Of a stretch of DNA of 64,000 nucleotides, positions 1-64,000 are shown one piece after another; position 1 is the first letter of the stretch, and every line of letters starts with the position of its first letter. Under the pieces are notes generated by a model. It searched no databases, was not told the origin of the DNA, and saw only the letters and a list, made by a program, of their open reading frames with translations. The DNA is from Chloroflexota bacterium (GTDB lineage: Bacteria > Chloroflexota > Anaerolineae > Anaerolineales > Anaerolineaceae). Position numbers and translations under genes: made by a program. The stretch spans positions 1 to 64,000 of the forward strand of contig JAKPNN010000035.1 in NCBI GenBank assembly GCA_029548365.1, written 5' to 3'.

Positions 1-1070
<1,070 letters not shown>

Positions 1071-1153
1071 CGTGATGTGGAGAACTCGTTGCTTTTTCGC
1101 CGCAATTTGGCGGTCATGACTATTCGTTGGTAACTTTAACATCGTTGAAAATG

Positions 1154-1275
1154 TCCTTTGGTGATTTGAGCGGTGAGGGTACACCCGGTAACATCCCGAA
1201 CCCGGTCGTTAAGCTTGCCAGCGCTGATGGTACTTGGGGGGAGGCCCCCTGGGAGAGTAAGTCATTGCCAAAGGA
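1154..1275 (+). rRNA. rrf: 5S ribosomal RNA
   Basis: A stretch of about 120 nt has the 5S architecture. The ends TCCTTTGG and CCAAAGGA pair to form helix I. The internal sequence CACCCGGTAACATCCCGAACCCGG is the classical helix II/III region with the conserved CCGAAC motif. It lies directly after the 23S gene on the same strand. Boundaries come from the terminal helix and could be off by a few bases. Confidence 0.95.
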
Positions 1276-1342
1276 CTTTTCTTTTTAATTCGCTGGAAGC
1301 ATTTGGTTTTTTGAATTGGCAGCCGTTTGGTGCCGTTTCCAG

Positions 1343-1371
1343 TTACCATTCTCCCCGAATTAAAGTATAAT
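1343..1371 (+). promoter_or_regulatory. Putative sigma-70-type promoter for rpsU-infA
   Basis: TTACCA at 1343-1348 and a perfect TATAAT at 1366-1371 are separated by 17 bases. A second TATGAT follows at 1371. Transcription would start near 1378 and produce a leader of about 125 nt before rpsU. The match is by eye only. Confidence 0.55.
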
Positions 1372-1415
1372 ATGATCTGGTGCGTCAACTATTTTCAGGA
1401 CGTGCACATTGGTTA

Positions 1416-1472
1416 GGATGCCAGACCGGGTCGGTGGTGGGTTCGTCCTCGCCAGGACGAGGTTTTGCATCC
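1416..1472 (+). promoter_or_regulatory. Structured 5' leader upstream of rpsU
   Basis: GGATGC (1416-1421) can pair with GCATCC (1467-1472). This closes a region holding a perfect 7-bp hairpin, TCGTCCT (1443-1449) with AGGACGA (1454-1460) around a 4-nt loop, and a GACC/GGTC stem near 1424. The leader ends just before the strong ribosome binding site of rpsU. It could be a ribosomal-protein autoregulatory leader; no known family was recognised. Confidence 0.4.
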
Positions 1473-1503
1473 CCGATCACCTTTTGGAAGGGAGGTGAGG
1501 GTT

Positions 1504-1686
1504 TTGACTCGTGTCGTTTTACGACAAAATGAATCTCAGGATCAATTGCTCCGGCGTTTCCGGAAGCAAGTTGTTAAAAGCGGTGTTTTGAGCACCATTC
1601 GACGGAAACGTTGGTTTATTTCAAAAAGCGAACTTCGTCGTATGGAGAAGAAAAAAGCAATCCGGCGTGCTGTGCGCAACGATTAG
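1504..1686 (+). CDS. rpsU: 30S ribosomal protein S21
   Basis: A small, very basic protein of about 60 residues matching S21. It has the pattern V-x-x-N-E-S near the N-terminus, then LLRRFRKQVVKSGVL, and a C-terminal run rich in Arg and Lys. S21 binds the 30S platform near the anti-Shine-Dalgarno region and helps initiation. The start is set at TTG 1504 because a strong site, GGGAGGTGAG (1490-1499), sits just upstream and S21 proteins begin at this point. An in-frame ATG at 1465 would add 13 residues with no ribosome binding site. infA follows 33 bases after the stop, so the two are probably cotranscribed. Confidence 0.9.
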   Translation: MTRVVLRQNESQDQLLRRFRKQVVKSGVLSTIRRKRWFISKSELRRMEKKKAIRRAVRND

Positions 1687-1719
1687 TGATTGCCAGCGGT
1701 TTCGTTCGAAGGAGGTTTT

Positions 1720-1968
1720 ATGGCCAAAGATGACGATAAGTTAACGGTTGAGGGCACGGTAACTGAAGCCTTGCCCGGCACTCAGTTCAAAGTCGAATTG
1801 GAAAACGGTTCGGAAATACTCGCTTATCTCTCGGGTAAGATGCGTCGGCACTATATCCGGATTTTGTTGGGCGATCGGGTTCGATTGGAGATCTCACCCT
1901 ATGATCTTACTCGAGGGCGGATCGTCTATCGTTATCGGCGTCATTCAGCGGAACCAGAAGACTTGTAA
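1720..1968 (+). CDS. infA: Translation initiation factor IF-1
   Basis: Eighty-two residues forming one S1/OB-fold domain, the whole length of IF-1. It carries the typical segments [12 protein letters not shown]-x-V-x-L-E-N-G, [15 protein letters not shown] and [20 protein letters not shown]-1 occupies the A site of the 30S subunit and cooperates with IF-2 and IF-3. ATG 1720 follows GGAGG at 1711-1715; an earlier TTG at 1690 is less likely. The C-terminal [10 protein letters not shown] tail is slightly longer than in E. coli. It sits with rpsU rather than with rpmJ/rpsM as in many bacteria. Confidence 0.95.
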
Positions 1969-1997
1969 AAAACCTGCATTATTCATTTTAAAAGATC

Positions 1998-2023
1998 AAA
2001 ATCCTGCCAAAGCAGGATTTTTT
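1998..2023 (+). terminator. Rho-independent terminator after infA
   Basis: AAATCCTGC, the loop CAAA, and GCAGGATTT form an 8-9 bp stem that runs into six T residues. It closes the rpsU-infA unit. Confidence 0.8.
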
Positions 2024-2059
2024 AATTCTGAAAGTATGTTCGTGAGGTAAAATAGCGTC

Positions 2060-3040
2060 ATGGTTGCCTCCATATTCCCGGCTGTAACCCCTCATTCACA
2101 CATTCGTCGATTTGATTTAACGCGCGATCTTGACCCGGTCGCCGATTTGATCGAACTCTGTTTTCCAATCCATTCAGACCCAGATGGAAAAACCTATATT
2201 AACGAAATGCGGAAAACAGCCTGGGAAATGCGCTTGATGGGTCGCCTGGGCGGCTTTTCTAATCAATATCCCGGGAAAAGCAGCGGTTTTGTTTGGGAGG
2301 AAAACGGGCATATTATTGGCAACCTGAGCCTGATCCCCCACATGAAGGGGGGGCGTCGTGTGGTCGTGATCGCCAACGTTGCTGTACACCCAAACCATCG
2401 CCGCCGTGGGATCGCCCATGAGCTGACTCAGCTTGCCTTGCAAATCCTGCGCCAACAGGGTGAAACCGAAGCCTGGTTGCAGGTGCGAGACGACAACCCA
2501 CCCGCCATCCAGCTCTACCGAAGGTCAGGTTTTAGTGAACAGGCTTTGCGCACCACCTGGCGCATTTGCCCTCGCGATCGGATTCCCGGGGGAAATGCCC
2601 ACACACCTCCTTGCCTGGTCGGGCGCTGGTATCCGCGCGACTGGATAACCCAGCAGTCCTGGCTGGATGCGGCTTATCCTGCTGACCTTCGCTGGCAATG
2701 GCCAGTTGATTTCCGCCAATTCGCGCCGGACCTCTTGCAAAGAACCAAGACATTTTTGGATGGTCCTTCTCTCAAGCACTGGGTTGTGAAGGAGAAAGGT
2801 AAATTTCTGGGAGTGGTTACCTGGCAAAAAACGAATACTTATGCCAATAACCTGTGGCTGGCATTCCCGGTAGAAAAAGAAGCTGAACTGCTGCCAGGCA
2901 GCCTGGCACAGGTGCTCCAGCGGCTACCTCAAAAGCACCCGCTTTCGATTGATTATCCGCAGGGCAGGGGGGGCGAGCAGCTTTCTCGCCTGGGGTTTAC
3001 TGAATTTAGAACCTTGATCTGGATGGTCTATCGGTTTTAA
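2060..3040 (+). CDS. GNAT family N-acetyltransferase
   Basis: A 326-residue cytoplasmic protein. Residues about 15-165 form a GNAT domain. The acetyl-CoA site is visible as VAVHPNHRRRGIAHEL (motif A, R-x-x-G-x-A type), followed by the motif B segment NPPAIQLYRRSGF. The second half (about 190-326) is weaker but has similar length and also ends in a 'LGF'-like segment, so it may be a degenerate second GNAT domain, as in tandem-GNAT proteins. The acceptor substrate cannot be deduced. It is a single gene between the infA terminator and a convergent neighbour. Confidence 0.8.
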   Translation: MVASIFPAVTPHSHIRRFDLTRDLDPVADLIELCFPIHSDPDGKTYINEMRKTAWEMRLMGRLGGFSNQYPGKSSGFVWEENGHIIGNLSLIPHMKGGRRVVVIANVAVHPNHRRRGIAHELTQLALQILRQQGETEAWLQVRDDNPPAIQLYRRSGFSEQALRTTWRICPRDRIPGGNAHTPPCLVGRWYPRDWITQQSWLDAAYPADLRWQWPVDFRQFAPDLLQRTKTFLDGPSLKHWVVKEKGKFLGVVTWQKTNTYANNLWLAFPVEKEAELLPGSLAQVLQRLPQKHPLSIDYPQGRGGEQLSRLGFTEFRTLIWMVYRF

Positions 3041-3048
3041 AACCTCAT

Positions 3049-3127
3049 GCGGCCTTTTAAGGCCGCCTGGAGGCCATCGTATTGATGATTGTCTTCAAAC
3101 CCAAACCGGGTTTGGCGGCATTTTTTA
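3049..3127. terminator. Inverted repeats between convergent genes
   Basis: GCGGCCTTTTAAGGCCGC (3049-3066) is a perfect palindrome. CCAAAC-CGG-GTTTGG (about 3101-3115) is followed shortly by a T run at 3121. The region lies between the acetyltransferase and the convergent small gene, so it probably terminates transcription in one or both directions. Confidence 0.5.
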
Positions 3128-3171
3128 AATAGGTATCTTTCTGAGATGCCTTTTTTTAAAAAACGCCCAGT

Positions 3172-3363
3172 TTAGAGCTCTTCGTCCAGGACCAGATCTA
3201 CCAGGTCTATGAATTCCTGCCACTCTTCTTTAAAGAAATGCAGGGTGACGTTATTCAATTCCAGGTGGTAGGTGGTTTCACCATCGGCTTCCTCTGCCTT
3301 CCAGGCGAGGTAATTGTCGGTTTCGGCGATCGTGGTGGTTTTAGGATCTAAGGAATCGTCCAT
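3172..3363 (-). CDS. Small acidic protein of unknown function
   Basis: About 63 residues, strongly acidic at the end (DLVDLVLDEEL). I do not recognise a family. The middle reads as alternating strand-like segments (YLAWKAEEADGETTYHLELNNVTLHF) followed by a helix (KEEWQEFIDLVDLVL), so it looks like a compact folded domain. The start is set at the ATG at 3363 because AAGGAGA lies 8 bases upstream. An ATG at 3381 would place that ribosome site inside the gene. It stands alone, upstream of the AI-2E permease on the same strand direction. Confidence 0.6.
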   Translation of the reverse strand: MDDSLDPKTTTIAETDNYLAWKAEEADGETTYHLELNNVTLHFFKEEWQEFIDLVDLVLDEEL

Positions 3364-3468
3364 TTTGTGTTCTCCTTGCAAAAATATTGATTTACTCAGC
3401 TATCATTTATATCACAACTGACGGCTTCTGGCGTAGCATCACCTGTATGTCTCAGCAGGAAAAACCAA

Positions 3469-4803
3469 TCATTCTTTGAAGCTGACCTGTTCCTGCTCTT
3501 CCTCTGGAGTGAGATTGGATTGCTCCTGATGTGACTGCAATGTGTCAGTCTTCGGTTTCTTCCATAATTTATTCCAGTTTTTTACAATCCAAGACTTGAA
3601 AGCCAACCAGGTTTTATCCAACCACAACGCCAATTTTGTTTTCTCGATCGTCTCACTGGTTTCATGGACTTCAAAGGGGTCTTGATCCCTGAGTTTTCTG
3701 ATCACATATACAAGGATTAATTTGAAGCTGGCCATGATTGGGGCAGCGATCACAATCCCAATGAAACCAAACAACTGCACACTGATAATCGCCCCGATTA
3801 AAACCAGTGATGGATGAACTTTCAGGCCCGATGCCATCACTTTGGTGCGGATGATGTTGTCGATGATATTATTGATGACCATTGACACAGCCAGGACGAT
3901 GATCATGTAAATGCCAGCTGGGAGGCCAAAGGGGATGTTCGATTGAAACAGCGCGACCAGCCCAAAAGAGATCCAGGTAACCCAGGCACCTACATAGGGA
4001 ATTAATTGACCAACGGCAGCGATGGCAGCCAGACCGACAAAAAACTGCACGCCTAAAACGCCGAGGGTGATCGTGTAAAGGAAATAAGAGATCAACACAA
4101 CGACGAGCTCGCCGCGAATAAATGCGTTCCAAATTCGGTTCAGGTCATCACTGATGCGCTGTATGTCCTTATTGGTGTCAGCGCTGCCCCTAAGGAGTGA
4201 CTGGTCAGGGAAATGCCTGGATTCAGCCAGCAAAAAATAGGAGATCAATACAATCAACACCGTCCAGGTGATGATACTCACCGCACCGGCTGCAATTGAC
4301 CCTACCAATGACCCAAACTGACCAATGACGGGTTGGATAATGCGCACGATCTCACTGGTAATTTCATCCCAGCTAAAACCGGAAGGTGTAAAGTGAAAGG
4401 GACCAATGACATAGGTGCGTTCGGTGATATCGGCAACCAGGTCCGGAAGGAGGTGGATATTTTTCTCGATGAATCGGATCAGGTTTTGGACCTGTTCGAC
4501 CAGCGCAAATCCACCCCAGGTCATCAGCCCCAGGATGATCAACACCAGCAGGATATAAATGATGGTAACCGAGATTCGCCAGGGTATTTTTAATTTATTT
4601 GTGGTGAAATTAGCCAGGGGGTTGATCAGGTACGCCAATAAAATGGCAGTGATCAATGGGCCCAGAAAACTCTGAAAGCGGACCAGCAGTAAAAGGAAAA
4701 CAGCAACCAGCGCTATCCCGACGACCAGTTTTGTCGTCCAACTCCAATTCGGCGAAGGGCTTTCCGTGTTATTTTGATAGTCTTGAGCGTTTATTTCTGT
4801 CAT
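3469..4803 (-). CDS. AI-2E family transporter (PerM/YdiK-like permease)
   Basis: A 444-residue polytopic membrane protein. The N-terminal soluble tail (about 25 residues) is followed by two hydrophobic helices, a long periplasmic-type segment (about 105-170), and then several further helices. The segments VGQLIPYVGAWVTWI and NNIIDNIIRTKVMASGLKVHPSLVLIGAIISVQLFG match the conserved core of the AI-2E/UPF0118 family. Members have been linked to autoinducer-2 release, Na+/H+ antiport and other exports, so the substrate is unknown. The charged C-terminal tail is longer than usual. Confidence 0.88.
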   Translation of the reverse strand: MTEINAQDYQNNTESPSPNWSWTTKLVVGIALVAVFLLLLVRFQSFLGPLITAILLAYLINPLANFTTNKLKIPWRISVTIIYILLVLIILGLMTWGGFALVEQVQNLIRFIEKNIHLLPDLVADITERTYVIGPFHFTPSGFSWDEITSEIVRIIQPVIGQFGSLVGSIAAGAVSIITWTVLIVLISYFLLAESRHFPDQSLLRGSADTNKDIQRISDDLNRIWNAFIRGELVVVLISYFLYTITLGVLGVQFFVGLAAIAAVGQLIPYVGAWVTWISFGLVALFQSNIPFGLPAGIYMIIVLAVSMVINNIIDNIIRTKVMASGLKVHPSLVLIGAIISVQLFGFIGIVIAAPIMASFKLILVYVIRKLRDQDPFEVHETSETIEKTKLALWLDKTWLAFKSWIVKNWNKLWKKPKTDTLQSHQEQSNLTPEEEQEQVSFKE

Positions 4804-4990
4804 AACTCACTGTGTTGGAAATAAAAATTTTATGATCAAAAGCAAAATGATGATGCCGTCTATCCAATCTTATTATACAATATAGTAACAAAATAATTTT
4901 AGTGTAAATGGACCGGTGGGCGTTGTTTTCAATAACTTAGTTGCTGATGAACCATCATCCATCGTTATCAACGAAAATAGGAGTGTAAAT

Positions 4991-6379
4991 ATGCCAAAAA
5001 TATGTTTTCTGGGCGCCGGCAGCACCGTGTTTGCAAAAGACCTGTTAACAGACATCCTCACTTTTCCGGAGCTGGCAGAATCCACGATTGCCCTGCACGA
5101 TATCGATGCCAATCGCCTCGAAACGACGTTTAAAGTCGGCATCGGAGTGGCCATGTCGATGGGCGTGGCTCCGAATCTTGAGATTCACCTCGATCGGCGG
5201 GCAGCGCTGGAGGGCGCGGATTATGCCATCGGGATGTTCCAGGTGGGCGGCTACCAGCCGTGTACGGTGACGGATTTTGAGGTTCCGAGGCGATTTGGGC
5301 TGCGTCAAACCATTGCGGATACCCTGGGAATCGGGGGGATTATGCGCGCGTTGCGCACCATCCCGGTGTACCTGGAGATGTGCCGGGACATGGAAGACGT
5401 GTGCCCGCAGGTGACTCTGCTGAATTATGTCAACCCGATGGCAATGGTTACCTGGGCGATCAACCGGGCATCAGAGATCCGCACGGTGGGTCTGTGTCAT
5501 TCGGTGCAGGGCACCGCCGCACAACTGGCCGAACTGATCCATGTGCCGCTGGAAGAAATTAATTATTTGTGCGCCGGGATCAACCATATGGCGTTTTACT
5601 TGCACTTTGAGCGGGATGGACAGGACCTGTACCCCTTGCTCCGCCAGGTGATTGAGGAAGGTCGGGTCCCGGATTGGAACCGGGTGCGCTTTGATATGTT
5701 CCAGCGCCTGGGTTATTTTGCCACCGAATCCAGCGAGCATTTTGCTGAATATGTGCCCTGGTTCATCAAGCGCGATCGACCCGACCTGATTGAAAAATAC
5801 AATATTCCGCTGGATGAGTATATCCGACGCTGCGAGGTGCAAATTGCCGGCTGGGAGGTGGCGCATCAGTTGCTTGAAGATCCGAGTGCGGCTATAGACC
5901 ATGAAGCCCTGCTGAAAAACATGGTCGCTGCTGGCGCAATGGAAAATGAGATCCAGTATGTGCGCGATTTTCTCACTGGTGCAGATGCAGGTCAGCGCTC
6001 AATGGAGTATGGCGCCAGGATCATTCATGCCCTCGAGACCGGGCAGCCCGGCGTGGTCTACGGCAATGTGATGAACACTGGGCTGATCGATAATTTGCCC
6101 GCTGAATCCTGCGTTGAAGTGCCCTGTCTGGTGGATAAGAACGGCGTCCAACCCACCAGGGTCGGGAAGTTGCCGCCGCAACTGGCCGCGCTGATCCAGA
6201 CCAATATCAACGTGCAAAGCCTGACGGTAGAAGCCGCCCTGACGGGCAAGCGTGAGCATATTTATCATGCCGCCCTGCTTGATCCGCACACCGCGGCTGA
6301 ACTGGACCCGGAGCAGATTTATGCCCTGGTCGATGCGATGATCGAAGCGCATGGCGATTGGCTGCCTGAATATATTTGA
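4991..6379 (+). CDS. melA: Glycoside hydrolase family 4 enzyme (alpha-galactosidase/alpha-glucosidase type)
   Basis: A 462-residue NAD+- and metal-dependent glycosidase. The N-terminus has the dinucleotide-binding pattern FLGAGSTVFAKDL. The metal and active-site elements are present: NYVNPMAM, GLCHSVQGT (Cys169, His170) and GINHMAF (Asn198, His199). GH4 enzymes work by oxidation and elimination at C2/C3 and act in the cytoplasm. ATG 4991 has GGAG at 4980-4983; an in-frame start at 4916 lacks one. A symporter of the melibiose type lies downstream, so an alpha-galactoside is the best guess for the substrate. Symbol given by family resemblance only. Confidence 0.85.
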   Translation: MPKICFLGAGSTVFAKDLLTDILTFPELAESTIALHDIDANRLETTFKVGIGVAMSMGVAPNLEIHLDRRAALEGADYAIGMFQVGGYQPCTVTDFEVPRRFGLRQTIADTLGIGGIMRALRTIPVYLEMCRDMEDVCPQVTLLNYVNPMAMVTWAINRASEIRTVGLCHSVQGTAAQLAELIHVPLEEINYLCAGINHMAFYLHFERDGQDLYPLLRQVIEEGRVPDWNRVRFDMFQRLGYFATESSEHFAEYVPWFIKRDRPDLIEKYNIPLDEYIRRCEVQIAGWEVAHQLLEDPSAAIDHEALLKNMVAAGAMENEIQYVRDFLTGADAGQRSMEYGARIIHALETGQPGVVYGNVMNTGLIDNLPAESCVEVPCLVDKNGVQPTRVGKLPPQLAALIQTNINVQSLTVEAALTGKREHIYHAALLDPHTAAELDPEQIYALVDAMIEAHGDWLPEYI

Positions 6380-6672
6380 GAGAGTGGTGAGCGGTGAGTG
6401 GTGAGTGGTGAGTGGTGAGTGGTGAGTGGTGGTCCCATTTCGCGTAGCATTACCTGTGCCCTGCAAGGGTATTGAGCCGTGCCTGCCCTGGGCGGACATG
6501 GCTCGAAGAGTGCTACGCGAAAGTCCGCCCCTACGACGGGGGATGTCTCTCTCTCCGGTCTTCCGTCCCCGGTCCCCGTTCTCCAGTCGCCGGTCCTCGG
6601 TCATTATGCCATTCACTCCCCTAATCCCTAATGCCTGATTATTAATTCACATCTCACCATTCACCAATCCTG
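6380..6672. repeat. Heptamer array plus dispersed inverted-repeat element
   Basis: 6380-6432 is a tandem run of the 7-mer GTGAGTG/GTGAGCG. It is followed by an element with two interlocking inverted repeats: TTTCGCGTAGCA (6438-6449) with TGCTACGCGAAA (6511-6522), and GGGCGGAC (6490-6497) with GTCCGCCC (6523-6530). 6540-6610 is a pseudo-repetitive CCGGTC/CCGTCC stretch. 6625-6670 holds heptamer-like units in the opposite orientation (CCTAATC CCTAATG, CACCATT CACCAAT). Related material recurs at 13.3, 14.6, 21.5, 39.8, 40.1 and 42.9 kb. Confidence 0.75.
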
Positions 6673-6674
6673 TA

Positions 6675-6680
6675 TATAAT
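6675..6680 (+). promoter_or_regulatory. -10 element upstream of the deacetylase gene
   Basis: A perfect TATAAT, preceded by TG two bases upstream, sits 44 bases before the deacetylase start. No convincing -35 box is seen at 17 bases. It suggests the deacetylase-symporter pair has its own promoter downstream of the repeat block. Confidence 0.4.
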
Positions 6681-6723
6681 AGAAGTGTGTTCCTTTACAA
6701 CCCATGCTACCAGAGGAGGAAGA

Positions 6724-7623
6724 ATGCAACCCAACCCTGTATTGAAAAAACTTGGATTTGCACCCGATGACCGGGTGGCAATCATCCACACCGATGATAT
6801 CGGTATGTGCCAGGCGACGGTCGACGCCTTTGCTGATCTTGTTGATTTCGGCTTAATCTCCAGCGGGGCTGTGATGGTGCCCTGTCCCTGGTTCTTAGAA
6901 GCGGCAGAGTTTGCCCGTAATCATCCGGAAGCCGACCTGGGCGTTCACCTGACCCTGACCTGCGAATACGACCATTACCGCTGGGGGCCGATCAGCACCC
7001 GCGAGCCCAGCTCCGGTCTGCTGGATGAGCAGGGCTTCTTGCATAAAACATCCGAGGCGGTCTGGGCTAATGCTGACCCGCAGGCTGCGATTGCTGAACT
7101 GGATGCACAGGTCAGCCGTGCGATGGCAGAGGGGATAAAACCGACCCATATTGACACGCACATGGGTACGGTAGTCCATCCGCAAATCATTCCGGGCTAT
7201 ATCCAGCTGGCGACCCGGTACGGCTTGCCGCTGATGATCCCGCGCCTGTCGGCGGATGAAATAATGCACGTCGGAAATGTGGATGAAAACACCGCCCAGA
7301 TGTTTATCTCTTTAATCCAATCCTTGGAAGAGATGGGCATCCCCTTACTGGACGGGATGACCGGTATGCCGTTGGACGATCCCAGCGACCGCATAGAGAA
7401 GGTCAAATCTGCGTTCAACGCGCTCAAACCCGGGCTGACCCATTTCATCATCCACCCCGCCAAAGATACGCCCGAATTGCGCGCCATCACCTCTTCCTGG
7501 CCGAGCCGGGTGGCAGATTACGAAACCTTTACCAGCGAAGCCGTCCGAGAGTTCATCCGGGAGGAGGGCATCCAGGTTATCGGTTACCGCGCCTTGCAAG
7601 CGTTGATGCCAACGGCTGATTAA
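6724..7623 (+). CDS. ChbG/YdjC family carbohydrate deacetylase
   Basis: About 299 residues. The YdjC-type deacetylase fold is indicated by HTDDIGMCQATVDAF near the N-terminus (metal-binding Asp pair), DLGVHLTLTCE (His), and THIDTHMGTVVHP (catalytic and metal-binding His). These enzymes remove N-acetyl groups from small sugars such as diacetylchitobiose. ATG 6724 is preceded by GAGGAGGA. It is followed within 35 bases by a sugar symporter gene, so the pair is likely an operon. The real substrate is unknown; linkage to a GH4 enzyme suggests an oligosaccharide. Confidence 0.85.
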   Translation: MQPNPVLKKLGFAPDDRVAIIHTDDIGMCQATVDAFADLVDFGLISSGAVMVPCPWFLEAAEFARNHPEADLGVHLTLTCEYDHYRWGPISTREPSSGLLDEQGFLHKTSEAVWANADPQAAIAELDAQVSRAMAEGIKPTHIDTHMGTVVHPQIIPGYIQLATRYGLPLMIPRLSADEIMHVGNVDENTAQMFISLIQSLEEMGIPLLDGMTGMPLDDPSDRIEKVKSAFNALKPGLTHFIIHPAKDTPELRAITSSWPSRVADYETFTSEAVREFIREEGIQVIGYRALQALMPTAD

Positions 7624-7655
7624 TCCATCCATCATAAACATTTATGGGAGAACAT

Positions 7656-9074
7656 ATGACTGAACAGACCACACCACAACCGGTCAAACTGAGTTTTGGC
7701 TATAAATTTACCTGGGGACTGGCTGCCCTGGGCACTTCGTTGATCTCGGGAATCTACGGCGGACTGCTGACCATCTTCTACCAGGACTACCTTGGCCTGG
7801 ATGCCAAATGGATTGGCATCGCTGCCACGATTTACGCCCTGTGGAATGCTTTCAACGATCCGCTGTTTGGCTACATTACCGACAGCACCCGGTCAAAACG
7901 CGGCCGGCGGATCCCCTATATGCGGTTTACGGCGCCCTTCCTGGCGCTGACCTTTGTCCTGGTGTGGCTTGCGCCGCCGCAGGCCGGGCAGCAAGCTCTG
8001 TTCTGGTGGATGCTGATCACCATGCTGCTGTACGACACCTTTTACACGATCATCGGGCTGGTGTATTCCGCCCTGCTGCCCGAGGTGACCGAATCCGATG
8101 CCGAGCGTAACGGGTTACAGATCTCCAGCTCGCTGTTTGCCATGCTGGGAACTCTGCTGGGCTTTCTGATCCCCGACATGGTCAGACCCAAAACAGCCGC
8201 CGATTCCTTTGTGCCCCTGTACCTGGCTATGATCGCGGTGGGGTTTGTCGGCATGGTGCTGATTTTGATCACATCGTTTACCGTCAAAGAACGCCCCGAG
8301 TTCACCGTGGTCGATCAACCACTCCCGTTTTGGGACGCGATCAAGTTCACATTTACCAGCAAATCCTTCATCTTCCTGGTGGCAGAGAACTTTATGGCTA
8401 TCCTGATGAGTTCATTACTCTTGGGGTCGATTTTCTACCTAGCGGATTATGTCCTTCGCTGGCCGGCGATCCAATTACTGGCCTGTCTGTTCATACCGCT
8501 GATCGTTGGCATCCCCCTGACCTCACTGTTCAGAAAGCGCTTTGGCGTGGTGGCCGCTCAGCAGGTGCTGTTGATCCTGGCCGGAGTAGCCCTGGTCGCC
8601 ATCGCGGTCGTTCCCTCTTTCCTGATTCCAGTCTGTATTGCCATCGCCGGGTTGGGATTGGCCGGTCCGCAGACGTTGACAAATATCCTGTTTGCACAGG
8701 TGGCAGATGAGGATGAGGTTCGCTCGGGTGTGCGCCGTGAGGGGGCGTTCTTCGGGGTAAATGCGCTGATCACCAAGCCCGCCCAGTCGATCGCCATCTG
8801 GATCATTCCCTTCATCCTGGAGCGCAGTAATTTCATCACGCGCGCCTCACAAATGGGTGAGACCTTTCTCAACCAGCCTTCTGAAGCGATAATGGGTATC
8901 AAGGTCTTCAGCGGGTTGATCCCGGGTATTAGCTGCCTGTTGGGAGCACTGCTTTTGGTATGGTATCCTCTGCGGGGGGGCTACCTGGCAGAGATACAGG
9001 AAAAAGTTCTGCACATGCACCAGGAGAAACGGGAAGCACTCGACCAGCATTTATCGCAACCCCAGGCGGAGTAA
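7656..9074 (+). CDS. MFS sugar:cation symporter, GPH/MelB family
   Basis: A 472-residue, 12-helix transporter. The glycoside-pentoside-hexuronide family is shown by the loop after helix 2, NDPLFGYITDSTRSKRGRR, including the conserved Asp residues used for Na+/H+ binding in MelB. The central cytoplasmic loop ERPEFTVVDQPLPFWDAIK and the helix-10 loop ADEDEVRSGVRREGAFFG also fit the family. ATG 7656 has GGGAG 6 bases upstream; ATG 7644 is possible but lies on the ribosome site. It belongs with the deacetylase and probably serves the GH4 enzyme. Confidence 0.88.
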   Translation: MTEQTTPQPVKLSFGYKFTWGLAALGTSLISGIYGGLLTIFYQDYLGLDAKWIGIAATIYALWNAFNDPLFGYITDSTRSKRGRRIPYMRFTAPFLALTFVLVWLAPPQAGQQALFWWMLITMLLYDTFYTIIGLVYSALLPEVTESDAERNGLQISSSLFAMLGTLLGFLIPDMVRPKTAADSFVPLYLAMIAVGFVGMVLILITSFTVKERPEFTVVDQPLPFWDAIKFTFTSKSFIFLVAENFMAILMSSLLLGSIFYLADYVLRWPAIQLLACLFIPLIVGIPLTSLFRKRFGVVAAQQVLLILAGVALVAIAVVPSFLIPVCIAIAGLGLAGPQTLTNILFAQVADEDEVRSGVRREGAFFGVNALITKPAQSIAIWIIPFILERSNFITRASQMGETFLNQPSEAIMGIKVFSGLIPGISCLLGALLLVWYPLRGGYLAEIQEKVLHMHQEKREALDQHLSQPQAE

Positions 9075-9230
9075 ACCGCCGTGATCGCATCATCGGCATG
9101 ACGATGCCAGGCCAAAGTTATGAATTTTTGTCTGTGTTTTGATTGCTTGCTGGGGTTGAAGCGGGATTTCTATCAAGCCAACGCCTGATCCAGGTCGTCA
9201 GGGCTGGCTCTCAGCTCGTTAATAAATTTG

Positions 9231-9259
9231 TGCAGGGGCGGAACAAACTCGCCCCTGCA
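9231..9259. terminator. Perfect 10-bp hairpin between convergent genes
   Basis: TGCAGGGGCG (9231-9240) and CGCCCCTGCA (9250-9259) flank a 9-nt loop and are followed by TTTG. It lies between the symporter and the convergent small membrane protein and may act as a terminator. The rest of 9075-9230 shows nothing identifiable. Confidence 0.5.
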
Positions 9260-9277
9260 TTTGATATCCGTAAAAAA

Positions 9278-9643
9278 CTACTCGATTTTTGTTTCTTCTA
9301 CTGTTTCTTCTTCTAATTCATCCTCGAGCAGATCGTCCAGGGCTTCCAGTTCTTCCTCGGTGAATTCATAGGTTTCAATTTCAGCATCAGCGAAGATGTC
9401 CACAATCCAGCCAATACCAAACAGCAGAGCTGCATATACAATATACTGTCCAAAACTGTTGATGTGGAAGTTGATAATATCAAAGAGGCTGTCTTTGACA
9501 ATAATCTGCCCCATGTTCACCAAATTCGAGATATATTTGAAAGAATTAACAGCCGACCAGACCGCAAAGATTAACAGCAACCCGGCCAGAATGTAGAAAA
9601 TGATGCTAACAACACTTAGTCTTTTATTGAACATATCAACCAA
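9278..9643 (-). CDS. Small membrane protein with acidic C-terminal tail
   Basis: A 121-residue protein with two hydrophobic helices (about 10-32 and 62-80). They are separated by a soluble loop, and a very acidic tail follows (FTEEELEALDDLLEDELEEETVEE, here split by short breaks). I do not recognise a family. The start may be the ATG at 9643 or the ATG at 9634 (MFNKRLS). Composition resembles the neighbouring genes. It stands alone between a hairpin at 9231 and the oxidoreductase gene. Confidence 0.55.
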   Translation of the reverse strand: MVDMFNKRLSVVSIIFYILAGLLLIFAVWSAVNSFKYISNLVNMGQIIVKDSLFDIINFHINSFGQYIVYAALLFGIGWIVDIFADAEIETYEFTEEELEALDDLLEDELEEETVEETKIE

Positions 9644-9806
9644 CTTTCTATATTTTTATAGTAATTAATATCCGTTAAATCATAACCCAGTGGATTATAC
9701 ACTATTAAATTTAAATGGGTTAAGCATCGCAAATTTCGCAGGCTGTACACCCCAGCATCATCCAGCTCCCGGGTGTGTAATGCACCTGTTAACCCAACTG
9801 CAAACC

Positions 9807-10796
9807 TCAAAGGTCCACCGGTTGGCCGTTTTTCAGAGCCGATTCCGCTAACGCCAGGATAGCACGCATATTACCCAGGGCATCCTCAATCGGAAAGCGG
9901 GGCGGTCTGCCAGCAATGCTGTGCATGAAATCCTCTGCCATCAAGGTGTACATGTTCACGCCTTCAAACCTGTACTCCTGGCAATTCCCCTCACCCTTTT
10001 GTTCGGTAACCCAGGTCTCCTCGGCGCCGACCTTAAAACTGTTCGGTATTTCGAGGTAACCCAGCGAACCAGCCAACAGGCAACGCTGGCGGTCCTCCTG
10101 GTTCATGGCACAATCGAAATGCGCGATTAACCCATCGCCAAAATCCAACACGCCCACCAGCTGGTCATCTACGCCGGTGGAGGTCCGGTACATGCGAGCC
10201 TGTGCGGCACGCGGTTCCCGCCCGGCCATCATGCGGCTGATGCTGATCGAGTAACAGCCAACATCCATCAGCGCCCCGCCGCCCATCTCCGGTTTAAAGC
10301 GAATATTCGCTGTATCCTCTTTCCGATAGGTGAAGGCAGATTCAATCGCCTTAAGATCGCCAATGGCACCATCCAGAACCATCTTGTGGGCGGCTAAGAT
10401 GCGCGGATGGTAGCGATACATGAAAGCCTCCATCAACTGTACCCCGTTCGCCCTCGCCGCGGCGATCATCTCCTGGCATTCTTCAAGGTTTAACGCCAGG
10501 GGTTTCTCACACAGGATATGCTTTCCAGCCTCAGCCGCCAGAAGAGTCCAGGGTTTGTGAAGGTGGTTGGGCAGCGGAATGTAGACCGCGTCGATCTCCG
10601 GGTCAGCCAGCAGGGCTGCGTAGCTGCCATAGGCTTTGGGGATAGCAAACCGGTCTGCAAAATCGCGGGCATTGTCTATATCCCGGCTGGCAACGGCTGC
10701 CACCTCAGCCATATCCGATTCTTTTAATGCAGGGATCATGGACTTCAGAGCAATGCGTGCTGTACCGAGGATTCCCCAGCGCGTCTTATTTATCAT
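9807..10796 (-). CDS. Gfo/Idh/MocA family NAD(P)-dependent oxidoreductase
   Basis: A 329-residue cytoplasmic dehydrogenase. The Rossmann domain begins RWGILGTARIALKSMIPAL. The sugar-binding signature EKPLALNLEECQEM carries the family's E-K-P motif (lysine in the active site). MEAFMYRYHPR and GGGALMDVGCYSI follow as in family members acting on trans-dihydrodiols or pyranoses. The start ATG at 10796 has AAGGAG 6 bases upstream. Substrate unknown; sugar or inositol oxidation is typical. The short gap to the gene upstream (about 40 nt) suggests cotranscription with the unknown protein and malic enzyme. Confidence 0.88.
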   Translation of the reverse strand: MINKTRWGILGTARIALKSMIPALKESDMAEVAAVASRDIDNARDFADRFAIPKAYGSYAALLADPEIDAVYIPLPNHLHKPWTLLAAEAGKHILCEKPLALNLEECQEMIAAARANGVQLMEAFMYRYHPRILAAHKMVLDGAIGDLKAIESAFTYRKEDTANIRFKPEMGGGALMDVGCYSISISRMMAGREPRAAQARMYRTSTGVDDQLVGVLDFGDGLIAHFDCAMNQEDRQRCLLAGSLGYLEIPNSFKVGAEETWVTEQKGEGNCQEYRFEGVNMYTLMAEDFMHSIAGRPPRFPIEDALGNMRAILALAESALKNGQPVDL

Positions 10797-10835
10797 GTGA
10801 ACTCCTTAATTTGAGCAATTTTTGTTTGGTTACTT

Positions 10836-11924
10836 TCAACGCGTGTCCTGGGGCAGTTCTGACCGTTTGAACAGGAAACCCAGTCCAACCAGGATCGCCA
10901 GCCCGATCAACAACACCCAGGGGCGTTCCAGCGTCCACAACAGCGCGGTGAACGCGGTACGGATGCCCCTCACCCGGTTGGCGCCGGCGGGGATGGGAGC
11001 GGCACGATCCCAATTGAAAGTGTTCAGTTTGGCCAGGAAACCCTGCGCCACACATCCTTCCAGGCTGAAAATATGGATGGGTTTCCCCTGCATGACGCAC
11101 AGGCGCAGATCGCGGGTAAATTCATCCCAGGTCAGCGGGTCGGCTTTGATCGCATCTGGCAGGTCCACCCCGCCACCGGTGATGCCCACGCCGACCGAAT
11201 CCGCCTCGGGGGCATAACTCCACAGAATGGCCTCCCCCCGGGGTCCCATGCTGCTGGAGTAGAGCATCAACACCTCTCGATCAGTGACCAGGTCGACCAG
11301 CCCGAAGGTGCGCTGCAGCACGGTGGCACGGGCGCCGCGTTCGTCCACGATGAGCGGGAACTGGTAGCTTTCCACCGGGTAGCCATCGGCGCGAATTTCG
11401 TCAACCAGCGCCTGGTAACCCCGCCGGGCGCGTACCACTCGCTGTTGATCGGCAAACCTGAGCAGCAAACGCCTGGCAGCGCCGCGCTTGCCAGCGCCTT
11501 CAACCAGGGCGCGCATCTCGTTGATGTCCATTTCGATATCCAGCCCAACCCCGACCCACTCCAGCCCGTGTTCCCGCGTCCAGGCTTTGAAGCCCTGGTA
11601 GCGGGCGGCGGCTTTATCGTAATTATCGATATTAAACCAGTAGCCATCCTCCACGGGGAGTAACAACCAGGCGACGATGGGGACGCCAGCCTTGTTCAAG
11701 CGTTTGACCAGCTCAGCGCATGTTGCCGAAAAATCCAGTATGCCCAGGCTGAGGGTCGCGTTGAGCGCTTTGAGATCGTCAATCACAAACCGTCCGTTAA
11801 ATAATTTCGCCAGCGGTTCGGGCGCCAATTCACAGAAAAAAGTCAGTTGCGGTTGAGCCAAGGGCGTGAACCTCATTGTCGGGGGTGTTTGATAAAAGCT
11901 TCTCGGTGGAGAAACTGCAATCAA
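10836..11924 (-). CDS. Unrecognised protein with C-terminal membrane anchor (possible TIM-barrel)
   Basis: Up to 362 residues. I cannot assign a family. The core alternates strand and helix and holds GVPIVAWLLLPVEDGYWFN and WVGVGLDIEMDIN, reminiscent of glycosidase-type barrels with acidic residues at strand ends. It ends with one membrane helix (WVLLIGLAILVGLGFLF) and a short basic tail, so the domain would face outside or inside on a tail anchor. The longest frame starts at a TTG (11924) overlapping the malic enzyme stop. The ATG at 11876 is an alternative and neither has an ideal ribosome site. No signal peptide is visible. Confidence 0.55.
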   Translation of the reverse strand: MIAVSPPRSFYQTPPTMRFTPLAQPQLTFFCELAPEPLAKLFNGRFVIDDLKALNATLSLGILDFSATCAELVKRLNKAGVPIVAWLLLPVEDGYWFNIDNYDKAAARYQGFKAWTREHGLEWVGVGLDIEMDINEMRALVEGAGKRGAARRLLLRFADQQRVVRARRGYQALVDEIRADGYPVESYQFPLIVDERGARATVLQRTFGLVDLVTDREVLMLYSSSMGPRGEAILWSYAPEADSVGVGITGGGVDLPDAIKADPLTWDEFTRDLRLCVMQGKPIHIFSLEGCVAQGFLAKLNTFNWDRAAPIPAGANRVRGIRTAFTALLWTLERPWVLLIGLAILVGLGFLFKRSELPQDTR

Positions 11925-13273
11925 TCCTCCGGAAACGGGGGGATGCAGCCTGCATCCATCAATACACCGGTGGCAGCCTGGGCCGCCCCGATGATCATTT
12001 CTGCCCGATCCAGCAACTCGTCGTAACTCAGCTCAACCCGGGCTACTCCCTGCTTTTGCGCCTGGACGCCCACAGCCGCTGCCTGCAGAGGGTAGATGGC
12101 CATCTCGGTCATCAACGGCAGGATGTGATCCGCATCCAGCTCAGCCTGTCCCCAATCTGCCAGGGCACCAGCCGCGGCGAAGCACATTTCATCCGTGATC
12201 CTGCGGGCACGCACGTCCAGCACGCCTCGGAAGATGGCCGGGAAGCACAGCGAGTTGTTGACCTGGTTGGGAAAGTCCGAGCGCCCGGTGGCGACAACAG
12301 CCGCTCCGGCGGCTTTAGCCTCCCAGGGCCAGATCTCCGGGATCGGGTTGGCACAGGCAAACACGATCGGGTCAGGCGCCATCGCTTTAATCCATTCCGC
12401 CTGGATGACGCCTGGACCGGGGGATGAATAGGCGATGACCACATCGGCTCCGGTCATGGCTTCCGCGATTCCGCCGCGCACTCCCGCGGGGTTGGTGGTC
12501 TGGCACAGGTGCCAGGCCGGCGTGGAAGCTGGCAGGTCATCGCGGTGTTTGCCCATTGTTCCGCTTGCATCAACGACGATGGTCTTCGCCGGGTCGACGC
12601 CCCAGGCGAACAGCAACCGGGAAATGGCAACACCAGCTGCGCCCGCGCCGATCAGCGCCAGACGGATCTCGGCTTTGTCTTTGCCCACCACCTTGAGTGC
12701 GTTCATCAAAGCCGCCAGGGTGACGGTGGCCGTGCCCTGTTGATCATCGTGCCAGATGGGGATTTCCGCTGCCTCGCGTAAGCGCTCCAGGATTTCGAAG
12801 CACTTGGGCTGGGCGATATCCTCCAGGTTGATCCCGCTGAACCCGGGCTGCAGGTGCAGCACCGTTTTGACAAAAACATCGGGATTTGTGGCGTTCAAAA
12901 CCAGGGGATACGCATCGACGCCGCCCAGGTACTTGAATAAAAGGCTCTTGCCCTCCATCACCGGCAAGCTGGCCTGCGGGCCGATATCCCCCAGCCCGAG
13001 CACGCGCGTGCCGTCGCTGATCACCGCGATGGTGTTGCCTATATTGGTCAATTCATACACCTTTTCAGGAGATTCAGCAATCGCCTTACAGGGCGCAGCC
13101 ACACCGGGCGAATACCAGATTGAAAAATCCTCCATGCCGCGCACCGGGCATTTGAGCTGGGTGGCTAATTTGCCGCGGTAATAGGCGTGACTTCTCATCG
13201 CTGCGGCAGCGGGTTTCTGGGCGCTTTCCAGCAGCTGGCGGATTTCTTGTTCGTTTGGGGCTTTGTGGGTCAT
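11921..13273 (-). CDS. maeB: NAD(P)-dependent malic enzyme (oxaloacetate-decarboxylating)
   Basis: About 450 residues, the malic-domain-only form without the phosphotransacetylase extension of E. coli MaeB. The malic domain shows SIWYSPGVAAPCKAI, ISDGTRVLGLGDIGP, and the lysine segment MEGKSLLFKYLGGVDAYPL. EIPIWHDDQQGTATVTLAAL carries the metal-binding Asp pair. The NAD(P)-binding part has LALIGAGAAGVAISRLL. It decarboxylates malate to pyruvate in the cytoplasm. Start chosen at 13273 (MTHKAP); an earlier ATG at 13303 is possible. Downstream is the unknown membrane-anchored protein, with a 4-base overlap if its TTG start is used. Confidence 0.92.
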   Translation of the reverse strand: MTHKAPNEQEIRQLLESAQKPAAAAMRSHAYYRGKLATQLKCPVRGMEDFSIWYSPGVAAPCKAIAESPEKVYELTNIGNTIAVISDGTRVLGLGDIGPQASLPVMEGKSLLFKYLGGVDAYPLVLNATNPDVFVKTVLHLQPGFSGINLEDIAQPKCFEILERLREAAEIPIWHDDQQGTATVTLAALMNALKVVGKDKAEIRLALIGAGAAGVAISRLLFAWGVDPAKTIVVDASGTMGKHRDDLPASTPAWHLCQTTNPAGVRGGIAEAMTGADVVIAYSSPGPGVIQAEWIKAMAPDPIVFACANPIPEIWPWEAKAAGAAVVATGRSDFPNQVNNSLCFPAIFRGVLDVRARRITDEMCFAAAGALADWGQAELDADHILPLMTEMAIYPLQAAAVGVQAQKQGVARVELSYDELLDRAEMIIGAAQAATGVLMDAGCIPPFPED

Positions 13274-13335
13274 CGTAACTCTTTTCTGTGCTCGTGCGAG
13301 CATGTTATTTTTCGAATAGCCTTATTCTACCATTA

Positions 13336-13534
13336 TGGGGAGTGGGGAGTGGAGAGTGGTGAGTGGAGAGTGGAGAGTGGAGAGTGGTGAGTAGTGATCC
13401 CACTCGTTGCGCTCGGCCCCTTCCGCTGCGCTGCTCCCACTCGCTGCGCTCGGGGACGATGAGGGGTTCCGCTGTGCTTCAGGGACGATGATGGTGAATG
13501 GTGAATAGGAATCAGGAATCAGGAATCAGGAGTT
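13336..13534. repeat. Heptamer array with embedded 40-bp module
   Basis: 13336-13396 is a run of GAGTGGT/GAGTGGA/GAGAGTG-type 7-mers. 13397-13490 carries a module, GTGATCCCACTCG(T/C)TGCGCTCGG...GGGACGATGATGG, in two imperfect copies. 13490-13534 returns to 7-mers, first GAATGGT then GAATCAG repeated. The remainder of the gap to 13790 has no recognisable gene or RNA. Confidence 0.75.
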
Positions 13535-13792
13535 GCACATTTTACTGATTTAACTTTATGTCCCTGATTTAAACACCCTAAAAAGGGGCTGAAGAATCAA
13601 GAGCACGACAGGTCTCCCAACCTGGATACCAAACTGACCAACCCTGTAAGAGCCAGAAATACTGACGTTGTTTTTTCCTTGTTCATGATATCCTTTGTTT
13701 GTAAAATGAATTTCTTCACTATTCAGTTTACCCATGGTTCTATCCTAAAGAAAAGGCGAAAAAGCGCCCGGCAACCGGGTTTGACCCTCAGC

Positions 13793-13821
13793 TTGACAGT
13801 GCCCATTGCTTATGTTAGAAC
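13793..13821 (+). promoter_or_regulatory. Putative promoter for the glycosyltransferase
   Basis: TTGACA (13793-13798), a perfect -35 box, is followed after 17 bases by TAGAAC (13816-13821). It lies inside the upstream extension of the reading frame. A transcript from about 13828 would therefore support one of the later starts (13841 or 13874). Confidence 0.5.
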
Positions 13822-13873
13822 TAAAAAACCATCAGAACCCATGACCCACACCGCAACTTCGACCTGGAGCCCG

Positions 13874-14593
13874 ATGAAGATCATTCAAGTCATACCCACC
13901 TATAACGAAGCCAAGAATTTGCCGGCGCTGGTTTCGGCATTGTTTTCACTGCAAATCCCCAATCATCATATCCTCGTGGTGGACGATAACAGCCCGGACG
14001 GCACCGGTCAGGTCGCCGAGTCCCTGGCGGAAACTTACCCGGAACGCCTGTCCGTCCTGCACCGGAAGGCTAAAGTCGGTTTGGGGAAAGCCTACATCCA
14101 CGGTTTGCGCCACGCGTTGAATGCGGGCGCCGATGTGATCGGTATGATGGACGCCGATTTCAGCCACCCGCCTGAGCGCCTGCCCGCCCTGCTGGAAGCC
14201 CTGTCCGAGGCTGACCTGGCTATCGGCTCGCGCTATGTTCCCGGCGGGGGTGTCGACCGCGATTGGCCCCTGTGGCGCAAGGGGCTCTCGTGGTTCGGCA
14301 ACACCTATGCCCGCACAATCCTGGGACTGCCCATCTGGGATACCACCGGCGCTTATCGTCTGTGGCGTCGTTCTGCCCTGGAGGCGATCCCCTTCGAAGA
14401 CACACGCTCCAGCGGGTACGTGTTCGTCATCGAGCTGGCGTACCTGGCTAAATTAGCCGGCTTGCGCTTTGCCGAGGTGCCAATTTACTTCGCCGAGCGC
14501 ACCCAGGGTGCATCAAAAATGTCGCTGCGTATCCAGTTTGAAGCCGCCACCCGGGTCTGGCAGCTCCGGCGACTCTATCGAAAAAAGGATTAA
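13874..14593 (+). CDS. Polyprenol/dolichol-phosphate mannosyltransferase-like glycosyltransferase (GT2)
   Basis: About 239 residues, the length of single-domain DPM1-like enzymes. The GT-A fold is clear: VIPTYNEAKNLPALV, VVDDNSPDGTG, GMMDADFSHPPERLP (D-x-D metal motif region), GSRYVPGGG and DTTGAYRLWRR. ASKMSLRIQFEA near the end matches the K-M/S-x-R motif. It would transfer mannose or another hexose from a nucleotide sugar to a lipid phosphate at the membrane. There is no C-terminal membrane domain. ATG 13874 has GGAG at 13866; ATG 13841 is the alternative. The frame is open back to 13679 but that region holds a promoter. Confidence 0.88.
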   Translation: MKIIQVIPTYNEAKNLPALVSALFSLQIPNHHILVVDDNSPDGTGQVAESLAETYPERLSVLHRKAKVGLGKAYIHGLRHALNAGADVIGMMDADFSHPPERLPALLEALSEADLAIGSRYVPGGGVDRDWPLWRKGLSWFGNTYARTILGLPIWDTTGAYRLWRRSALEAIPFEDTRSSGYVFVIELAYLAKLAGLRFAEVPIYFAERTQGASKMSLRIQFEAATRVWQLRRLYRKKD

Positions 14594-14599
14594 ATTGGG

Positions 14600-14826
14600 G
14601 GGTAGGGAATGGTGATCCCACTCGCTGCGCTCGGGGACGATGATGGTGAATGGTGAATGGTGAATGGTGATCCCACTCGCTGCGCTCAGCCCCCTTCGCT
14701 TCGCTACAGGGACGATGATAGTGAATTGTGAGTGGTGAGTAGGGATTAGGGATCAGGAATCAGTGGATCAGGAATTAGGTGATCAGCTACGAGCTACCAA
14801 CTACGAGCTATGAGCTATCAGCTATG
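14600..14826. repeat. Heptamer array with switching unit sequence
   Basis: 14605-14715 alternates the roughly 40-bp module GTGATCCCACTCGCTGCGCTC... with GAATGGT 7-mers. 14716-14775 contains GAGTGGT, GGGATTA and GGATCAG-like units. 14780-14826 is a clean run of GCTACGA, GCTACCA, ACTACGA, GCTATGA, GCTATCA units. The 7-bp register persists while the unit changes. It separates the glycosyltransferase from the convergent rsmA. Confidence 0.8.
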
Positions 14827-14855
14827 CAATCCCCGAGCGATGCGAGCGGGACCAG

Positions 14856-15677
14856 CTATGAGCCAACCTCTTCCACCAGCCGGATCCAATCCTCAAGCTT
14901 AAGATCCTCCGGCCGAATGCGCGGGTCAATTCCAGCGCATTCCAGAATTGATGACAGGGTATCCCCCAACACCGACTTAAGCGAATTGCGCAGCATCTTG
15001 CGCTTCTGGTTGAAGGCTGCGTGGGCCAGCCTGAACAGGGTGGTCATCTCTCTTGCCGAAAGCAAAGGCTGCGAGTACAGATCGATCAGCAGCACGCTGG
15101 AATCAACCTGTGGCGGCGGGTAAAAACAGCCAGCCGGGATATGGCTGGCTATGCGGGCTTCGCCATACACCTGCACCGAAAGCGAGAGCAGGCTCGTCTT
15201 TTCTTCACGGTTGAGGATGCGCTCAGCGACCTCGCGCTGCATGGTCAGCACAATTCGCCGGGGACTTACCGCCCCCTCCAGCAGGTGTCGGATCACCGCC
15301 GAGGTGATGTAATAAGGGATATTGGCTACCACGAGGAAACCGTCCTCAGAAAACAGGTCTGTAACAGGGATCGCCAAAACATCCCCCTTCACCAGGCGCA
15401 CATTGTCAAAGGGCGCCAACACCGCTTCCAGGGCCGGGTACAGGCGGCTGTCGATTTCAATTGTGGTCACACACCGGGCTCGCGTCGCCAGGAGACGGGT
15501 CAGGTTCCCCACCCCCGCGCCGATCTCCAGCACGCGTTCTGTCGGGCTTACCCCGGCATCCTGTACCACCTTCAGCAGGGCATTGTGATCGGCTAAAAAG
15601 TTCTGCCCGAGGGATTTTTGCGGCCGAATCCCAAAGCGTTTGAGCAATCCGGGGACGTGCAGCGGTTCTAAGGCCAT
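14856..15677 (-). CDS. rsmA: 16S rRNA (adenine1518/1519-N6)-dimethyltransferase
   Basis: About 273 residues. KSLGQNFL at the N-terminus, the SAM-binding VLEIGAGVGNLT, GDVLAIPV, and the catalytic NIPYYITS are all diagnostic for RsmA/KsgA. It dimethylates two adenines in helix 45 late in 30S assembly. The start is placed at the ATG at 15677, which overlaps the upstream gene by about 10 bases. The frame is open to 15743, but those 22 extra residues do not look like the family's N-terminus. The YabE-like gene upstream is a neighbour of rsmA in many Gram-positive genomes too. Confidence 0.93.
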   Translation of the reverse strand: MALEPLHVPGLLKRFGIRPQKSLGQNFLADHNALLKVVQDAGVSPTERVLEIGAGVGNLTRLLATRARCVTTIEIDSRLYPALEAVLAPFDNVRLVKGDVLAIPVTDLFSEDGFLVVANIPYYITSAVIRHLLEGAVSPRRIVLTMQREVAERILNREEKTSLLSLSVQVYGEARIASHIPAGCFYPPPQVDSSVLLIDLYSQPLLSAREMTTLFRLAHAAFNQKRKMLRNSLKSVLGDTLSSILECAGIDPRIRPEDLKLEDWIRLVEEVGS

Positions 15678-17107
15678 GGCAGCACCGCCGGGTACCAGCC
15701 AGGCACAGGGGTTAGAAAATACAACGTAGTCCATCTGGACCATTGTTGGTAATCATTATCTGAGAAACCCAGGTCAATCCAGAAATGACTAAAATATAAT
15801 CCACCCCCGCCAATATCTGCAATCACACCACGCCCATATCCCTGGACAAACACGGGCTGCAAGCGCATCATGTTGTACCAGTTGCGGGTAACGCCAATGA
15901 TCCCTTTCTGCAGGGACAGCCCGCTGGCAGTCCGGTCATTGCACACCCCGTCTCCCAGTCCCAAGCGACACGGTGAAAATGAGGTGGCATACACGCTGAT
16001 TTTGCGCCAGAATTCAATTTCCTGACCATCCACGACCTCAGTGCGCACTTCAACCCTTGAGCCGTAGCCCAGCACGCCGTCTGCAGCTTCGCTGGCCTGC
16101 CAGCTTTGCGGCTCATCGTGCCAGACCATTTCTCCTGCGGCATAGCGCACCCTCTCTCGGCTGGCAAAAATACCCACCTGACCGGGGGTGACCACGGAGA
16201 TTTCATCCAGAACCGTGTTGGGGTCCTCAACGTATTCATTCTGGTAAGGCACTTCATCCTTCAGGATGGTGATTTTCTCCTCGACTCGTACGACCTCAAT
16301 TTCCCCTGTAACCGGTACCGGCTCATCCTCTGCCGGGAGGGTATGATCCAGATTTTGCAATCCAAACCCGAGGTCGTGCAAAGCTTCGCCGACGGTTTCA
16401 GCAGCCGTCAAGCCGCTCAGTTCAGCGCCGCCAGCGCTGATCCGCACCAGGCGCGCCCGCCGGATGACGACGTTCAGCGTTTCGTCTAACGGTGTCATTA
16501 AATCTTCAGAGATCCAATCCTGCGGCGCAATATACACCTGCGCTGCTTCCAGGGCAGCTCCCAGGGTGGATGCCTGGCTGAAAAAGCGGCTCTCAACGCC
16601 GTCGATAACCAGGTGAACCGCTACTGCCGGTTGAAACTGGAGCAGGACAAAACCCTCGCCTTCCAGGGGTTGCTGCGGATCGACCTCCCCGCCATTCACC
16701 AACACGCAGTCGCCAGGAAACAGGTCAACCCCGATTGCGGCGATCAGGTTCGCCGGAATACGTTCAGCGGTGTGCAGCCTGAGCTCATCCGCGGGTGTGC
16801 GAATAAGAACCTCGCGGGCTGGTTCAACGGTGATCACCGCTGGCTCCCAGAACCACAGGTTTCCCTCGGGCGTCAGGCGATCGTCCTCACCGACGCTGAC
16901 GCCGGCTGCTCGCAGCACGTCCGAAACCCGCCAGGCTGCCGTCCGCACGTGAATCGGGTCGCCTGCCACAAATACAGTGCTGGTCTGCTGAAAACCCAGC
17001 CAGATCAAACCCAGCCCAACCAGGGTCAGCAGCAACGCCCCCGGGAAGAGCCATCGGCGCTGTTTAATCAGAAATCCTTTCATGGAGCCCAAACTTTGCA
17101 GAATCAT
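15668..17107 (-). CDS. YabE/RpfB-like cell-wall protein (DUF348, G5 and 3D domains)
   Basis: About 479 residues. An N-terminal signal/anchor (WLFPGALLLTLVGLGLIWLG) is followed by ubiquitin-like DUF348 repeats (about 45-90, 160-200 and a further one near 230). Next come a G5 domain (about 275-350, with VPYQNEYVEDP) and a C-terminal 3D domain. The 3D domain shows YATSFSPC, a TASGLSLQKGIIGV segment and GVIADIGGG, with Asp residues of the double-psi barrel. Such proteins remodel or bind peptidoglycan outside the membrane. Starts at ATG 17107 or 17083 (MKGFLIKQRRW). No resuscitation-factor lysozyme domain is seen. Confidence 0.85.
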   Translation of the reverse strand: MILQSLGSMKGFLIKQRRWLFPGALLLTLVGLGLIWLGFQQTSTVFVAGDPIHVRTAAWRVSDVLRAAGVSVGEDDRLTPEGNLWFWEPAVITVEPAREVLIRTPADELRLHTAERIPANLIAAIGVDLFPGDCVLVNGGEVDPQQPLEGEGFVLLQFQPAVAVHLVIDGVESRFFSQASTLGAALEAAQVYIAPQDWISEDLMTPLDETLNVVIRRARLVRISAGGAELSGLTAAETVGEALHDLGFGLQNLDHTLPAEDEPVPVTGEIEVVRVEEKITILKDEVPYQNEYVEDPNTVLDEISVVTPGQVGIFASRERVRYAAGEMVWHDEPQSWQASEAADGVLGYGSRVEVRTEVVDGQEIEFWRKISVYATSFSPCRLGLGDGVCNDRTASGLSLQKGIIGVTRNWYNMMRLQPVFVQGYGRGVIADIGGGGLYFSHFWIDLGFSDNDYQQWSRWTTLYFLTPVPGWYPAVLPWP

Positions 17108-17270
17108 ACACTTTATTTAATGAAATAACCCATCCCTGGGATGATGCATGGTTCGCCCATGCAATCGATCATATCCGAATATCCTGTGTTCATCAACACG
17201 CATCCCATCAATCAATCAAAACCTTTACAGGGTATTGATTTTTATAGCAGAACTTGTAAAAGATAGACCA

Positions 17271-20200
17271 TTAACGCCCATCTTCCCTGCCAATTCTCAC
17301 CAGAGTTTGCACTAAAAGCTCCTGCCAGGGTTCGTTTTCCGGATCATTAAAATGGATGCGATAGGCGTTCTTTCCCGAAGACACCGGGTAGCTCAGCTCG
17401 GGTAAATTCCGGTCCTCAATCCCGCTGGGAAGCGGCGGGTAACGCAACAGGACCTGGCGCCCCTCAAAACCGACCGCTGCCAGCCCGGCTTTGGCAGCCA
17501 GCACCTTGATCTTAATCTGGAACAGCAGGTTGCTCACCCGTTCCGGCAGGGGACCAAAGCGATCAACAAATTCCATCTCGATCGATGCCAGGGCGGCCTC
17601 ATCGTGGATATCCGCCAGGCGCCGGTACAGTTTCAGGCGCAAAGCCTGGTCGGGAATATAAGCGTCGGGGATGCCGATCGATAGCGGCAGGTTAACCGAG
17701 GTGGGGATGGTCAGGGCGGCATCCAGCACGGTTGCGTCATCCGGACCCTTTGCACCGGTTGCCAGGCGGAATTGGTTCACCGCCTGAGCCAGAAGCCGCG
17801 TATAAAGATGGAATCCCACCGAAGCAATATAACCGGATTGACGCGTGCCCAATAGCTCGCCAGCACCGCGCATTTCGAGGTCGCGCATGGCGATGGCATA
17901 TCCTGATCCCAACCGGGTGTTCTCCGCCAGCACTTCTAACCGCTCCTGACCTTCGGGTGTGGGCGCTCTCAAGCGATGGCGGAACAAGTACGCATAAGCC
18001 CGTTGCGCCCCCCGACCCACCCGGCCGCGCAACTGGTAAAGCTGCGCCAGGCCTAAGGCGTCCGCCCGGTCAACGATTAGCGTGTTGGCGTTGGGGATAT
18101 CCAACCCGGATTCAATGATCGACGTGCACAGCAGAACATCCACCTCGCCATCGGTGAACCTGTGCATCGTCGCCGCCAATTCGTTCTCATCCATCTGTCC
18201 GTGTGCAATCGCGATGCTCGCTTCCGGCACCAGCCCCTCCAGGCGAGATTTCATCGCGTTGATTGTCTGAACGCGATTATGCACAAAGAACACCTGTCCG
18301 CCGCGCTCCAGCTCGCGCACGATCGCATAGCGTACCAGCTTGGAATCATAAGGGCCGATATGGGTGACGATCGGCAGGCGTTCTTCAGGCGGCGAGTTGA
18401 TGGTGGAAATATCGCGTACACCGGTCAGCGCCATGTAAAGGGTGCGCGGAATGGGCGTCGCTGTCAGCGTGAGTACATCCACCGAGGTGCGCAGTTGTTT
18501 GAGGTGCTCCTTATGCGCCACACCAAAGCGCTGTTCTTCATCGATCACCACCAGGCCCAAGTCTTTGAAGGAAACATCCTCCGAAAGCAAGCGGTGTGTG
18601 CCGATGACAATGTCCACTTTGTTGGTGCTCAGGTCCTTGATGATGCGATTCTGCTCCCGCTGGGTGCGAAAGCGCGAGAGCATTTCCACCTCCACCGGGA
18701 AGGTTGCCAGTCGTGCCCGAAAGGTGTCGTAGTGTTGTTGCGCCAGAACGGTAGTGGGCACCAGCACCGCCACCTGCTTGCCGTCCATCACAGCTTTGAA
18801 AGCAGCCCGCAGGGTAACCTCGGTTTTTCCGTAGCCCACATCACCGCACAGCAAGCGGTCCATCGGGCGGGAGTTTTCCATATCTGCTTTGATTTCAACC
18901 AGGGCTTGCAGTTGATCTTCGGTCTCGATGTAGGGAAAACTGGCTTCCAGTTCGCGCTGCCAGGGAGTGTCCTGGCTGAAGGAAAACCCTTTCGCCACCT
19001 GGCGCTGGGCGTATAAACCCAGCAGCTCACCGGCGATTTCCTGCACGGCTTCGCGCACCTTCTGCTTGGTGGCGCTCCAGGTGCTGCCCCCCAGGCGGGA
19101 GATCACGGGAACATGCCCGTCTGCGCCGATATAACGTGTAAGACGGTCTGCGTGGTGGATGGGCACAAACAGATGGTCCTGGTCGGCAAATTCGATGCAC
19201 AGGAACTCCTGCAATATGCCCTCATGAGTGCGTTGGACCAGTCCGGCGAACTTGCCAATGCCATAATCCACATGCACCACCCAATCTCCAGGTTCGAGGT
19301 CGGCGTAGCTGGATTCGGGAGCCTCTGCAGTCGGGCGGTAACGCCGCCGGGGTTGCGGGCGCGCCCAGCCAAAAATCTCGCTGTCCGTTAAGAGATGCAG
19401 CATTCCCCCATCACGGGTGTTGAGTGACCAGCCCCCCGCCAGGTTGCCCTCAATGAATTGGCTTTCAAGCTGCTGCTCTGCCCGGACGTCCTGAGCAAGC
19501 AGCCCATCGCGCCACAAATTCCGCAAACGCGCTGATTGACGCGAGACGATCACCCAGGGCTGACCCTCGCGCTGAAGCGCCTTCAGGTGATCCAAAAAAC
19601 CCCTCAGCTTGCCGGCAAAACGCGGCCCGGATAAAAAATTCGATGCCAAAACGGGCTCATCCAGCGCACCGGTATACCCCAGCTCGACCAGCGGGCGTTT
19701 GCCGATCCGGTCTTCAATTTCAGACCAGGTGAAAAAAGGGAGCGGGAAATCTGCGTCGATCTCACCCGCTCGGATGGCATCGTCCCGCCGAGAGAGGCTT
19801 TCCTCTTCGATTTCAGTCACAGCCGCGGCAATGAATTCCTGTCCATCCAGGGCGATCAACGCATTATCGGGCAGGAAGTCCAGCAAACAACCTCCCATGG
19901 AATGCGCCAGAGGCAATAAAAATTCCGAAAGGTCCTTCAACGGCAGGCCGGCTTTTTCCGCCGCCTTAGGTAAAATTTCCCGCGCCGGTGTGACCGTCAG
20001 GGCTTCAAGGCTTGCCAGCGTGCGCTGCGTAGCCGGGTCGAAGGTGCGCATTGTGTCAATTTCATCGCCAAAAAACTCAATCCGCGCCGGTTCGTCCTCG
20101 CCGGGCGACCACACATCGAGGATCCCGCCGCGGCGCGAGAACTGGCCCGCCTCAACCACGATATTGGCGTAGTCGTAGCCGGTTTCCACCCACTCACGGG

Positions 20201-20693
20201 TCAACCCATCGGGAGTGACCTGCTGACCAATCCGCAGCGCGCGGGTGTGTTTGATAAAATCGCGGCGGGGGAGCGTGCGGGTCATGATCGCCCGCACCGG
20301 GGCAACGATCACCGGCGGGTACCCAGGCTGTGGCATCCCGGGGATTAACAGCCTGACTAGCATGGTCAACACCTGCAAACGGTCCCGACGTGTGCCGGCG
20401 CCCCAGCCTGATTTTTCATAAAATAACGGGTTGGGTTCCGGGAAGTAGTGCACGCTCGCCTCACCCAGCCAAAATCCCAGCTCTTCGTACAGAGCCAGGG
20501 CACGATCGGCGCGATTGGTGATTAACAAAACCGGGCAGGCCAGGTCATGCTGCAGGCGAGCCAGCAACGGCAGGCGCGCGGCGCGCGGTAATCCCAGCCC
20601 CAGCAAGGGCTGACTGCGTCCAGGCGCCGCCTGCAGATCGGACAGCAGATCACGGTAAGCCGTTAATTCACCGATTGCGTCCAGTAATTGCAT
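17271..20693 (-). CDS. mfd: Transcription-repair coupling factor
   Basis: A full-length Mfd of 1140 residues. The UvrB-homology module occupies about 1-330. The RNA-polymerase-interaction domain is near 465-530 ([17 protein letters not shown]). The RecG-like translocase follows with GDVGYGKTE (Walker A, about 615), VIDEEQRFG (about 715) and [13 protein letters not shown]. The C-terminal regulatory domain shows the [11 protein letters not shown] segment. Mfd removes stalled RNA polymerase and recruits UvrA to lesions. ATG overlaps the stop of pth (TAATG), so the two are translationally coupled; pth-mfd order is common in bacteria. Confidence 0.97.
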
Positions 20694-21307
20694 TAATCCT
20701 GATCCTCACCCGGGTGAGTGTCTTTTGCCGGGCGTTCATTGAACATTGTCATCGCCAGCTCAACCCCTTCCAGCACAAAGGCGCGTATGGCCTGCACCGC
20801 GCGGTCCAATGCCTGCGGCAGCAGCTCCTGCTGGGGTGGGTCAAAATCATGCAGCACGAAATCCGCCGGGTCCATGCGCCCGGGCGGTCGACCGATGCCC
20901 ACTCGCAGACGGGGGAATTCGCGTGTACCCAGCCGGTTCATAATCGAATCCATCCCCTTATGACCGCCGGTCCCGCCCTCTGGGCGCAGGCGCAGGTTGC
21001 CAAAGGGCAGATCAAGATCATCGTGCACCACCAGGATTTGATCGACGGGGATCTTATAGAAGCGGGCCAGGGATGCCACCGCTTGCCCGGATTTGTTCAT
21101 AAATGTTTGCGGCTTAGCCAGAATCACCCGCTGACCATCCAGCAGACCCTTGCCCACCAGGGCACGCAGTTCCACCCGCTGAATGGGGATATCCAATGCG
21201 CGCGCCAGGGCGTCTATTGCCATAAAGCCCACATTGTGGCGGTTGTGGCGGTAATCCGGGCCGGGGTTGCCCAGCCCAACGATCAAAAATGGATTTTTTT
21301 CGCTCAT
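20693..21307 (-). CDS. pth: Peptidyl-tRNA hydrolase
   Basis: A 204-residue enzyme with FLIVGLGNPGPDYRHNRHNVGF at the N-terminus (catalytic His of the N-x-G-x-x-Y-x-x-T/N-R-H-N-x-G pattern), KPQTFMNKSG, and VHDDLDLPFGNLRLRPEGG-type motifs. All catalytic residues (Asn, His, Asp) appear present. It recycles tRNA from dropped-off peptidyl-tRNA in the cytoplasm. The start at ATG 21307 has only a weak ribosome site. It overlaps mfd by one base. Confidence 0.96.
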   Translation of the reverse strand: MSEKNPFLIVGLGNPGPDYRHNRHNVGFMAIDALARALDIPIQRVELRALVGKGLLDGQRVILAKPQTFMNKSGQAVASLARFYKIPVDQILVVHDDLDLPFGNLRLRPEGGTGGHKGMDSIMNRLGTREFPRLRVGIGRPPGRMDPADFVLHDFDPPQQELLPQALDRAVQAIRAFVLEGVELAMTMFNERPAKDTHPGEDQD

Positions 21308-21434
21308 TATCGTGTTTCTGAACCTGTTAACTACTAAAAACGCAAATTTTCCTTGTATTTACGCGCAAAAAGGTGTGCTCGCCGGAAATGGCGGCAATCC
21401 AATTGGCAATGAATTGACCTTTAATTTTAGCACG

Positions 21435-21600
21435 GGAGGGGGTGAATTGTGAATGGTGAATGGTGATTCCACTCGCTGCGCTTCAGGGACGATGATGGTG
21501 AATGGTGAATAGAGAATAGTGATCCCACTCGCTATGCTCGGGGACGATGATGGTGAATAGAGAATAGTGAATGGTGAGTGGTATTTTATTCAACAGGTCT
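21435..21600. repeat. Heptamer and 40-bp module array
   Basis: Alternating GAATGGT/GAATAGA/GAATAGT 7-mers and two copies of the module GTGAT(T/C)CCACTCGCTRYGCT...GGGACGATGATGG. It fills the gap between fhs and pth. A separate perfect hairpin, CCCTTCCCCTC-TCG-GAGGGGAAGGG, follows at 21636-21660. Confidence 0.75.
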
Positions 21601-21635
21601 CTGGACGGATGATGCTCTGAGAACCCCATCCCTAA

Positions 21636-21660
21636 CCCTTCCCCTCTCGGAGGGGAAGGG
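21636..21660. repeat. Perfect 11-bp hairpin
   Basis: CCCTTCCCCTC (21636-21646), loop TCG, GAGGGGAAGGG (21650-21660). No T run follows, so it is more like a small interspersed palindrome than a terminator. Confidence 0.5.
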
Positions 21661-21721
21661 GACAACGACAGTGTGTTTTCGTCGTTCCAGTCTGGAGGCC
21701 GTCGCAATCGAGGTGGGGCAT

Positions 21722-21755
21722 GAAAAAACTCCCCGGTGTCGATCTCCGGGGAGTT
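21722..21755 (-). terminator. Rho-independent terminator of fhs
   Basis: Read on the minus strand, AACTCCCCGG and CCGGGGAGTT form a 10-bp stem followed by a run of six T. It lies 22 bases after the fhs stop. Confidence 0.85.
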
Positions 21756-21776
21756 AGGTTTCGTTAGCGGGTTGAA

Positions 21777-23693
21777 TTACATCAAACCTATGATGCGGCC
21801 GGTCTCAAAATCGATATCGATTTCGTAATACGCGGGCCGGGTGGGCAGGCCGGGCATGGTGCTCATCGTGCCCAGCAAGGGGTAAAGGAATCCGGCGCCC
21901 ACAGAAGCATTCACCGAGCGAATGGGGATGCGGTAATTCTTGGGGCGGCCTTTTACCGCCGGGTCGTGGCTTAAGCTGAGGTGGGTTTTGGCCATGCAGA
22001 TCGGGATTTTGTCAAAGCCCAGGCGGGTGTATTCCTCAATTTGCTTTTCCGCTTCGGGTGAATAATCGACACCGTCGGCGCCGTAGACCTTGGTGGCGAT
22101 GATCTCAATTTTCTCTTTGATGGGAATATCCAGCGGGTAAAGGAATTTGAAGTCGGTTTCCTGCTCAGCGGCTTTGATCACGGCTTTGCCCAGTTCGATG
22201 GCGCCCGCGCCGCCCTCTTCCCAATGGTTGGTCACCACTGCGTCGAAAACCTTGCCGCTCTCGTAGCAGGCCTTTTTGATCAGCTCTAACTCGGCTTCGG
22301 TATCGGTGTGGAAACGGTTGATGGCCACCACAATGTTGACGCCATAATGGCAGGCGATGTCAACATGCGCCATCAGGTTGTCAAGTCCAGCCTGTAACAA
22401 TTCCAGGTTTTCTTCGATATATTCCGGCGCCAGAGGCGCACCTGCCACCACTTTAGGACCACCGCCGTGCATCTTAAGCGCCCGGACGGTGGCTACCAGC
22501 ACCACTACATCGGGGACATTGCCCGAGTAGCGGCATTTGATGTCAAAGAATTTTTCCATGCCCATATCGGCGCCAAAGCCCGATTCGGTGATCACGTAAT
22601 CAGCCAGTTTCAGACCGATCATATCAGCCATGATAGAGCTGTTGCCGTGGGCGATATTGGCAAAGGGTCCGGCGTGGACGAAGGCCGGGGTGCCTTCCAG
22701 GGTTTGCATCAGGTTGGGCATCAGGGCATCCTTCATCATGACGGTGGCTGCTCCGCCCACGCCGACGTCATCAATGGTAACCGGGTTGCCATCCATATCC
22801 AGTGCAAGCACAATCCGACCGATGCGCTCACGCATATCCTGTAAGCTGGTAGCAAGCGCCAGAACGGCCATTAATTCACTGGCAACGGTGATAATAAAAT
22901 TGGTCTTAAGGTTAAATCCTTTTTCATTCGGACCCTGGCCGACGGTGATCCCGCGCAGGAGACGATCGTTGGTGTCGATGGCACGCCGCCAGGTGAGGGT
23001 TTCGCGGTTGACGTTCAGACGGGCAAACTTGCGCCGTTCCTCTGCGGTCAGCTCATCAGGATCGGCCTTGTTGATGCCCACATTTTTCAATCGGTGCAGC
23101 ATGTTAACGGCAAAACTGCGCTTGCCTTTCTTGTTGGGGGGGCATAGACGATTGAAAAGGCCTTCGTCGCTCTGGTAGGATTCGTGGAACATGCGGGTTT
23201 CAATGGCGGCTGCGATCAGGTTATTGGCTGCAGTGATGGCGTGGATGTCGCCGGTGAGGTGCAGGTTGAAGTTCTCCATCGGGACTACCTGGCTGTACCC
23301 GCCGCCGGCAGCGCCGCCCTTGATGCCAAAGGTGGGTCCCTGGCTGGGTTGGCGGATGGCGGTCAGCACCCGCTTGCCCAGGTGTGCGCCCAGCGCCTGG
23401 CTCAAGCCGACCATGGTTGTCGACTTGCCTTCGCCCAGGGGCGTGGGCGTTATGGCGGTGACATCGACGTATTTTCCGTCGGGCACATTGGTCAGGCGCT
23501 CCAGGACGGAGAGGTGCACCTTAGCCATATATTTTCCATATGGATCGTATTCATCCGGCAGGAGTCCCAGTTCTTCAGCGACCTGTGTAATGGGTTTAAG
23601 CACCGCCTCCTGGGCGATTTCGAGGTCTGAGGGGACAGGATGCCGTCGATTGAGTTTGGAGGGAGTAAAGGGGGTATTCGGTTTTTGATTCAT
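21777..23693 (-). CDS. fhs: Formate-tetrahydrofolate ligase, long form
   Basis: A 638-residue ATP-dependent formyl-THF synthetase. The P-loop is [38 protein letters not shown] and [16 protein letters not shown] are family hallmarks, and the C-terminus is GRIIGLM. Bacterial enzymes are usually about 555-560 residues; this one is about 80 longer and resembles the C-terminal synthetase of eukaryotic C1-THF synthase in layout, including the [12 protein letters not shown] insert. It supplies 10-formyl-THF for purines or for the Wood-Ljungdahl methyl branch. Good AAGGAA site before ATG 23693; terminator after the stop. Confidence 0.96.
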
Positions 23694-23868
23694 GCCGCAA
23701 AATTCCTTTCAAGAAGAAGTTGATATCACATAGATGCCAATCGCCAGAATTATTATTTTTTATCTAAACCCAATTATGCCGAGAATACTTATAAAAATCA
23801 AGGTAATTGAAATTATTTAGTTTATTGTCGAGCTTAATGAAAGTTTAGATGGCATTCACCATTCAGGA

Positions 23869-23896
23869 TTGCGGAAAATTCGGGATACATTATAAT
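23869..23896 (+). promoter_or_regulatory. Putative promoter for the lipoprotein at 23938
   Basis: TTGCGG (23869-23874) and a perfect TATAAT (23891-23896) are separated by 16 bases, about 40 bases upstream of the start codon. Confidence 0.5.
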
Positions 23897-23937
23897 TTAA
23901 AATCACTCGAACCGGAAAGCTGACTGAAAAGATGGGC

Positions 23938-24687
23938 ATGAAACGAGTTAAAACCCTATTAATCGCTGCAGCGGTATTGTGTCTGCTCTTTTTAAGTGGT
24001 TGTGTCGTCATCAGCGAAGAGATTAACGTCTTTGAAGATGGCTCTGGCACCTTGCGGTTTGCTATTGGGGTTAAACAAGAGAATTATGAAAACTTCCAGG
24101 AGGCGCTGCCTGAAGGCTACGCGTTAGAAAATTATTTTGCGACTTTAACTCAAGATGAAGTGTTAACGTCAATGCAAGTCAATCATTACACGCAGGATGG
24201 ATTGGATTGGGAGTCTGTTGAGTTTGAATTGGCGGATTTTGTCGCGCTGTTCTCCCAAAAACGGCGTATCGGGCCGGTTGAGATCACCTTTGATGAGCGG
24301 GAGGAAGGGTTCCGGTTCACTCAAACCATTGACATGGCGAATTCTAACCTGGTTATTCCGGGGGTGCATTTAATGGATTTATCTGCCCTGGAGTTTACGG
24401 TGGATCTCAAGACACCCCAAATTATCAATACAAACGGCGTGCAATCTGCAGCGGGTGTCAGCACCTGGTCGATTCCAATGGGCGAAGTTTTGCATGATGG
24501 GTCAACCGCGTTCTTGCGTGCGGATTACATCCTGGAACCCTATGAAGGGATTTTCATCCCCTGGGAGGTGTTCTTTCCTTACCTGGTGGTCGGGTTTCTT
24601 GCCCTGTGCGGCCTGGCGATCCTGGCAGTCATTTTTGTGAATACGGTCATCAAACGGGAAAAAGCACCGACGTTAAAGTTCAAATAA
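23938..24687 (+). CDS. Membrane-anchored lipoprotein, LppM/DUF3153-like
   Basis: About 249 residues. The lipobox is LFLSGC (Cys about 21), so the N-terminus should be lipidated. An extracytoplasmic domain of about 190 residues follows, starting ISEEINVFEDGSGTLRFAIG, which resembles LppM-like domains. A membrane helix near the C-terminus (YLVVGFLALCGLAILAVIF) and a short basic tail (KREKAPTLKFK) follow. The protein is thus fixed to the membrane at both ends. ATG 23938 or 23932. Function unknown. The lipoprotein at 25725 has a similar layout. Confidence 0.65.
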   Translation: MKRVKTLLIAAAVLCLLFLSGCVVISEEINVFEDGSGTLRFAIGVKQENYENFQEALPEGYALENYFATLTQDEVLTSMQVNHYTQDGLDWESVEFELADFVALFSQKRRIGPVEITFDEREEGFRFTQTIDMANSNLVIPGVHLMDLSALEFTVDLKTPQIINTNGVQSAAGVSTWSIPMGEVLHDGSTAFLRADYILEPYEGIFIPWEVFFPYLVVGFLALCGLAILAVIFVNTVIKREKAPTLKFK

Positions 24688-24775
24688 AGGGATTTTTACC
24701 CGGCAGTGAACCCCTGCACGGGTTTCATGTATAATCAGCCGTACACATCATCCTAAACCAACGAAGGAGATCTGG

Positions 24776-25429
24776 ATGCTTCTTATAGATGAACGCCGAA
24801 AAGTTGTGGAATATGCCAGGAAAATGCTCAGCACAGGTTTGGTTAAGGGCACGGGTGGCAATATCAGCCTGACGAACGAAGACAAGAGCCTGGTAGCGAT
24901 CACACCCTCGGGGATTGCTTACGAAACGATGAACCCGGAGGATGTGGTGGTGCTTGACCTGGATGGGAAGCAGGTGGATGGTGATTTGCTGCCCTCCTCC
25001 GAACTTGGATTTCACCTGGCTTTACTGTGTCAACGGGTGGAGATTAAGGCAGTGGTGCATACCCATTCTGATTATTCCACAGCCTTAGCCTGTTTACGCT
25101 GGGAACTGCCCGCAGTGCACTATTTAATTGGCTCTGCTGGCTTCAAAGTCCCACTGGCGCCCTATGCGACCTTCGGCACGCCGGAACTGGCTCGGGGGAT
25201 TTGTGAGAGCATAGGCGAAAGTAACGCGGTGCTGCTGGCAAATCACGGCCTGGTGGCGGTGGGTGTCAGCCTGGGACAGGCCTTTTCTACCGCGGAGATG
25301 GTTGAATATGTGGCTAAGCTGTACCTGATCACCCGGTCGGTGGGGTCGCCGGTGGTGCTCGGCAGGGAAGAGATGCAAGATGTGCTGGAGAAATTCACCA
25401 CCTACGGCGCACAGCCGGGAAGGGGTTAG
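24776..25429 (+). CDS. fucA: Class II aldolase, L-fuculose-phosphate-aldolase type
   Basis: A 217-residue enzyme close in length and pattern to FucA. GTGGNISL and TPSGIAYE bind phosphate. SSELGFH carries the catalytic Glu. AVVHTHSDY supplies two zinc-binding His, and LLANHGLVAVG supplies the third. The segments ALSIL/PAVHYLIGSAG and APYATFGTPEL match FucA well. It splits L-fuculose-1-phosphate into DHAP and lactaldehyde. Relatives also act on 5-deoxyribulose-1-phosphate and 5-methylthioribulose-1-phosphate in the DHAP shunt, relevant because an MtnA-like and an MTA-type phosphorylase lie 6-8 kb downstream. TATAAT sits at 24730-24735; AAGGAG precedes ATG 24776. Confidence 0.87.
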   Translation: MLLIDERRKVVEYARKMLSTGLVKGTGGNISLTNEDKSLVAITPSGIAYETMNPEDVVVLDLDGKQVDGDLLPSSELGFHLALLCQRVEIKAVVHTHSDYSTALACLRWELPAVHYLIGSAGFKVPLAPYATFGTPELARGICESIGESNAVLLANHGLVAVGVSLGQAFSTAEMVEYVAKLYLITRSVGSPVVLGREEMQDVLEKFTTYGAQPGRG

Positions 25430-25724
25430 CGGGCAGGCGCAGACCTGATCGCTGCAGTGACACCCAGTATTCAATCCCTATTTTCTTTGTGAAGCTTATT
25501 CATGTGTGAACAATTGATGGTTCAGCTTCATGTATTCCCTGGCTGAATCCTGTGCGTTTGTTTATGCAGAAAAGGGGAATAGCAGGGCAAACGTAACTGA
25601 CATTTGATTTTTTAACCTGGGCTGGTTGATGATATACTTGGGGTGATAAAAACTCATTTAAATATTAAAATTGTTTCCAAATCAAAATATCCTTTCGATT
25701 TTCATAGAATCAAGGAGGTAAAGC

Positions 25725-27386
25725 ATGTTAAAGAACGGGAAGAGGTTTGCATCTAGTATCTTAAAAAACCTGGTCATTGTCCTTTTCATGAGCACTTTTT
25801 TAAGCGCCTGTGGCCTGGGCGCTGCTGATATGGAAGTGAAGATATATGCTGGCAATAAATTTGATTTTAAGATGACCTGGCTGATTCCAGTGGACTCTTT
25901 TTTGACGCATGGTGTTACTCAAGAGGTTGAGGCTGCTCTGGATGAGATGGTTGCTGAGGCCAGGAATGAAAACGACATTAAAATGACCTGGAAGAGTATT
26001 AAGACAGGTGACCCCAAGATTGTTGGCTATGAATTGCTCGTTCCAAAGACGAAAATATCTGACGAATGGAATGATATATTCACCATGACGAAAGTTACTT
26101 ATAACAATCGGAAAGCTGACTGCATTGATTTCTCGGGTGTCGCCGATTTTCGCTACAGCTTCTCGAGCTTCACCCTCACATTACATGGAGGGAAAATTTT
26201 AGAAACAAACGGTAAGCAGGTGAATTCGAATACAGTGACCTGGGTGAATCCGGGTCAAACGCCCTATGCCATCATGGCGCCAAAGAGTTCTCTCTGGTGG
26301 ATACCGTTGGTGCTGGGGATCATGGCATTGGGCGTGCTGGTGCTTGTTATGAGCATATTGCTGGTAACAGGGAAAGTTAAGGCTTGGGGGGCAGCTGCCA
26401 TAAACTCAGTCAAATGGAAGATTGAGGAGTCCAAACTTGCGGGTCAGAAGAAGAATATTATACAGGAGAAAGAAGCTTTAATTTCAGAACTTGCTAAAAA
26501 AGCCTGGGAAGCACGTGTCCTTCACCACAGCTATACCGAACCTTATTTTGAATTGGAAACGCTGGATGGAAAGAGAGTTTCACTTGCTGAAGAGAACGCC
26601 AGGCTGACTGAAGAACTGCAACAAGTGCGCGAATCCTATGGCAAGGTGGTTAAAGAATACTCCCAACAAACCAACGATATGCAATCTGAACAAAAAGTTG
26701 TCGCGAAAAAACTGAATCAGTCAAAAATCAGGCAACTTGACCTTGAAAAAGAATTAATGAATGCGCTTCAGCATCAGGAAAAGGCAAAAGATGAAATTGC
26801 TGGATATCATAAAAAACTATCACAGGTCCAATCATCCGATTTGCCTGACAAGGAAGCCAGGATGAACGCATTGAAAAATGCGATTATTTCACTCGAAGGA
26901 TCATTGGAGAAGATTTCCATCAGAATCCCCCAAATTGAGATGGAAATATCGCAGATAAAAACGGATCAGGAACCGTTTACCGACCAGTTCGAGCGTTTAA
27001 ACGGTCAGATTTCTGAAGTACAGCGTGAGCGGAAAGAAGCGCTGGCGCCCTTAGAGCAGCAGGTTAACAATCTTGAACAATCGCTGAAATCCAATGCGGC
27101 TGAGATCAATGTTATTCAACAAAAAATGACGCCCTTGATTGAAAGTTTAGGGCCTCTGGTCGAAACTGCCAGACCGTATTCCGGCGAATTGGCTGACCTG
27201 TACCAGCAGATCGATGCATTAAATGCAAATCTTGCATCGGTAACCCAGGATCATGGGTTGATGAGCTCGCGTTTAGAGGCCATTGACAAAGGTGCTGTGC
27301 GCAGCTTCTCGATTATGACTGTTGGGGTTGTATTGATGAGTTTGTTAATTTTGATTTTATTTGTGCTTGTTTTTGTATTAGGCTAA
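25725..27386 (+). CDS. Lipoprotein with transmembrane helix, long coiled coil and C-terminal anchor
   Basis: About 553 residues, preceded by AGGAGGT. A signal peptide ends in the lipobox STFLSAC (Cys about 29). The N-terminal extracytoplasmic domain (about 30-185) is LppM-like. A membrane helix follows (WWIPLVLGIMALGVLVLVMSILLV, split here from its flanks). Residues about 225-525 form a long charged coiled coil with heptad spacing, presumably cytoplasmic. A second membrane helix ends the protein (MTVGVVLMSLLILILFVLVFVLG region). I do not recognise it. Topology suggests a structural or sensing role linking cell surface and cytoplasm. Confidence 0.65.
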   Translation: MLKNGKRFASSILKNLVIVLFMSTFLSACGLGAADMEVKIYAGNKFDFKMTWLIPVDSFLTHGVTQEVEAALDEMVAEARNENDIKMTWKSIKTGDPKIVGYELLVPKTKISDEWNDIFTMTKVTYNNRKADCIDFSGVADFRYSFSSFTLTLHGGKILETNGKQVNSNTVTWVNPGQTPYAIMAPKSSLWWIPLVLGIMALGVLVLVMSILLVTGKVKAWGAAAINSVKWKIEESKLAGQKKNIIQEKEALISELAKKAWEARVLHHSYTEPYFELETLDGKRVSLAEENARLTEELQQVRESYGKVVKEYSQQTNDMQSEQKVVAKKLNQSKIRQLDLEKELMNALQHQEKAKDEIAGYHKKLSQVQSSDLPDKEARMNALKNAIISLEGSLEKISIRIPQIEMEISQIKTDQEPFTDQFERLNGQISEVQRERKEALAPLEQQVNNLEQSLKSNAAEINVIQQKMTPLIESLGPLVETARPYSGELADLYQQIDALNANLASVTQDHGLMSSRLEAIDKGAVRSFSIMTVGVVLMSLLILILFVLVFVLG

Positions 27387-27491
27387 GGCGCTTTACTGGT
27401 GATAATCAGTAAATGGCACCCATTGATGATTTCTTTTCGACGATAGCGGGCAATGGCGAGGGCGTTTATTTTCAACAAATTTGTTTGGTGG

Positions 27492-27540
27492 GTAGATTCA
27501 GGTGTCAGCCCTGCCGAATCTACTTTGAAATTTATTTTTT
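27492..27540 (+). terminator. Hairpin and T-rich tract after the coiled-coil lipoprotein
   Basis: GTAGATTC (27492-27499) pairs with GAATCTAC (27516-27523). The sequence then runs into TTTGAAATTTATTTTTTG. It probably terminates the upstream gene. Confidence 0.55.
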
Positions 27541-27662
27541 GTCACTATTGATTAATCTCAAAATTTACAGGAGGAGAAAAAATAAAAGTTGTGCTTTGCC
27601 CTAATTATTCCACAGAAAATACAGTATATTGATCAATTTGTGTAAATTGTGGTGAAACCCTG

Positions 27663-28103
27663 ATGGATGTTAAAGCTACTGACTCCGATGAAATACCTCA
27701 AACCGCTCAACAGCAAACTCTGGCATCCGCGCCATCCAGCCCGGCAGCCTTTACTGCGTCTCAAGATCCGGTTTCTCATAGAGGGCAGACCAGGCCTTCC
27801 CAGTCGATACAATTTTCTTCGAAGTACTCATTATTAAAAGGTATGGCGAACTTGTGCAATACCCTTGTGATAATTACAGTCATCCTAGCGAGCAGTGTTG
27901 GATTAGTTGGTTTTATTATGCTCTTTACAGATGAAGGCGAATTGGGTCTGATTATCCTCATTGTTGGGCTGATATATGGAACGTTTTCCTATGTTGTTTT
28001 CAAGATCTTGACAGAAGGGATTTTAGTATTGCTTAATATTGAAATGAACACACGCCAGACGGCTAAGTTCACGAAATATCTTGTGGACCATTATTTAGAA
28101 TAG
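27663..28103 (+). CDS. Small membrane protein of unknown function
   Basis: About 146 residues. A disordered, Ser/Pro/Gln-rich N-terminal part (1-55) precedes two membrane helices: about 65-90 (LVIITVILASSVGLVGFIML) and about 95-120 (LGLIILIVGLIYGTFSYVVF). A short helical tail ends in KYLVDHYLE. The spacing resembles DUF-type membrane proteins of two helices; I cannot name a family. It follows the coiled-coil lipoprotein with a hairpin in between. Confidence 0.55.
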   Translation: MDVKATDSDEIPQTAQQQTLASAPSSPAAFTASQDPVSHRGQTRPSQSIQFSSKYSLLKGMANLCNTLVIITVILASSVGLVGFIMLFTDEGELGLIILIVGLIYGTFSYVVFKILTEGILVLLNIEMNTRQTAKFTKYLVDHYLE

Positions 28104-28556
28104 GGCGTTGATGAACAATTGTTGGTAGTGGGCAGTCAGTAGCTGGTAGCTCATATCTGATGGTGGATATTGGGTCATTGTTATATAATCAAAACAGCCT
28201 GATGTCTGATAACATTGCAGACAGTTTGTCCCTGGATTTTCTGCCATGGAGAAGTCGCCTGGATCAATTGACTTTTCCAGGATGATTTCGAGGATATTTG
28301 CGTTATAATAGGATGAGTATGGTTTTAACTTACGCTTCATTTCATATCATTATGCCTTTATCTATAGAAATTATTTAAATGGTAGAAAAGAACAATAAAA
28401 TACTGCAAATCTCTCATCTATTGGGCGAGAAAAACCGTGACTGCAAAGGTTTTATTCTTGCTGAACTGGAATTGATTTCATAAATATTTCGTTGGAGTAT
28501 TTAATTGCTCAGACGGGATTTTTTATTAGACATAGATTAAAAATATTGGAGGCTAA
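28104..28556. other. Intergenic region upstream of the ECF operon
   Basis: About 450 bases without a convincing gene. A perfect TATAAT lies at 28304-28309 with no good -35 box at normal spacing. A small hairpin, AAAACC/GGTTTT, lies near 28431-28453. The long distance from that -10 box to the GTG start (about 240 nt) leaves room for a regulatory leader, but no riboswitch class was recognised. Confidence 0.4.
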
Positions 28557-30257
28557 GTGAGTGAACCCATTGTATCCATTCGAGATTTAAAATACCGTTA
28601 TCGGGGGCAAAAAAGTTTAGCACTTCAGGAAATTAATTTGGCTCTTGAGCAAGGTGAGTTTTTAATGCTGATGGGCCCCAGCGAGGCGGGAAAGAGCACC
28701 CTGGCTGCCACGATAAACGGTTTAATCCCTAATTTCCATATAGGAAAATTAGGGGGAGATGTAGTGGTGATGGGTCGTAACACGAAGGATTATTCGGTAG
28801 CTCAGATGGCGGAAATTGTGGGCATGGTTTTTCAGGATTTTGAGGCTCAGCTCTTCTCCACCAATGTTGAGCTTGAAGTCGCCTTTGGCCCTGAAAATTT
28901 TGCGGTGCCCCGCGAAGAAATCAAAACCCGCATCGATGAAAACCTGGAATATGTGGGTTTGGAGGGATTTCGCAACCGACCGCCGTCCACCCTATCTGGC
29001 GGTCAGAAGCAGAAATTGGCCATCGCGTCGGTGCTGGCATTGAAACCCCAGGTACTGGTGATGGATGAGCCCACCACCGATCTGGACCCGATCAGCAAGA
29101 TGGGCGTATTTGAAATTACCCACCGTTTATGCAAGCGCGATGATCTGACTTTGTTGATTGTTGAACATGAAACCGAAGAAGCTCTTTTTGCAGACAGGAT
29201 TGCACTCATCAAAGAGGGACAATTGATTAAAGTGGGTCCGACACGGGAAATATTAACCGATGTGGCGTTGATGGAATCCCTGGGCGTGATGCCGTTGGGC
29301 ATTCCCAAGTTTTTTAAGGCAGCGGGTGTATCTGAGTTACCGCTTACCCCTGACGAAGGTGTGGAGACCTTTAAATCCCTGAAATTCCAGATTAATGATC
29401 TTGCATACCAGGAGATGGTAGCCAGAGAAAAGGCTAAACTGGAACAACTCAACGAGCCATTGATCCAATGCCAGAACCTTTCACATACCTATAAAGGTGA
29501 GGTTGAAGCGCTGAAAAAAGTTAACATTGAGATTCATCGTGGCGACATGGTGGCGATTATTGGACAAAATGGCAGCGGTAAAACGACCCTGGCCAAGCAC
29601 TTCAACGGACTGCTCCTGCCCACTGAAGGAGAAATCCTGGTTAATGGGAAGCCCACCCGAGAGCAGGGTATTTTTGCCCTCGGAAAAAGTGTAGGTTATG
29701 TATTTCAAAACCCGGATCACCAAATTTTCTCAGAAAAGGTCTTCGATGAAGTTGCCTTCAGCCCGCGCATCAGGAAATTACCCGAGGAGGAGGTCAAACA
29801 GCGCGTGTCGGAGGCTTTAACTGCAGTAGGCCTTGAAGGTTTGGAAGAGGAGGACCCCTTCACCCTGACCAAGAGCGGCCGTCAACGGGTTGCGGTGGCT
29901 TCGGTGCTGGCTTCGAACCCGGATGTCTTAATCCTGGACGAGCCCACCACCGGGTTAGACTACAGTGAACAGAGCAGCATGATGAACATGGTCAGACGTT
30001 TGAATGAAAACGGCAGCACGATCATTTTCATCACTCATCATATGTGGGTGGTGGCTGAATATGCCAAACGCGCCCTTGTGATGAAAGACGGTGATGTTAT
30101 TCTGGGGGGAAGCACCCGGGAGGTGTTTTCCCAGAGCGAAGTTCTACGAGACGCTTTTTTGCGTCCACCCCATTTTGTTGAATTTACCCGTCGTCTGGGT
30201 TACACATTTTTAACACCTGCCGAAATGGAAGCATGTTTAGAAGGAGCGCATAGCTGA
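28557..30257 (+). CDS. ecfA: Energy-coupling factor ATPase, fused double-domain EcfA
   Basis: A 566-residue protein with two ABC ATPase domains in one chain, equivalent to EcfA1 plus EcfA2. Domain 1 has Walker A GPSEAGKST (40-48), signature LSGGQ (146-150) and Walker B VLVMDEPTTDLD. Domain 2 has GQNGSGKTT (about 336-344) and LILDEPTTGLD, but its signature reads LTKSGRQ (about 437-443) instead of LSGGQ. It powers ECF-type vitamin and nucleoside uptake with EcfT and an S component. Start is GTG 28557, after TTGGAGG. The stop overlaps ecfT (TGATG). Confidence 0.92.
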   Translation: MSEPIVSIRDLKYRYRGQKSLALQEINLALEQGEFLMLMGPSEAGKSTLAATINGLIPNFHIGKLGGDVVVMGRNTKDYSVAQMAEIVGMVFQDFEAQLFSTNVELEVAFGPENFAVPREEIKTRIDENLEYVGLEGFRNRPPSTLSGGQKQKLAIASVLALKPQVLVMDEPTTDLDPISKMGVFEITHRLCKRDDLTLLIVEHETEEALFADRIALIKEGQLIKVGPTREILTDVALMESLGVMPLGIPKFFKAAGVSELPLTPDEGVETFKSLKFQINDLAYQEMVAREKAKLEQLNEPLIQCQNLSHTYKGEVEALKKVNIEIHRGDMVAIIGQNGSGKTTLAKHFNGLLLPTEGEILVNGKPTREQGIFALGKSVGYVFQNPDHQIFSEKVFDEVAFSPRIRKLPEEEVKQRVSEALTAVGLEGLEEEDPFTLTKSGRQRVAVASVLASNPDVLILDEPTTGLDYSEQSSMMNMVRRLNENGSTIIFITHHMWVVAEYAKRALVMKDGDVILGGSTREVFSQSEVLRDAFLRPPHFVEFTRRLGYTFLTPAEMEACLEGAHS

Positions 30258-31039
30258 TGGATGCCGAGATTTATATTGACAACAATTCATTTATTCATCG
30301 TCTGGACCCTCGCGTCAAAATTATCATATTTCTTCTGACCTTTGTGGCAATCTTGCTATTTCAGGACCCCTTGTGGATGTTGCCGATTACTGTTTTAATC
30401 GTCATTCAGTTGGTGGCCTCAGGCGCGCTTGTTAATATGCGCCGAATCAGATATATTTTAATAGTTTTGACTGTGTCCAGTATGATCTTATGGAATATAT
30501 TTTCATCCGGCGATACCAAGTTATTCTGGATTGTTTCTGTTCAATCTCTTACCTATGCTGTGTCACGGACCATGCTCATGATCTTGATGATCTCTACCGG
30601 TATGATACTGATTACCTCCACGCGTAATGAGGAACTGGTCAACGGCATGATCCGGTTGGGGATGCCTTACCGGGTTGGCTTTGCGATTTCCACAGCCTTG
30701 CGGCTGGTACCGACGATTGTGACCAGCACCGTCACCATCAGCCAGGCTCAACGCAGCCGCGGCCTTGACCTGGAATCGGGCAATCTTTTAGAAAAATTAA
30801 AGAAATTTTTGCCCTTGCTGGTACCTGTGTTTATCTCATCCATCCGCAATACCAATATATTCGGCATGGCTTTAGAGTCCAAGGGTTTTGGCGCTTCAGA
30901 AAAACGCACCTTTTACCTGGATTTTCAGATGAAGAAAGCAGATTATGTTGTGCTGGCATTTTCCATCTTGTTCATGCTGGTTTCGATTTACTTTGCGGTT
31001 ATGGGTTATGGAAAAATCGAAGGATTAATTCGATCCTGA
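30257..31039 (+). CDS. ecfT: ECF transporter transmembrane subunit EcfT
   Basis: A 260-residue integral membrane protein with four to five hydrophobic helices and the cytoplasmic coupling helices typical of EcfT. The first coupling motif is SQAQRSRGLDLE and the second is ALESKGFG, corresponding to the A-R-S/A-R-G motifs that dock into the ATPase. It joins the EcfA ATPase to the S component. The start overlaps the ecfA stop by one base, so translation is coupled. Confidence 0.92.
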   Translation: MDAEIYIDNNSFIHRLDPRVKIIIFLLTFVAILLFQDPLWMLPITVLIVIQLVASGALVNMRRIRYILIVLTVSSMILWNIFSSGDTKLFWIVSVQSLTYAVSRTMLMILMISTGMILITSTRNEELVNGMIRLGMPYRVGFAISTALRLVPTIVTSTVTISQAQRSRGLDLESGNLLEKLKKFLPLLVPVFISSIRNTNIFGMALESKGFGASEKRTFYLDFQMKKADYVVLAFSILFMLVSIYFAVMGYGKIEGLIRS

Positions 31040-31052
31040 GTTTGGAGGATTT

Positions 31053-32090
31053 ATGCAGTTAAATGAAATCAATGCCCTGCTGCCATTCTTGTTACGGCGA
31101 GAAAACGTCGCCCGTTATGAAGATGGGGCAGTGGTGATGTGCGATCGGCGAAAATATCCCTTTGAGAAGGCCTTTCATCGTTGCCATGATGTCGAAGGTG
31201 CAGCGAGGGCGATTGAAGATATGGTTACCCAGGGTGGCGGTCCGCAATATGTTGGCTTATACGCCATGGCCATGCTGGCAGGACAGGTGGCGGATCAGGA
31301 CCCCATCAAACAGCGGGAGGCTTTTCAAACCGCTCGCCAGCGATTGGTCAGAACTAGGCCGACCAACACCGGCCTGGCGCGCCTTCTGGAAAGCGCCATC
31401 GGGATCATATACGACGCGCTGGATGAAGGTCAATCGGTCGAAACAGCGCTGTTGGAATGGATTGAGCATATTCGTGACCTCAGTTATGATAAACACCTTA
31501 AATGCGGTCAGTTTGGCGCCAGCTTGATTGATGATGGGGATGGCATTCTGACGATGTGCTTTGCAGAAACCTCCCTTTTAATGACTCTAGCGATTGCCAA
31601 ACAACAGGGTAAAAGCATACAGGTATTCACGCCCGAAACCCGGCCTTATCTGCAGGGTGCTCGCCTGACGGCTCCCAGCATCCATGAAATTGGTGTGCCG
31701 GTTAAAATTATTACGGATAATATGCCTGCTCATGTAATTTCAGAGGGTAAAATTAAGAAATATTTCACCGCGGCTGACCTGGTAACCCTGGATGGTCATG
31801 TGGTTAACAAAATTGGTACATTCCAGAACGCACTGGCAGCCCATTATTATGGTGTTCCTTATTTTGTTTTCACCCAGGCGGCTGATAAACAAAAACCCAA
31901 CCGGGCATCAATTGAAATCGAAGCCCGGGATTCTGAAGAAATAAAAACTTGCCGGGGTGTGGCCACCACATTGCTTGAAATCGATGCCTATTACCCGGCT
32001 TTTGATATCACTCCACCTGAGTATGTGGCAGGCGTGATCACCCAGCATGGCATCCTCAGCCCGTATGGTCTGGCGCGTTATTTTGGTTAA
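31053..32090 (+). CDS. mtnA: MtnA-like aldose-1-phosphate isomerase (S-methyl-5-thioribose-1-phosphate isomerase family)
   Basis: A 345-residue member of the MtnA/eIF2B-alpha superfamily. ILTMCFAET holds the catalytic Cys. TPETRPYLQGARLTA is the ribose-phosphate signature. FTAADLVTLDG followed by VVNKIGTFQNALAAHYYGVP matches the A-D-x-x and N-K-I-G-T regions with the catalytic Asp. The typical G-A-D-R-I-x-x-N-G-D is diverged here, so the substrate may differ. Candidates are 5-methylthio-, 5-deoxy- or ribose-1-phosphate. GGAGG precedes ATG 31053. It lies between ecfT and a phosphorylase that would make its substrate. Confidence 0.8.
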   Translation: MQLNEINALLPFLLRRENVARYEDGAVVMCDRRKYPFEKAFHRCHDVEGAARAIEDMVTQGGGPQYVGLYAMAMLAGQVADQDPIKQREAFQTARQRLVRTRPTNTGLARLLESAIGIIYDALDEGQSVETALLEWIEHIRDLSYDKHLKCGQFGASLIDDGDGILTMCFAETSLLMTLAIAKQQGKSIQVFTPETRPYLQGARLTAPSIHEIGVPVKIITDNMPAHVISEGKIKKYFTAADLVTLDGHVVNKIGTFQNALAAHYYGVPYFVFTQAADKQKPNRASIEIEARDSEEIKTCRGVATTLLEIDAYYPAFDITPPEYVAGVITQHGILSPYGLARYFG

Positions 32091-32108
32091 GGATAGGAGA
32101 AAACAAGC

Positions 32109-32891
32109 ATGGATGCAGCCATCATTTTCGGAACCGGCATTTACTCGATTACGGGGTTCAATGGTGTAGAAAAGACGATCGAAACGCCCTATGGCCCGGC
32201 GTTGGTCAACATCGGCACTTATGAGGGCTTTGAACTGGCTTTTTTAGCCCGGCATGGGTTGGACCACACGACCGCACCGCATAAGATTAATTACCGGGCA
32301 AATATCAAGGCGTTGCAAATCCTGGGAGTTAAACACGTACTGGCAACCAACGCGGTAGGCTCAATTACCCGCACCATTCCCCCGATGGGCCTGGGATTAC
32401 TGACCGACTTCCTCGACTTTACCAGCGGCCGGGAGTTTACTTTCTTTGATGGAGGGAACTCAGGTTTGGCTCACACCAATATGGACGTTACCTACTGCCC
32501 GGCTTTGCGGAAAAAGATGCTGGATCTGGCCTCGGAATTTGATTTGAAAATTCATCCAGAAGCTGTGTATGTAGCCACGAATGGCCCGCGCTTTGAAACA
32601 CCGGCTGAGATTCACATGTTCGCCCAATTAGGCGGCGATGTGGTAGGGATGACGGGCATCCCCGAGGTCGTGTTGGCCAGAGAACTGGGAATGCACTACG
32701 CTGCTGTTGCCTACTCGATCAATTGGGCGGCTGGTTTGGAACAGGAAATGAGCTTTGTAGGCGATCAAATGGCAGACATCAAGCAACGTTTAACGATGCT
32801 GTTGGTTAATACTTTAAAAGCACAGCTTGATGAAACCTGTGGTTGTGAACAGGCTGTGATGATGATGCACGAACCGGTTAGAATATCTTAA
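32109..32891 (+). CDS. MTA/MTI-type purine nucleoside phosphorylase
   Basis: A 260-residue PNP/MTAP family enzyme. GTGIYSI starts the phosphate loop. PHKINYRANI, ATNAVGSIT and GPRFETPAEIHMFAQLGGDVVGMT are family motifs. In the base-binding region it has SINWAAGL, with Asn where MTA phosphorylases usually have an Asp-rich T-D-Y-D motif. This suggests a 6-oxopurine base, i.e. methylthioinosine or inosine, in line with a deaminase gene downstream. It would release hypoxanthine and a sugar-1-phosphate for the adjacent isomerase. The specificity reading is inference. Confidence 0.85.
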   Translation: MDAAIIFGTGIYSITGFNGVEKTIETPYGPALVNIGTYEGFELAFLARHGLDHTTAPHKINYRANIKALQILGVKHVLATNAVGSITRTIPPMGLGLLTDFLDFTSGREFTFFDGGNSGLAHTNMDVTYCPALRKKMLDLASEFDLKIHPEAVYVATNGPRFETPAEIHMFAQLGGDVVGMTGIPEVVLARELGMHYAAVAYSINWAAGLEQEMSFVGDQMADIKQRLTMLLVNTLKAQLDETCGCEQAVMMMHEPVRIS

Positions 32892-32911
32892 TTTATTCTT
32901 CCAGTTTTTAT

Positions 32912-32923
32912 AAAGGAGGTGAT
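32912..32923 (+). promoter_or_regulatory. Orphan perfect Shine-Dalgarno sequence
   Basis: AAAGGAGGTGAT is an exact complement of the 16S 3' end but has no ATG at normal distance. The GTG inside it would open a 22-codon frame ending before the S-component gene. It may be a decayed start or a ribosome standby site. Confidence 0.3.
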
Positions 32924-33005
32924 ACCCAACAAAAAAGAAAACCTATCTACCGATCAGCAAGTCTCATCAAATCGAATTGTCTTTTAGTTATTAAGGAGTT
33001 AAATC

Positions 33006-33842
33006 ATGAAAGAAGTTGTGACCATGTGGAAGAACACCCGGATGATTATCCTGGTGGCGCTTTCCGCTGCAATTTACGCAGCATTTCTAATTGTTTTCAA
33101 GGGCGGTATCCCGATTGTGCCCGGTATCACCGAGGTGCGGCCGGCGAATGTCTTCCCACCCGTTTTCGGACTGTTATTTGGCCCGGCTGGCGCCTGGGGC
33201 GCCGCCATCGGCAACTTAATTGGAGACCTGTTTGGCGGTACTTTGGGAATTGGCTCAATCTTCGGTTTCTTTGGGAACTTCTTCCTAGGTTTCATCCCTT
33301 ACAAGATGTGGGGTGCAACCTTTGGCCTGGTGCCCAAGAATGATATGTCCCAGAATACCAATAGCTTCAAAAAAGTTTTGGCCTTTGAACTGGTTTCACT
33401 GGTTGCTGCAGCAGCCTGTGGCATCATTATTGCCTGGTATCTCGACATTGCTGGTATGGTTCCCTTTGCCTTCCTGGCAATTACCATCACCGTGAATAAC
33501 TTTGCTGCTTCTGTTGTCCTGGGCCCCATCTTGTTGCTTTTGCTGTATCCGCGTGTTAAACGCTGGGGTTTGGTGTGGACGGATATCATGGCTAAAGAAG
33601 ATGTTGCTAAGGGCTTTGCCAAGAACATCGGTTCAATTCTCATGATCATTGGTGCGATCGGCGGTTTGGTTGCCGGCGTGCTAGTGGCCATTGGCGTTGC
33701 AGGTCAGCAGTTGTATGGGTTCACAGGAGAACAGGGCCAGGTTGCAGTCTGGTTGTCGGTGCTGCCATTCCTGCTGATGATCATTGTCGCCAGCGTTATG
33801 CTTTCCGGTCGAGAGCAGTTTGTGGAAGAGTTGGAAGATTAA
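33006..33842 (+). CDS. ECF transporter substrate-binding (S) component, QueT-like
   Basis: About 278 residues with six hydrophobic helices. The N-terminal region reads LVALSAAIYAAFLIVFKG, then PGITEVRPANVFPPVFGLLFGP and GNLIGDLFGGTLGIG, resembling the QueT family of S components. Long helix-connecting loops and an extra C-terminal pair of helices make it longer than the usual 170-200 residues. AAGGAG precedes ATG 33006. It completes an ECF module with ecfA and ecfT. The ligand is unknown; neighbours point to a purine nucleoside derivative such as methylthioadenosine. Confidence 0.8.
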   Translation: MKEVVTMWKNTRMIILVALSAAIYAAFLIVFKGGIPIVPGITEVRPANVFPPVFGLLFGPAGAWGAAIGNLIGDLFGGTLGIGSIFGFFGNFFLGFIPYKMWGATFGLVPKNDMSQNTNSFKKVLAFELVSLVAAAACGIIIAWYLDIAGMVPFAFLAITITVNNFAASVVLGPILLLLLYPRVKRWGLVWTDIMAKEDVAKGFAKNIGSILMIIGAIGGLVAGVLVAIGVAGQQLYGFTGEQGQVAVWLSVLPFLLMIIVASVMLSGREQFVEELED

Positions 33843-33866
33843 TCTCGAATAACGTGTTGGAAATAG

Positions 33867-33900
33867 AGGTGAGTGGACATCGAGCCACTCACCTGTTTTA
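33867..33900 (+). terminator. Hairpin terminator between S component and deaminase genes
   Basis: AGGTGAGTGG and CCACTCACCT form a perfect 10-bp stem followed by GTTTTAT. It may end or attenuate transcription before the deaminase gene. Confidence 0.65.
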
Positions 33901-33915
33901 TATAAGGATGATGGC

Positions 33916-35235
33916 ATGATGACCAAAGAGACCAACCTCATCGACACATTATTAACTGGCGGTACGATTATCACCATGAATCCCGAACGATGGGTTTTGC
34001 ATGATGCGGCTGTGGCGGTGAAGGAAGGCAAAATTCTGTGGATTGGGGATGCCAGTGAAGCCAAATCGCGATTTACCGCTGGAAATCGGGTTGATCTACA
34101 GGGCCGGGTGGTTATCCCCGGGCTGGTGAATACACATGGACATTGGGCGATGACGCTCATGCGCGGTTTGGTTGATGACTGTCCACTTGAACAATGGTTA
34201 GGGACCATCTGGCGGGTAGAAGCGGCAGTGCTCTCGCCTGAAACCGTTGTGACCGGTTCTGAGTTGGCCATCATCGAAATGCTGCGTGCCGGTACCACCT
34301 GCGCGGCTGATATGTACTGGTATTACCCGGAGGTGACGGAAACATCCCGGCGAGCAGGGTTCCGCATCGTAACCGGACCCAGTTTTGCTGAAATTGAAGG
34401 GTTTGAGGATTATCGCCATACCAACCAGATGATTGCCATCGAGTACCTGGACAATTATGCCGATGTGCCCCTGGTGCATCCTTGCATCCAGGCGCATTCT
34501 GCTTATACCACGAGTCCGACTACCCTGGAACACGTGATGGGGTTGGTTCATGACCGTGGTTTACTTTTTGTAACCCATGCCTCTGAATCGAAAGGTGAGT
34601 TGGAATTGGTTCAGGAAAAGCATGGCGCACGTCCCATTGCAGTTTTGGATAAGTTTGGTTTGTTAAGTGAGCGCACTTTATTGGCCCATTGTGTACACCT
34701 CACTGATGAGGAAATTGGCCGCCTGGCTGAGACTGGTACCTCGGTGGCGCACTGCCCTTCATCGAACTTGAAGCTGTCTTCGGGGATTGCGCGGGTAGCA
34801 GAACTGCTTGCTCAGGGCGTTAATGTGAGCATCGGCACGGACGGCCCGGCCAGCAATAACGACCTTGACCTGTTTCACGAAGCGCAACTGGCTGCGCTGG
34901 TGCAAAAGGGCGTTACCGGGAATCCGAAGGTATTACCTGCTGAAAAAGTGTTTTCGATGCTCACCATCGATGGAGCTCGCGCCGTTGGTTTGGATGACAT
35001 CATCGGATCGTTAGAGGTTGGAAAATCTGCTGACCTGGTTGTGATCGATTTTAGTTCAGCCAACCTGACTCCCTGTTACGATTATTATTCGCATTTGATT
35101 TATGCCCTTTCGATTGGTGATGTTCGGGATGCCATGGTAGCCGGACAGATGTTGATGAAGGACAGGCAGATGCTTACATTGGATGAAGCTGCAACTCGCG
35201 CCGAAGCCAATCGCATCGCCAGGGAAGTTTTATAA
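33916..35235 (+). CDS. mtaD: MTA/SAH deaminase-type amidohydrolase
   Basis: A 439-residue TRZ/ATZ family hydrolase. Metal ligands are visible in NTHGHWAMTLMRGL (two His), THASES (His), AHCVHLT (His) and GTDGPASNN (Asp). The stretches HCPSSNLKLSSGIARV and GTTCAADMYW are shared with 5'-methylthioadenosine/S-adenosylhomocysteine deaminases. It would convert the adenine base to hypoxanthine in the nucleoside. Placed right after the ECF cluster, which has a phosphorylase that looks 6-oxopurine-specific. Related deaminases act on 5'-deoxyadenosine and adenosine too, so specificity is open. Start at 33916 or 33919. Confidence 0.85.
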   Translation: MMTKETNLIDTLLTGGTIITMNPERWVLHDAAVAVKEGKILWIGDASEAKSRFTAGNRVDLQGRVVIPGLVNTHGHWAMTLMRGLVDDCPLEQWLGTIWRVEAAVLSPETVVTGSELAIIEMLRAGTTCAADMYWYYPEVTETSRRAGFRIVTGPSFAEIEGFEDYRHTNQMIAIEYLDNYADVPLVHPCIQAHSAYTTSPTTLEHVMGLVHDRGLLFVTHASESKGELELVQEKHGARPIAVLDKFGLLSERTLLAHCVHLTDEEIGRLAETGTSVAHCPSSNLKLSSGIARVAELLAQGVNVSIGTDGPASNNDLDLFHEAQLAALVQKGVTGNPKVLPAEKVFSMLTIDGARAVGLDDIIGSLEVGKSADLVVIDFSSANLTPCYDYYSHLIYALSIGDVRDAMVAGQMLMKDRQMLTLDEAATRAEANRIAREVL

Positions 35236-35636
35236 TCCCTCTGAGTCTGTAATAGTGAGACAACTGACGCCAATAATATAGAGTATGGGGCGGTGGAGAA
35301 ATGATAGGTCTCAAAAAACAACATCATCATAGCGGCATTGGATTGATGACAACAGCAGATGTTCACTACGGCAGGCAAAAGAAATTACCCATAGGCGGCA
35401 GATCGTCTTGCAGGCCGCGTATCACAAGAATCCGGAGAGATTTGTGAAAGGAATTTGCGTCCACCCTTGCCGGGGTGGCTGGAGGAATAGTATCACCAGC
35501 AAGACGTGCTTCAACTGGATGAACAACCATGTTTTTTTAGCGATAACTTTCAGAAACGTTGTGTCAAATCATTGACACATTCCGCTTCAAACCACTGATC
35601 GTGAATGGTTCCTTTACAGAGACAACAGGAGTCCCC
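35236..35636. other. Intergenic region before the C_GCAxxG_C_C gene
   Basis: About 400 bases with no supported gene. A hairpin, CCACCC-TTGCC-GGGGTGG, lies at about 35461-35478 and a stretch of unclear repeats follows. No known riboswitch was recognised. Confidence 0.3.
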
Positions 35637-36089
35637 TTGAAATTTGAAGATCAAGCAAAAAAACTATTCGAGGCGCATTACAATTGTGCCCAATCGACGT
35701 TCGGCGCCTTTACCGAGTATTTTAACCTTGACCTGACCACCGCGGTTAGAATCGCAACGCCCTTTGGCGGCGGAATAGGACACAGCGGTGGGATGTGTGG
35801 CGCGGTTAGCGGTGGGATCATGGCCATTGGCCTGGTCAGGGGTATCGATGTTTATGATAAGGATAAAAAAGAAGCCTGCTATGCCCTGGCGAAAGAGTTT
35901 TTAGCCAGATTTTCTGCGCTGCATGGCTCATTAACCTGCCCCGGATTATTGGGGGTGGATATCGGGGACCCATTAGCCCAGCAGGATGCACGAGAGCGGG
36001 ACCTGTTTCGTGTGTTTTGTTCGCAACTCGTCGCCGATGCAGCCCGGTTGGCAGCTGAGGTGTTGGAGTTGGACCAGGATGAGGGGTGA
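35637..36089 (+). CDS. C_GCAxxG_C_C family redox protein
   Basis: About 150 residues, cytoplasmic. The family cysteines are all present: HYNCAQSTF, GGMCGAVSGG (the C-G-A-x-x-G core), LTCPGLLG and VFCSQLV. The family is thought to be redox-active or metal-binding, but its role is unknown. TTG 35637 is chosen as start because AGGAG lies 6 bases upstream and the family N-terminus begins here; the frame is open back to 35559. It follows the deaminase after a 400-base gap and is probably a separate unit. Confidence 0.82.
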   Translation: MKFEDQAKKLFEAHYNCAQSTFGAFTEYFNLDLTTAVRIATPFGGGIGHSGGMCGAVSGGIMAIGLVRGIDVYDKDKKEACYALAKEFLARFSALHGSLTCPGLLGVDIGDPLAQQDARERDLFRVFCSQLVADAARLAAEVLELDQDEG

Positions 36090-36515
36090 GGGATAGGTCA
36101 CCACGACTATCAGTTAAGTAGAGCGCAACAGAGAACTTAGAGCTTAGAGTATTAACAAATTATGGAAATCCCAATATCAAATTGCCTAAAATTAGATTTT
36201 GAGCATGCCATTTATTAAGGTTAAAGATGGAAATTTTTATGGTTGATTAGATTTGTATGATATACTAATAATTAGTTTTACAAAAAATTAGTCTCTCAGT
36301 ACGATTCACGTGAAAAATTCATAATGAATACCAATTTTAGTGTCTACAGAAAGAGAATAAGGGAGTATTAAATGAATTGTTTGCGCCTTGTGGCGCAATA
36401 TTTTTTGGGAGAATAACCATTATTTGCCAGAATGATGACAGGAGGTGCTTATTGAAGGAAAAGTTTTTCCATTTAGCAAAATGACGATTAACTGTTAAGA
36501 ACTATGGAGGATAAG
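36090..36515. other. Intergenic leader upstream of the subtilase with mini-ORFs
   Basis: Contains two very short frames with ribosome sites. The first is ATG 36372, 14 codons, after GGGAG. It overlaps a hairpin, TTGCGCC-TTGT-GGCGCAA (36381-36398), followed by TATTTTTT. The second is TTG 36452, 10 codons, after AGGAGGT. The region 36090-36360 is AT-rich and unassigned. The hairpin with T run could be an attenuator or a terminator. Confidence 0.4.
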
Positions 36516-39500
36516 ATGAAAAAAATAATTTTGAAAGTGTTTACCTTCGTATTGTTGCTCAGCTTCATGGCATCGCCGGTTGTCGCGAAAATGGTGACCG
36601 AACAAGCAAAATCGCCAGATGAACCAAGCTGGGAAAGGCCGCAACGACTTGAGCCTGAATTACTTCCGCAGGAGATCCTGGATAAATTTGAAGGGGGGAT
36701 GACGATTGAAGAATTCTTGGTTCTCAACCAGGGCCCGATCCCGCAAGCTTTGTTGGCTTATGCGGATATCCCGGTTGTTGTTGTGGTGCAACTTGAGAAA
36801 CCTTCGCTGATTGAATATGTTCTTCAGCAGGATTTAAACACACAGAACCGGGCTGACCAGGTTGAGCAAATCGATTATGTTGATGAGCTTAAAAGCGATC
36901 AGGCAGTCGTGCTGGGACAAATTACAGCCACCCGCGGTGCTGAAGTTATCCAAATCGGCGATACCTTTACGAAGACCCTGAATGGCTTTATGCTGCAGGT
37001 TCCAGCAAAGTTGGTTAATGAAATTCGATCTATTTCCGGTGTAAAATCTGTCACCCAAGCGCGGAAGCATGAACCCACTTTAGGCGCGAGTATCCCTTTA
37101 ATTAATGCCGATGATGTGTGGGGTTATATGTATGGCCATAAATTTGGCTTCACCGGTGAAGGTGTGACCATCGCAGTGATCGACACTGGCATTGACTACA
37201 CCCACGCCATGTTTGGCGGTTCAGGCGACCCTGCTGATTACGCGTACAATGACCCCAACATCATTGAAGAAGGCACATTCCCGACGGCGAAAGTGATTGG
37301 CGGTTATGACTTTGCCGGTACGAACTACGATGCAGGCGGAAACACTGGCAGCGTGATTCCTGTTCCGGACGAAGACCCCCTGGATGAATATGGCCACGGT
37401 ACGCATGTGTCCTCAACAGCTGCTGGGTTTGATGTTGGGTTTGGTTCAGGTGTGGCACCGGATGCATTACTGTATGCCGTGAAAGTTTTTGGACGCTCGG
37501 GTTCAACAAACTTAGTCATACATGCCATTGAGTGGGCTATGGATCCTAAAGGTCTGGGGCACCTGGGAGAACCTGTAGATGTGATCAACATGTCCCTGGG
37601 CTCTGATTGGGGTCCGGCAGATGAGTTAGATCCAGAGTATCAGGTCGTTGAAAATGCAACCTCGATCGGTGTGGTGGTGGTGGCATCTGCTGGTAATGCC
37701 GGGAACAGCTCCTATATAGTCGGTTCACCATCGGTTGGTGATTCTGCCATCTCGGTAGCAGCTTCAACCACCGGCTTTCAAACATCACCATACCTTGAAT
37801 ATGAGGATGGAGGCACAAAATCTATTCCCTATACCACATCTTACAATCCCTTTACCGCTACCATTACTGGAGATTTAGTGGATGTGGCTGATTTTGACGA
37901 TGGCGAGTTGTGTGATATCGATGGATTAAATGGAGATGAATTGACCGGCAAGATCGCCTTAATTAAGCGTGGCACCTGTAGTTTCTACGTGAAAATTAAC
38001 AATGCTGAAGACTTGGGCGCAGTGGCTGCCATCATCTACAACAACGCAGCTGGGATCATTTCGATGAATACCGAGGGCTCAACACTACCGGCGGGTTCCA
38101 TTCTCCAAGCGGATGGCGAGCTGTTGAAGGGTAAATCACCCCTCGAAATTTCAATAGGCCCGGATTCAAGGGTAAAGACTTTTCCTGGAGAAGACCCTGA
38201 CACCATCGCGACCTTCTCCTCGCGTGGACCGCGCGGATTTGACTCAAAACTAAAACCAGAAATCACTGCCCCTGGTGTGGCGATTTTTGCTGCTGACATG
38301 GGCAGCGGTAACCTGGGTGTGAGTATGAGTGGCACCTCGATGGCTTCACCGCACGTTGCTGGAGTGGCAGCCTTGATGGTCGAAGCGAATCCATTTTTGA
38401 ATCCTGCACAGATTAAAGCAGCCATGATGAACACAGCGGTAGACTTGGCGGATACAGCAAGTGCACAAATTCCACGTCAAGGTGCTGGCAGGGTTGATGC
38501 GTTCAAATCCGTTAAAACCAGTATCGTTGCTTATGCGGACCCGAAATTGGTCAGCTTGAGCTGGGGCGTGATTGAAATTGCTGATGATTATTCCGATACC
38601 CAAATCATCACCTTAGAAAACTTTAGCCCATTTTTTATTACTCTTAATGTGGACACCCACTTTACGTCATTGTCAGAAGGTGCGACATTGACCCCCGATG
38701 TCAATATAGTGACCGTACCCCCCTTTGGCACAACCAGTGTGAACGTGACCCTGGATCTGGATGCATCGCTCTTGCCCTTTGATTTCGGTACAATTGAAGA
38801 ATACTATGGCTTTGTAACCTTTTCAGCTTGGTGGACACCCTGTGGAGATACCATCAGGGTGCCGTTCTACTTCGTTCCCAGACCATACACCGAGATCATA
38901 GAGCACGATGCAGTTACCCGTTTTGAAGTCAACGATTATGGTTGGGTAGACCTTGAACAACAAGGACCGATTGAATCTGACCTGTGGGCTTTCCCGGTGT
39001 CGCTGGTTTCACCGCAGAACCCTGATGTTTTACCCGCGGCTGATCTGCGTTATATCGGGATGGATTATGGTGGGTCAAGCCCCTACGGAGATATTATCAG
39101 CGCAGCCTTTGCCATGTGGGGCGATGTACACACCAACCAGCCGTTCTTCAACGAGGTCGATCTGTATATTGATACACCCTACGGAAGTGTGGTGAATTTC
39201 AACTACAACTACGCTGCAGCTTCAGGCTCTGGACATGACAACCAGTGGGTTGTCATTCAAGTTGACTTCGCTGATGGGAAGACGTATTTAGGCAGTCCAT
39301 ACACTATTTATGCAGATTACAACTCGGGCATCCAGGAATGGTATTTACCAGCGGACTGGCAGTATGTGGTTGACGAATTTGATTATGAGGTGATCAGCTT
39401 TGACTGGAATGGGGATGACGACTACGGTGGTGCAGCTAGCTTTGACATCTCGAAATGGCCGTTGTCTTGGGTTCTAACCAGTTATAATCCCTATCAAGAA

Positions 39501-39665
39501 GATTTTGGCCTCTTGTTTGCCGTACCCGATTGGTTTGCCTATAAGGCCAGTGGCATCCAGGGGATCATGCTGGTTGATTATCCAGGGAAACCCGGCGCCG
39601 GTCAATCCTACTTTTGGCCCCTTGACCCCTATTTCGCCTATTACATTCCGATCTTTGGGCATTAG
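36516..39665 (+). CDS. Secreted subtilisin-like serine protease (S8) with PA domain
   Basis: About 1049 residues. A signal peptide (KKIILKVFTFVLLLSFMASPVVA) precedes an inhibitor/propeptide region of about 25-180. The S8 catalytic triad is visible: Asp223 in VIDTGIDYTH, His294 in GHGTHVSS and Ser608 in GTSMASPHVAG. A PA (protease-associated) insert lies near 440-545 (GKIALIKRGTCSFYVKINNAEDLGA region). The C-terminal third (about 660-1049) has Fn3-like beta domains and no LPXTG anchor. ATG 36516 has GGAGG upstream. It probably degrades external protein. A terminator follows. Confidence 0.93.
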   Translation: MKKIILKVFTFVLLLSFMASPVVAKMVTEQAKSPDEPSWERPQRLEPELLPQEILDKFEGGMTIEEFLVLNQGPIPQALLAYADIPVVVVVQLEKPSLIEYVLQQDLNTQNRADQVEQIDYVDELKSDQAVVLGQITATRGAEVIQIGDTFTKTLNGFMLQVPAKLVNEIRSISGVKSVTQARKHEPTLGASIPLINADDVWGYMYGHKFGFTGEGVTIAVIDTGIDYTHAMFGGSGDPADYAYNDPNIIEEGTFPTAKVIGGYDFAGTNYDAGGNTGSVIPVPDEDPLDEYGHGTHVSSTAAGFDVGFGSGVAPDALLYAVKVFGRSGSTNLVIHAIEWAMDPKGLGHLGEPVDVINMSLGSDWGPADELDPEYQVVENATSIGVVVVASAGNAGNSSYIVGSPSVGDSAISVAASTTGFQTSPYLEYEDGGTKSIPYTTSYNPFTATITGDLVDVADFDDGELCDIDGLNGDELTGKIALIKRGTCSFYVKINNAEDLGAVAAIIYNNAAGIISMNTEGSTLPAGSILQADGELLKGKSPLEISIGPDSRVKTFPGEDPDTIATFSSRGPRGFDSKLKPEITAPGVAIFAADMGSGNLGVSMSGTSMASPHVAGVAALMVEANPFLNPAQIKAAMMNTAVDLADTASAQIPRQGAGRVDAFKSVKTSIVAYADPKLVSLSWGVIEIADDYSDTQIITLENFSPFFITLNVDTHFTSLSEGATLTPDVNIVTVPPFGTTSVNVTLDLDASLLPFDFGTIEEYYGFVTFSAWWTPCGDTIRVPFYFVPRPYTEIIEHDAVTRFEVNDYGWVDLEQQGPIESDLWAFPVSLVSPQNPDVLPAADLRYIGMDYGGSSPYGDIISAAFAMWGDVHTNQPFFNEVDLYIDTPYGSVVNFNYNYAAASGSGHDNQWVVIQVDFADGKTYLGSPYTIYADYNSGIQEWYLPADWQYVVDEFDYEVISFDWNGDDDYGGAASFDISKWPLSWVLTSYNPYQEDFGLLFAVPDWFAYKASGIQGIMLVDYPGKPGAGQSYFWPLDPYFAYYIPIFGH

Positions 39666-39690
39666 ATACTGCCCAGTAAGGGGTAAAATC

Positions 39691-39722
39691 GAGGCTGCTC
39701 GCAAGGGCAGCCTCTTTTTTTT
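39691..39722 (+). terminator. Rho-independent terminator of the subtilase gene
   Basis: GAGGCTGC and GCAGCCTC form an 8-bp stem with an 8-nt loop followed by eight T. Confidence 0.9.
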
Positions 39723-39726
39723 GTTT

Positions 39727-40110
39727 ATTGAATGGTGATCCCACTCGCTGCGCTCGGGGACAATGATGGTGAATGGTGATCCCACTTCGCGCAGCACTCC
39801 CTGTGCCCTTTAAGGGCGTCGAGCGCCTGCGCTCGGGGACGATGATAGTGAATGGTGATCCCACTTCTCGCAGTACTCCCTGTGCCCTGTAAGCGTATTG
39901 CGCGCCTGAGCTCGGGAACTTCGTAGCTGAGAGCTGAAAGGTGCAAGGTTTTTTTATGAGCCCAAATTCTTAATCCCAAATTCCTGATTTCAAATTCCAA
40001 ATTTTCTGCGGCGGTCGCATGATTTCCCTGTCACCCAATATTTTCTGTAAACCTATTTCAGGACGACACAACCATCACCATTCACCATTTACCATTCACC
40101 AAATTCCCAT
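39727..40110. repeat. Mixed repeat block
   Basis: 39735-39780 and 39838-39860 hold copies of the module GTGATCCCACTCGCTGCGCTCGGGGAC...GATGATGGTGAAT. Two copies of the dispersed element C(T)TCGCGCAGCACTCCCTGTGCCCT lie at about 39785 and 39864. 40068-40102 shows heptamers in the opposite direction (CACCATT, CACCATT, TACCATT). There is no gene between 39722 and 40121. Confidence 0.75.
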
Positions 40111-40121
40111 TGACCTTACCG

Positions 40122-42572
40122 TCAAATGAAGATTACCGCGTTGGATTCATCCGAAGCAGCCAGCATGGTCGCTACCCCGACGACTTCGATGCCCTCAATC
40201 AGCTCTTCGTGTTTGATGCCCATCAGGTCCATCGACATCTGGCAGGCCTGGACGCGGACGCCGTTCTCGATTGCGGTTTGCAGCATGGTGGGCAGCGAAT
40301 CGACGTTCTTTTTCTTCATAATGCCTTTGATCATGGCGGTGCCCATGCCAGCCATATGCATCTGGGAGAGCTTTGCTTTTTGCGTGCCGCGCGGCATCAT
40401 CCAGCCGAACATCCTCTCGATTAAATTTTTCTTAACTGGAACGTGTTCGTTTTTGCGCAGCAGGTTCAGTCCCCAAAAGGTGAAGAACATCGCGCATTGA
40501 TGACCGGAGGCGATCACACCGTTGGCGATGATGCAGCCGGCGATGGCTTTATCGAGGTCACCGGAGAAGATCACCATGGTCTTGTTCTGACCTGAAACTT
40601 GCCCCTCGGCTGGTTTTGCCTGACCTTTCTGGATCCTGGCTACAATTACACCCTTTTCGGTATCGACAGATAGCAGGCGGTTGCCCGTGGATTTTGCCCA
40701 GGCTTCAACGTCGCTGGTGAAGCCAAAATCTGTGGCCTGAACGGTGACGATATCGCCGTCATCCACCTCTTTAATTTTGTTATACAGTTTCAGGATCGGT
40801 CCGGGGCACTGCAGTCCGCAGGCGTCGATGGTGAACTCCCGCGCGCTGACTGTGGTTGTGGGGGGAATCTCCCGCAGGGTCTCTTTGCTGTCGATGGTGA
40901 CATGCTCGTAAACATCAAAATTGGATTGCCGACCCACGGCATGGGAAAAGGTCTTGTAGCCGCCGGTCAGGTTGAAGGCGTCAAACCCCAACTGGATGAG
41001 AGTGCGTACCGCAAAGTAAGAACGCTGCCCGGTCTGGCAGTAGATCAAAACGGGTCGGTCTTTCGGGATTTCGTTGACTTTGTTGCGCAACTGCTGCAGG
41101 GGGACATGGACTGCGCCGTCGATCATACCCAGGGGCAGCTCTTCAGGCAGGCGTACATCTAAGATGGTCGTCCGGGACCGGTCCAGCTTGCTCACCTGGT
41201 CCCAGGTGATGATTTTGGCGTCACCGCGTAAAAGGTTCGCTGCAGAGAAGCCCAGGATGTTGACCGGATCGCGAGATGAATTAAAGGGTGGCGCATAAGC
41301 CAGTTCGAGTTCTTCCAGGTCGTAAACCGTCAGGCCGCCATGGATGGCTGTGGCAATCACGTCAATGCGTTTATCCACGCCCTCCAGTCCGACCGCCTGG
41401 GCGCCGAGGATGTGCCCGTCTTCCTTGAACAGCAGCTTGAGGGACATTGGAGAGGCACCGGGGTAGTAACCGGCATGATTGGAGACGTGGATGATGGTAT
41501 TTAAGTAGGGGATGCTGGCAGATTCGAGGGCTTTGGCGTTCAGACCGACCGAGGCAACGGTCAGGTCAAATACTTTGACCACCGAGGTGCCGATGACGCC
41601 TTTGAAGGCAGATTGCCGCCCGCAGATATGATCCGCTGCCACGCGTCCCTGGCGGCTTGCGGGTCCGGCGAGGGCCAGGTTGGTGCGCTCACCGGTGATA
41701 CGCGCAGTCAATTCGGTCACATCGCCCACAGCATAAATATCGGGGTCGGAGGTTTGCATGTGTTGATTGGTGACCACCGTGCCGCGCAGTCCGAGTTCAA
41801 GCCCAGCATCCGCCGCCAGCTGGTTTTCAGGACGAACGCCGATGGAGAGGATCAACATATGTGTATCCACGCTGCGTCCGCTGGTCAGCTCAACCTGCAT
41901 CCAACCGTTTTCCGCCTGGTGGATGGCTTTCAATCCGTCACCCAGGGCCAGGCGGATGCTCTTGAAGGTCAGGTGCTGATGAACCAGGGCTGCCATCTCG
42001 TAGTCGATGGGCGCCAGAACCTGGTTGAGCAGTTCAATTAACGTCACCTCAATCCCGCGATGGTGCAGGTTTTCAGCGATTTCCAGCCCGATGAAGCCGC
42101 CACCGACGACCACCGCGCGAGGGGGTTTTTCCTGATCGATATAGTCTTTGATGGCATCCATGTCTGGCATATTACGCAGGGTAAACACGCCTGGCAGGCT
42201 CACGCCCGGCAGGGTTGGGATGATCGGCGCCGCGCCGGGAGACAGCACCAATTTATCGTAACTTTCTTCGTAGGTGCTGCTGGTTTCAATGTTGCGTACA
42301 GTGATTGTTTTCTGCGCCCGGTTAATGCGGATGACCTCATTGTTAACCCGTACATCGATATTGAGCAAGCCTTTCAGGTCCTGGGGGGTGACCACCAGCA
42401 ATCTCTCCCGATCATGAATGACCTCACCGATGTGATAGGGCAGGCCGCAGTTGGCGAAGGATACGTAAGGACCCCGCTCCAGCATAAGAATTTCAGCATG
42501 TTCGTCCATGCGACGCAATCGGGCTGCTGTACTGGCTCCGCCGGCTACACCACCAATAATGACTGCTTTCAT
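40122..42572 (-). CDS. FAD-dependent CoA-disulfide reductase-rhodanese-TusA-DsrE fusion
   Basis: An 816-residue polyprotein-like enzyme. Domain 1 (about 1-455) is a flavin disulfide reductase: IIGGVAGGASTAARL (FAD), NCGLPY with active Cys42, VVVGGGFIGLEIAE (NAD) and AVGDVTE. Domain 2 (about 460-550) is a rhodanese with IYCQTGQRS (Cys about 511). Domain 3 (about 575-650) is TusA-like with CGLQCPGP. Domain 4 (about 660-816) is DsrE/DsrF-like with VQACQMSMDLMGI. It probably handles persulfide or polysulfide and CoA disulfide in the cytoplasm. GAGGAG precedes ATG 42572. Confidence 0.93.
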   Translation of the reverse strand: MKAVIIGGVAGGASTAARLRRMDEHAEILMLERGPYVSFANCGLPYHIGEVIHDRERLLVVTPQDLKGLLNIDVRVNNEVIRINRAQKTITVRNIETSSTYEESYDKLVLSPGAAPIIPTLPGVSLPGVFTLRNMPDMDAIKDYIDQEKPPRAVVVGGGFIGLEIAENLHHRGIEVTLIELLNQVLAPIDYEMAALVHQHLTFKSIRLALGDGLKAIHQAENGWMQVELTSGRSVDTHMLILSIGVRPENQLAADAGLELGLRGTVVTNQHMQTSDPDIYAVGDVTELTARITGERTNLALAGPASRQGRVAADHICGRQSAFKGVIGTSVVKVFDLTVASVGLNAKALESASIPYLNTIIHVSNHAGYYPGASPMSLKLLFKEDGHILGAQAVGLEGVDKRIDVIATAIHGGLTVYDLEELELAYAPPFNSSRDPVNILGFSAANLLRGDAKIITWDQVSKLDRSRTTILDVRLPEELPLGMIDGAVHVPLQQLRNKVNEIPKDRPVLIYCQTGQRSYFAVRTLIQLGFDAFNLTGGYKTFSHAVGRQSNFDVYEHVTIDSKETLREIPPTTTVSAREFTIDACGLQCPGPILKLYNKIKEVDDGDIVTVQATDFGFTSDVEAWAKSTGNRLLSVDTEKGVIVARIQKGQAKPAEGQVSGQNKTMVIFSGDLDKAIAGCIIANGVIASGHQCAMFFTFWGLNLLRKNEHVPVKKNLIERMFGWMMPRGTQKAKLSQMHMAGMGTAMIKGIMKKKNVDSLPTMLQTAIENGVRVQACQMSMDLMGIKHEELIEGIEVVGVATMLAASDESNAVIFI

Positions 42573-42661
42573 GTGTGTTTACTCCTCGTAGTAAAAAGAT
42601 AATTGAAAAATTCTATGCAGGTCGATGTTGATAATTTTCAACAAATTATACTCTGGTTAAA

Positions 42662-42853
42662 TTAATTTTTCGGAGTGTTTGCATCTTCATGGGGATAATC
42701 GTCGAGTTCCTCTACTGTGGTTAAGATCATATCCACGCACAGAATCTGGATCGTGAGCGTCATACCAGGTGGTACGCGCAACTTCCTTTCAATTAGCCTA
42801 TGCAGAGGGTTGAAAAGAATTTGAATAATCGGTTGATGAAGCATCATAATCAT
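42662..42853 (-). CDS. Doubtful small ORF, 63 residues
   Basis: An open frame of 63 codons with no ribosome site and no recognised family. The C-terminal half (PPGMTLTIQILCVDMILTTV, then an acidic tail) looks protein-like, but it may be chance. It lies downstream of nothing on its strand. Included at low confidence. Confidence 0.2.
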   Translation of the reverse strand: MIMMLHQPIIQILFNPLHRLIERKLRVPPGMTLTIQILCVDMILTTVEELDDYPHEDANTPKN

Positions 42854-42895
42854 TTATCGTAAATACGATTTTGACTAATTTTATGACATTTGTTG

Positions 42896-42990
42896 GGGTA
42901 ACCCTTCGCGCAGCACTCCCTGTGCCCTGCAAGGGTTTTGAGCTGTGGTTGCACCCTTCGGGTTGGGCAGACCTCCGTGTCTGCCCCTAC
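42896..42990. repeat. Dispersed element copy
   Basis: CTTCGCGCAGCACTCCCTGTGCCCTGCAAGGGT at about 42904-42936 (in pieces shared with 6438 and 39785). It is followed by GGGCAGAC-CTCCGT-GTCTGCCC, a perfect hairpin near 42964-42985 that parallels the GGGCGGAC/GTCCGCCC pair at 6490-6530. The surrounding gap (42573-43091) has no other identifiable feature. Confidence 0.65.
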
Positions 42991-43091
42991 TCCTCCTATG
43001 GGGAAGATAAAACACAAAACAATTTAACAAAAAAGAGTTGACGGATCAAGCCTGTTGTGCTAAAATGCTCTTGATAGCAGAATGAGCTTGT

Positions 43092-43164
<73 letters not shown>

Positions 43165-43219
43165 TTCTGAACACACGAAGGCTGGTATCCACAAGCCGGG
43201 TATCAGCTTTTCTTTTACT

Positions 43220-43291
43220 GGCGACGTAGCCAAGTTGGCAAGGCAGGGGTCTGCAAAACCCTCATCACGGGTTCGAGTCCCGTCGTCGCCT
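43220..43291 (+). tRNA. tRNA-Cys (anticodon GCA)
   Basis: Acceptor GGCGACG pairs with CGTCGCC. The anticodon arm GGGGT-CTGCAAA-ACCCT gives anticodon GCA. The T arm has GGTTCGAGTCC. No CCA is encoded; discriminator base T. It is followed by a terminator hairpin at 43304. Confidence 0.95.
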
Positions 43292-43303
43292 TAAGATTAA
43301 CGA

Positions 43304-43331
43304 AGCACTCCGGTTAGCGGGGTGTTTTTTT
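43304..43331 (+). terminator. Terminator after the tRNA pair
   Basis: GCACTCC and GGGGTG (with a G-T pair) form a short stem followed by seven T. Confidence 0.75.
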
Positions 43332-43489
43332 GTCACGGGTGTGCGATTGGGTTGTGCCCATGCGTTCAAATCCCTCCACAAACGGGGGTGCTTTGGGTGC
43401 AAACACTGCGTCAGCCGGATGTCGGGAAAATTCAGGGCGGGCGATGGTGAAGCTGGTAATTTTATATAAAAGATTAACAATGAAATCTC

Positions 43490-43518
43490 TTGCATATTTT
43501 TCAGCCCAGGTGTATGAT
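43490..43518 (+). promoter_or_regulatory. Promoter of the TetR regulator gene
   Basis: TTGCAT (43490-43495) and TATGAT (43513-43518) with a 17-base spacer; the start site would be near 43525. Confidence 0.55.
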
Positions 43519-43528
43519 TATTGTACAA

Positions 43529-43542
43529 ACCGACTGGTCGGT
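43529..43542 (+). promoter_or_regulatory. Palindromic operator, candidate TetR-family binding site
   Basis: ACCGAC-TG-GTCGGT is a perfect inverted repeat and is extended by a second GTCGG. It lies just downstream of the -10 box and upstream of the regulator gene, which suggests autorepression. Confidence 0.6.
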
Positions 43543-43577
43543 CGGTATCAACCAAGAACGTGGAGATGAGTTCGCTT

Positions 43578-44177
43578 ATGACAAACCAGGTGCGCGGTGC
43601 TGATACACGGCAATCAATTTTAGATGTGTCATTGAGCCTGTTCTCGAAAAATGGCTACGACGCTACCAGTGTAGCGAAAATATGCCAGCAAGCGCAGATC
43701 AGCAAAGGCGCGTTTTACCACCATTTTCCTTCTAAACAGGACCTATTCCTGGCATTAATGGAAACCTGGCTATCAACAGTGAACAGCTTCTTTCAACACG
43801 CTGATCAATCCGCTACTGTGCCCCAAATTTTAGAAAACATGGTGGCTTTATCCGGTGGATTATTTGATGCGCTTGAGAGGGGATTTCCGATTTTGTTGGA
43901 ATTCTGGACCCAGGCCAGCCGACATCCGGCAGTGTGGGAAAAGGCCGTAGCCCCTTACAAACGCTATTTAGACTTGTTTTCCAGGTTGATTCAATCCGGG
44001 ATTGACGAAGATTCCTTCCATCGCGGGATTGACCCGGAACACACAGCCAGGATTCTGACATCAATGGTGATGGGTTTGCTTTTGCAGGCGACTTTTGATC
44101 CGCATGGCGCAAACTGGCAGGAAGTCACCACGTTTGGGTTAAATCTTATGATTAACGGACTGGAGAGTGAAAAATGA
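43578..44177 (+). CDS. TetR/AcrR family transcriptional regulator
   Basis: About 199 residues. The N-terminal helix-turn-helix is TRQSILDVSLSLFSKNGY followed by ATSVAKICQQAQISKGAFYHHFPSK, the standard TetR DNA-binding pattern. The C-terminal ligand domain is all helical. ATG 43578 is chosen because GGAGATGAG lies 7 bases upstream; ATG 43566 is too close to it. Its stop overlaps the next gene by 4 bases (ATGA), so it likely controls itself and the adjacent SDR enzyme. Confidence 0.9.
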   Translation: MTNQVRGADTRQSILDVSLSLFSKNGYDATSVAKICQQAQISKGAFYHHFPSKQDLFLALMETWLSTVNSFFQHADQSATVPQILENMVALSGGLFDALERGFPILLEFWTQASRHPAVWEKAVAPYKRYLDLFSRLIQSGIDEDSFHRGIDPEHTARILTSMVMGLLLQATFDPHGANWQEVTTFGLNLMINGLESEK

Positions 44178-45175
44178 ATTTAATAACTGGTGCAGCCGGG
44201 CACATCGGAAATGTATTGGTGCGGGAGTTGCTTTCCCGTGGCGAGAAGGTGCGGGCATTGATCCTGCCGGGCGAAGATACCCAATCGCTGGATGGTTTGC
44301 CCGTCGAGCGGGTTGAAGGGAACGTGCTGGAGCTGGATTCCCTGCGCGCAGCCATGCAGGATGTGGACGTGGTCTTTCACCTGGCAGCCCTGGTTTCGAT
44401 CACAAAAGATCAGGAAGACCTGGTACGCAAAGTGAATGTCGACGGCACCAGGAATGTGATTGACGCTGTAAAAGACGCTCGGGTCCGAAAATTGGTGTAT
44501 ACTAGCTCGATTCATGCGCTGGAGCGTCCGCCAATCGGCACACCCGTCAATGAAGCATTGAACTTTGACCCGGAAAACGCGGCCGGTGTTTATGATCGAA
44601 CCAAAGCAGAGGCATCGCTGCTGGTCAAGCAGGCTGCCAGGGAGGGACTGGACGCTGTTATCCTGTGCCCGACTGGCGTTATCGGGCCCTATGATTATCG
44701 CCGCTCAGAAGTGGGTGAGCTGATCCTCTCATTTATGCAAAAAAGGGTCACTTTCCTGATCGAAGGGGCTTATGATTTTGTCGATGTGCGCGACGTGGTC
44801 ACAGGTCAAATTTTAGCGCGAGATTACGCCCAACCCGGTGAGACTTATATCCTTGGCGGCGAACGCATTGAATTGAAACTCATGCATGATTTGGTTAAAA
44901 AAGTAACCGGGAAGGATACTAAAGTGTTGTCTTTCCCCTTGCCAGTGGCTTTGGTTGTTGCCCCAATAGCAGAGCTGTATTACAAGATCACAAAAACCAG
45001 GCCACGGTTCACGCGTTATTCGATTGAGACCGTGATCAGTAATTCGGAAATCTACTCGGATAAAGCCAAAGCGGAATTGGGCTACAAACCGCGCTCGTTG
45101 GTGAACAGCATCGCTGACACTGTACGTTGGTGGTGGGATAACCTGGGACTGACCCGGCGGTCATTGCGTTTGTAA
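44174..45175 (+). CDS. NAD(P)-dependent epimerase/dehydratase (extended SDR)
   Basis: A 333-residue extended short-chain dehydrogenase. TGAAGHIGNVLVREL is the Rossmann glycine motif. YTSSIHALERPP and YDRTKAEASLLVK supply the catalytic Ser and Tyr-x-x-x-Lys. It resembles dihydroflavonol-4-reductase-like and 3-beta-HSD-like enzymes; the substrate is unknown. Transcriptionally coupled to the TetR regulator upstream. Followed by a strong terminator. Confidence 0.88.
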   Translation: MNLITGAAGHIGNVLVRELLSRGEKVRALILPGEDTQSLDGLPVERVEGNVLELDSLRAAMQDVDVVFHLAALVSITKDQEDLVRKVNVDGTRNVIDAVKDARVRKLVYTSSIHALERPPIGTPVNEALNFDPENAAGVYDRTKAEASLLVKQAAREGLDAVILCPTGVIGPYDYRRSEVGELILSFMQKRVTFLIEGAYDFVDVRDVVTGQILARDYAQPGETYILGGERIELKLMHDLVKKVTGKDTKVLSFPLPVALVVAPIAELYYKITKTRPRFTRYSIETVISNSEIYSDKAKAELGYKPRSLVNSIADTVRWWWDNLGLTRRSLRL

Positions 45176-45200
45176 ACTGTTTTTCTTCAGCATTGGGATA

Positions 45201-45230
45201 ACAAGGCACCCTTACGGGTGCCTTGTTTTT
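45201..45230. terminator. Terminator between SDR and mutM genes
   Basis: ACAAGGCACCC, TTAC loop, GGGTGCCTTG and five T. It is flanked by convergent genes. Confidence 0.9.
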
Positions 45231-45245
45231 ATGACTGGATAGCCA

Positions 45246-46085
45246 TCAGGCTATTTGCTGGCATTTTGGGCAAAAATGAGTTCCCCGTTGACCGACCACG
45301 ATCTTCTCAATCCGTGTACCGCAATTCGGACAGGGTTCGCCGGTTTGTCCATAAACGTTGAAATCGTTCTGGAATTCGCCGCCGCGGTAGAACCAGTCCA
45401 GGCTGGCGCCGAAACTGAGGATGCCTTGCTTCAGTACCGCCTGGATGGCATGGTGCAGGGCATCGGTTTCGGAAACAGACAGGGAATTTGATTTGCGCAA
45501 GGGGTGGATGTGGGCACGGAATAAAGCTTCGTCGGTGTAAATGTTGCCCATGCCAGCGATAAAGGCTTGATCCATCAGCAGGGGTTTGATGGATCGAGTA
45601 CGGGCTTGTAGCATTGCGTATAGCTGTTGACCCGTAAATGCGAGGTCCAAAGGCTCGGGACCAAGGCGTTGAAATACTTCTTGAGGATTTTCAACATACC
45701 ACAGGCGTCCAAATTTGCGAATTTCGCTGAACACCAGGCGGTATAAAGATAAGAAGTTGATCAAAACCCGGTCATAGAGACCTGGAGGGACTGCTTGACC
45801 GTCTGGCGCCAGGCGGGCTTCGATGCGCATATCGCCGCTCATTCGTAGATGGCCAATCAGGTGTCCATCGTTCAGAGGAAAATGGAGGAATTTTCCCCGC
45901 CGGCGTGCAGAGATGATTGTTTTGCCTGCCAGGGACTGTTGAAATTTATGTGGGTCTGGCGCAGCAATTATTTTCGGCCAGGTAATATCGACCGACTGAA
46001 TGGTTTGGTCAATCACGCCTGGATCGTCAGGCGTTCCATTTCGGAGCCTGCGGATAATCGTTTCAACTTCTGGTAATTCAGGCAT
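45246..46085 (-). CDS. mutM: Formamidopyrimidine-DNA glycosylase
   Basis: A 279-residue base-excision repair enzyme. The N-terminal PELPEVETIIRRLR contains the catalytic Pro and Glu. RRRGKFLHFPL has the conserved Lys of the beta-lyase reaction. IYTDEALFRAHIHP follows, and the C-terminal zinc finger is CPNCGTRIEKIVVGQRGTHFCPKCQ. It removes oxidised purines such as 8-oxoguanine. Length matches the family. The DtxR-family gene lies upstream after about 80 bases. Confidence 0.96.
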   Translation of the reverse strand: MPELPEVETIIRRLRNGTPDDPGVIDQTIQSVDITWPKIIAAPDPHKFQQSLAGKTIISARRRGKFLHFPLNDGHLIGHLRMSGDMRIEARLAPDGQAVPPGLYDRVLINFLSLYRLVFSEIRKFGRLWYVENPQEVFQRLGPEPLDLAFTGQQLYAMLQARTRSIKPLLMDQAFIAGMGNIYTDEALFRAHIHPLRKSNSLSVSETDALHHAIQAVLKQGILSFGASLDWFYRGGEFQNDFNVYGQTGEPCPNCGTRIEKIVVGQRGTHFCPKCQQIA

Positions 46086-46164
46086 CTTGCGTTCTGATCC
46101 TCAATCGTTTTGTTAAGGTTTCAAGTTTGGGTTGCCCTCGTACGCACGTCCGACAAGATACCGG

Positions 46165-46842
46165 TCATTCCGTAACCGAGAGTGCGATCTCTTTGGACAG
46201 ATTGGGGCCGATGACTACTTTTTCGCCCGTTTCGATGACCTGGATGCGCAGGGTTTGATCGTGAGGGGCACAAGAGAGCAATTTTATGTGGAAGCCAGGG
46301 ATGATGCCAGATTTTTCCAGGTATCCCAAAATCTGTGGATCTTCATGGGGAACACGCAGGATCAAAGCGGTTTCTCCAACCTCAAGCCTGCTTAAAAGGA
46401 TGTGCTCTTGCTGCGGGATCGCCAGGTTGGAATTCGGTATCGGGTCTCCGTGGTGGCTGAACTTCGGGTAGCTCAGGGCGGCATCAATACGGCTTTCAAG
46501 TAAGGGAGACACGGCATGTTCAAGGATTTCAGCTTCCTGATGGGCTTCGTGCCAGCCGTAGCCCAGGGTTTCCACCAGGTGAAGTTCGACCAAACGGTGG
46601 CGGCGGATGATCTTTAGGGCTGCAACGCGGCCGGATTGGGTCAAACGCACCCCCTGATACTTCTGGTAGGTGACATACGGGGGTTCGGTTTTAGCAAGTT
46701 TTTGCAGCATGTTGGTGACTGAAGCAGCCGAAATCCCCAATTTATCAGCCAGCTTGTTGGTGCTTGCTTTGCCCCCACTGGAAGTGATTTCGTAGATGTG
46801 CTTGAGATAATCCTGGATGTTGGCGCTTAATATTTCGGACAT
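46165..46842 (-). CDS. DtxR/MntR family metal-dependent transcriptional regulator
   Basis: About 225 residues. The N-terminal winged helix has YLKHIYEI and TNKLADKLGISAASVTNML. The metal-binding and dimerisation part has RRHRLVELHLVETLGYGWHEAHQEAEILEHAVS. A C-terminal FeoA/SH3-like domain follows (about 150-225). It senses Fe2+ or Mn2+. GAGGT precedes ATG 46842. An iron-box-like palindrome lies 27 bases upstream of the start, suggesting autoregulation. The MFS gene behind it (47056-48375) may or may not be in its regulon. Confidence 0.9.
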   Translation of the reverse strand: MSEILSANIQDYLKHIYEITSSGGKASTNKLADKLGISAASVTNMLQKLAKTEPPYVTYQKYQGVRLTQSGRVAALKIIRRHRLVELHLVETLGYGWHEAHQEAEILEHAVSPLLESRIDAALSYPKFSHHGDPIPNSNLAIPQQEHILLSRLEVGETALILRVPHEDPQILGYLEKSGIIPGFHIKLLSCAPHDQTLRIQVIETGEKVVIGPNLSKEIALSVTE

Positions 46843-46868
46843 GGTTACCTCACAGGCAAGATAAAAAT

Positions 46869-46884
46869 TTTAGCTCGGGCTAAA
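46869..46884. promoter_or_regulatory. Iron-box-like palindrome (DtxR-type operator)
   Basis: TTTAGC-TCGG-GCTAAA is an inverted repeat, followed by a further TTAGCTTAGC. It is similar to the TTAGGTTAGSCTAACCTAA-type sites of DtxR/IdeR. It lies just upstream of the DtxR-family gene. Confidence 0.55.
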
Positions 46885-47055
46885 TTAGCTTAGCACACAA
46901 ATATCAATCCGTCAATTATTGTCAGGAGGGAGATCCAGGAGGTTGGCTTAACACGTCTGCGGAAAAAAGGGTTCAGCCTGCGACCTTAGAACACAGGATC
47001 AGCAGATATATTTATATTCAATCGATATAACGTTGGCGCACTGGCTCAACGCATC

Positions 47056-48369
47056 TTATTGATGGGCTGATTCTATTTCCAGGCTTGCTTCAGCGTGTTC
47101 GGGTAGTTTGTTTTCCGCATCAATGCCCAGGGCGAGAACTTTAGGAAAAAAGAAAGTGGCTAAACCGATCAGAGTGACGGCGATGCCGCCAAGGATAAAC
47201 CAAAACTGGTTGTGGGTTGCATCTGCAAGTGGCCCGGCAATGAGTAGCCCTAAAGGGCTGGCCAATCCGGCACCTGCGTTAAGCAGTGATAAGACGCGGC
47301 CTTGCAGCTCAGGCTCAACCTGAGATTGCATAACCGCCATCAATGGACCGTTAACAAGAGGGTTGAGAAAGCCGAAGAGCGCTATCCCCGCCAGGGCGAG
47401 CACGAACATGTTTGCAGGGGCAACGCCGATAGCCAACAGGGCACCGCCGCAAAGGGTTAACGCCACCAGAGAGGTCAGGATGCGGTTCTTAAATCCACCC
47501 CAGGTGGTCAGAACCAAACCGCCTACGATGACCCCAATACCAAAGGTCGAGTTCATTAAACCCAGTTCATAGGCTCCGAGACCGAAATGATCGGTAATGA
47601 CCAGGGGCAGCAAAGAGAAAGCTGGATTAACCAGGAAATTAACCAGCATGGCAATGATGATGATCGATAACAAACTGGGCCAGCCGACGACATATTTCCA
47701 GCCTTCCGCCAATTCTTGCCACAAGGAGGTTTTAGCTCCGGGTTCTTTCAGGGTGACTTCGCCATTTCGTATGGGCTGTGGTATGTGGAAGAATAACAGG
47801 GGGATGACTGCCAGTAAGGCGGTGCTGACATCGATTAAAAGCACACCCTGCATCGGCAGGAGGGCAATCAGAAAAGCGCCCAGTGCAGGCCCCAGGATGT
47901 TCATGCCGCCATTGAGTGTCTGATTGAAGCCTGCGACGCGTGATAGCTGCTTTTTCGGGACCATTAATGTGGTCGAAGCGGTCAGGGCTGCCCACTGCAG
48001 TTGACCACAGGTGGACCGAACGAACATCAACAGGTAGATATGCCAAATTTGTGCAGAATCCAGGTAGAACAATATCGCCAATAAAAAGGTGAACAGGGCA
48101 GTGATGCTATCGAACACGATCATGACCATTTTCCTGTTCCATCGGTCGACCAATGTTCCCGCGATGGGAGATATCAACACCTGTGGGAGGATTTGCATCA
48201 GGGTTCCGATAGTCAGGACGGTTGCTGAACGCGTCGTTTCAGTCAGGTGCCAGACAAAGGCAAAGCCCGCCAGATGACTGCCAAGCATTGAAAATGCCTG
48301 TCCGAACCAGATCGTGAAGAAACGGAACTGCCATTTGTCGTGATTAAGCCGCGAGTTGTTCTCGGTCAT
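47056..48369 (-). CDS. MFS exporter (EntS/MdrA-like)
   Basis: About 437 residues with twelve hydrophobic helices. The helix 2-3 loop reads GTLVDRWNRKMVMI, the classical MFS G-x-L-x-D-R-x-x-R/K-K motif. The overall pattern (FGQAFSMLGSHLAGFAFVWHL start, SQVEPELQGRVLSL late) resembles the MFS_3 enterobactin/macrolide exporter group. Substrate unknown; its position behind an iron-type regulator is compatible with siderophore or drug export. Start ATG 48369; an in-frame TTG precedes it. Confidence 0.85.
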   Translation of the reverse strand: MTENNSRLNHDKWQFRFFTIWFGQAFSMLGSHLAGFAFVWHLTETTRSATVLTIGTLMQILPQVLISPIAGTLVDRWNRKMVMIVFDSITALFTFLLAILFYLDSAQIWHIYLLMFVRSTCGQLQWAALTASTTLMVPKKQLSRVAGFNQTLNGGMNILGPALGAFLIALLPMQGVLLIDVSTALLAVIPLLFFHIPQPIRNGEVTLKEPGAKTSLWQELAEGWKYVVGWPSLLSIIIIAMLVNFLVNPAFSLLPLVITDHFGLGAYELGLMNSTFGIGVIVGGLVLTTWGGFKNRILTSLVALTLCGGALLAIGVAPANMFVLALAGIALFGFLNPLVNGPLMAVMQSQVEPELQGRVLSLLNAGAGLASPLGLLIAGPLADATHNQFWFILGGIAVTLIGLATFFFPKVLALGIDAENKLPEHAEASLEIESAHQ

Positions 48370-48494
48370 ATACAATTTTCAAGAAAAGTTGGTAATCAAA
48401 ATGGATTGCCAGCGGGTGCACCTGCACGCTGATGTTGAGGCGTAGAGAAAAATTGCCTTACCCTGAGTGCTTCAGAACATTGTTCATCCAGGCA

Positions 48495-48899
48495 TTACTC
48501 CAGGAAGACCTCGACGTGCTCACCATCCTCATCATCGAAGATGTCGACGATTTGACCAATTTCGCCTGAATTTAACCAGGCATTCAGATCTTCCATATCG
48601 AGCCCTTCGATTTCGGGCGCAAAGCGAGCGCCCATGCGTACCCCGGAGTTGATCAATGAGACGGGTAAACGCACATTGACCCTGGTTTTGCCTGTATCGG
48701 TATCGGTAACCAGCACCCTGAGGTAGCGGGGTTTTTTGCCGCTTTCAAAACCTCGTGAGGGTTGCGGCCCTGGCGAGGCGGGCGCGCTGAGATCATCGAG
48801 GGCTTCGATCAGGCGGGCGCCTTCTGCAGCCGAGATCTTTCCCTCCTGGATCATCATCAGGATTCGCATTCTTTCTTCTGTTGAGACCATCGTTTTCAA
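48495..48899 (-). CDS. SHOCT-like/DUF4097-associated regulatory partner protein
   Basis: A 134-residue protein. The N-terminus ERMRILMMIQEGKISAAEGARLIEALD is the SHOCT-like short helical domain often found with DUF4097 and YvlB proteins. The rest (about 55-134) is a small beta/helix region with VNVRLPVSLINSGVRMG. It overlaps the DUF2089 gene by 4 bases, a pair seen repeatedly in Firmicutes and Chloroflexota. Function unknown. Confidence 0.75.
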   Translation of the reverse strand: MKTMVSTEERMRILMMIQEGKISAAEGARLIEALDDLSAPASPGPQPSRGFESGKKPRYLRVLVTDTDTGKTRVNVRLPVSLINSGVRMGARFAPEIEGLDMEDLNAWLNSGEIGQIVDIFDDEDGEHVEVFLE

Positions 48900-49300
48900 C
48901 CTTTCTTAGATTCTACTTCCAGGCCTTGCAGGAGCTGCTGTGCTTGCAGCGGGGTGATTTTACCGCGTTCAAGGTCGTCAAGGATACGGCGACGATCCTC
49001 CGGAGACAGGCTGGGCTCATCATCTTTTCCGGGTTCGTAACCCAAAGCACGAATAATATCATAAAGCCGGTTGCGTAAGGTGGGATAAGACAGGTTCAGT
49101 TCCTCTTCCATGCGGTTGAACCGGCCTTCACAGCGCACAAAAGTCAGGATGAAATTGATCTGCTCTTCGGTCAGGTCAGCAAAGGGGCCGGCATACGGCT
49201 GGAAGTGACCCTCTACAGCGGTGTCGCAGCGGGGACAGTAAAACCGGGTTACCAGGATATCCGATTTGCAGAGCGGGCATTGCTCTGGCATTTTTTGCAT
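48896..49300 (-). CDS. DUF2089 family protein (zinc ribbon plus HTH)
   Basis: A 134-residue protein. An N-terminal zinc ribbon, CPLCKSDILVTRFYCPRCD, has four Cys. A sigma-like helix-turn-helix follows (RFNRMEEELNLSYPTLRNRL), then LSPEDRRRILDDLERGKIT with a SHOCT-like end. It probably acts as a transcription regulator of the adjacent SHOCT gene. Start ATG 49300 or 49291. Confidence 0.82.
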   Translation of the reverse strand: MQKMPEQCPLCKSDILVTRFYCPRCDTAVEGHFQPYAGPFADLTEEQINFILTFVRCEGRFNRMEEELNLSYPTLRNRLYDIIRALGYEPGKDDEPSLSPEDRRRILDDLERGKITPLQAQQLLQGLEVESKKG

Positions 49301-49717
49301 GTAAACCTCCTTATCATCCCAAAAAACCTTGCTGTATGTTCATATTTGATGTTATAATTGCTTGACTTCAAGCAGACCTTGTCAGAATTTATTCCTCTGC
49401 TGGCTAACTTGAATAACGCCAATGTGTATTTAAATCCTGTTTTCACCCTACATTTTATCACATCAATAAATATTGTCAATGCAAATATTGATATTTCTGA
49501 TAATTGATCAAGAATCAATGAATTAATCTGATAATATAATCATGAATATTGATAAATGCTATAAATTAAATGGGAATCATCTGAGCGGTTAGGGTTGCCT
49601 GGTAGATCTCTTTCTCGGATGTGCAAAAAGCATTGCATGCCGTCATTAATCTTTGCCCGAGCGGATATAATCAATGGTGCAAAAATAATTGGTTTACCAA
49701 TCGAAACAGGAGAAAAA

Positions 49718-50149
49718 ATGGTAAAAACAGAAAGAACACAATCAACCTGGCAGGGTGGCATGCGTGTGGATAGCCAGGTGGGAGATCACACCCTGATTAT
49801 CGATCAACCCGTACAAATGGGCGGAAAGGACGCAGGTCCCAACCCCGTGGCTTATTTGTTGGATGCCCTGGGCGGTTGTCTGAGCACCATGGCTGCCATT
49901 GTGGCTATGCAAGAACGAATTGAGCTGCGTGGTTTCTCGGTTGAAATTGAAGGTGATTATGATACGGACTTTTTACTGGGAAAAACCCAGGAAGGGCGTG
50001 CAGGATTTTCTGAAATTCGGGAAAAAGTGACCATCGATGCTGACATGACCGACGAGGAGAAAAAATCCTTTTTTGAAAAGTTGCATTCCCGCTGTCCGGT
50101 GACCGATACCATTCTCAATCAAACGTCGATCAAATACGAGGTTCAGTAG
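49718..50149 (+). CDS. OsmC family protein
   Basis: A 143-residue OsmC/Ohr-type protein. The two redox Cys lie in GGCLSTMAAI and SRCPVTDTI. The fold pattern with a central helix after DALGGC is typical. It could reduce organic peroxides, but many OsmC members have unknown roles. ATG 49718 has AGGAG upstream; the frame opens earlier but without a site. Confidence 0.88.
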   Translation: MVKTERTQSTWQGGMRVDSQVGDHTLIIDQPVQMGGKDAGPNPVAYLLDALGGCLSTMAAIVAMQERIELRGFSVEIEGDYDTDFLLGKTQEGRAGFSEIREKVTIDADMTDEEKKSFFEKLHSRCPVTDTILNQTSIKYEVQ

Positions 50150-50286
50150 CATAAGCAGGTTCATCCGCCAGTTCTTAACGTCCGAGACAGCGTAATGAGC
50201 TTTGGAACAGGATCTGTCTCTTATTTCGCGCGCAGACGAACCGGTTGGCTTTTGTATAATGAAAAAAAGTCTTGAGAGGAGCGAAC

Positions 50287-51837
50287 ATGTCCAAACCTAT
50301 TGTTGAGTGTATCCCGAACTTCTCCGATGCCCGGCGTCCGGAAGTGATCGACGCGATACTTGATGCGATTGCCTCGGTAGAGGGGATCAGCATCCTGGAC
50401 CGTCATTCAGATCTGGATCATAACCGGACGGTGGTCACCTTTGTGGGGTCTCCGGAGTGCGTTGAGGAGGCGGCGTTTCTGGCGATTGCCAAAGCGGGCG
50501 AATTGATTGACCTGGATCAACACCAGGGCGAACATCCCCGGATTGGCGCCACTGATGTGGTCCCCTTTATTCCGATTTCCGGGATAACCATGGCAGAATG
50601 TGTTGAGATAGCGCGCCGCCTGGGTCAACGCGTCGGCGAAACGTTGGAGATCCCGGTTTACCTGTATGAGGAGGCAGCCACCCAGCCTGAGCGGGTCTAT
50701 CTTGAGAATATCCGCCGAGGGCAGTATGAAACACTCAAACAAGAGCTTGGCGTTGTTCCCGCTCGCGAGCCCGATTTTGGTCCCTCCAGGCTGACGGGCG
50801 CTGGCGCAACGGTGATCGGGGCCAGGCACCCGCTGATCGCCTACAACGTTTACCTGACCACCGACGATGTTTCCATTGCTAACAAAATTGCCCGGACAAT
50901 CCGGCATTCAACAGGCGGATTGCGCTATGTTAAAGGCATGGGGGTTGTGGTTGAAGGTCTGGCACAGGTCTCGATGAACCTGACCAACTATAAACGCACC
51001 TCGATGGCCAGTGTGGTTGAAATGATCCGCAGAGAGGCTCAACGCTACGGTGTTGCCATCCACCATTCCGAGTTGGTTGGGTTGGTGCCCAACCAGGCCC
51101 TGATTGATGCTGCCATCTGGTATTTGCAAATGGATCAATTTTCACCAGAGCAAATTTTAGAAAACAAATTGTTCACGGGTGCTGCGCCTTCAGATGAAAG
51201 CTCTGCCGAGAGGAATGATGAAGACTTTTTGGATGCGCTGGCTTCCGGCAATTCTACGCCTGGTGGCGGCTCAGCGGCAGCATTCAGCGGGGCTATGGCT
51301 GCTTCGCTGGTGGCGATGGTGGGCCTGGTGACCATTGGCAAGAAGAAATATGCCGATGTCGAGGTGGAAATGCAGCAAATGGTTGAAGAAGCCATGCAAC
51401 TCCAGGCGGAGATGCGAGCAGCCGTCAAAAAAGATGCCGAATCCTTTGAATTGTATCTGCAAGCCATACGCCTTCCCAAGGGCACAGAGCAAGAGAAGGC
51501 GGACCGTGACCGGGCGATTAAGGCAGCATCGATCTATGCAGCGGAAGTGCCTTTACAGGTTGGGCGGAAAGCACTTGAAATCCTGAAATTGGCGTGCAAA
51601 GCGGCTGAGTCAGGCAATCTCAACGCAATTTCTGATGCCGCCTCCGCTGCTGCACAGGCTCAGGCTGCCCTGGAAGCAGCCGGGTTGAATGTGCGCATCA
51701 ATTTGCTGGGCATCGAAAAACAAGCCGAGCCTGCTCGAATGCTGGAAGAGATTGTCTCACTCGAGGAACAGGCGGCTGAGCTGAAAGCGGCGCTGAAGGT
51801 TGTGCTTAACCTTCGCGGCGGATTGAACTTGCAGTAA
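50287..51837 (+). CDS. ftcD: Bifunctional glutamate formimidoyltransferase/formimidoyl-THF cyclodeaminase
   Basis: About 516 residues. The formimidotransferase half (about 1-300) has VECIPNFSDARRPEVIDAI, DLDHNRTVVTF, HPRIGATDVVPF and the C-terminal sub-domain up to about 300. The cyclodeaminase half (about 315-515) has FLDALASGNSTPGGGSAAAF and AAKAAESGNLNAISDAASAA-type helical motifs. It is a fused enzyme as in animals. It takes formimino groups from histidine or purine breakdown to 5,10-methenyl-THF. Start ATG 50287 with GAGGAG. Pairs functionally with fhs at 21.8 kb. Confidence 0.94.
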   Translation: MSKPIVECIPNFSDARRPEVIDAILDAIASVEGISILDRHSDLDHNRTVVTFVGSPECVEEAAFLAIAKAGELIDLDQHQGEHPRIGATDVVPFIPISGITMAECVEIARRLGQRVGETLEIPVYLYEEAATQPERVYLENIRRGQYETLKQELGVVPAREPDFGPSRLTGAGATVIGARHPLIAYNVYLTTDDVSIANKIARTIRHSTGGLRYVKGMGVVVEGLAQVSMNLTNYKRTSMASVVEMIRREAQRYGVAIHHSELVGLVPNQALIDAAIWYLQMDQFSPEQILENKLFTGAAPSDESSAERNDEDFLDALASGNSTPGGGSAAAFSGAMAASLVAMVGLVTIGKKKYADVEVEMQQMVEEAMQLQAEMRAAVKKDAESFELYLQAIRLPKGTEQEKADRDRAIKAASIYAAEVPLQVGRKALEILKLACKAAESGNLNAISDAASAAAQAQAALEAAGLNVRINLLGIEKQAEPARMLEEIVSLEEQAAELKAALKVVLNLRGGLNLQ

Positions 51838-51843
51838 GCCCTG

Positions 51844-52872
51844 ATGCCTAAATCAATCTCACTGGTGTTTATCGGCATCCTGGTAATTGCTGCCTGCCAG
51901 CCTGTGCGATCGCAGGTTGAGGAGACGCTGCCGCCTCTGCCCTCGGCGACCGCTGCCATGACCGAAATCCCGGATGAAATCTTTGTGGATGTTGAGCTCA
52001 GCGTGGAGAAACCAACACTCCAGGCAACAATGCCAGCGGCGACGGAAGAACCACAATCAGAAAAAGATCAATGGGCCTGTGAGGAGGATTTTTGCCTTGT
52101 GGACTGGCCTGGCTGGCTGGAACGCCCAATTGGAGAGGGGGCTTCCCGCACCATTGACCGATCTTATCCCTATGGCAGCAGGGGAGATGGGAGTTTGGAC
52201 CTGCATTACGGAGTGGAGTTTCTAAACGGCTACGGTACGCCCGTGCTGGCTGCACAGGCAGGAGAAGTCGTTTTTGCAGGAACGGATGATACCATCAAGT
52301 TGGGACCGTTTTATGCTTATTATGGCATTGTGGTCGTGGTGCTGCATTCGGGTTTAGCAGGGATTGACCAGGATGTTTACACATTGTATGCGCATCTATC
52401 AGAGATTGGCGTTGCTGAAGGTGACATGGTTGCTGCTGGCGATGAAATCGGCAGGGTTGGCGCCAGCGGGGCAGCTTATGGCCCGCATTTGCATTTTGAG
52501 GTGCGGGTTGGTGCGAATGATTACACCGACGCGGTCAACCCCGTGCTGTGGTTTGCACCGCTGGATGATCATAACCATCCAAAAACTGCCACTCTCGCAG
52601 GCGTGATCCTGGATCGGGGCGGTACCCCGGTGCCCAAGTTCTCCCTCACCCTGGAGAAGCGATCGGTAACCGGTGAGGTTGAAACCTATTATTACCCGGA
52701 GACCTATTTTCCAACGGGCCTGAACGCCCACTTCCTGCTGGGTGAGAACTTTGCAGTTCCGGATATCCCGGCAGGAGAATACCGCCTGGCATTCATCGCG
52801 GAGCGTATGTATGAGTACTCTTTTACGCTTGAACCTGGATGTATGGGGTTTATTAAAATCCAGCTTGACTGA
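51844..52872 (+). CDS. M23-family peptidase lipoprotein
   Basis: A 342-residue lipoprotein with lipobox VIAAC (Cys about 18). The M23 domain (about 105-245) has LDLHYGVEF (His121), LYAHLSE and GPHLHFEVRVG (His215-Leu-His217). The usual H-x-x-x-D zinc motif reads H-Y-G-V-E (Glu125 in place of Asp), which may weaken catalysis. A beta-rich C-terminal domain follows (about 250-342). It would cut or bind peptidoglycan at the outer face. It begins 6 bases after ftcD. Confidence 0.85.
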   Translation: MPKSISLVFIGILVIAACQPVRSQVEETLPPLPSATAAMTEIPDEIFVDVELSVEKPTLQATMPAATEEPQSEKDQWACEEDFCLVDWPGWLERPIGEGASRTIDRSYPYGSRGDGSLDLHYGVEFLNGYGTPVLAAQAGEVVFAGTDDTIKLGPFYAYYGIVVVVLHSGLAGIDQDVYTLYAHLSEIGVAEGDMVAAGDEIGRVGASGAAYGPHLHFEVRVGANDYTDAVNPVLWFAPLDDHNHPKTATLAGVILDRGGTPVPKFSLTLEKRSVTGEVETYYYPETYFPTGLNAHFLLGENFAVPDIPAGEYRLAFIAERMYEYSFTLEPGCMGFIKIQLD

Positions 52873-52969
52873 CACGCAGATGATTGAGTAATATCGTGTG
52901 TTGATCGGTACAGTGAGTGCTTATCCCGGCAAACAAAAGCGTTTCCCAGGTGGAGAGGAATGTTGATCT

Positions 52970-53500
52970 ATGATGAAGAAGATCGTGATTGCTTCGCATA
53001 ATCCAGTCAAAATTGAAGCGGTACAGGCTGGTTTCAGCCGCATGTTCCCTGGCGAAGATTACGGGGTTGAATCGGTTTCAGTGGATTCAGGTGTTGGTCA
53101 TCAGCCTCTTTCAGAGCAGGTGTCTCGCGAAGGGGCAGAGAACAGGGCCAGGAAAGCCAGGCTGGCAATCCCCGAGGGCGATTTTTGGGTCGGCGTGGAA
53201 GGGGGATGCGAATTACAGGAAGATGAAATGATCTCGTTTGCCTGGGTGGTGGTGCTTTCAGAGGAGCGAGTTGGCAGCTCACGCACGGCTCATTTCAAAC
53301 TGCCACAGGAAGTAAAAAACCTGGTGGAAGCAGGCATGGAGCTGGGCGATGCCGACGATGTGGTCTTCGGGATTGAAAACTCAAAGCAGAAATCCGGTGC
53401 TGTCGGTTTGTTGACCGGTGATGTTGTTACCCGCAAGACCCTGTATGAACAGGCGGTGATTCTGGCGTTAATTCCCTTCAAACAAACTGAATTATATTAA
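52970..53500 (+). CDS. Inosine/xanthosine triphosphatase (YjjX family)
   Basis: A 176-residue protein of the YjjX/ITPase family. The N-terminus IVIASHNPVKIEAVQAGF is the family signature. SGVGHQPLSEQVSREGAENRAR and FWVGVEGGCE follow. It hydrolyses non-canonical purine NTPs to clean the nucleotide pool. Start ATG 52970 or 52973, after GAGAGGA. Confidence 0.9.
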   Translation: MMKKIVIASHNPVKIEAVQAGFSRMFPGEDYGVESVSVDSGVGHQPLSEQVSREGAENRARKARLAIPEGDFWVGVEGGCELQEDEMISFAWVVVLSEERVGSSRTAHFKLPQEVKNLVEAGMELGDADDVVFGIENSKQKSGAVGLLTGDVVTRKTLYEQAVILALIPFKQTELY

Positions 53501-53536
53501 GAAAACCATGCTAAAATCGGAACAGGCGAGAAATGT

Positions 53537-54670
53537 TCACGGTTCAATGTGATAGGGCATGATTTGGGGGACGCCGGTAAGCTGAACAATGACATCGATC
53601 AGCTCATAGGATTCAACTCCCTGCGGCGTAAGCTCCACAACCAGGATGGCGCTGTAATTGGGTGGAAAGAGAAAATTATCAAAGACGAAATTTCCCATGC
53701 TGTAGGCGATCAGGCCATTCTGGTAAGTTTCAATGCGCTGGAGGACGTGAGGGTGGCTGCCAATGACCAGTGATGCGCCACTGTCGATGGCCACTTGGGC
53801 AATTTTCTGCTGCTGGGCAACGACCTGTTGGACGAGCTCGTATCCGTTGTGGACCAGGACAACCACGATATCTGCCTGGGCTTTTGCTGCCTGGACTGAA
53901 TCGCGCACCCGTGTCTCATGCGCCCAGGCGACACCCGGGGTATCAGCTCCAGCTTCCCATTTCGGATAGTCATAATCGGTGGGAAATATGTCCATAAACC
54001 CCAGGAAAGCGATCCGCAGACCGTTTACATCCATGAAAGCAGGGGCGTAAGCCTCGTCTGCGTTGATGCCCGCGCCAACCGTCTGGATTTGGTTGGCAGC
54101 CAAAACTTCTAGGGTATCGATCAGCGCCAAGGGGCCATAATCCAGGCTGTGATTGTTGGCCAGGTTGACCAGGTTGAAACCGGCAAAAGCCAGGGATTCT
54201 CCCGCAGCAAGGGGAGCCCGATAGGCGTAAGTCTTTGGCTCAGCCTGGCCGCGCTCGGATATCGGGCATTCCAGGTTACCCACGGTAATGTCGGCTGATT
54301 GCAGGGTTCCTGCAGTGTGGAAAAAAGGTGCCTGGGGACCTTCGGTTTCAATTAATTCACCAATGGTTCTGCCCAGCATGATATCGCCAACCGCCATGAG
54401 GATCACGCGTTGCTCAGGCGTGGCGCTGGGTTGTACCGTTGCTGAAGCAACCCGGGTTACGTTGGCCAAGGTGGATATCGCGGTGGAGACCAGGGTAGGG
54501 CTCAGCTTTTCGGTTGGTGAGGGACTCATAATTGCCTGGGATGTATTTGTTAGAGTGGGTGCAATTGTCGCTGAAACAGGTTCAGACAGCGACGTTTGGC
54601 AGGCAGCCAAAGGCAGGATGAGGACAAGCATCACCAATAAGGCACGGATAAACAGCTTACCCATTGGCAT
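53537..54670 (-). CDS. CapA/YwtB-like metallophosphatase lipoprotein
   Basis: A 377-residue lipoprotein with LPLAAC lipobox (Cys about 24) and a Ser/Thr-rich linker to about 85. The CapA domain shows VGDIMLGRTIG, NLECPIS, NLANNHSLDYG, VVLVHNGYE and GSHPHVLQRIE, the metallophosphatase-type motifs. Homologues take part in capsule or poly-gamma-glutamate handling, but many are unassigned. Start ATG 54670 or 54664. Confidence 0.87.
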   Translation of the reverse strand: MPMGKLFIRALLVMLVLILPLAACQTSLSEPVSATIAPTLTNTSQAIMSPSPTEKLSPTLVSTAISTLANVTRVASATVQPSATPEQRVILMAVGDIMLGRTIGELIETEGPQAPFFHTAGTLQSADITVGNLECPISERGQAEPKTYAYRAPLAAGESLAFAGFNLVNLANNHSLDYGPLALIDTLEVLAANQIQTVGAGINADEAYAPAFMDVNGLRIAFLGFMDIFPTDYDYPKWEAGADTPGVAWAHETRVRDSVQAAKAQADIVVVLVHNGYELVQQVVAQQQKIAQVAIDSGASLVIGSHPHVLQRIETYQNGLIAYSMGNFVFDNFLFPPNYSAILVVELTPQGVESYELIDVIVQLTGVPQIMPYHIEP

Positions 54671-54779
54671 GGTAGTTACGTTCGATATTCCTTAGGTGGA
54701 AATTGTTAAGGTGTCCGGTCAGGTCTGACTCCAGGTGGTGCGGTGACAGGGTTGGCTCAGCTGTGTGTATGTGATCTCA

Positions 54780-55172
54780 TTACCGGCGGGAGCGACGGAG
54801 AAAGAGGATGACCAATCCGAGGATGAAACCACCAAAGATGATCAGCAGTGCATCCTGGCGCAGGTTATGATCCTCAAGGAATACAAAGGTCTCGGTCTCA
54901 CCGAGTTCGGATGCATGGGCGACTGCCTCAGGTTGCAGGGCTGTTTTTCGTGGTGTTACCCGGGGTTTCTTTTCGCTAACGGTGACGAATGGCGCTATGG
55001 TCAGAAATTTAATATTGTTGATCCCGGGCACGCGTTCTAAATCCTCGATTTTTTCGAAAGGTCGTTGTTCGATGATGCGCGCGGCTAGCACCGGCCCAAT
55101 GCCGCGGATGGTGGTCAGTTCCTGCAGGGTCGCCAGATTGATATCGATTAAAGTCTCATGTGGTTGTGTCAT
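54780..55172 (-). CDS. ComEA-like helix-hairpin-helix protein with C-terminal membrane helix
   Basis: A 130-residue protein. The N-terminal HhH domain reads IDINLATLQELTTIRGIGP and PFEKIEDLERVPGI, typical of ComEA DNA-binding domains. A linker is followed by a single membrane helix (ALLIIFGGFILGLVILFL) and RRSRR at the C-terminus. In ComEA the membrane helix is N-terminal; here the order is reversed, so the HhH may face the cytoplasm or outside depending on topology. GGAGAAGG precedes ATG 55172. Confidence 0.75.
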   Translation of the reverse strand: MTQPHETLIDINLATLQELTTIRGIGPVLAARIIEQRPFEKIEDLERVPGINNIKFLTIAPFVTVSEKKPRVTPRKTALQPEAVAHASELGETETFVFLEDHNLRQDALLIIFGGFILGLVILFLRRSRR

Positions 55173-55386
55173 AACCTTCTCCTGTTTGCGGTGTATCAGG
55201 GTTTGATCATATTAATAATGAGCAGTTTTTTTACCCGTTTCTTTAGTATAACTTGATAATGTGCTAATGACAATTCAGGCAGCGCCAAATCTTAAAAAAG
55301 GTTTGCTTGCTTCCTGGTTTTATTATAAAATAGATCAAGGTCTTATGATGTGCTGAAGATTGATTTTATTATTGTTGTGTGTGGAG

Positions 55387-55830
55387 ATGATGACTGAAGC
55401 ATTCTGGCAGACGAAAACGCTTGATACACTGACCCATGAAGAATGGGAAGCCTTATGCGATCGGTGCGGCAAGTGTTGTTTGCACAAGATTGAAGATGAA
55501 GGCAGCAGACGGGTTTATTATACCGATGTGGCTTGCCGCCTGTTGAATTTAACAACCTGCCAGTGCTCGGACTATGAACACCGCACACAAAAAGTGCCGG
55601 ATTGTCTGCTTCTGACTGCAGAGCGTGTGAGTGAAATTTACTGGCTGCCCGAATCTTGCGCTTATCGCCGTCTGGCAGAAGGACGCGGTCTGGCCTGGTG
55701 GCATCCTTTGGTTTCTGGCAATCCAGATTCGGTCAAGAAGGCTGGGATTTCTATGTGTGGACGGGTGATCCGGGAAGAAGAAGTAGATATGGACGCGCTG
55801 GAAGACCGGGTTGTTGATTGGTTTGATTGA
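55387..55830 (+). CDS. YcgN/UPF0260-like cysteine cluster protein
   Basis: About 148 residues. The cysteines are arranged as [16 protein letters not shown] in [20 protein letters not shown], and [11 protein letters not shown]. This matches the UPF0260 (YcgN) pattern with [21 protein letters not shown]. It is expected to bind a metal or Fe-S cluster; the role is unknown. Start at ATG 55387 or 55390. Confidence 0.88.
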
Positions 55831-55884
55831 GAAGAATGTTGACAATCGCATCATGAAGTGTGCTGCATGAGCACTTGTGAAAAA

Positions 55885-55911
55885 TTGAAATAATAATTCT
55901 TATGGTATACT
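55885..55911 (+). promoter_or_regulatory. Putative promoter for the cyclic-di-AMP receptor-like genes
   Basis: TTGAAA (55885-55890) and TATACT (55906-55911) with a 15-base spacer, about 50 bases before the first gene. Confidence 0.45.
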
Positions 55912-55961
55912 GGTAGTATCCTGGATTGGTGCATCATGACATTAAATTGAAGGAAATGGCA

Positions 55962-56315
55962 ATGCAGGAGAAGGTGAATTCACAATTGAAAATAAACTAT
56001 ATGCTGATTGTGGTTGTTCAGGGGCAGGATGCTGATCTAGCAATTGATTCACTGGTCGATGGCGGGTTCACCGTCACGCGTTTGCCAAGTGTCGGTGGGT
56101 TCTTGGGACGAAAGAATGCCACCTTGATGGTGGGTATGCCTGTTGACCAGAAGGAACCAGCGATTGAAATTTTGAACAGGAATTGCAGGCAGCGGGTTTC
56201 TTTTCTTACTGTGCCCATGGAAAATTCACCTCTTCCGATGCTGGCACCAACACCTGTGACCGTTGGAGGTGCCAATATTTTTTCCCTTGAAGTTGAGCAT
56301 TACGAGGAATTTTAA
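55962..56315 (+). CDS. Cyclic-di-AMP receptor-like (DarA/PstA) protein, paralogue 1
   Basis: About 117 residues of the PII-like DUF970 family. It has LIVVVQGQDADLAIDSLVDGGF, TRLPSVGGFLGRKNATLMVG and TVGGANIFSLEVEHYEEF. Known DarA members bind cyclic-di-AMP. The long T/B-loop segment before TVGGAN is retained. The start codon is unclear: ATG 55962 (with AAGG) is favoured, and a TTG at 55986 is possible. A second, shorter paralogue begins 2 bases after its stop. Confidence 0.85.
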   Translation: MQEKVNSQLKINYMLIVVVQGQDADLAIDSLVDGGFTVTRLPSVGGFLGRKNATLMVGMPVDQKEPAIEILNRNCRQRVSFLTVPMENSPLPMLAPTPVTVGGANIFSLEVEHYEEF

Positions 56316-56317
56316 CA

Positions 56318-56584
56318 ATGAAATTGATAATTGCGATTGTTAAAGATGAAGATAACGACGCTGTCTCCACTGGCCTGACTGAATTGGGGTTCAGGGTGAC
56401 CTTTATTGCGTCGACAGGTGGATTTTTACGTAGCGGACGTAGCACGCTTCTAATCGGCGTGGAGGACGACCAGGTTGAGACCGCATTGCTTGTCATACGA
56501 GAAAATTGTATAAAATCACCTCAAGAAAAGGAGAAACAAGCAACGATATTTGTTTTAAAAGTAGATCAATTCACACAATTATAA
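56318..56584 (+). CDS. Cyclic-di-AMP receptor-like (DarA/PstA) protein, paralogue 2
   Basis: A short 88-residue DUF970 protein with KLIIAIVKDEDNDAVSTGL, FIASTGGFLRSGRSTLLIGVED and ATIFVLKVDQF. It begins like canonical DarA but the loop between the last helix and the final strand is shortened and lacks TVGGA. It may form heterotrimers with the upstream paralogue. Confidence 0.85.
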   Translation: MKLIIAIVKDEDNDAVSTGLTELGFRVTFIASTGGFLRSGRSTLLIGVEDDQVETALLVIRENCIKSPQEKEKQATIFVLKVDQFTQL

Positions 56585-56650
56585 GATAATCGATGACTTA
56601 CTTGGGTTAATTTGGGCCGTGATAGAACGCTTTTCGCTTTTCGGATGGAC

Positions 56651-56680
56651 TTGCTAAAAACTGCGATTATCTGATAGAAT
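56651..56680 (+). promoter_or_regulatory. Putative promoter for the DUF4013 gene
   Basis: TTGCTA (56651-56656) and TAGAAT (56675-56680), spacer 18 bases, about 30 bases before the start codon. Confidence 0.45.
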
Positions 56681-56711
56681 ATACTCTAATTACAATGAAT
56701 AGGAGAAAAAA

Positions 56712-57380
56712 ATGAACTTTGGTTTAGCTTTCAGTTATGTTTTTAAAGACAAAGATTGGTTCAAAAAGATCCTCATGCCTGCACTATGCATGTTGATTCC
56801 AGTTGTCGGTCAATTTGTTGTTATCGGTTGGGGTTTAAAAATCACCAAACGCGTTATTGATGGCTATGAGGAGGATGCTTTACCAAATTTGGAATTTGGA
56901 GCTGATTTGAAGAATGGCTTCTTGGCAGCTGTGATTCAAACAATTTACTTTATCCCCATTGGCATAATCATCGGTATAGCGGGTGGCATGCTGAGCTTTG
57001 GCATGTCCGATGAAGGCGCATTGTACACTATTTTGATGATCCTTGGTGGATGTATTGGTTTGGTAGGCTTGTTGCTGGCCATCTTGATTGCTTTTTTGTC
57101 TGTTGCAGGTGTAGCAAATTTTGTTGCTAAGGGCGTATTTGGCGCTGCATTCAGAATCAAAGAGGTCTTTGGCCTGGTGAAAAAAGCGTTTGGGTCCTGG
57201 TTGCTTTACATTATCATTCAAAGCCTTGTTGTAGGCATCATCGCACCTTTAGGCGCAATCGCTTGTTTTGTGGGCGTATTTTTAACTGCGATCTTTGCTA
57301 ATGCGGTCAATAATCACCTGCTTGGACAGGTTTACAATAAAGCAACCACCCCCGCGCTGGAAAGCGTTGAAGTGCTGTAA
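56712..57380 (+). CDS. DUF4013 family membrane protein
   Basis: A 222-residue membrane protein. The N-terminal part NFGLAFSYVFKDKDWFKKILM and ITKRVIDGYEEDALPNLEF are typical for DUF4013. Four or five hydrophobic helices follow, rich in Gly and Ile. Function unknown. Followed by a strong terminator. Confidence 0.85.
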   Translation: MNFGLAFSYVFKDKDWFKKILMPALCMLIPVVGQFVVIGWGLKITKRVIDGYEEDALPNLEFGADLKNGFLAAVIQTIYFIPIGIIIGIAGGMLSFGMSDEGALYTILMILGGCIGLVGLLLAILIAFLSVAGVANFVAKGVFGAAFRIKEVFGLVKKAFGSWLLYIIIQSLVVGIIAPLGAIACFVGVFLTAIFANAVNNHLLGQVYNKATTPALESVEVL

Positions 57381-57477
57381 TTGGTGGGTTTTGCTCATAA
57401 CTCGGAACTGTTGTTCAAATCGGTTTTGTTTTTCACAAAGTAAGCTGATTTAAACCTTCAGTTCCATCACAAAACAC

Positions 57478-57520
57478 AATCACCACAACCTCAATCTTCG
57501 ATTGGGGCTGTGGTGATTTT
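57478..57520 (+). terminator. Rho-independent terminator after the DUF4013 gene
   Basis: AATCACCACA and TGTGGTGATT pair over 10 bp, with an inner CAATC/GATTG stem, followed by TTTTAT. Confidence 0.85.
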
Positions 57521-57578
57521 ATCTCACCCACACAATTGGATAAGAAATCTATTTTGGTTAAGAATAAGATAAGTTTCT

Positions 57579-57587
57579 TGTTATAAT
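57579..57587 (+). promoter_or_regulatory. Extended -10 promoter
   Basis: TGTTATAAT matches the TGnTATAAT extended -10 consensus exactly. It lies about 50 bases upstream of a mini-ORF and 260 bases upstream of the M4-like protease. Confidence 0.5.
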
Positions 57588-57635
57588 TAATTCGAACCGT
57601 AATGTTGCATTTCTGGACAGCAGGAGGAGAAATAA

Positions 57636-57686
57636 ATGACAGTGACTTCGCAAGAAAAGGATATGCCAGGATTTGTTGGCGAATAA
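57636..57686 (+). CDS. Possible 16-residue mini-ORF or leader peptide
   Basis: ATG 57636 encodes MTVTSQEKDMPGFVGE and stops at 57686. The ribosome site CAGGAGGAG (57620-57628) is better than that of most genes here, and an extended -10 promoter lies just upstream. It could be a small peptide or a leader of the protease gene. Length alone cannot decide. The rest of 57381-57845 outside the terminator has no other feature. Confidence 0.4.
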   Translation: MTVTSQEKDMPGFVGE

Positions 57687-57845
57687 TCTGGATGTTTGGT
57701 TTTGCATGAGATGATCAAATTCTTTACAATCCTTCGATAACAAGAATTTGGTTAATCAAAATTATGAAGGCACACCTTACTGATGACATATTGAGGTGTA
57801 TTTCGAAACAATGAAAAAGCAAATCAATTTAATGGAGATGAGGTC

Positions 57846-59849
57846 ATGACAAACTACAACCCCTACCATTATGACAGCAGCGCGAGCCAAAAACCGCAAA
57901 AAGCACCCAAGAAGCGGGCTCCAGGTTGCCTGGCCTTCCTGCTGGTGATTCTTGTCTTGGTTGGGTTGGGTTATGTATTTCTAACTTTGAAACCGAGTGA
58001 AGCTCGCCAGGGAAAGTCGGTTGCCGGACTGCAGATTTATGGAGAGCTTTCAGATGAGCAGCAAATCGCCATCGAGCAGCTTAGTGAACAATCGGCGCGC
58101 AACCTGGAGTTGCAGGAAAAGGGAGGAACAATTCGGACCTTGATGTTAGATGTGAATTTGGGTTATCCTAATGATCCTGAGATGCAGGTTCAAGCGTTCA
58201 TGCAGAAATACCAAAACCTCTATCAGATCAAAGATTTTGAAAAAGAATTTCGCCTGACCGACTATCAAATCGACGATGACAATTCTGTTGTACTCAAATA
58301 TTCTCAATGGGTCGATTCAATACCGGTATACAGCAGTCAATTGCTGGTAGCTTTGGACCGATCGGGAAACATCAAGCTGCTAAGTGGCGGGTATTTGCAG
58401 GAAAACGTTTTGTATTTTGACCCAAACATCACTTACAGCAAAACTGAAATAGAAAACGCGCTTAAGGATCAGGGTTATGCCGTTATTTCCAGTGACGAGA
58501 GCATTGAGCTGGTTCTTTACAACGCTATCGTTTTGGGTCATGAAAAAGGCGAGACCATTCTCGCCTGGACAATGGAAGTTGTTTTTGAAGGTGAACCATT
58601 TCACGCGGTAGTGAGTGCAAAAACGGCTGAAGTATTACTCATGGCCTCAGAAATAACATTTTATAATTATAATTTATATGATGCTGAAAAATATCCTATT
58701 ATAAATCTAAAAGGAAAAACAGAAGAAAAAGTGGATGAATGTCACATTTTTTGGCAGTGGATAAAACCAATCTACGCGATAAACGAGGAATATGGAACTG
58801 ACTATATCAAAAAAATGAATTATTTAATCACTATTATCGATAGAACGCTTTCTATTTATGAAAACCACCTTGGGTGGAAGGGATATAACAACCTTGACCA
58901 TCATTTCGAAGTTTTAATTAATGTAAAATATGGAAGCCCTTTTTTTTGGTATCGTTGTGTGAGTGTGCTCATAGGTTTTCCTGATGATGCTTCAATTTAT
59001 TCAGCTGAAGATATTTTTCCCCATGAATTTCAACATGCGGTGACGAGTGAACGGGTTACATTATTGCAATCACCCGCAACGGCAGAGGCAGGGGCTCTGG
59101 ATGAAGCATTCTCAGATATTTTTACAGCGCTTGTCGATACAAAAAACCCCTGGCAGATTCAATGGGGCAAGACATTAATCAGAGATATGGAAAATCCAAG
59201 CAAGGTAACGGGTCATTCATCTCATTACAAGAATTTTCGAAAGCCAACCAAAAAAAATGATTTCTGTCACGAAAATAGCACCATCATTTCACATGCCGCG
59301 TACCTGATCGCTGAGGGCGGCAAAAAACAGGGCATACATGTTGACGGCCTGGGCATTGGCGATATGACGAAAATATTCTTTAATAGCCAGGAATATTTAC
59401 CTATCAACGCCACTTTCTTTTTGGCCCGTTGGGCAGTTACATTGGCTTGTGAGGATTATTACCCTGACGACATCGGTCGCTGTGATTCTGTGCGCAACGC
59501 CTTTGCAATTGTTGGTATTGGCGACCCGGTGCCTCAACCCTCGCAGTGGGATAAGGCGATTGAGATCTTTAACTCGCTTCAAGATGCAATTGTTGATGCC
59601 AGGGTCAAATTGATGTTAGACCTGTTTGAGAAACTTGCAGAATTGAACATCCAGATAGACGATTTCTTTCTAAGGATGGAACAGGACCTGGTTAACTTAG
59701 TGGTAGAACTGGCATTAAAAATGGTAACGGCTTTCTTGGAAAGGTTGTTTTCCTCAATTTTCGATCAGGTATGCGGTTCATATTTGTTTGCGCTTGTTCT
59801 TCCAGGAACAGCGTTCTTTTTGATAAGAAAATATTCTTCGAGAATCTAG
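57846..59849 (+). CDS. Membrane-anchored M4 (thermolysin-like) metalloprotease
   Basis: About 667 residues. No cleavable signal: a short cytoplasmic tail (1-26) and a membrane helix (GCLAFLLVILVLVGLGYVFL, about 27-48). An FTP/PepSY-type propeptide region follows (about 60-265). The catalytic domain has HEFQH (393-397, H-E-x-x-H), the zinc-ligand Glu420 in ALDEAFSDIF, and NSTIISHAAYLI with the second His. The C-terminal part (about 555-667) is helical and ends in a further membrane helix with a basic tail. It probably acts on outside proteins while tethered at both ends. Confidence 0.82.
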   Translation: MTNYNPYHYDSSASQKPQKAPKKRAPGCLAFLLVILVLVGLGYVFLTLKPSEARQGKSVAGLQIYGELSDEQQIAIEQLSEQSARNLELQEKGGTIRTLMLDVNLGYPNDPEMQVQAFMQKYQNLYQIKDFEKEFRLTDYQIDDDNSVVLKYSQWVDSIPVYSSQLLVALDRSGNIKLLSGGYLQENVLYFDPNITYSKTEIENALKDQGYAVISSDESIELVLYNAIVLGHEKGETILAWTMEVVFEGEPFHAVVSAKTAEVLLMASEITFYNYNLYDAEKYPIINLKGKTEEKVDECHIFWQWIKPIYAINEEYGTDYIKKMNYLITIIDRTLSIYENHLGWKGYNNLDHHFEVLINVKYGSPFFWYRCVSVLIGFPDDASIYSAEDIFPHEFQHAVTSERVTLLQSPATAEAGALDEAFSDIFTALVDTKNPWQIQWGKTLIRDMENPSKVTGHSSHYKNFRKPTKKNDFCHENSTIISHAAYLIAEGGKKQGIHVDGLGIGDMTKIFFNSQEYLPINATFFLARWAVTLACEDYYPDDIGRCDSVRNAFAIVGIGDPVPQPSQWDKAIEIFNSLQDAIVDARVKLMLDLFEKLAELNIQIDDFFLRMEQDLVNLVVELALKMVTAFLERLFSSIFDQVCGSYLFALVLPGTAFFLIRKYSSRI

Positions 59850-59968
59850 TATTGAATCCAAACATGGATGACAGGTTAATCCCGCCTGTGGGATGGTTCT
59901 GATAATCAAAAAATGTACGAGAAAAACAATTTCAGGCATCAGATATCAATATTGATGGGAAAAACCAG

Positions 59969-59998
59969 TTGACGATTCTGGTAAAAATATGGTAAGAT
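59969..59998 (+). promoter_or_regulatory. Putative promoter of the infC-rpmI-rplT operon
   Basis: TTGACG (59969-59974) and TAAGAT (59993-59998), spacer 18 bases. A hairpin, CATTCCCT-ATC-AGGGAATG (60005-60023), starts right at the expected transcript start. Confidence 0.5.
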
Positions 59999-60070
59999 AA
60001 AGCTCATTCCCTATCAGGGAATGAGGTTTGTATTAAGAAATTCAATCGTATCAGAAGGAGAGCGAACGCT

Positions 60071-60586
60071 ATAAGTAGCAAAGACGACTATCGTATTAAT
60101 AAAGAAATTCGTGCTGTACAAGTACGCTTAATCGATCAGGATGGTCAAAACATCGGTGTGGTCAGTTTACGCGATGCATTGATCCGGGCTGAGGAAGCAG
60201 AGCTGGACCTGGTCGAAGTCGCCCCAAACGCCGACCCACCCGTTGCCAGGATCATGAATTTTGGCAAATTCCTGTATGAGAAAGAAAGGAAAGAACGGGA
60301 AGCACGAAAAGCACAAACCAAGATCGAGATTAAAGAGATCCGTTTGCGCCCCAAAACCACAGACCACCATAAGAGCTTCAAGGTGCGAGATGCTCGCCGG
60401 TGGCTTGGCGATGGGATGAAAGTTCGAGTGACCATTCGCTTTAGAGGACGTGAAATCACGTACCCGGAGATTGCCCTGGAAGACCTGCGAGAGATCGCTG
60501 AAGAATTAGCTGATGTTTCCATTGTCGAACAGGCGCCCAGGTTGGAAGGGCGATCGATGTTTATGATGCTCGCCCCGGGCAAATAG
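60071..60586 (+). CDS. infC: Translation initiation factor IF-3, AUA start
   Basis: A 172-residue IF-3. The N-terminal domain begins RINKEIRAVQVRLIDQDGQNIGVVSLRDAL and the C-terminal domain has KVRVTIRFRGREITYPE. No ATG, GTG or TTG lies in frame before residue 30, where GTG 60158 would cut off the conserved N-terminus. The only start with a ribosome site is ATA 60071, after AGAAGGAG. IF-3 genes elsewhere use AUU to let IF-3 repress itself. AUA here is inferred, not proven. It heads the infC-rpmI-rplT operon. Confidence 0.9.
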   Translation: MSSKDDYRINKEIRAVQVRLIDQDGQNIGVVSLRDALIRAEEAELDLVEVAPNADPPVARIMNFGKFLYEKERKEREARKAQTKIEIKEIRLRPKTTDHHKSFKVRDARRWLGDGMKVRVTIRFRGREITYPEIALEDLREIAEELADVSIVEQAPRLEGRSMFMMLAPGK

Positions 60587-60632
60587 CCTCTGCGATTGTC
60601 ATTTTAAAAAAAGGATACGATTACTAGCGGTG

Positions 60633-60670
60633 AATCCCTACGGGTCTGCACGCCTGCCCCGTAGGATTTT
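60633..60670 (+). promoter_or_regulatory. Hairpin between infC and rpmI, candidate L20 leader
   Basis: AATCC-CTACGGG (60633-60644) pairs with CCCGTAGGATT (60658-60668) and a few T follow. It ends just before the AAAGGAG of rpmI. In other bacteria L20 binds a leader in this operon; here the hairpin could serve that or act as an attenuator. Confidence 0.45.
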
Positions 60671-60687
60671 CATGAAAGGAGAGTTAA

Positions 60688-60924
60688 ATGCCACGGAAAC
60701 CACGCGAGGGCAAGTACAAAATGAAGACCCATAAGGCAACCTCGAAACGGTTCAGGATGACCGGGTCGGGCGCGATTTTGCGAACCAAAATCGGAAAAGG
60801 CCACCTTCGTCGTCGAACCCCGGCCCGCACCAAGCTATTGTTTGAGCGCATGCTGCCGGTAAAGTCTAAAGGCACACAAAAGAAGGTTCGTCGGCTGGCG
60901 CCCTATTTGGGCAAAAAGAAGTAA
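60688..60924 (+). CDS. rpmI: 50S ribosomal protein L35
   Basis: A 78-residue very basic protein with KMKTHKATSKRFRMTGSGA and the C-terminal LAPYLGKKK, as in L35. The N-terminal extension MPRKPREGKY makes it about 12 residues longer than E. coli L35. AAAGGAGAG precedes ATG 60688; ATG 60721 lacks such a site. Confidence 0.96.
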   Translation: MPRKPREGKYKMKTHKATSKRFRMTGSGAILRTKIGKGHLRRRTPARTKLLFERMLPVKSKGTQKKVRRLAPYLGKKK

Positions 60925-61023
60925 ACTACTTTGTAATCATTTTTTTAGTTGCGGCTGCTGGGTGTTTGCAACAGGTGAGTGAAAACGATCACCGGCGCTC
61001 AGGGGTTCGCAGAGGAGAGTCAT

Positions 61024-61371
61024 ATGGCACGTGTAAGAGGTGGACCGCAGGGTTACCGAAGACATAAAAAAATTCTAAAGCTCACCAAGGGATACTACGC
61101 TTCCAAGAGCAAACTGTTCCGTCGAGCCAATGAGCAATACCTGAAAAGCCAATGGTATGCTTATCGCGATCGGCGCAATCGCAAACGTGATCTGCGCAAG
61201 CTGTGGATCACACGCATCAATGCGGCTGCCCGTCTGAATGGGACCACCTACAGCAAACTGGTCCATGGTTTACGGCAAAACCAGATCAACCTGAACCGCA
61301 AGATGCTGGCTGACCTGGCTGTACGTGAACCAGAAGTTTTTGCTCAGATCGTCAACAAAGCGATTAGCTAA
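61024..61371 (+). CDS. rplT: 50S ribosomal protein L20
   Basis: A 115-residue protein: [52 protein letters not shown] and [22 protein letters not shown] are all family motifs. ATG 61024 follows GGAGAG. It is an assembly protein of the 50S and a repressor of its own operon in several bacteria. Confidence 0.97.
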
Positions 61372-61399
61372 AGTAAAAATTTATAAAGACAAATAAAAG

Positions 61400-61425
61400 A
61401 GGCTGCCAACAGGGCAGCCTTTTTG
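61400..61425 (+). terminator. Terminator of the infC-rpmI-rplT operon
   Basis: AGGCTGCC, loop AACAG, GGCAGCCT and TTTTTG form a compact hairpin with a T run. Confidence 0.88.
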
Positions 61426-61534
61426 TATTTAATGTCTGCAGCGGTAATCCAGTTTTTCTTAATTTGGTTCAGGGTAGATGCAGACGACCGTTTTCAGTCA
61501 GGGGATCATCGCTCTCTTGATCAGCAAGCAGAGC

Positions 61535-64000
61535 TTATTCTTGAGGTTGAAGCGGCACCTGTGTGAATGATTCATTAATTGGAAAACGCATCAGGCGGTT
61601 ATTGCGGGCATCGGAAACCCAGATATTGCCCAACTGGTCGGCAGCTAAACCGCCTACGATGCCAATTTCATCGAGGCCACTGCCAACACCTCCCCAGGTG
61701 TATAAAAACTCGCCGAATTGATTAAATACCAGCACCCGTCCAAGCATCGGATCGGCGACATAAACAGTGTTGTTTTCGTCAATGGTCAAGAATGGCTTAT
61801 TGTCGAGGGATTCGCCATACCAGCCGTCGATGTCCCAGGTGATGTGATTGGGGAAGACGAGGGGATCGCTACCGGGGAGCATGATCTGGATGCGTTTGTT
61901 CCAGGTATCGGCAACGAACAGGCGACCGGTATCATCGACTTCAATGCCAACGGGTTCATCAAATTGCCCTACGCCCAGCCCGGCACCGCCAAAAACAGCC
62001 AGATTCACGCCATTACTGTCAAAGATGACGATGCGTTTGTTGCCGGTGTCGGTGATGAAAACACGCCCCTGGCGGTCTACAGCCACGCCGCGCGGCCCCC
62101 AGAAATGAAAAGGCGTTTCAGCAGCGCCAAACTGTCCCCACATGATGATGAATTTGCCGTCAGCAGAAAATTTCTGAATGCGATGATTCCATGTATCTGC
62201 CACATAGACCGATCCATCCGGTCCGACGGCCAATCCCCAGGGCTCATTGAAAAAACTCTCAGGCGCAATCTGGTTTGTACCAAAATCAGAAGCGGCATAG
62301 GCACCAAAGGCGTTCAGGTATTGACCCTGTGCGTCAAAATGAAGGATGCGGTGATTGCGAGAATCGGCAACATAGAAGCTGCCATCGGGTGCAAAGGCGA
62401 TATCCCGGGGTGTATCCAGGCTGAAATGAGCATCAGCGTAGACAACCCGGTCGGCTTCGAGGTTTAGAGTGGCCGCTTCGTAAGGGTCTATTGCTGGTTC
62501 GATGACCATTGGAGCAGCGCCGTATTCCCAGATCATCGAGGCGATGTCCTTCCGCATGTACATGCGGAAGGAATCGGAAGGCTGCCAGTTTTCGAGGGTC
62601 AGGGTGTTCGTATAGGTTAACCTGGCATAGGGTTCGTAATTGCGGTTATACCAGATTTCCCATAACGCGGATCGCATGTCCGGGTCTTTGAGTGCGTCCC
62701 ACACGCGCTGAAAGGTGAGGTTAAAATACGCCTGTGAAGGCCACCACAAGCGAGTGTAGTCAAAGCGGATATAGTCATCGCCCACCACCGGCTCGATCAG
62801 GCCGAAGTTGCCGCTCCCAGCCAGGATGATGGGTGCGTCGCGCAAATCACGGGTTGGATTATCTGAAAACCAGCGTTTGTTGGGATAATCACGAAAATAC
62901 CACCAGTAAGGATAAAGCATGTCGTTATCATAGGCGACCACGATGTCCTTGCCGCCCGTCAGGCGGAAACTGATCTCTTCGACCTGCTCCAGAACATCCT
63001 TGGGATCGCGGGCAGAATGGGCGTACACCAGGAATTCTTTGGCGGTGTCATACAGGATGAAGTTGGCACGGAATGCCGTCCGCGCGGTGATAAAGGAGAG
63101 GACGGTCACAAACAGGATCAAGGCTAATTTTCCAATCTGAGCGACCTGCCAACCGCGCAGAAAGAACCACAAGGCTGCCCCACTGGCCAACACGCCTGCG
63201 AAAGCCAGCAGGAAGTTAGCTGTTACTTCTAATTGCGCCAGTTCCCTGCCCTGGAAGGGGGGTAAGGGGCTGAATGCCAGGCTGATTGTACGAAAGATAG
63301 CCAGCAAGAACAGGAACCCGAGCAGAACCACAATCCAGCCGCGCTGGCGCTTGAAATCTAACCCATTGAGGGATTCAACCAGACGTCCCAGGCTCCATCC
63401 GCTGGCGAGGATCATCGGCATGGTGATGTGAGAAGTCAGCCAGGGCATGCGTTCGCCGGCAAAGCTGAAGGTGATCAAGCTCATCACCGACCAGAAGAGC
63501 AACAAGGACAGAACAGGGGTGTGGCGCGGTTCGCCTTCGTTGTCGACGATGCGCCGGGAAACAGATGGCTTGAAATCACCGGTGTTCTCATCTTGAGTTT
63601 CAACCGCGCAATCATCGGCGCTTTGGGCTGAGGTGGACTCGCTCAAATTGATATTTTCTACATCCGAAACTTCTTCCGGATCGATATTGGCGGCGCTTTG
63701 CTCAGGTTTGAGCCTGCGTGAAAGCAAGCGCAAGCCCAACACAGTCGCCAGCAGGGTGCCGAATGCCGGCAGAAATTCATAGATGGGAATTTGGATCAGG
63801 GCGTAGTAATACAGAGGTTGGGTACCCCGAACCACACCTTGCTGAGCCAGCCAGTAGCCCAGTGCTCCCATCAAGCCCATGTACAGGCCGAGACCCTGGG
63901 TGAAGAGCGAAGTATAGAAGATGGTGAAGATGCTCCAGAAAATCGCGATATTTACCGCCCAAACTTTCCAGTTCCACCAGATGCCAATTCCCAGGGAAAT
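61535..64000 (-). CDS. Agl23-type membrane protein with C-terminal NHL repeats (partial, 5' end outside window)
   Basis: At least 820 residues. The frame stays open to 64000, so the true start lies beyond the window. The N-terminal visible part has many hydrophobic helices (about ten), resembling the TIGR03663/Agl23 flippase-associated glycosyltransferase-like family, including LITFSFAGERMPWLTSHITMPM. From about genomic position 62430 to the end there are five or six NHL repeats (GSFYVADSRNHRILHFD, GSVYVADTWNHRIQKFS, GRVFITDTGNKRIVIFD) that form a beta-propeller outside. It may link lipid-linked sugar handling to a surface sensor. Confidence 0.82.
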   Translation of the reverse strand: MSLGIGIWWNWKVWAVNIAIFWSIFTIFYTSLFTQGLGLYMGLMGALGYWLAQQGVVRGTQPLYYYALIQIPIYEFLPAFGTLLATVLGLRLLSRRLKPEQSAANIDPEEVSDVENINLSESTSAQSADDCAVETQDENTGDFKPSVSRRIVDNEGEPRHTPVLSLLLFWSVMSLITFSFAGERMPWLTSHITMPMILASGWSLGRLVESLNGLDFKRQRGWIVVLLGFLFLLAIFRTISLAFSPLPPFQGRELAQLEVTANFLLAFAGVLASGAALWFFLRGWQVAQIGKLALILFVTVLSFITARTAFRANFILYDTAKEFLVYAHSARDPKDVLEQVEEISFRLTGGKDIVVAYDNDMLYPYWWYFRDYPNKRWFSDNPTRDLRDAPIILAGSGNFGLIEPVVGDDYIRFDYTRLWWPSQAYFNLTFQRVWDALKDPDMRSALWEIWYNRNYEPYARLTYTNTLTLENWQPSDSFRMYMRKDIASMIWEYGAAPMVIEPAIDPYEAATLNLEADRVVYADAHFSLDTPRDIAFAPDGSFYVADSRNHRILHFDAQGQYLNAFGAYAASDFGTNQIAPESFFNEPWGLAVGPDGSVYVADTWNHRIQKFSADGKFIIMWGQFGAAETPFHFWGPRGVAVDRQGRVFITDTGNKRIVIFDSNGVNLAVFGGAGLGVGQFDEPVGIEVDDTGRLFVADTWNKRIQIMLPGSDPLVFPNHITWDIDGWYGESLDNKPFLTIDENNTVYVADPMLGRVLVFNQFGEFLYTWGGVGSGLDEIGIVGGLAADQLGNIWVSDARNNRLMRFPINESFTQVPLQPQE

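Follow-up and report, generated by a model that had tools for sequence, protein, structure and literature searches.

5'-Deoxyadenosine and MTA arise as by-products of SAM enzymes, which both compounds inhibit, and excerpts of three papers describe them as generally exported as waste (PMC6079011, PMC12632272, PMC10986504). The DHAP shunt, or 5-deoxyribose disposal pathway, is encoded by drdK-drdI-drdA or by mtnK/mtnP-mtnA-ald2. It combines a phosphorylase or kinase with an MtnA-family isomerase and a class II aldolase that yields DHAP and an aldehyde. Some of its clusters include a transporter, according to excerpts of the same work (PMC6079011, PMC12632272, PMC10986504), and DrdK is described in one of them as showing no detectable activity on ribose (PMC6079011).

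Two further routes proceed through a deaminated nucleoside. In Pseudomonas aeruginosa MTA is deaminated and then phosphorolysed to hypoxanthine, and in M. jannaschii a deaminase is paired with a promiscuous phosphorylase that acts on 5'-deoxy and 5'-methylthio inosine (both from an excerpt of PMC6302742). The M. jannaschii salvage, with its 5'-deoxyadenosine deaminase, MtiP and MtnA, is mentioned without an importer in that excerpt, and a different end product has been proposed for it (excerpt of PMC6079011). On the transport side, the known substrates of QueT/QrtT ECF transporters are preQ1, queuine and queuosine (excerpt of PMC11130926).

The window analyzed here is a stretch of 64,000 nt from the Chloroflexota bacterium contig JAKPNN010000035.1. 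On balance, its locus probably represents an uptake-linked DHAP shunt importing 5'-deoxy/5'-thio adenosine nucleosides, most likely 5'-deoxyadenosine and/or MTA, a ligand that we infer. The cassette reads as the known DHAP shunt/5-deoxyribose disposal pathway entered via the inosine form and with its own importer. Compared with the described shunt, it adds a deaminase, uses a 6-oxopurine-type phosphorylase and has an importer of the ECF type. It shares the deaminase and phosphorylase steps with the M. jannaschii salvage and the order of deamination followed by phosphorolysis with the P. aeruginosa route. It differs from the former by its importer and from the latter by its importer, by a possible end in aldol cleavage and by its coexistence with canonical MTAP (8/11 cassette genomes) and canonical MtnA (11/11). 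Among the matches listed from the open-licence PMC literature, none described the cassette or an ECF importer for 5'-deoxynucleosides.

Gene content of the locus

The cassette was first described at 28557-36089. This range holds six of its genes, but it omits the aldolase at 24776-25429 and ends on a gene that is not a member. The relevant features are as follows:

24776..25429, + strand: class II aldolase (DrdA/FucA-like), PF00596 180.3 bits; predicted last step
28557..30257, + strand: ecfA, fused two-domain ECF ATPase, TIGR04520 470.7 bits (cut-off 315) in two stretches
30257..31039, + strand: ecfT, ECF transmembrane T component of the CbiQ family, PF02361 101.1 bits
31053..32090, + strand: MtnA2, divergent MtnA-like sugar-1-phosphate isomerase of the IF-2B family, PF01008 161 bits; DrdI-like role predicted
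32109..32891, + strand: purine nucleoside phosphorylase, MTAP/MTI-phosphorylase-like, 6-oxopurine type, PRK09136 220.2 (cut-off 223)
33006..33842, + strand: ecfS, S component on its own branch of Pfam QueT, PF06177 70.0 bits (cut-off 33.7)
33916..35235, + strand: amidohydrolase-type deaminase, putatively in the MTA/SAH/5'-deoxyadenosine deaminase group, PF01979 234.4 bits
35559..36089, + strand: C_GCAxxG_C_C protein, PF09719 105.6 bits; judged to lie outside the cassette

The six genes named by the first-pass annotation are all present on the + strand with the families claimed (ORF list and profile searches). Its description of the first four as nearly contiguous is borne out by the ORF coordinates: ecfA and ecfT share a single base, and the gaps that follow measure 13 and 18 bases, then 114 and 73 bases through the deaminase. 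EcfA, EcfT and the S component are all identified from profiles and the S fold, and the window contains the phosphorylase, MtnA-family isomerase and class II aldolase of a DHAP shunt. Upstream of ecfA, 3.1 kb away and beyond intervening genes, lies the aldolase; its relatives are found some 0.33 kb ahead of ecfA in genome G011 and farther upstream in G002 and G028. The C_GCAxxG_C_C gene, 323 bp past the deaminase and in no shared neighbour cluster, was rejected as a member.

Conservation of the cassette

The reported genes are genuine and make up a conserved cassette. Of 396 genomes sampled from the class, 12 contain relatives of S, 11 relatives of the isomerase and 11 both (Fisher 1.5e-20, with kinship ignored and tiers post hoc). 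Full-length S relatives were counted at at least 71% identity and isomerase relatives at at least 60%, tiers that were fixed after the lists had been inspected; a G159 S fragment (103 residues, 76% identity) was excluded. Among the 80 best public loci of S-component relatives, the phosphorylase occurs at 45, an isomerase at 40, the deaminase at 36 and an aldolase at 20. At least two of the four enzymes are found at 44/80 and all four at 18/80 (Chloroflexota, Bacillota and Spirochaetota). Before counting, one locus with a partial S (L085), the deaminase matches of L145 (one, when scanned, being HutI) and the distant, opposite-strand aldolase and dehydrogenase matches of L128 were dropped. Organism names of contigs (e.g., L102, L108, L121, L126, L127, L131) may reflect binning errors. 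The first reading had named queuosine or other vitamin genes as consistent neighbours of S, or a lack of enzyme co-occurrence, as evidence against it; the survey of the class sample and the 80 loci finds S together with the enzyme genes across genomes, and the reading withstands this check.

The cassette appears in two separate clades of the S tree with differing gene orders (L114, whose S reads only 101 aa, was left out of the tree). In Caldanaerobacter subterraneus the order is deaminase-aldolase-alcohol dehydrogenase-mtnA-ecfA-ecfT-pnp-ecfS-methionine gamma-lyase family. Thermanaerothrix daxensis is another named carrier. The linkage has exceptions that count against the shunt: 34/80 loci have none of the four enzymes, ten of these adjoining ahcY and the rest other neighbours or none. 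The L097 and L103 contigs continue past ecfS without a deaminase, class S relatives at 50-64% identity (L076-L083) lack such enzymes alongside, and the aldolase is 3.1 kb distant in the window and seen at only 20 loci.

A swap of the transporter argues for the shunt. Genome G031 carries the deaminase, phosphorylase, MtnA2 and aldolase beside a Bmp/PnrA-type ABC importer, and a search with the S protein finds nothing in it. The same arrangement speaks against an importer for free 5-deoxyribose, methylthioribose or a purine base rather than a nucleoside. This idea draws on 5-deoxyribose clusters that sometimes contain sugar transporters (excerpt of PMC6079011), but it is very unlikely: a five-kinase profile matched nothing in the 80 loci, and the substrates of the deaminase and phosphorylase are nucleosides.

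Enzymes and predicted reactions

EcfA, EcfT and the S component would import a SAM-derived 5'-deoxy or 5'-thio adenosine nucleoside, which the deaminase would convert to its inosine form. The phosphorylase would then yield hypoxanthine and 5-deoxy(thio)ribose-1-phosphate, which MtnA2 would isomerize to the ribulose-1-phosphate form. Finally, the aldolase would split this form into DHAP and an aldehyde, 5-deoxyribulose-1-phosphate giving DHAP and acetaldehyde. By this route a by-product that radical-SAM and other SAM enzymes commonly release would be detoxified and its purine and carbon recovered. Gene content, families, conserved linkage and base-site residues are observed here; the order of the reactions and the 5' specificity are predicted. 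That the enzymes belong to one pathway, as first proposed, is supported. The ribulose-1-phosphate at which that pathway had been said to stop is retained as a step but is not final, as the aldolase can complete the DHAP shunt.

The window deaminase stays below the NCBIfam cut-offs (PRK09045, 442.6 of 540), including that of the 5'-deoxyadenosine deaminase model PRK07228 (348.4; cut-off 522). Together with the phosphorylase, which also falls short, it thereby weighs against the shunt. Its closest solved relatives are 4dzh (294.6 bits), 4f0r (290.9) and 4dyk/4gbd (287), of which only 4f0r is named an MTA/SAH deaminase in the list of matches.

The phosphorylase falls under the MTAP cut-off (227.8 vs 274.85) and under that of PRK09136 (220.2 of 223), which the L139 and L269 phosphorylases pass (246.4 and 234.4). 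Its closest solved relative is 3ozb, the P. aeruginosa MTIP. The SINWAAG motif reported for the base site is correct, as is the 6-oxopurine signature, with Glu and Asn positioned as in 3ozb. In support of the shunt, all 46 cassette phosphorylases compared carry this Glu and Asn, and none (0/46) has the Ser/Asp/Asp of human MTAP. At the 5'-OH place, where the alignment is unsure, 38 of the 46, the window enzyme among them, have no His nearby; eight of nine ordinary PNP-type enzymes have one. Against the shunt, His occurs at or next to this place in 8/46 (L108, L119, L122, L141, L146, L148, L157 and L168), again in an unsure alignment, and the G031 phosphorylase, an ordinary inosine type, also has it.

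These eight enzymes would suit a rather unlikely alternative, the import of ordinary adenosine or inosine, in which MtnA2 and then the aldolase would turn ribose-1-phosphate into DHAP and glycolaldehyde. Halophilic archaea use a ribulose-1-phosphate route, and the window aldolase reaches 200.6 of 300 with the model of the halophile ribulose-1-phosphate aldolase. In G031, MtnA2 and the aldolase occur with a phosphorylase of the inosine/guanosine type (PRK08202 338, cut-off 218) that keeps the 5'-OH His, and the importer is of the Bmp/PnrA type. The L143 and L154 phosphorylases are also of the PNP type, and in G402 a classical adenosine deaminase adjoins MtnA2 and the phosphorylase. This alternative is opposed by the missing His in the window and the 37 other phosphorylases, by the Glu that takes its place in L143 and L154, by other phosphorylase-superfamily genes held by the genomes and by the methylthioribose kinase found with MtnA2 at 4/4 fetched loci of a plasmid collection.

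For the shunt, the kinase at these four loci is accompanied by a similar aldolase beside the MtnA2 subfamily. The same company was seen in 1/13 Bacillota stretches bearing the MtnA2 motif, of which seven have a phosphorylase and four an aldolase within 6 kb; five of the 13 have no partner, which counts against the shunt. Only one of the four plasmid-collection MtnA2 stretches is annotated there.

MtnA2 itself had been called MtnA-like. It does belong to an MtnA-related family, but as a divergent paralogue under the MtnA cut-off (TIGR00512, cut-off 279: 198.4 for the window enzyme, 188-216 for its cassette counterparts in the other searched genomes). The catalytic Cys and Asp are retained in the alignment and the RGAPA and CNAGxxAT motifs are lost; among 43 isomerases compared, both motifs are replaced in 36, including the window enzyme, and canonical in seven. 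The predicted structure (pLDDT 91.0) is closest to 2yvk (TM 0.86).

Canonical MtnA is encoded elsewhere in 18/18 genomes searched, including 11/11 cassette genomes. A canonical adenine-type MTAP is located elsewhere in 8/11 cassette genomes and was not seen in the fetched stretches of G000, G276 and G232, which cover part of each genome. Plain methionine salvage is therefore unlikely as the purpose, and it was rejected as the main role, the isomerase failing the MtnA cut-off and motifs. The cassette is thus a second, uptake-linked set, which most likely serves 5'-deoxyadenosine/MTA-type nucleosides.

The window aldolase passes the model NF005302, named L-fuculose-phosphate aldolase (272.5; cut-off 264). 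Its closest solved relative is 6btd (221.6 bits vs 199.8 for 4c24). An excerpt of PMC6079011 identifies 6btd as DrdA, the 5-deoxyribulose-1-phosphate aldolase. The Caldanaerobacter aldolase (L139) behaves differently and counts against the shunt, being nearer the fuculose-phosphate aldolase 4c24 (287.2) than 6btd (274.6). A role of the window enzyme in fucose degradation was rejected, with no fucose gene recognized in the window ORF list.

The S component and the imported ligand

The first-pass annotation described the S component as QueT-like. Its sole Pfam match is indeed QueT (PF06177), but it sits on a separate branch, with no preQ1 riboswitch found in the stretches searched and no queuosine gene recognized among recurrent neighbours. 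The predicted structure (pLDDT 89.9) has its best VIA match in the S component 4hzu_S (Z 14.6). Among the fold matches listed, all 19 at Z of at least 8 are ECF-type substrate components, and the next match follows at Z 6.2. A Foldseek search gave no match at E of 0.001 or below (best, ThiT at 0.035), and a PDB sequence search gave no solved relative at E up to 1.

The protein thus shares with QueT/QrtT transporters its nature as an ECF S component and its Pfam match, and differs in that its branch is linked to enzymes for SAM by-products. That it is simply a QueT importer of queuosine precursors, with the enzyme genes as bystanders, is very improbable, even though Pfam gives QueT alone and Tgt is present in 17/18 genomes. 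The enzyme linkage spans three phyla, and a long branch lies between the cassette S and five further QueT-like S proteins from this class. At the Rfam gathering threshold, no preQ1 riboswitch was found in window 21000-40000 or in 29 loci, which contained only T-boxes and tRNAs; no queuosine gene was recognized, by eye or by profile scans, among the recurrent neighbours of S loci.

The ahcY neighbourhoods point to another ligand, SAH or SAM-derived thioethers generally, to be processed by AhcY or the deaminase pathway. S directly adjoins or overlaps ahcY at nine Actinomycetota loci (spacing -19 to 13 bases), and the S-linked AhcY of Rubrobacter taiwanensis is the lower scoring of two (485.8 vs 508.4; cut-off 497.6). 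Methionine gamma-lyase family genes occur at 16/80 loci, with one of three scanned passing the curated cut-off. Moreover, the Caldanaerobacter deaminase retains the Arg of TM0936, aligned by eye, which we take to bind the carboxylate of SAH. This Arg is absent from the window deaminase (also by eye), and the alignment to TM0936 does not discriminate between SAH and MTA. AhcY is encoded elsewhere in 17/18 Chloroflexota genomes searched, and we know of no SAH route for the shunt enzymes. SAH import is improbable.

For 5'-deoxyadenosine and/or MTA as the imported nucleoside, the proposal is testable because isolates carry the S gene with the enzymes, namely Thermanaerothrix daxensis, Ornatilinea apprima and Caldanaerobacter subterraneus. 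The wider claim stands evenly balanced: a widespread, undescribed S branch, in at least Chloroflexota, Bacillota, Spirochaetota and Actinomycetota, may be dedicated to SAM-derived adenosyl by-products (5'-deoxyadenosine, MTA, perhaps SAH), with each lineage holding a second salvage set. If true, an orphan section of Pfam QueT would gain a ligand, and labelling every QueT-family protein a queuosine importer would call for caution. A function would also be given to an isomerase subfamily that is near MtnA by annotation yet fails the MtnA tests. A dedicated importer would mean that such by-products are also scavenged as food, and an ECF importer for waste nucleosides instead of vitamins would be evidence of microbial trade in radical-SAM by-products.

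Gene content and conservation of the cassette

The six genes named in the first-pass annotation exist in the window, as judged by open reading frame coordinates and family profile matches, and a class II aldolase gene is added as the seventh:

24776-25429, class II aldolase
28557-30257, + strand, ecfA
30257-31039, + strand, ecfT
31053-32090, + strand, MtnA2, divergent MtnA-like sugar-1-phosphate isomerase
32109-32891, + strand, 6-oxopurine-type phosphorylase
33006-33842, + strand, ecfS, substrate-binding S component (Pfam QueT)
33916-35235, + strand, deaminase

The host genome comprises 1.65 Mb in 48 contigs and is ~71% complete. By sequence, the closest solved relative of the aldolase is 6btd/6btg, which the excerpted text of PMC6079011 gives as the B. 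thuringiensis 5-deoxyribulose-1-phosphate aldolase DrdA. The aldolase lies 3.1 kb from ecfA in the window; its relative ends ~0.33 kb ahead of ecfA in genome G011 and is likewise upstream in G002 and G028.

The S component is matched in 18 of 61 genomes (the window's own and 60 relatives), with at least 72% identity in 8, own included, and in 41 of 396 genomes of the class, 12 of them at full length and at least 71% identity. Its closest relatives are from Anaerolineaceae, Chloroflexota (best 80 of 404 relatives, and the S tree). The order ecfA-ecfT-isomerase-phosphorylase-ecfS-deaminase is repeated around close relatives, some of which lack one gene or stop at a contig edge. The co-occurrence of transporter and enzyme genes, on which the first-pass reading depended, is borne out: 11 of the 396 class genomes encode an isomerase relative with 60% identity or more, and all 11 carry the S gene. 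In loci L027 and L028 (genomes G276 and G245) the S match spans one TAG. In L069 and L070 the S protein reads through as an uninterrupted 275 aa, so this TAG is the end of the gene itself.

In the survey of named genomes 404 relatives were confirmed, of which the best 80 were compared as loci using profiles built from shared gene clusters. These 80 contain phosphorylase (45), isomerase (40), deaminase (36), aldolase of FucA/DrdA or RhaD type (20), methionine gamma-lyase family (16), and ahcY (10) genes; all four pathway enzymes are present in 18, two or more in 44, and none in 34. The 34 most similar loci (L092-L125) hold 33 phosphorylases, 30 isomerases, 28 deaminases, and 12 aldolases, with the deaminase missing from L097 and L103 although the contig extends further. 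L116 and L120 each have a RhaD-type aldolase next to the deaminase (in L116 scoring above the family cut-off), which suggests that another kind of DHAP-forming aldolase was recruited as well. RpiR- and GntR-type regulators are recurrent neighbours.

Transporter and independent arrangements

The S-component model (pLDDT 89.9) gives no match at E ≤0.001 with Foldseek alone (best, ThiT at 0.035). A second structural comparison ranks 4hzu_S first (Z 14.6), followed by the ThiT, RibU, pantothenate, folate, and biotin S components, with the first unrelated structure well under these at only Z 6.2. The model carries two additional C-terminal helices.

In the S tree (89 rows), long branches with support 100/100 separate the window's family from five other QueT-like S proteins of the class. 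Shunt enzymes accompany two S clades, Chloroflexota and Bacillota/Spirochaetota, in differing gene orders; Caldanaerobacter subterraneus (L139) has deaminase, aldolase, zinc alcohol dehydrogenase, mtnA, ecfA, ecfT, phosphorylase, ecfS, and methionine gamma-lyase family. In nine Actinomycetota loci, mostly of Rubrobacteraceae (L129, L130, L132-L135, L145, L149, L152), ahcY directly follows ecfS, adjacent to or overlapping it. The ecfS-linked AhcY of R. taiwanensis, assigned by coordinates, scores 485.8, under the family cut-off of 497.6, and the other copy 508.4. These AhcY and methionine gamma-lyase neighbours keep MTA or SAH under consideration as ligand.

Other S relatives (L150, L160, L162-L163, L165-L167, L170, including Latescibacterota/Gemmatimonadota/Zixiibacteriota) have no adjoining ecfT and mostly no ecfA; several sit among what by eye are sugar-acid dehydratase genes. 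In Bacillota locus L334 (760-6016), a second ECF-isomerase-phosphorylase arrangement is found: an MtnA-like paralogue with IIQGAPP precedes a distantly related S component (84 bits), two ECF-type ATPases, ecfT, and phosphorylase.

Besides linkage, the strongest hint that the S component carries a nucleoside is an importer swap in genome G031. In this one-contig genome, deaminase, phosphorylase, MtnA2, and aldolase adjoin a Bmp/PnrA-type binding protein with its two permeases and ATPase, and the S-component search gives no match. The G031 phosphorylase resembles an ordinary inosine enzyme, which counts against 5' specificity and, along with eight His-bearing phosphorylases described below, keeps adenosine among the candidate ligands. 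Locus L320 of Clostridia genome G452 similarly joins deaminase, PNP-like phosphorylase, and MtnA2 to an ABC ATPase and permease of the G031 kinds; its binding-protein fragment is not recognized by Pfam. The same genome has an ECF cluster (L148) with canonical MtnA and an MTAP/MTI-type phosphorylase, suggesting two parallel nucleoside routes.

Isomerase and phosphorylase

The window isomerase reaches a score of 198.4, where the MtnA cut-off is 279. The nearest structure to its model, which has a pLDDT of 91.0, is that of B. subtilis MtnA (2yvk, TM 0.86). In 36 of 43 surveyed isomerases, the window's among them, RGAPA gives way to TQGGGP or TQSGGP, and all that is left of the CNAGxxATxxYGTAL loop is C then FAE or FGE. 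Seven are canonical, and L140 and L143 hold both kinds. The Cys and Asp that correspond to the catalytic Cys160 and Asp240 of MtnA are retained in all 43.

MtnA2 is accompanied by an MtnK-family kinase (above cut-off) and a class II aldolase in all four fetched plasmid-collection stretches:

Lactobacillus intestinalis
Acetoanaerobium noterae
Fusobacterium vincentii
Enterococcus raffinosus

This is the kinase-isomerase-aldolase trio of PMC6079011, whose excerpted text has DrdK acting on 5-deoxyribose and methylthioribose, not ribose. Within 6 kb of the MtnA2 motif, 13 Bacillota stretches hold a kinase (1), phosphorylase (7), aldolase (4), or none of these (5). The likeness of the window aldolase to DrdA, together with the kinase and aldolase neighbours of MtnA2, favours 5'-deoxyadenosine over MTA as the probable ligand.

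Two further MtnA-like paralogues were observed. One with VVQGGPP (L279 1744-7606, L280 8615-15775, L283 4285-11082) lies near apparent futalosine-pathway menaquinone genes (MqnA, MqnC/MqnE; by eye) and may handle a futalosine-derived sugar phosphate; in L279 and L280 it adjoins a phosphorylase-like gene. The other, with VVQGAGD (L337 8767-10406, L338, L339, L340), has C_GCAxxG_C_C-like genes nearby. In L337, L339, and L340 these are immediate neighbours, and methylmalonyl-CoA mutase and cobalamin adenosyltransferase genes also appear there by eye. AdoCbl enzymes can also release 5'-deoxyadenosine. A C_GCAxxG_C_C gene (35559-36089) directly follows the window cassette as well.

All 46 phosphorylases (45 loci and the window) have Glu and Asn at the positions of human MTAP Ser178 and Asp220, and an Asp at position 222 is absent from every one; these three are base-site residues. 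By this alignment the base site is of the 6-oxopurine pattern of 3ozb, in agreement with the deaminated-substrate signature read earlier. Among nine ordinary PNP-type enzymes of the surveyed genomes, eight (all except L196) have the 5'-site His, corresponding to His257, which contacts the 5'-OH. This stretch lacks any His in 38 of the 46, the window enzyme included; the other eight have one (L108, L119, L122, L141, L146, L148, L157, L168), four sharing one alignment column. A 5'-deoxy preference is thus suggested for the window enzyme and may not be true of every cassette.

A second salvage set

Canonical MTAP (GPRFST, TDYD) is present in at least 8 of the 11 cassette genomes (G014, G011, G028, G026, G109, G074, G245, and, truncated, G315), counted over fetched stretches that cover G000, G276, and G232 in part. 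Canonical MtnA is above cut-off in 18 of 18 genomes and shares a contig with AhcY in several. The cassette is therefore a second salvage set, consistent with import from outside the cell. In principle, every chemical step has a precedent in the excerpted texts of PMC6079011, PMC6302742, PMC10986504, and PMC12632272; among the matches listed in the open-licence PMC literature, no paper joining an ECF importer to deaminase and 6-oxopurine phosphorylase was found. The best reading of the locus is an ECF importer that would feed an inosine-route DHAP shunt.
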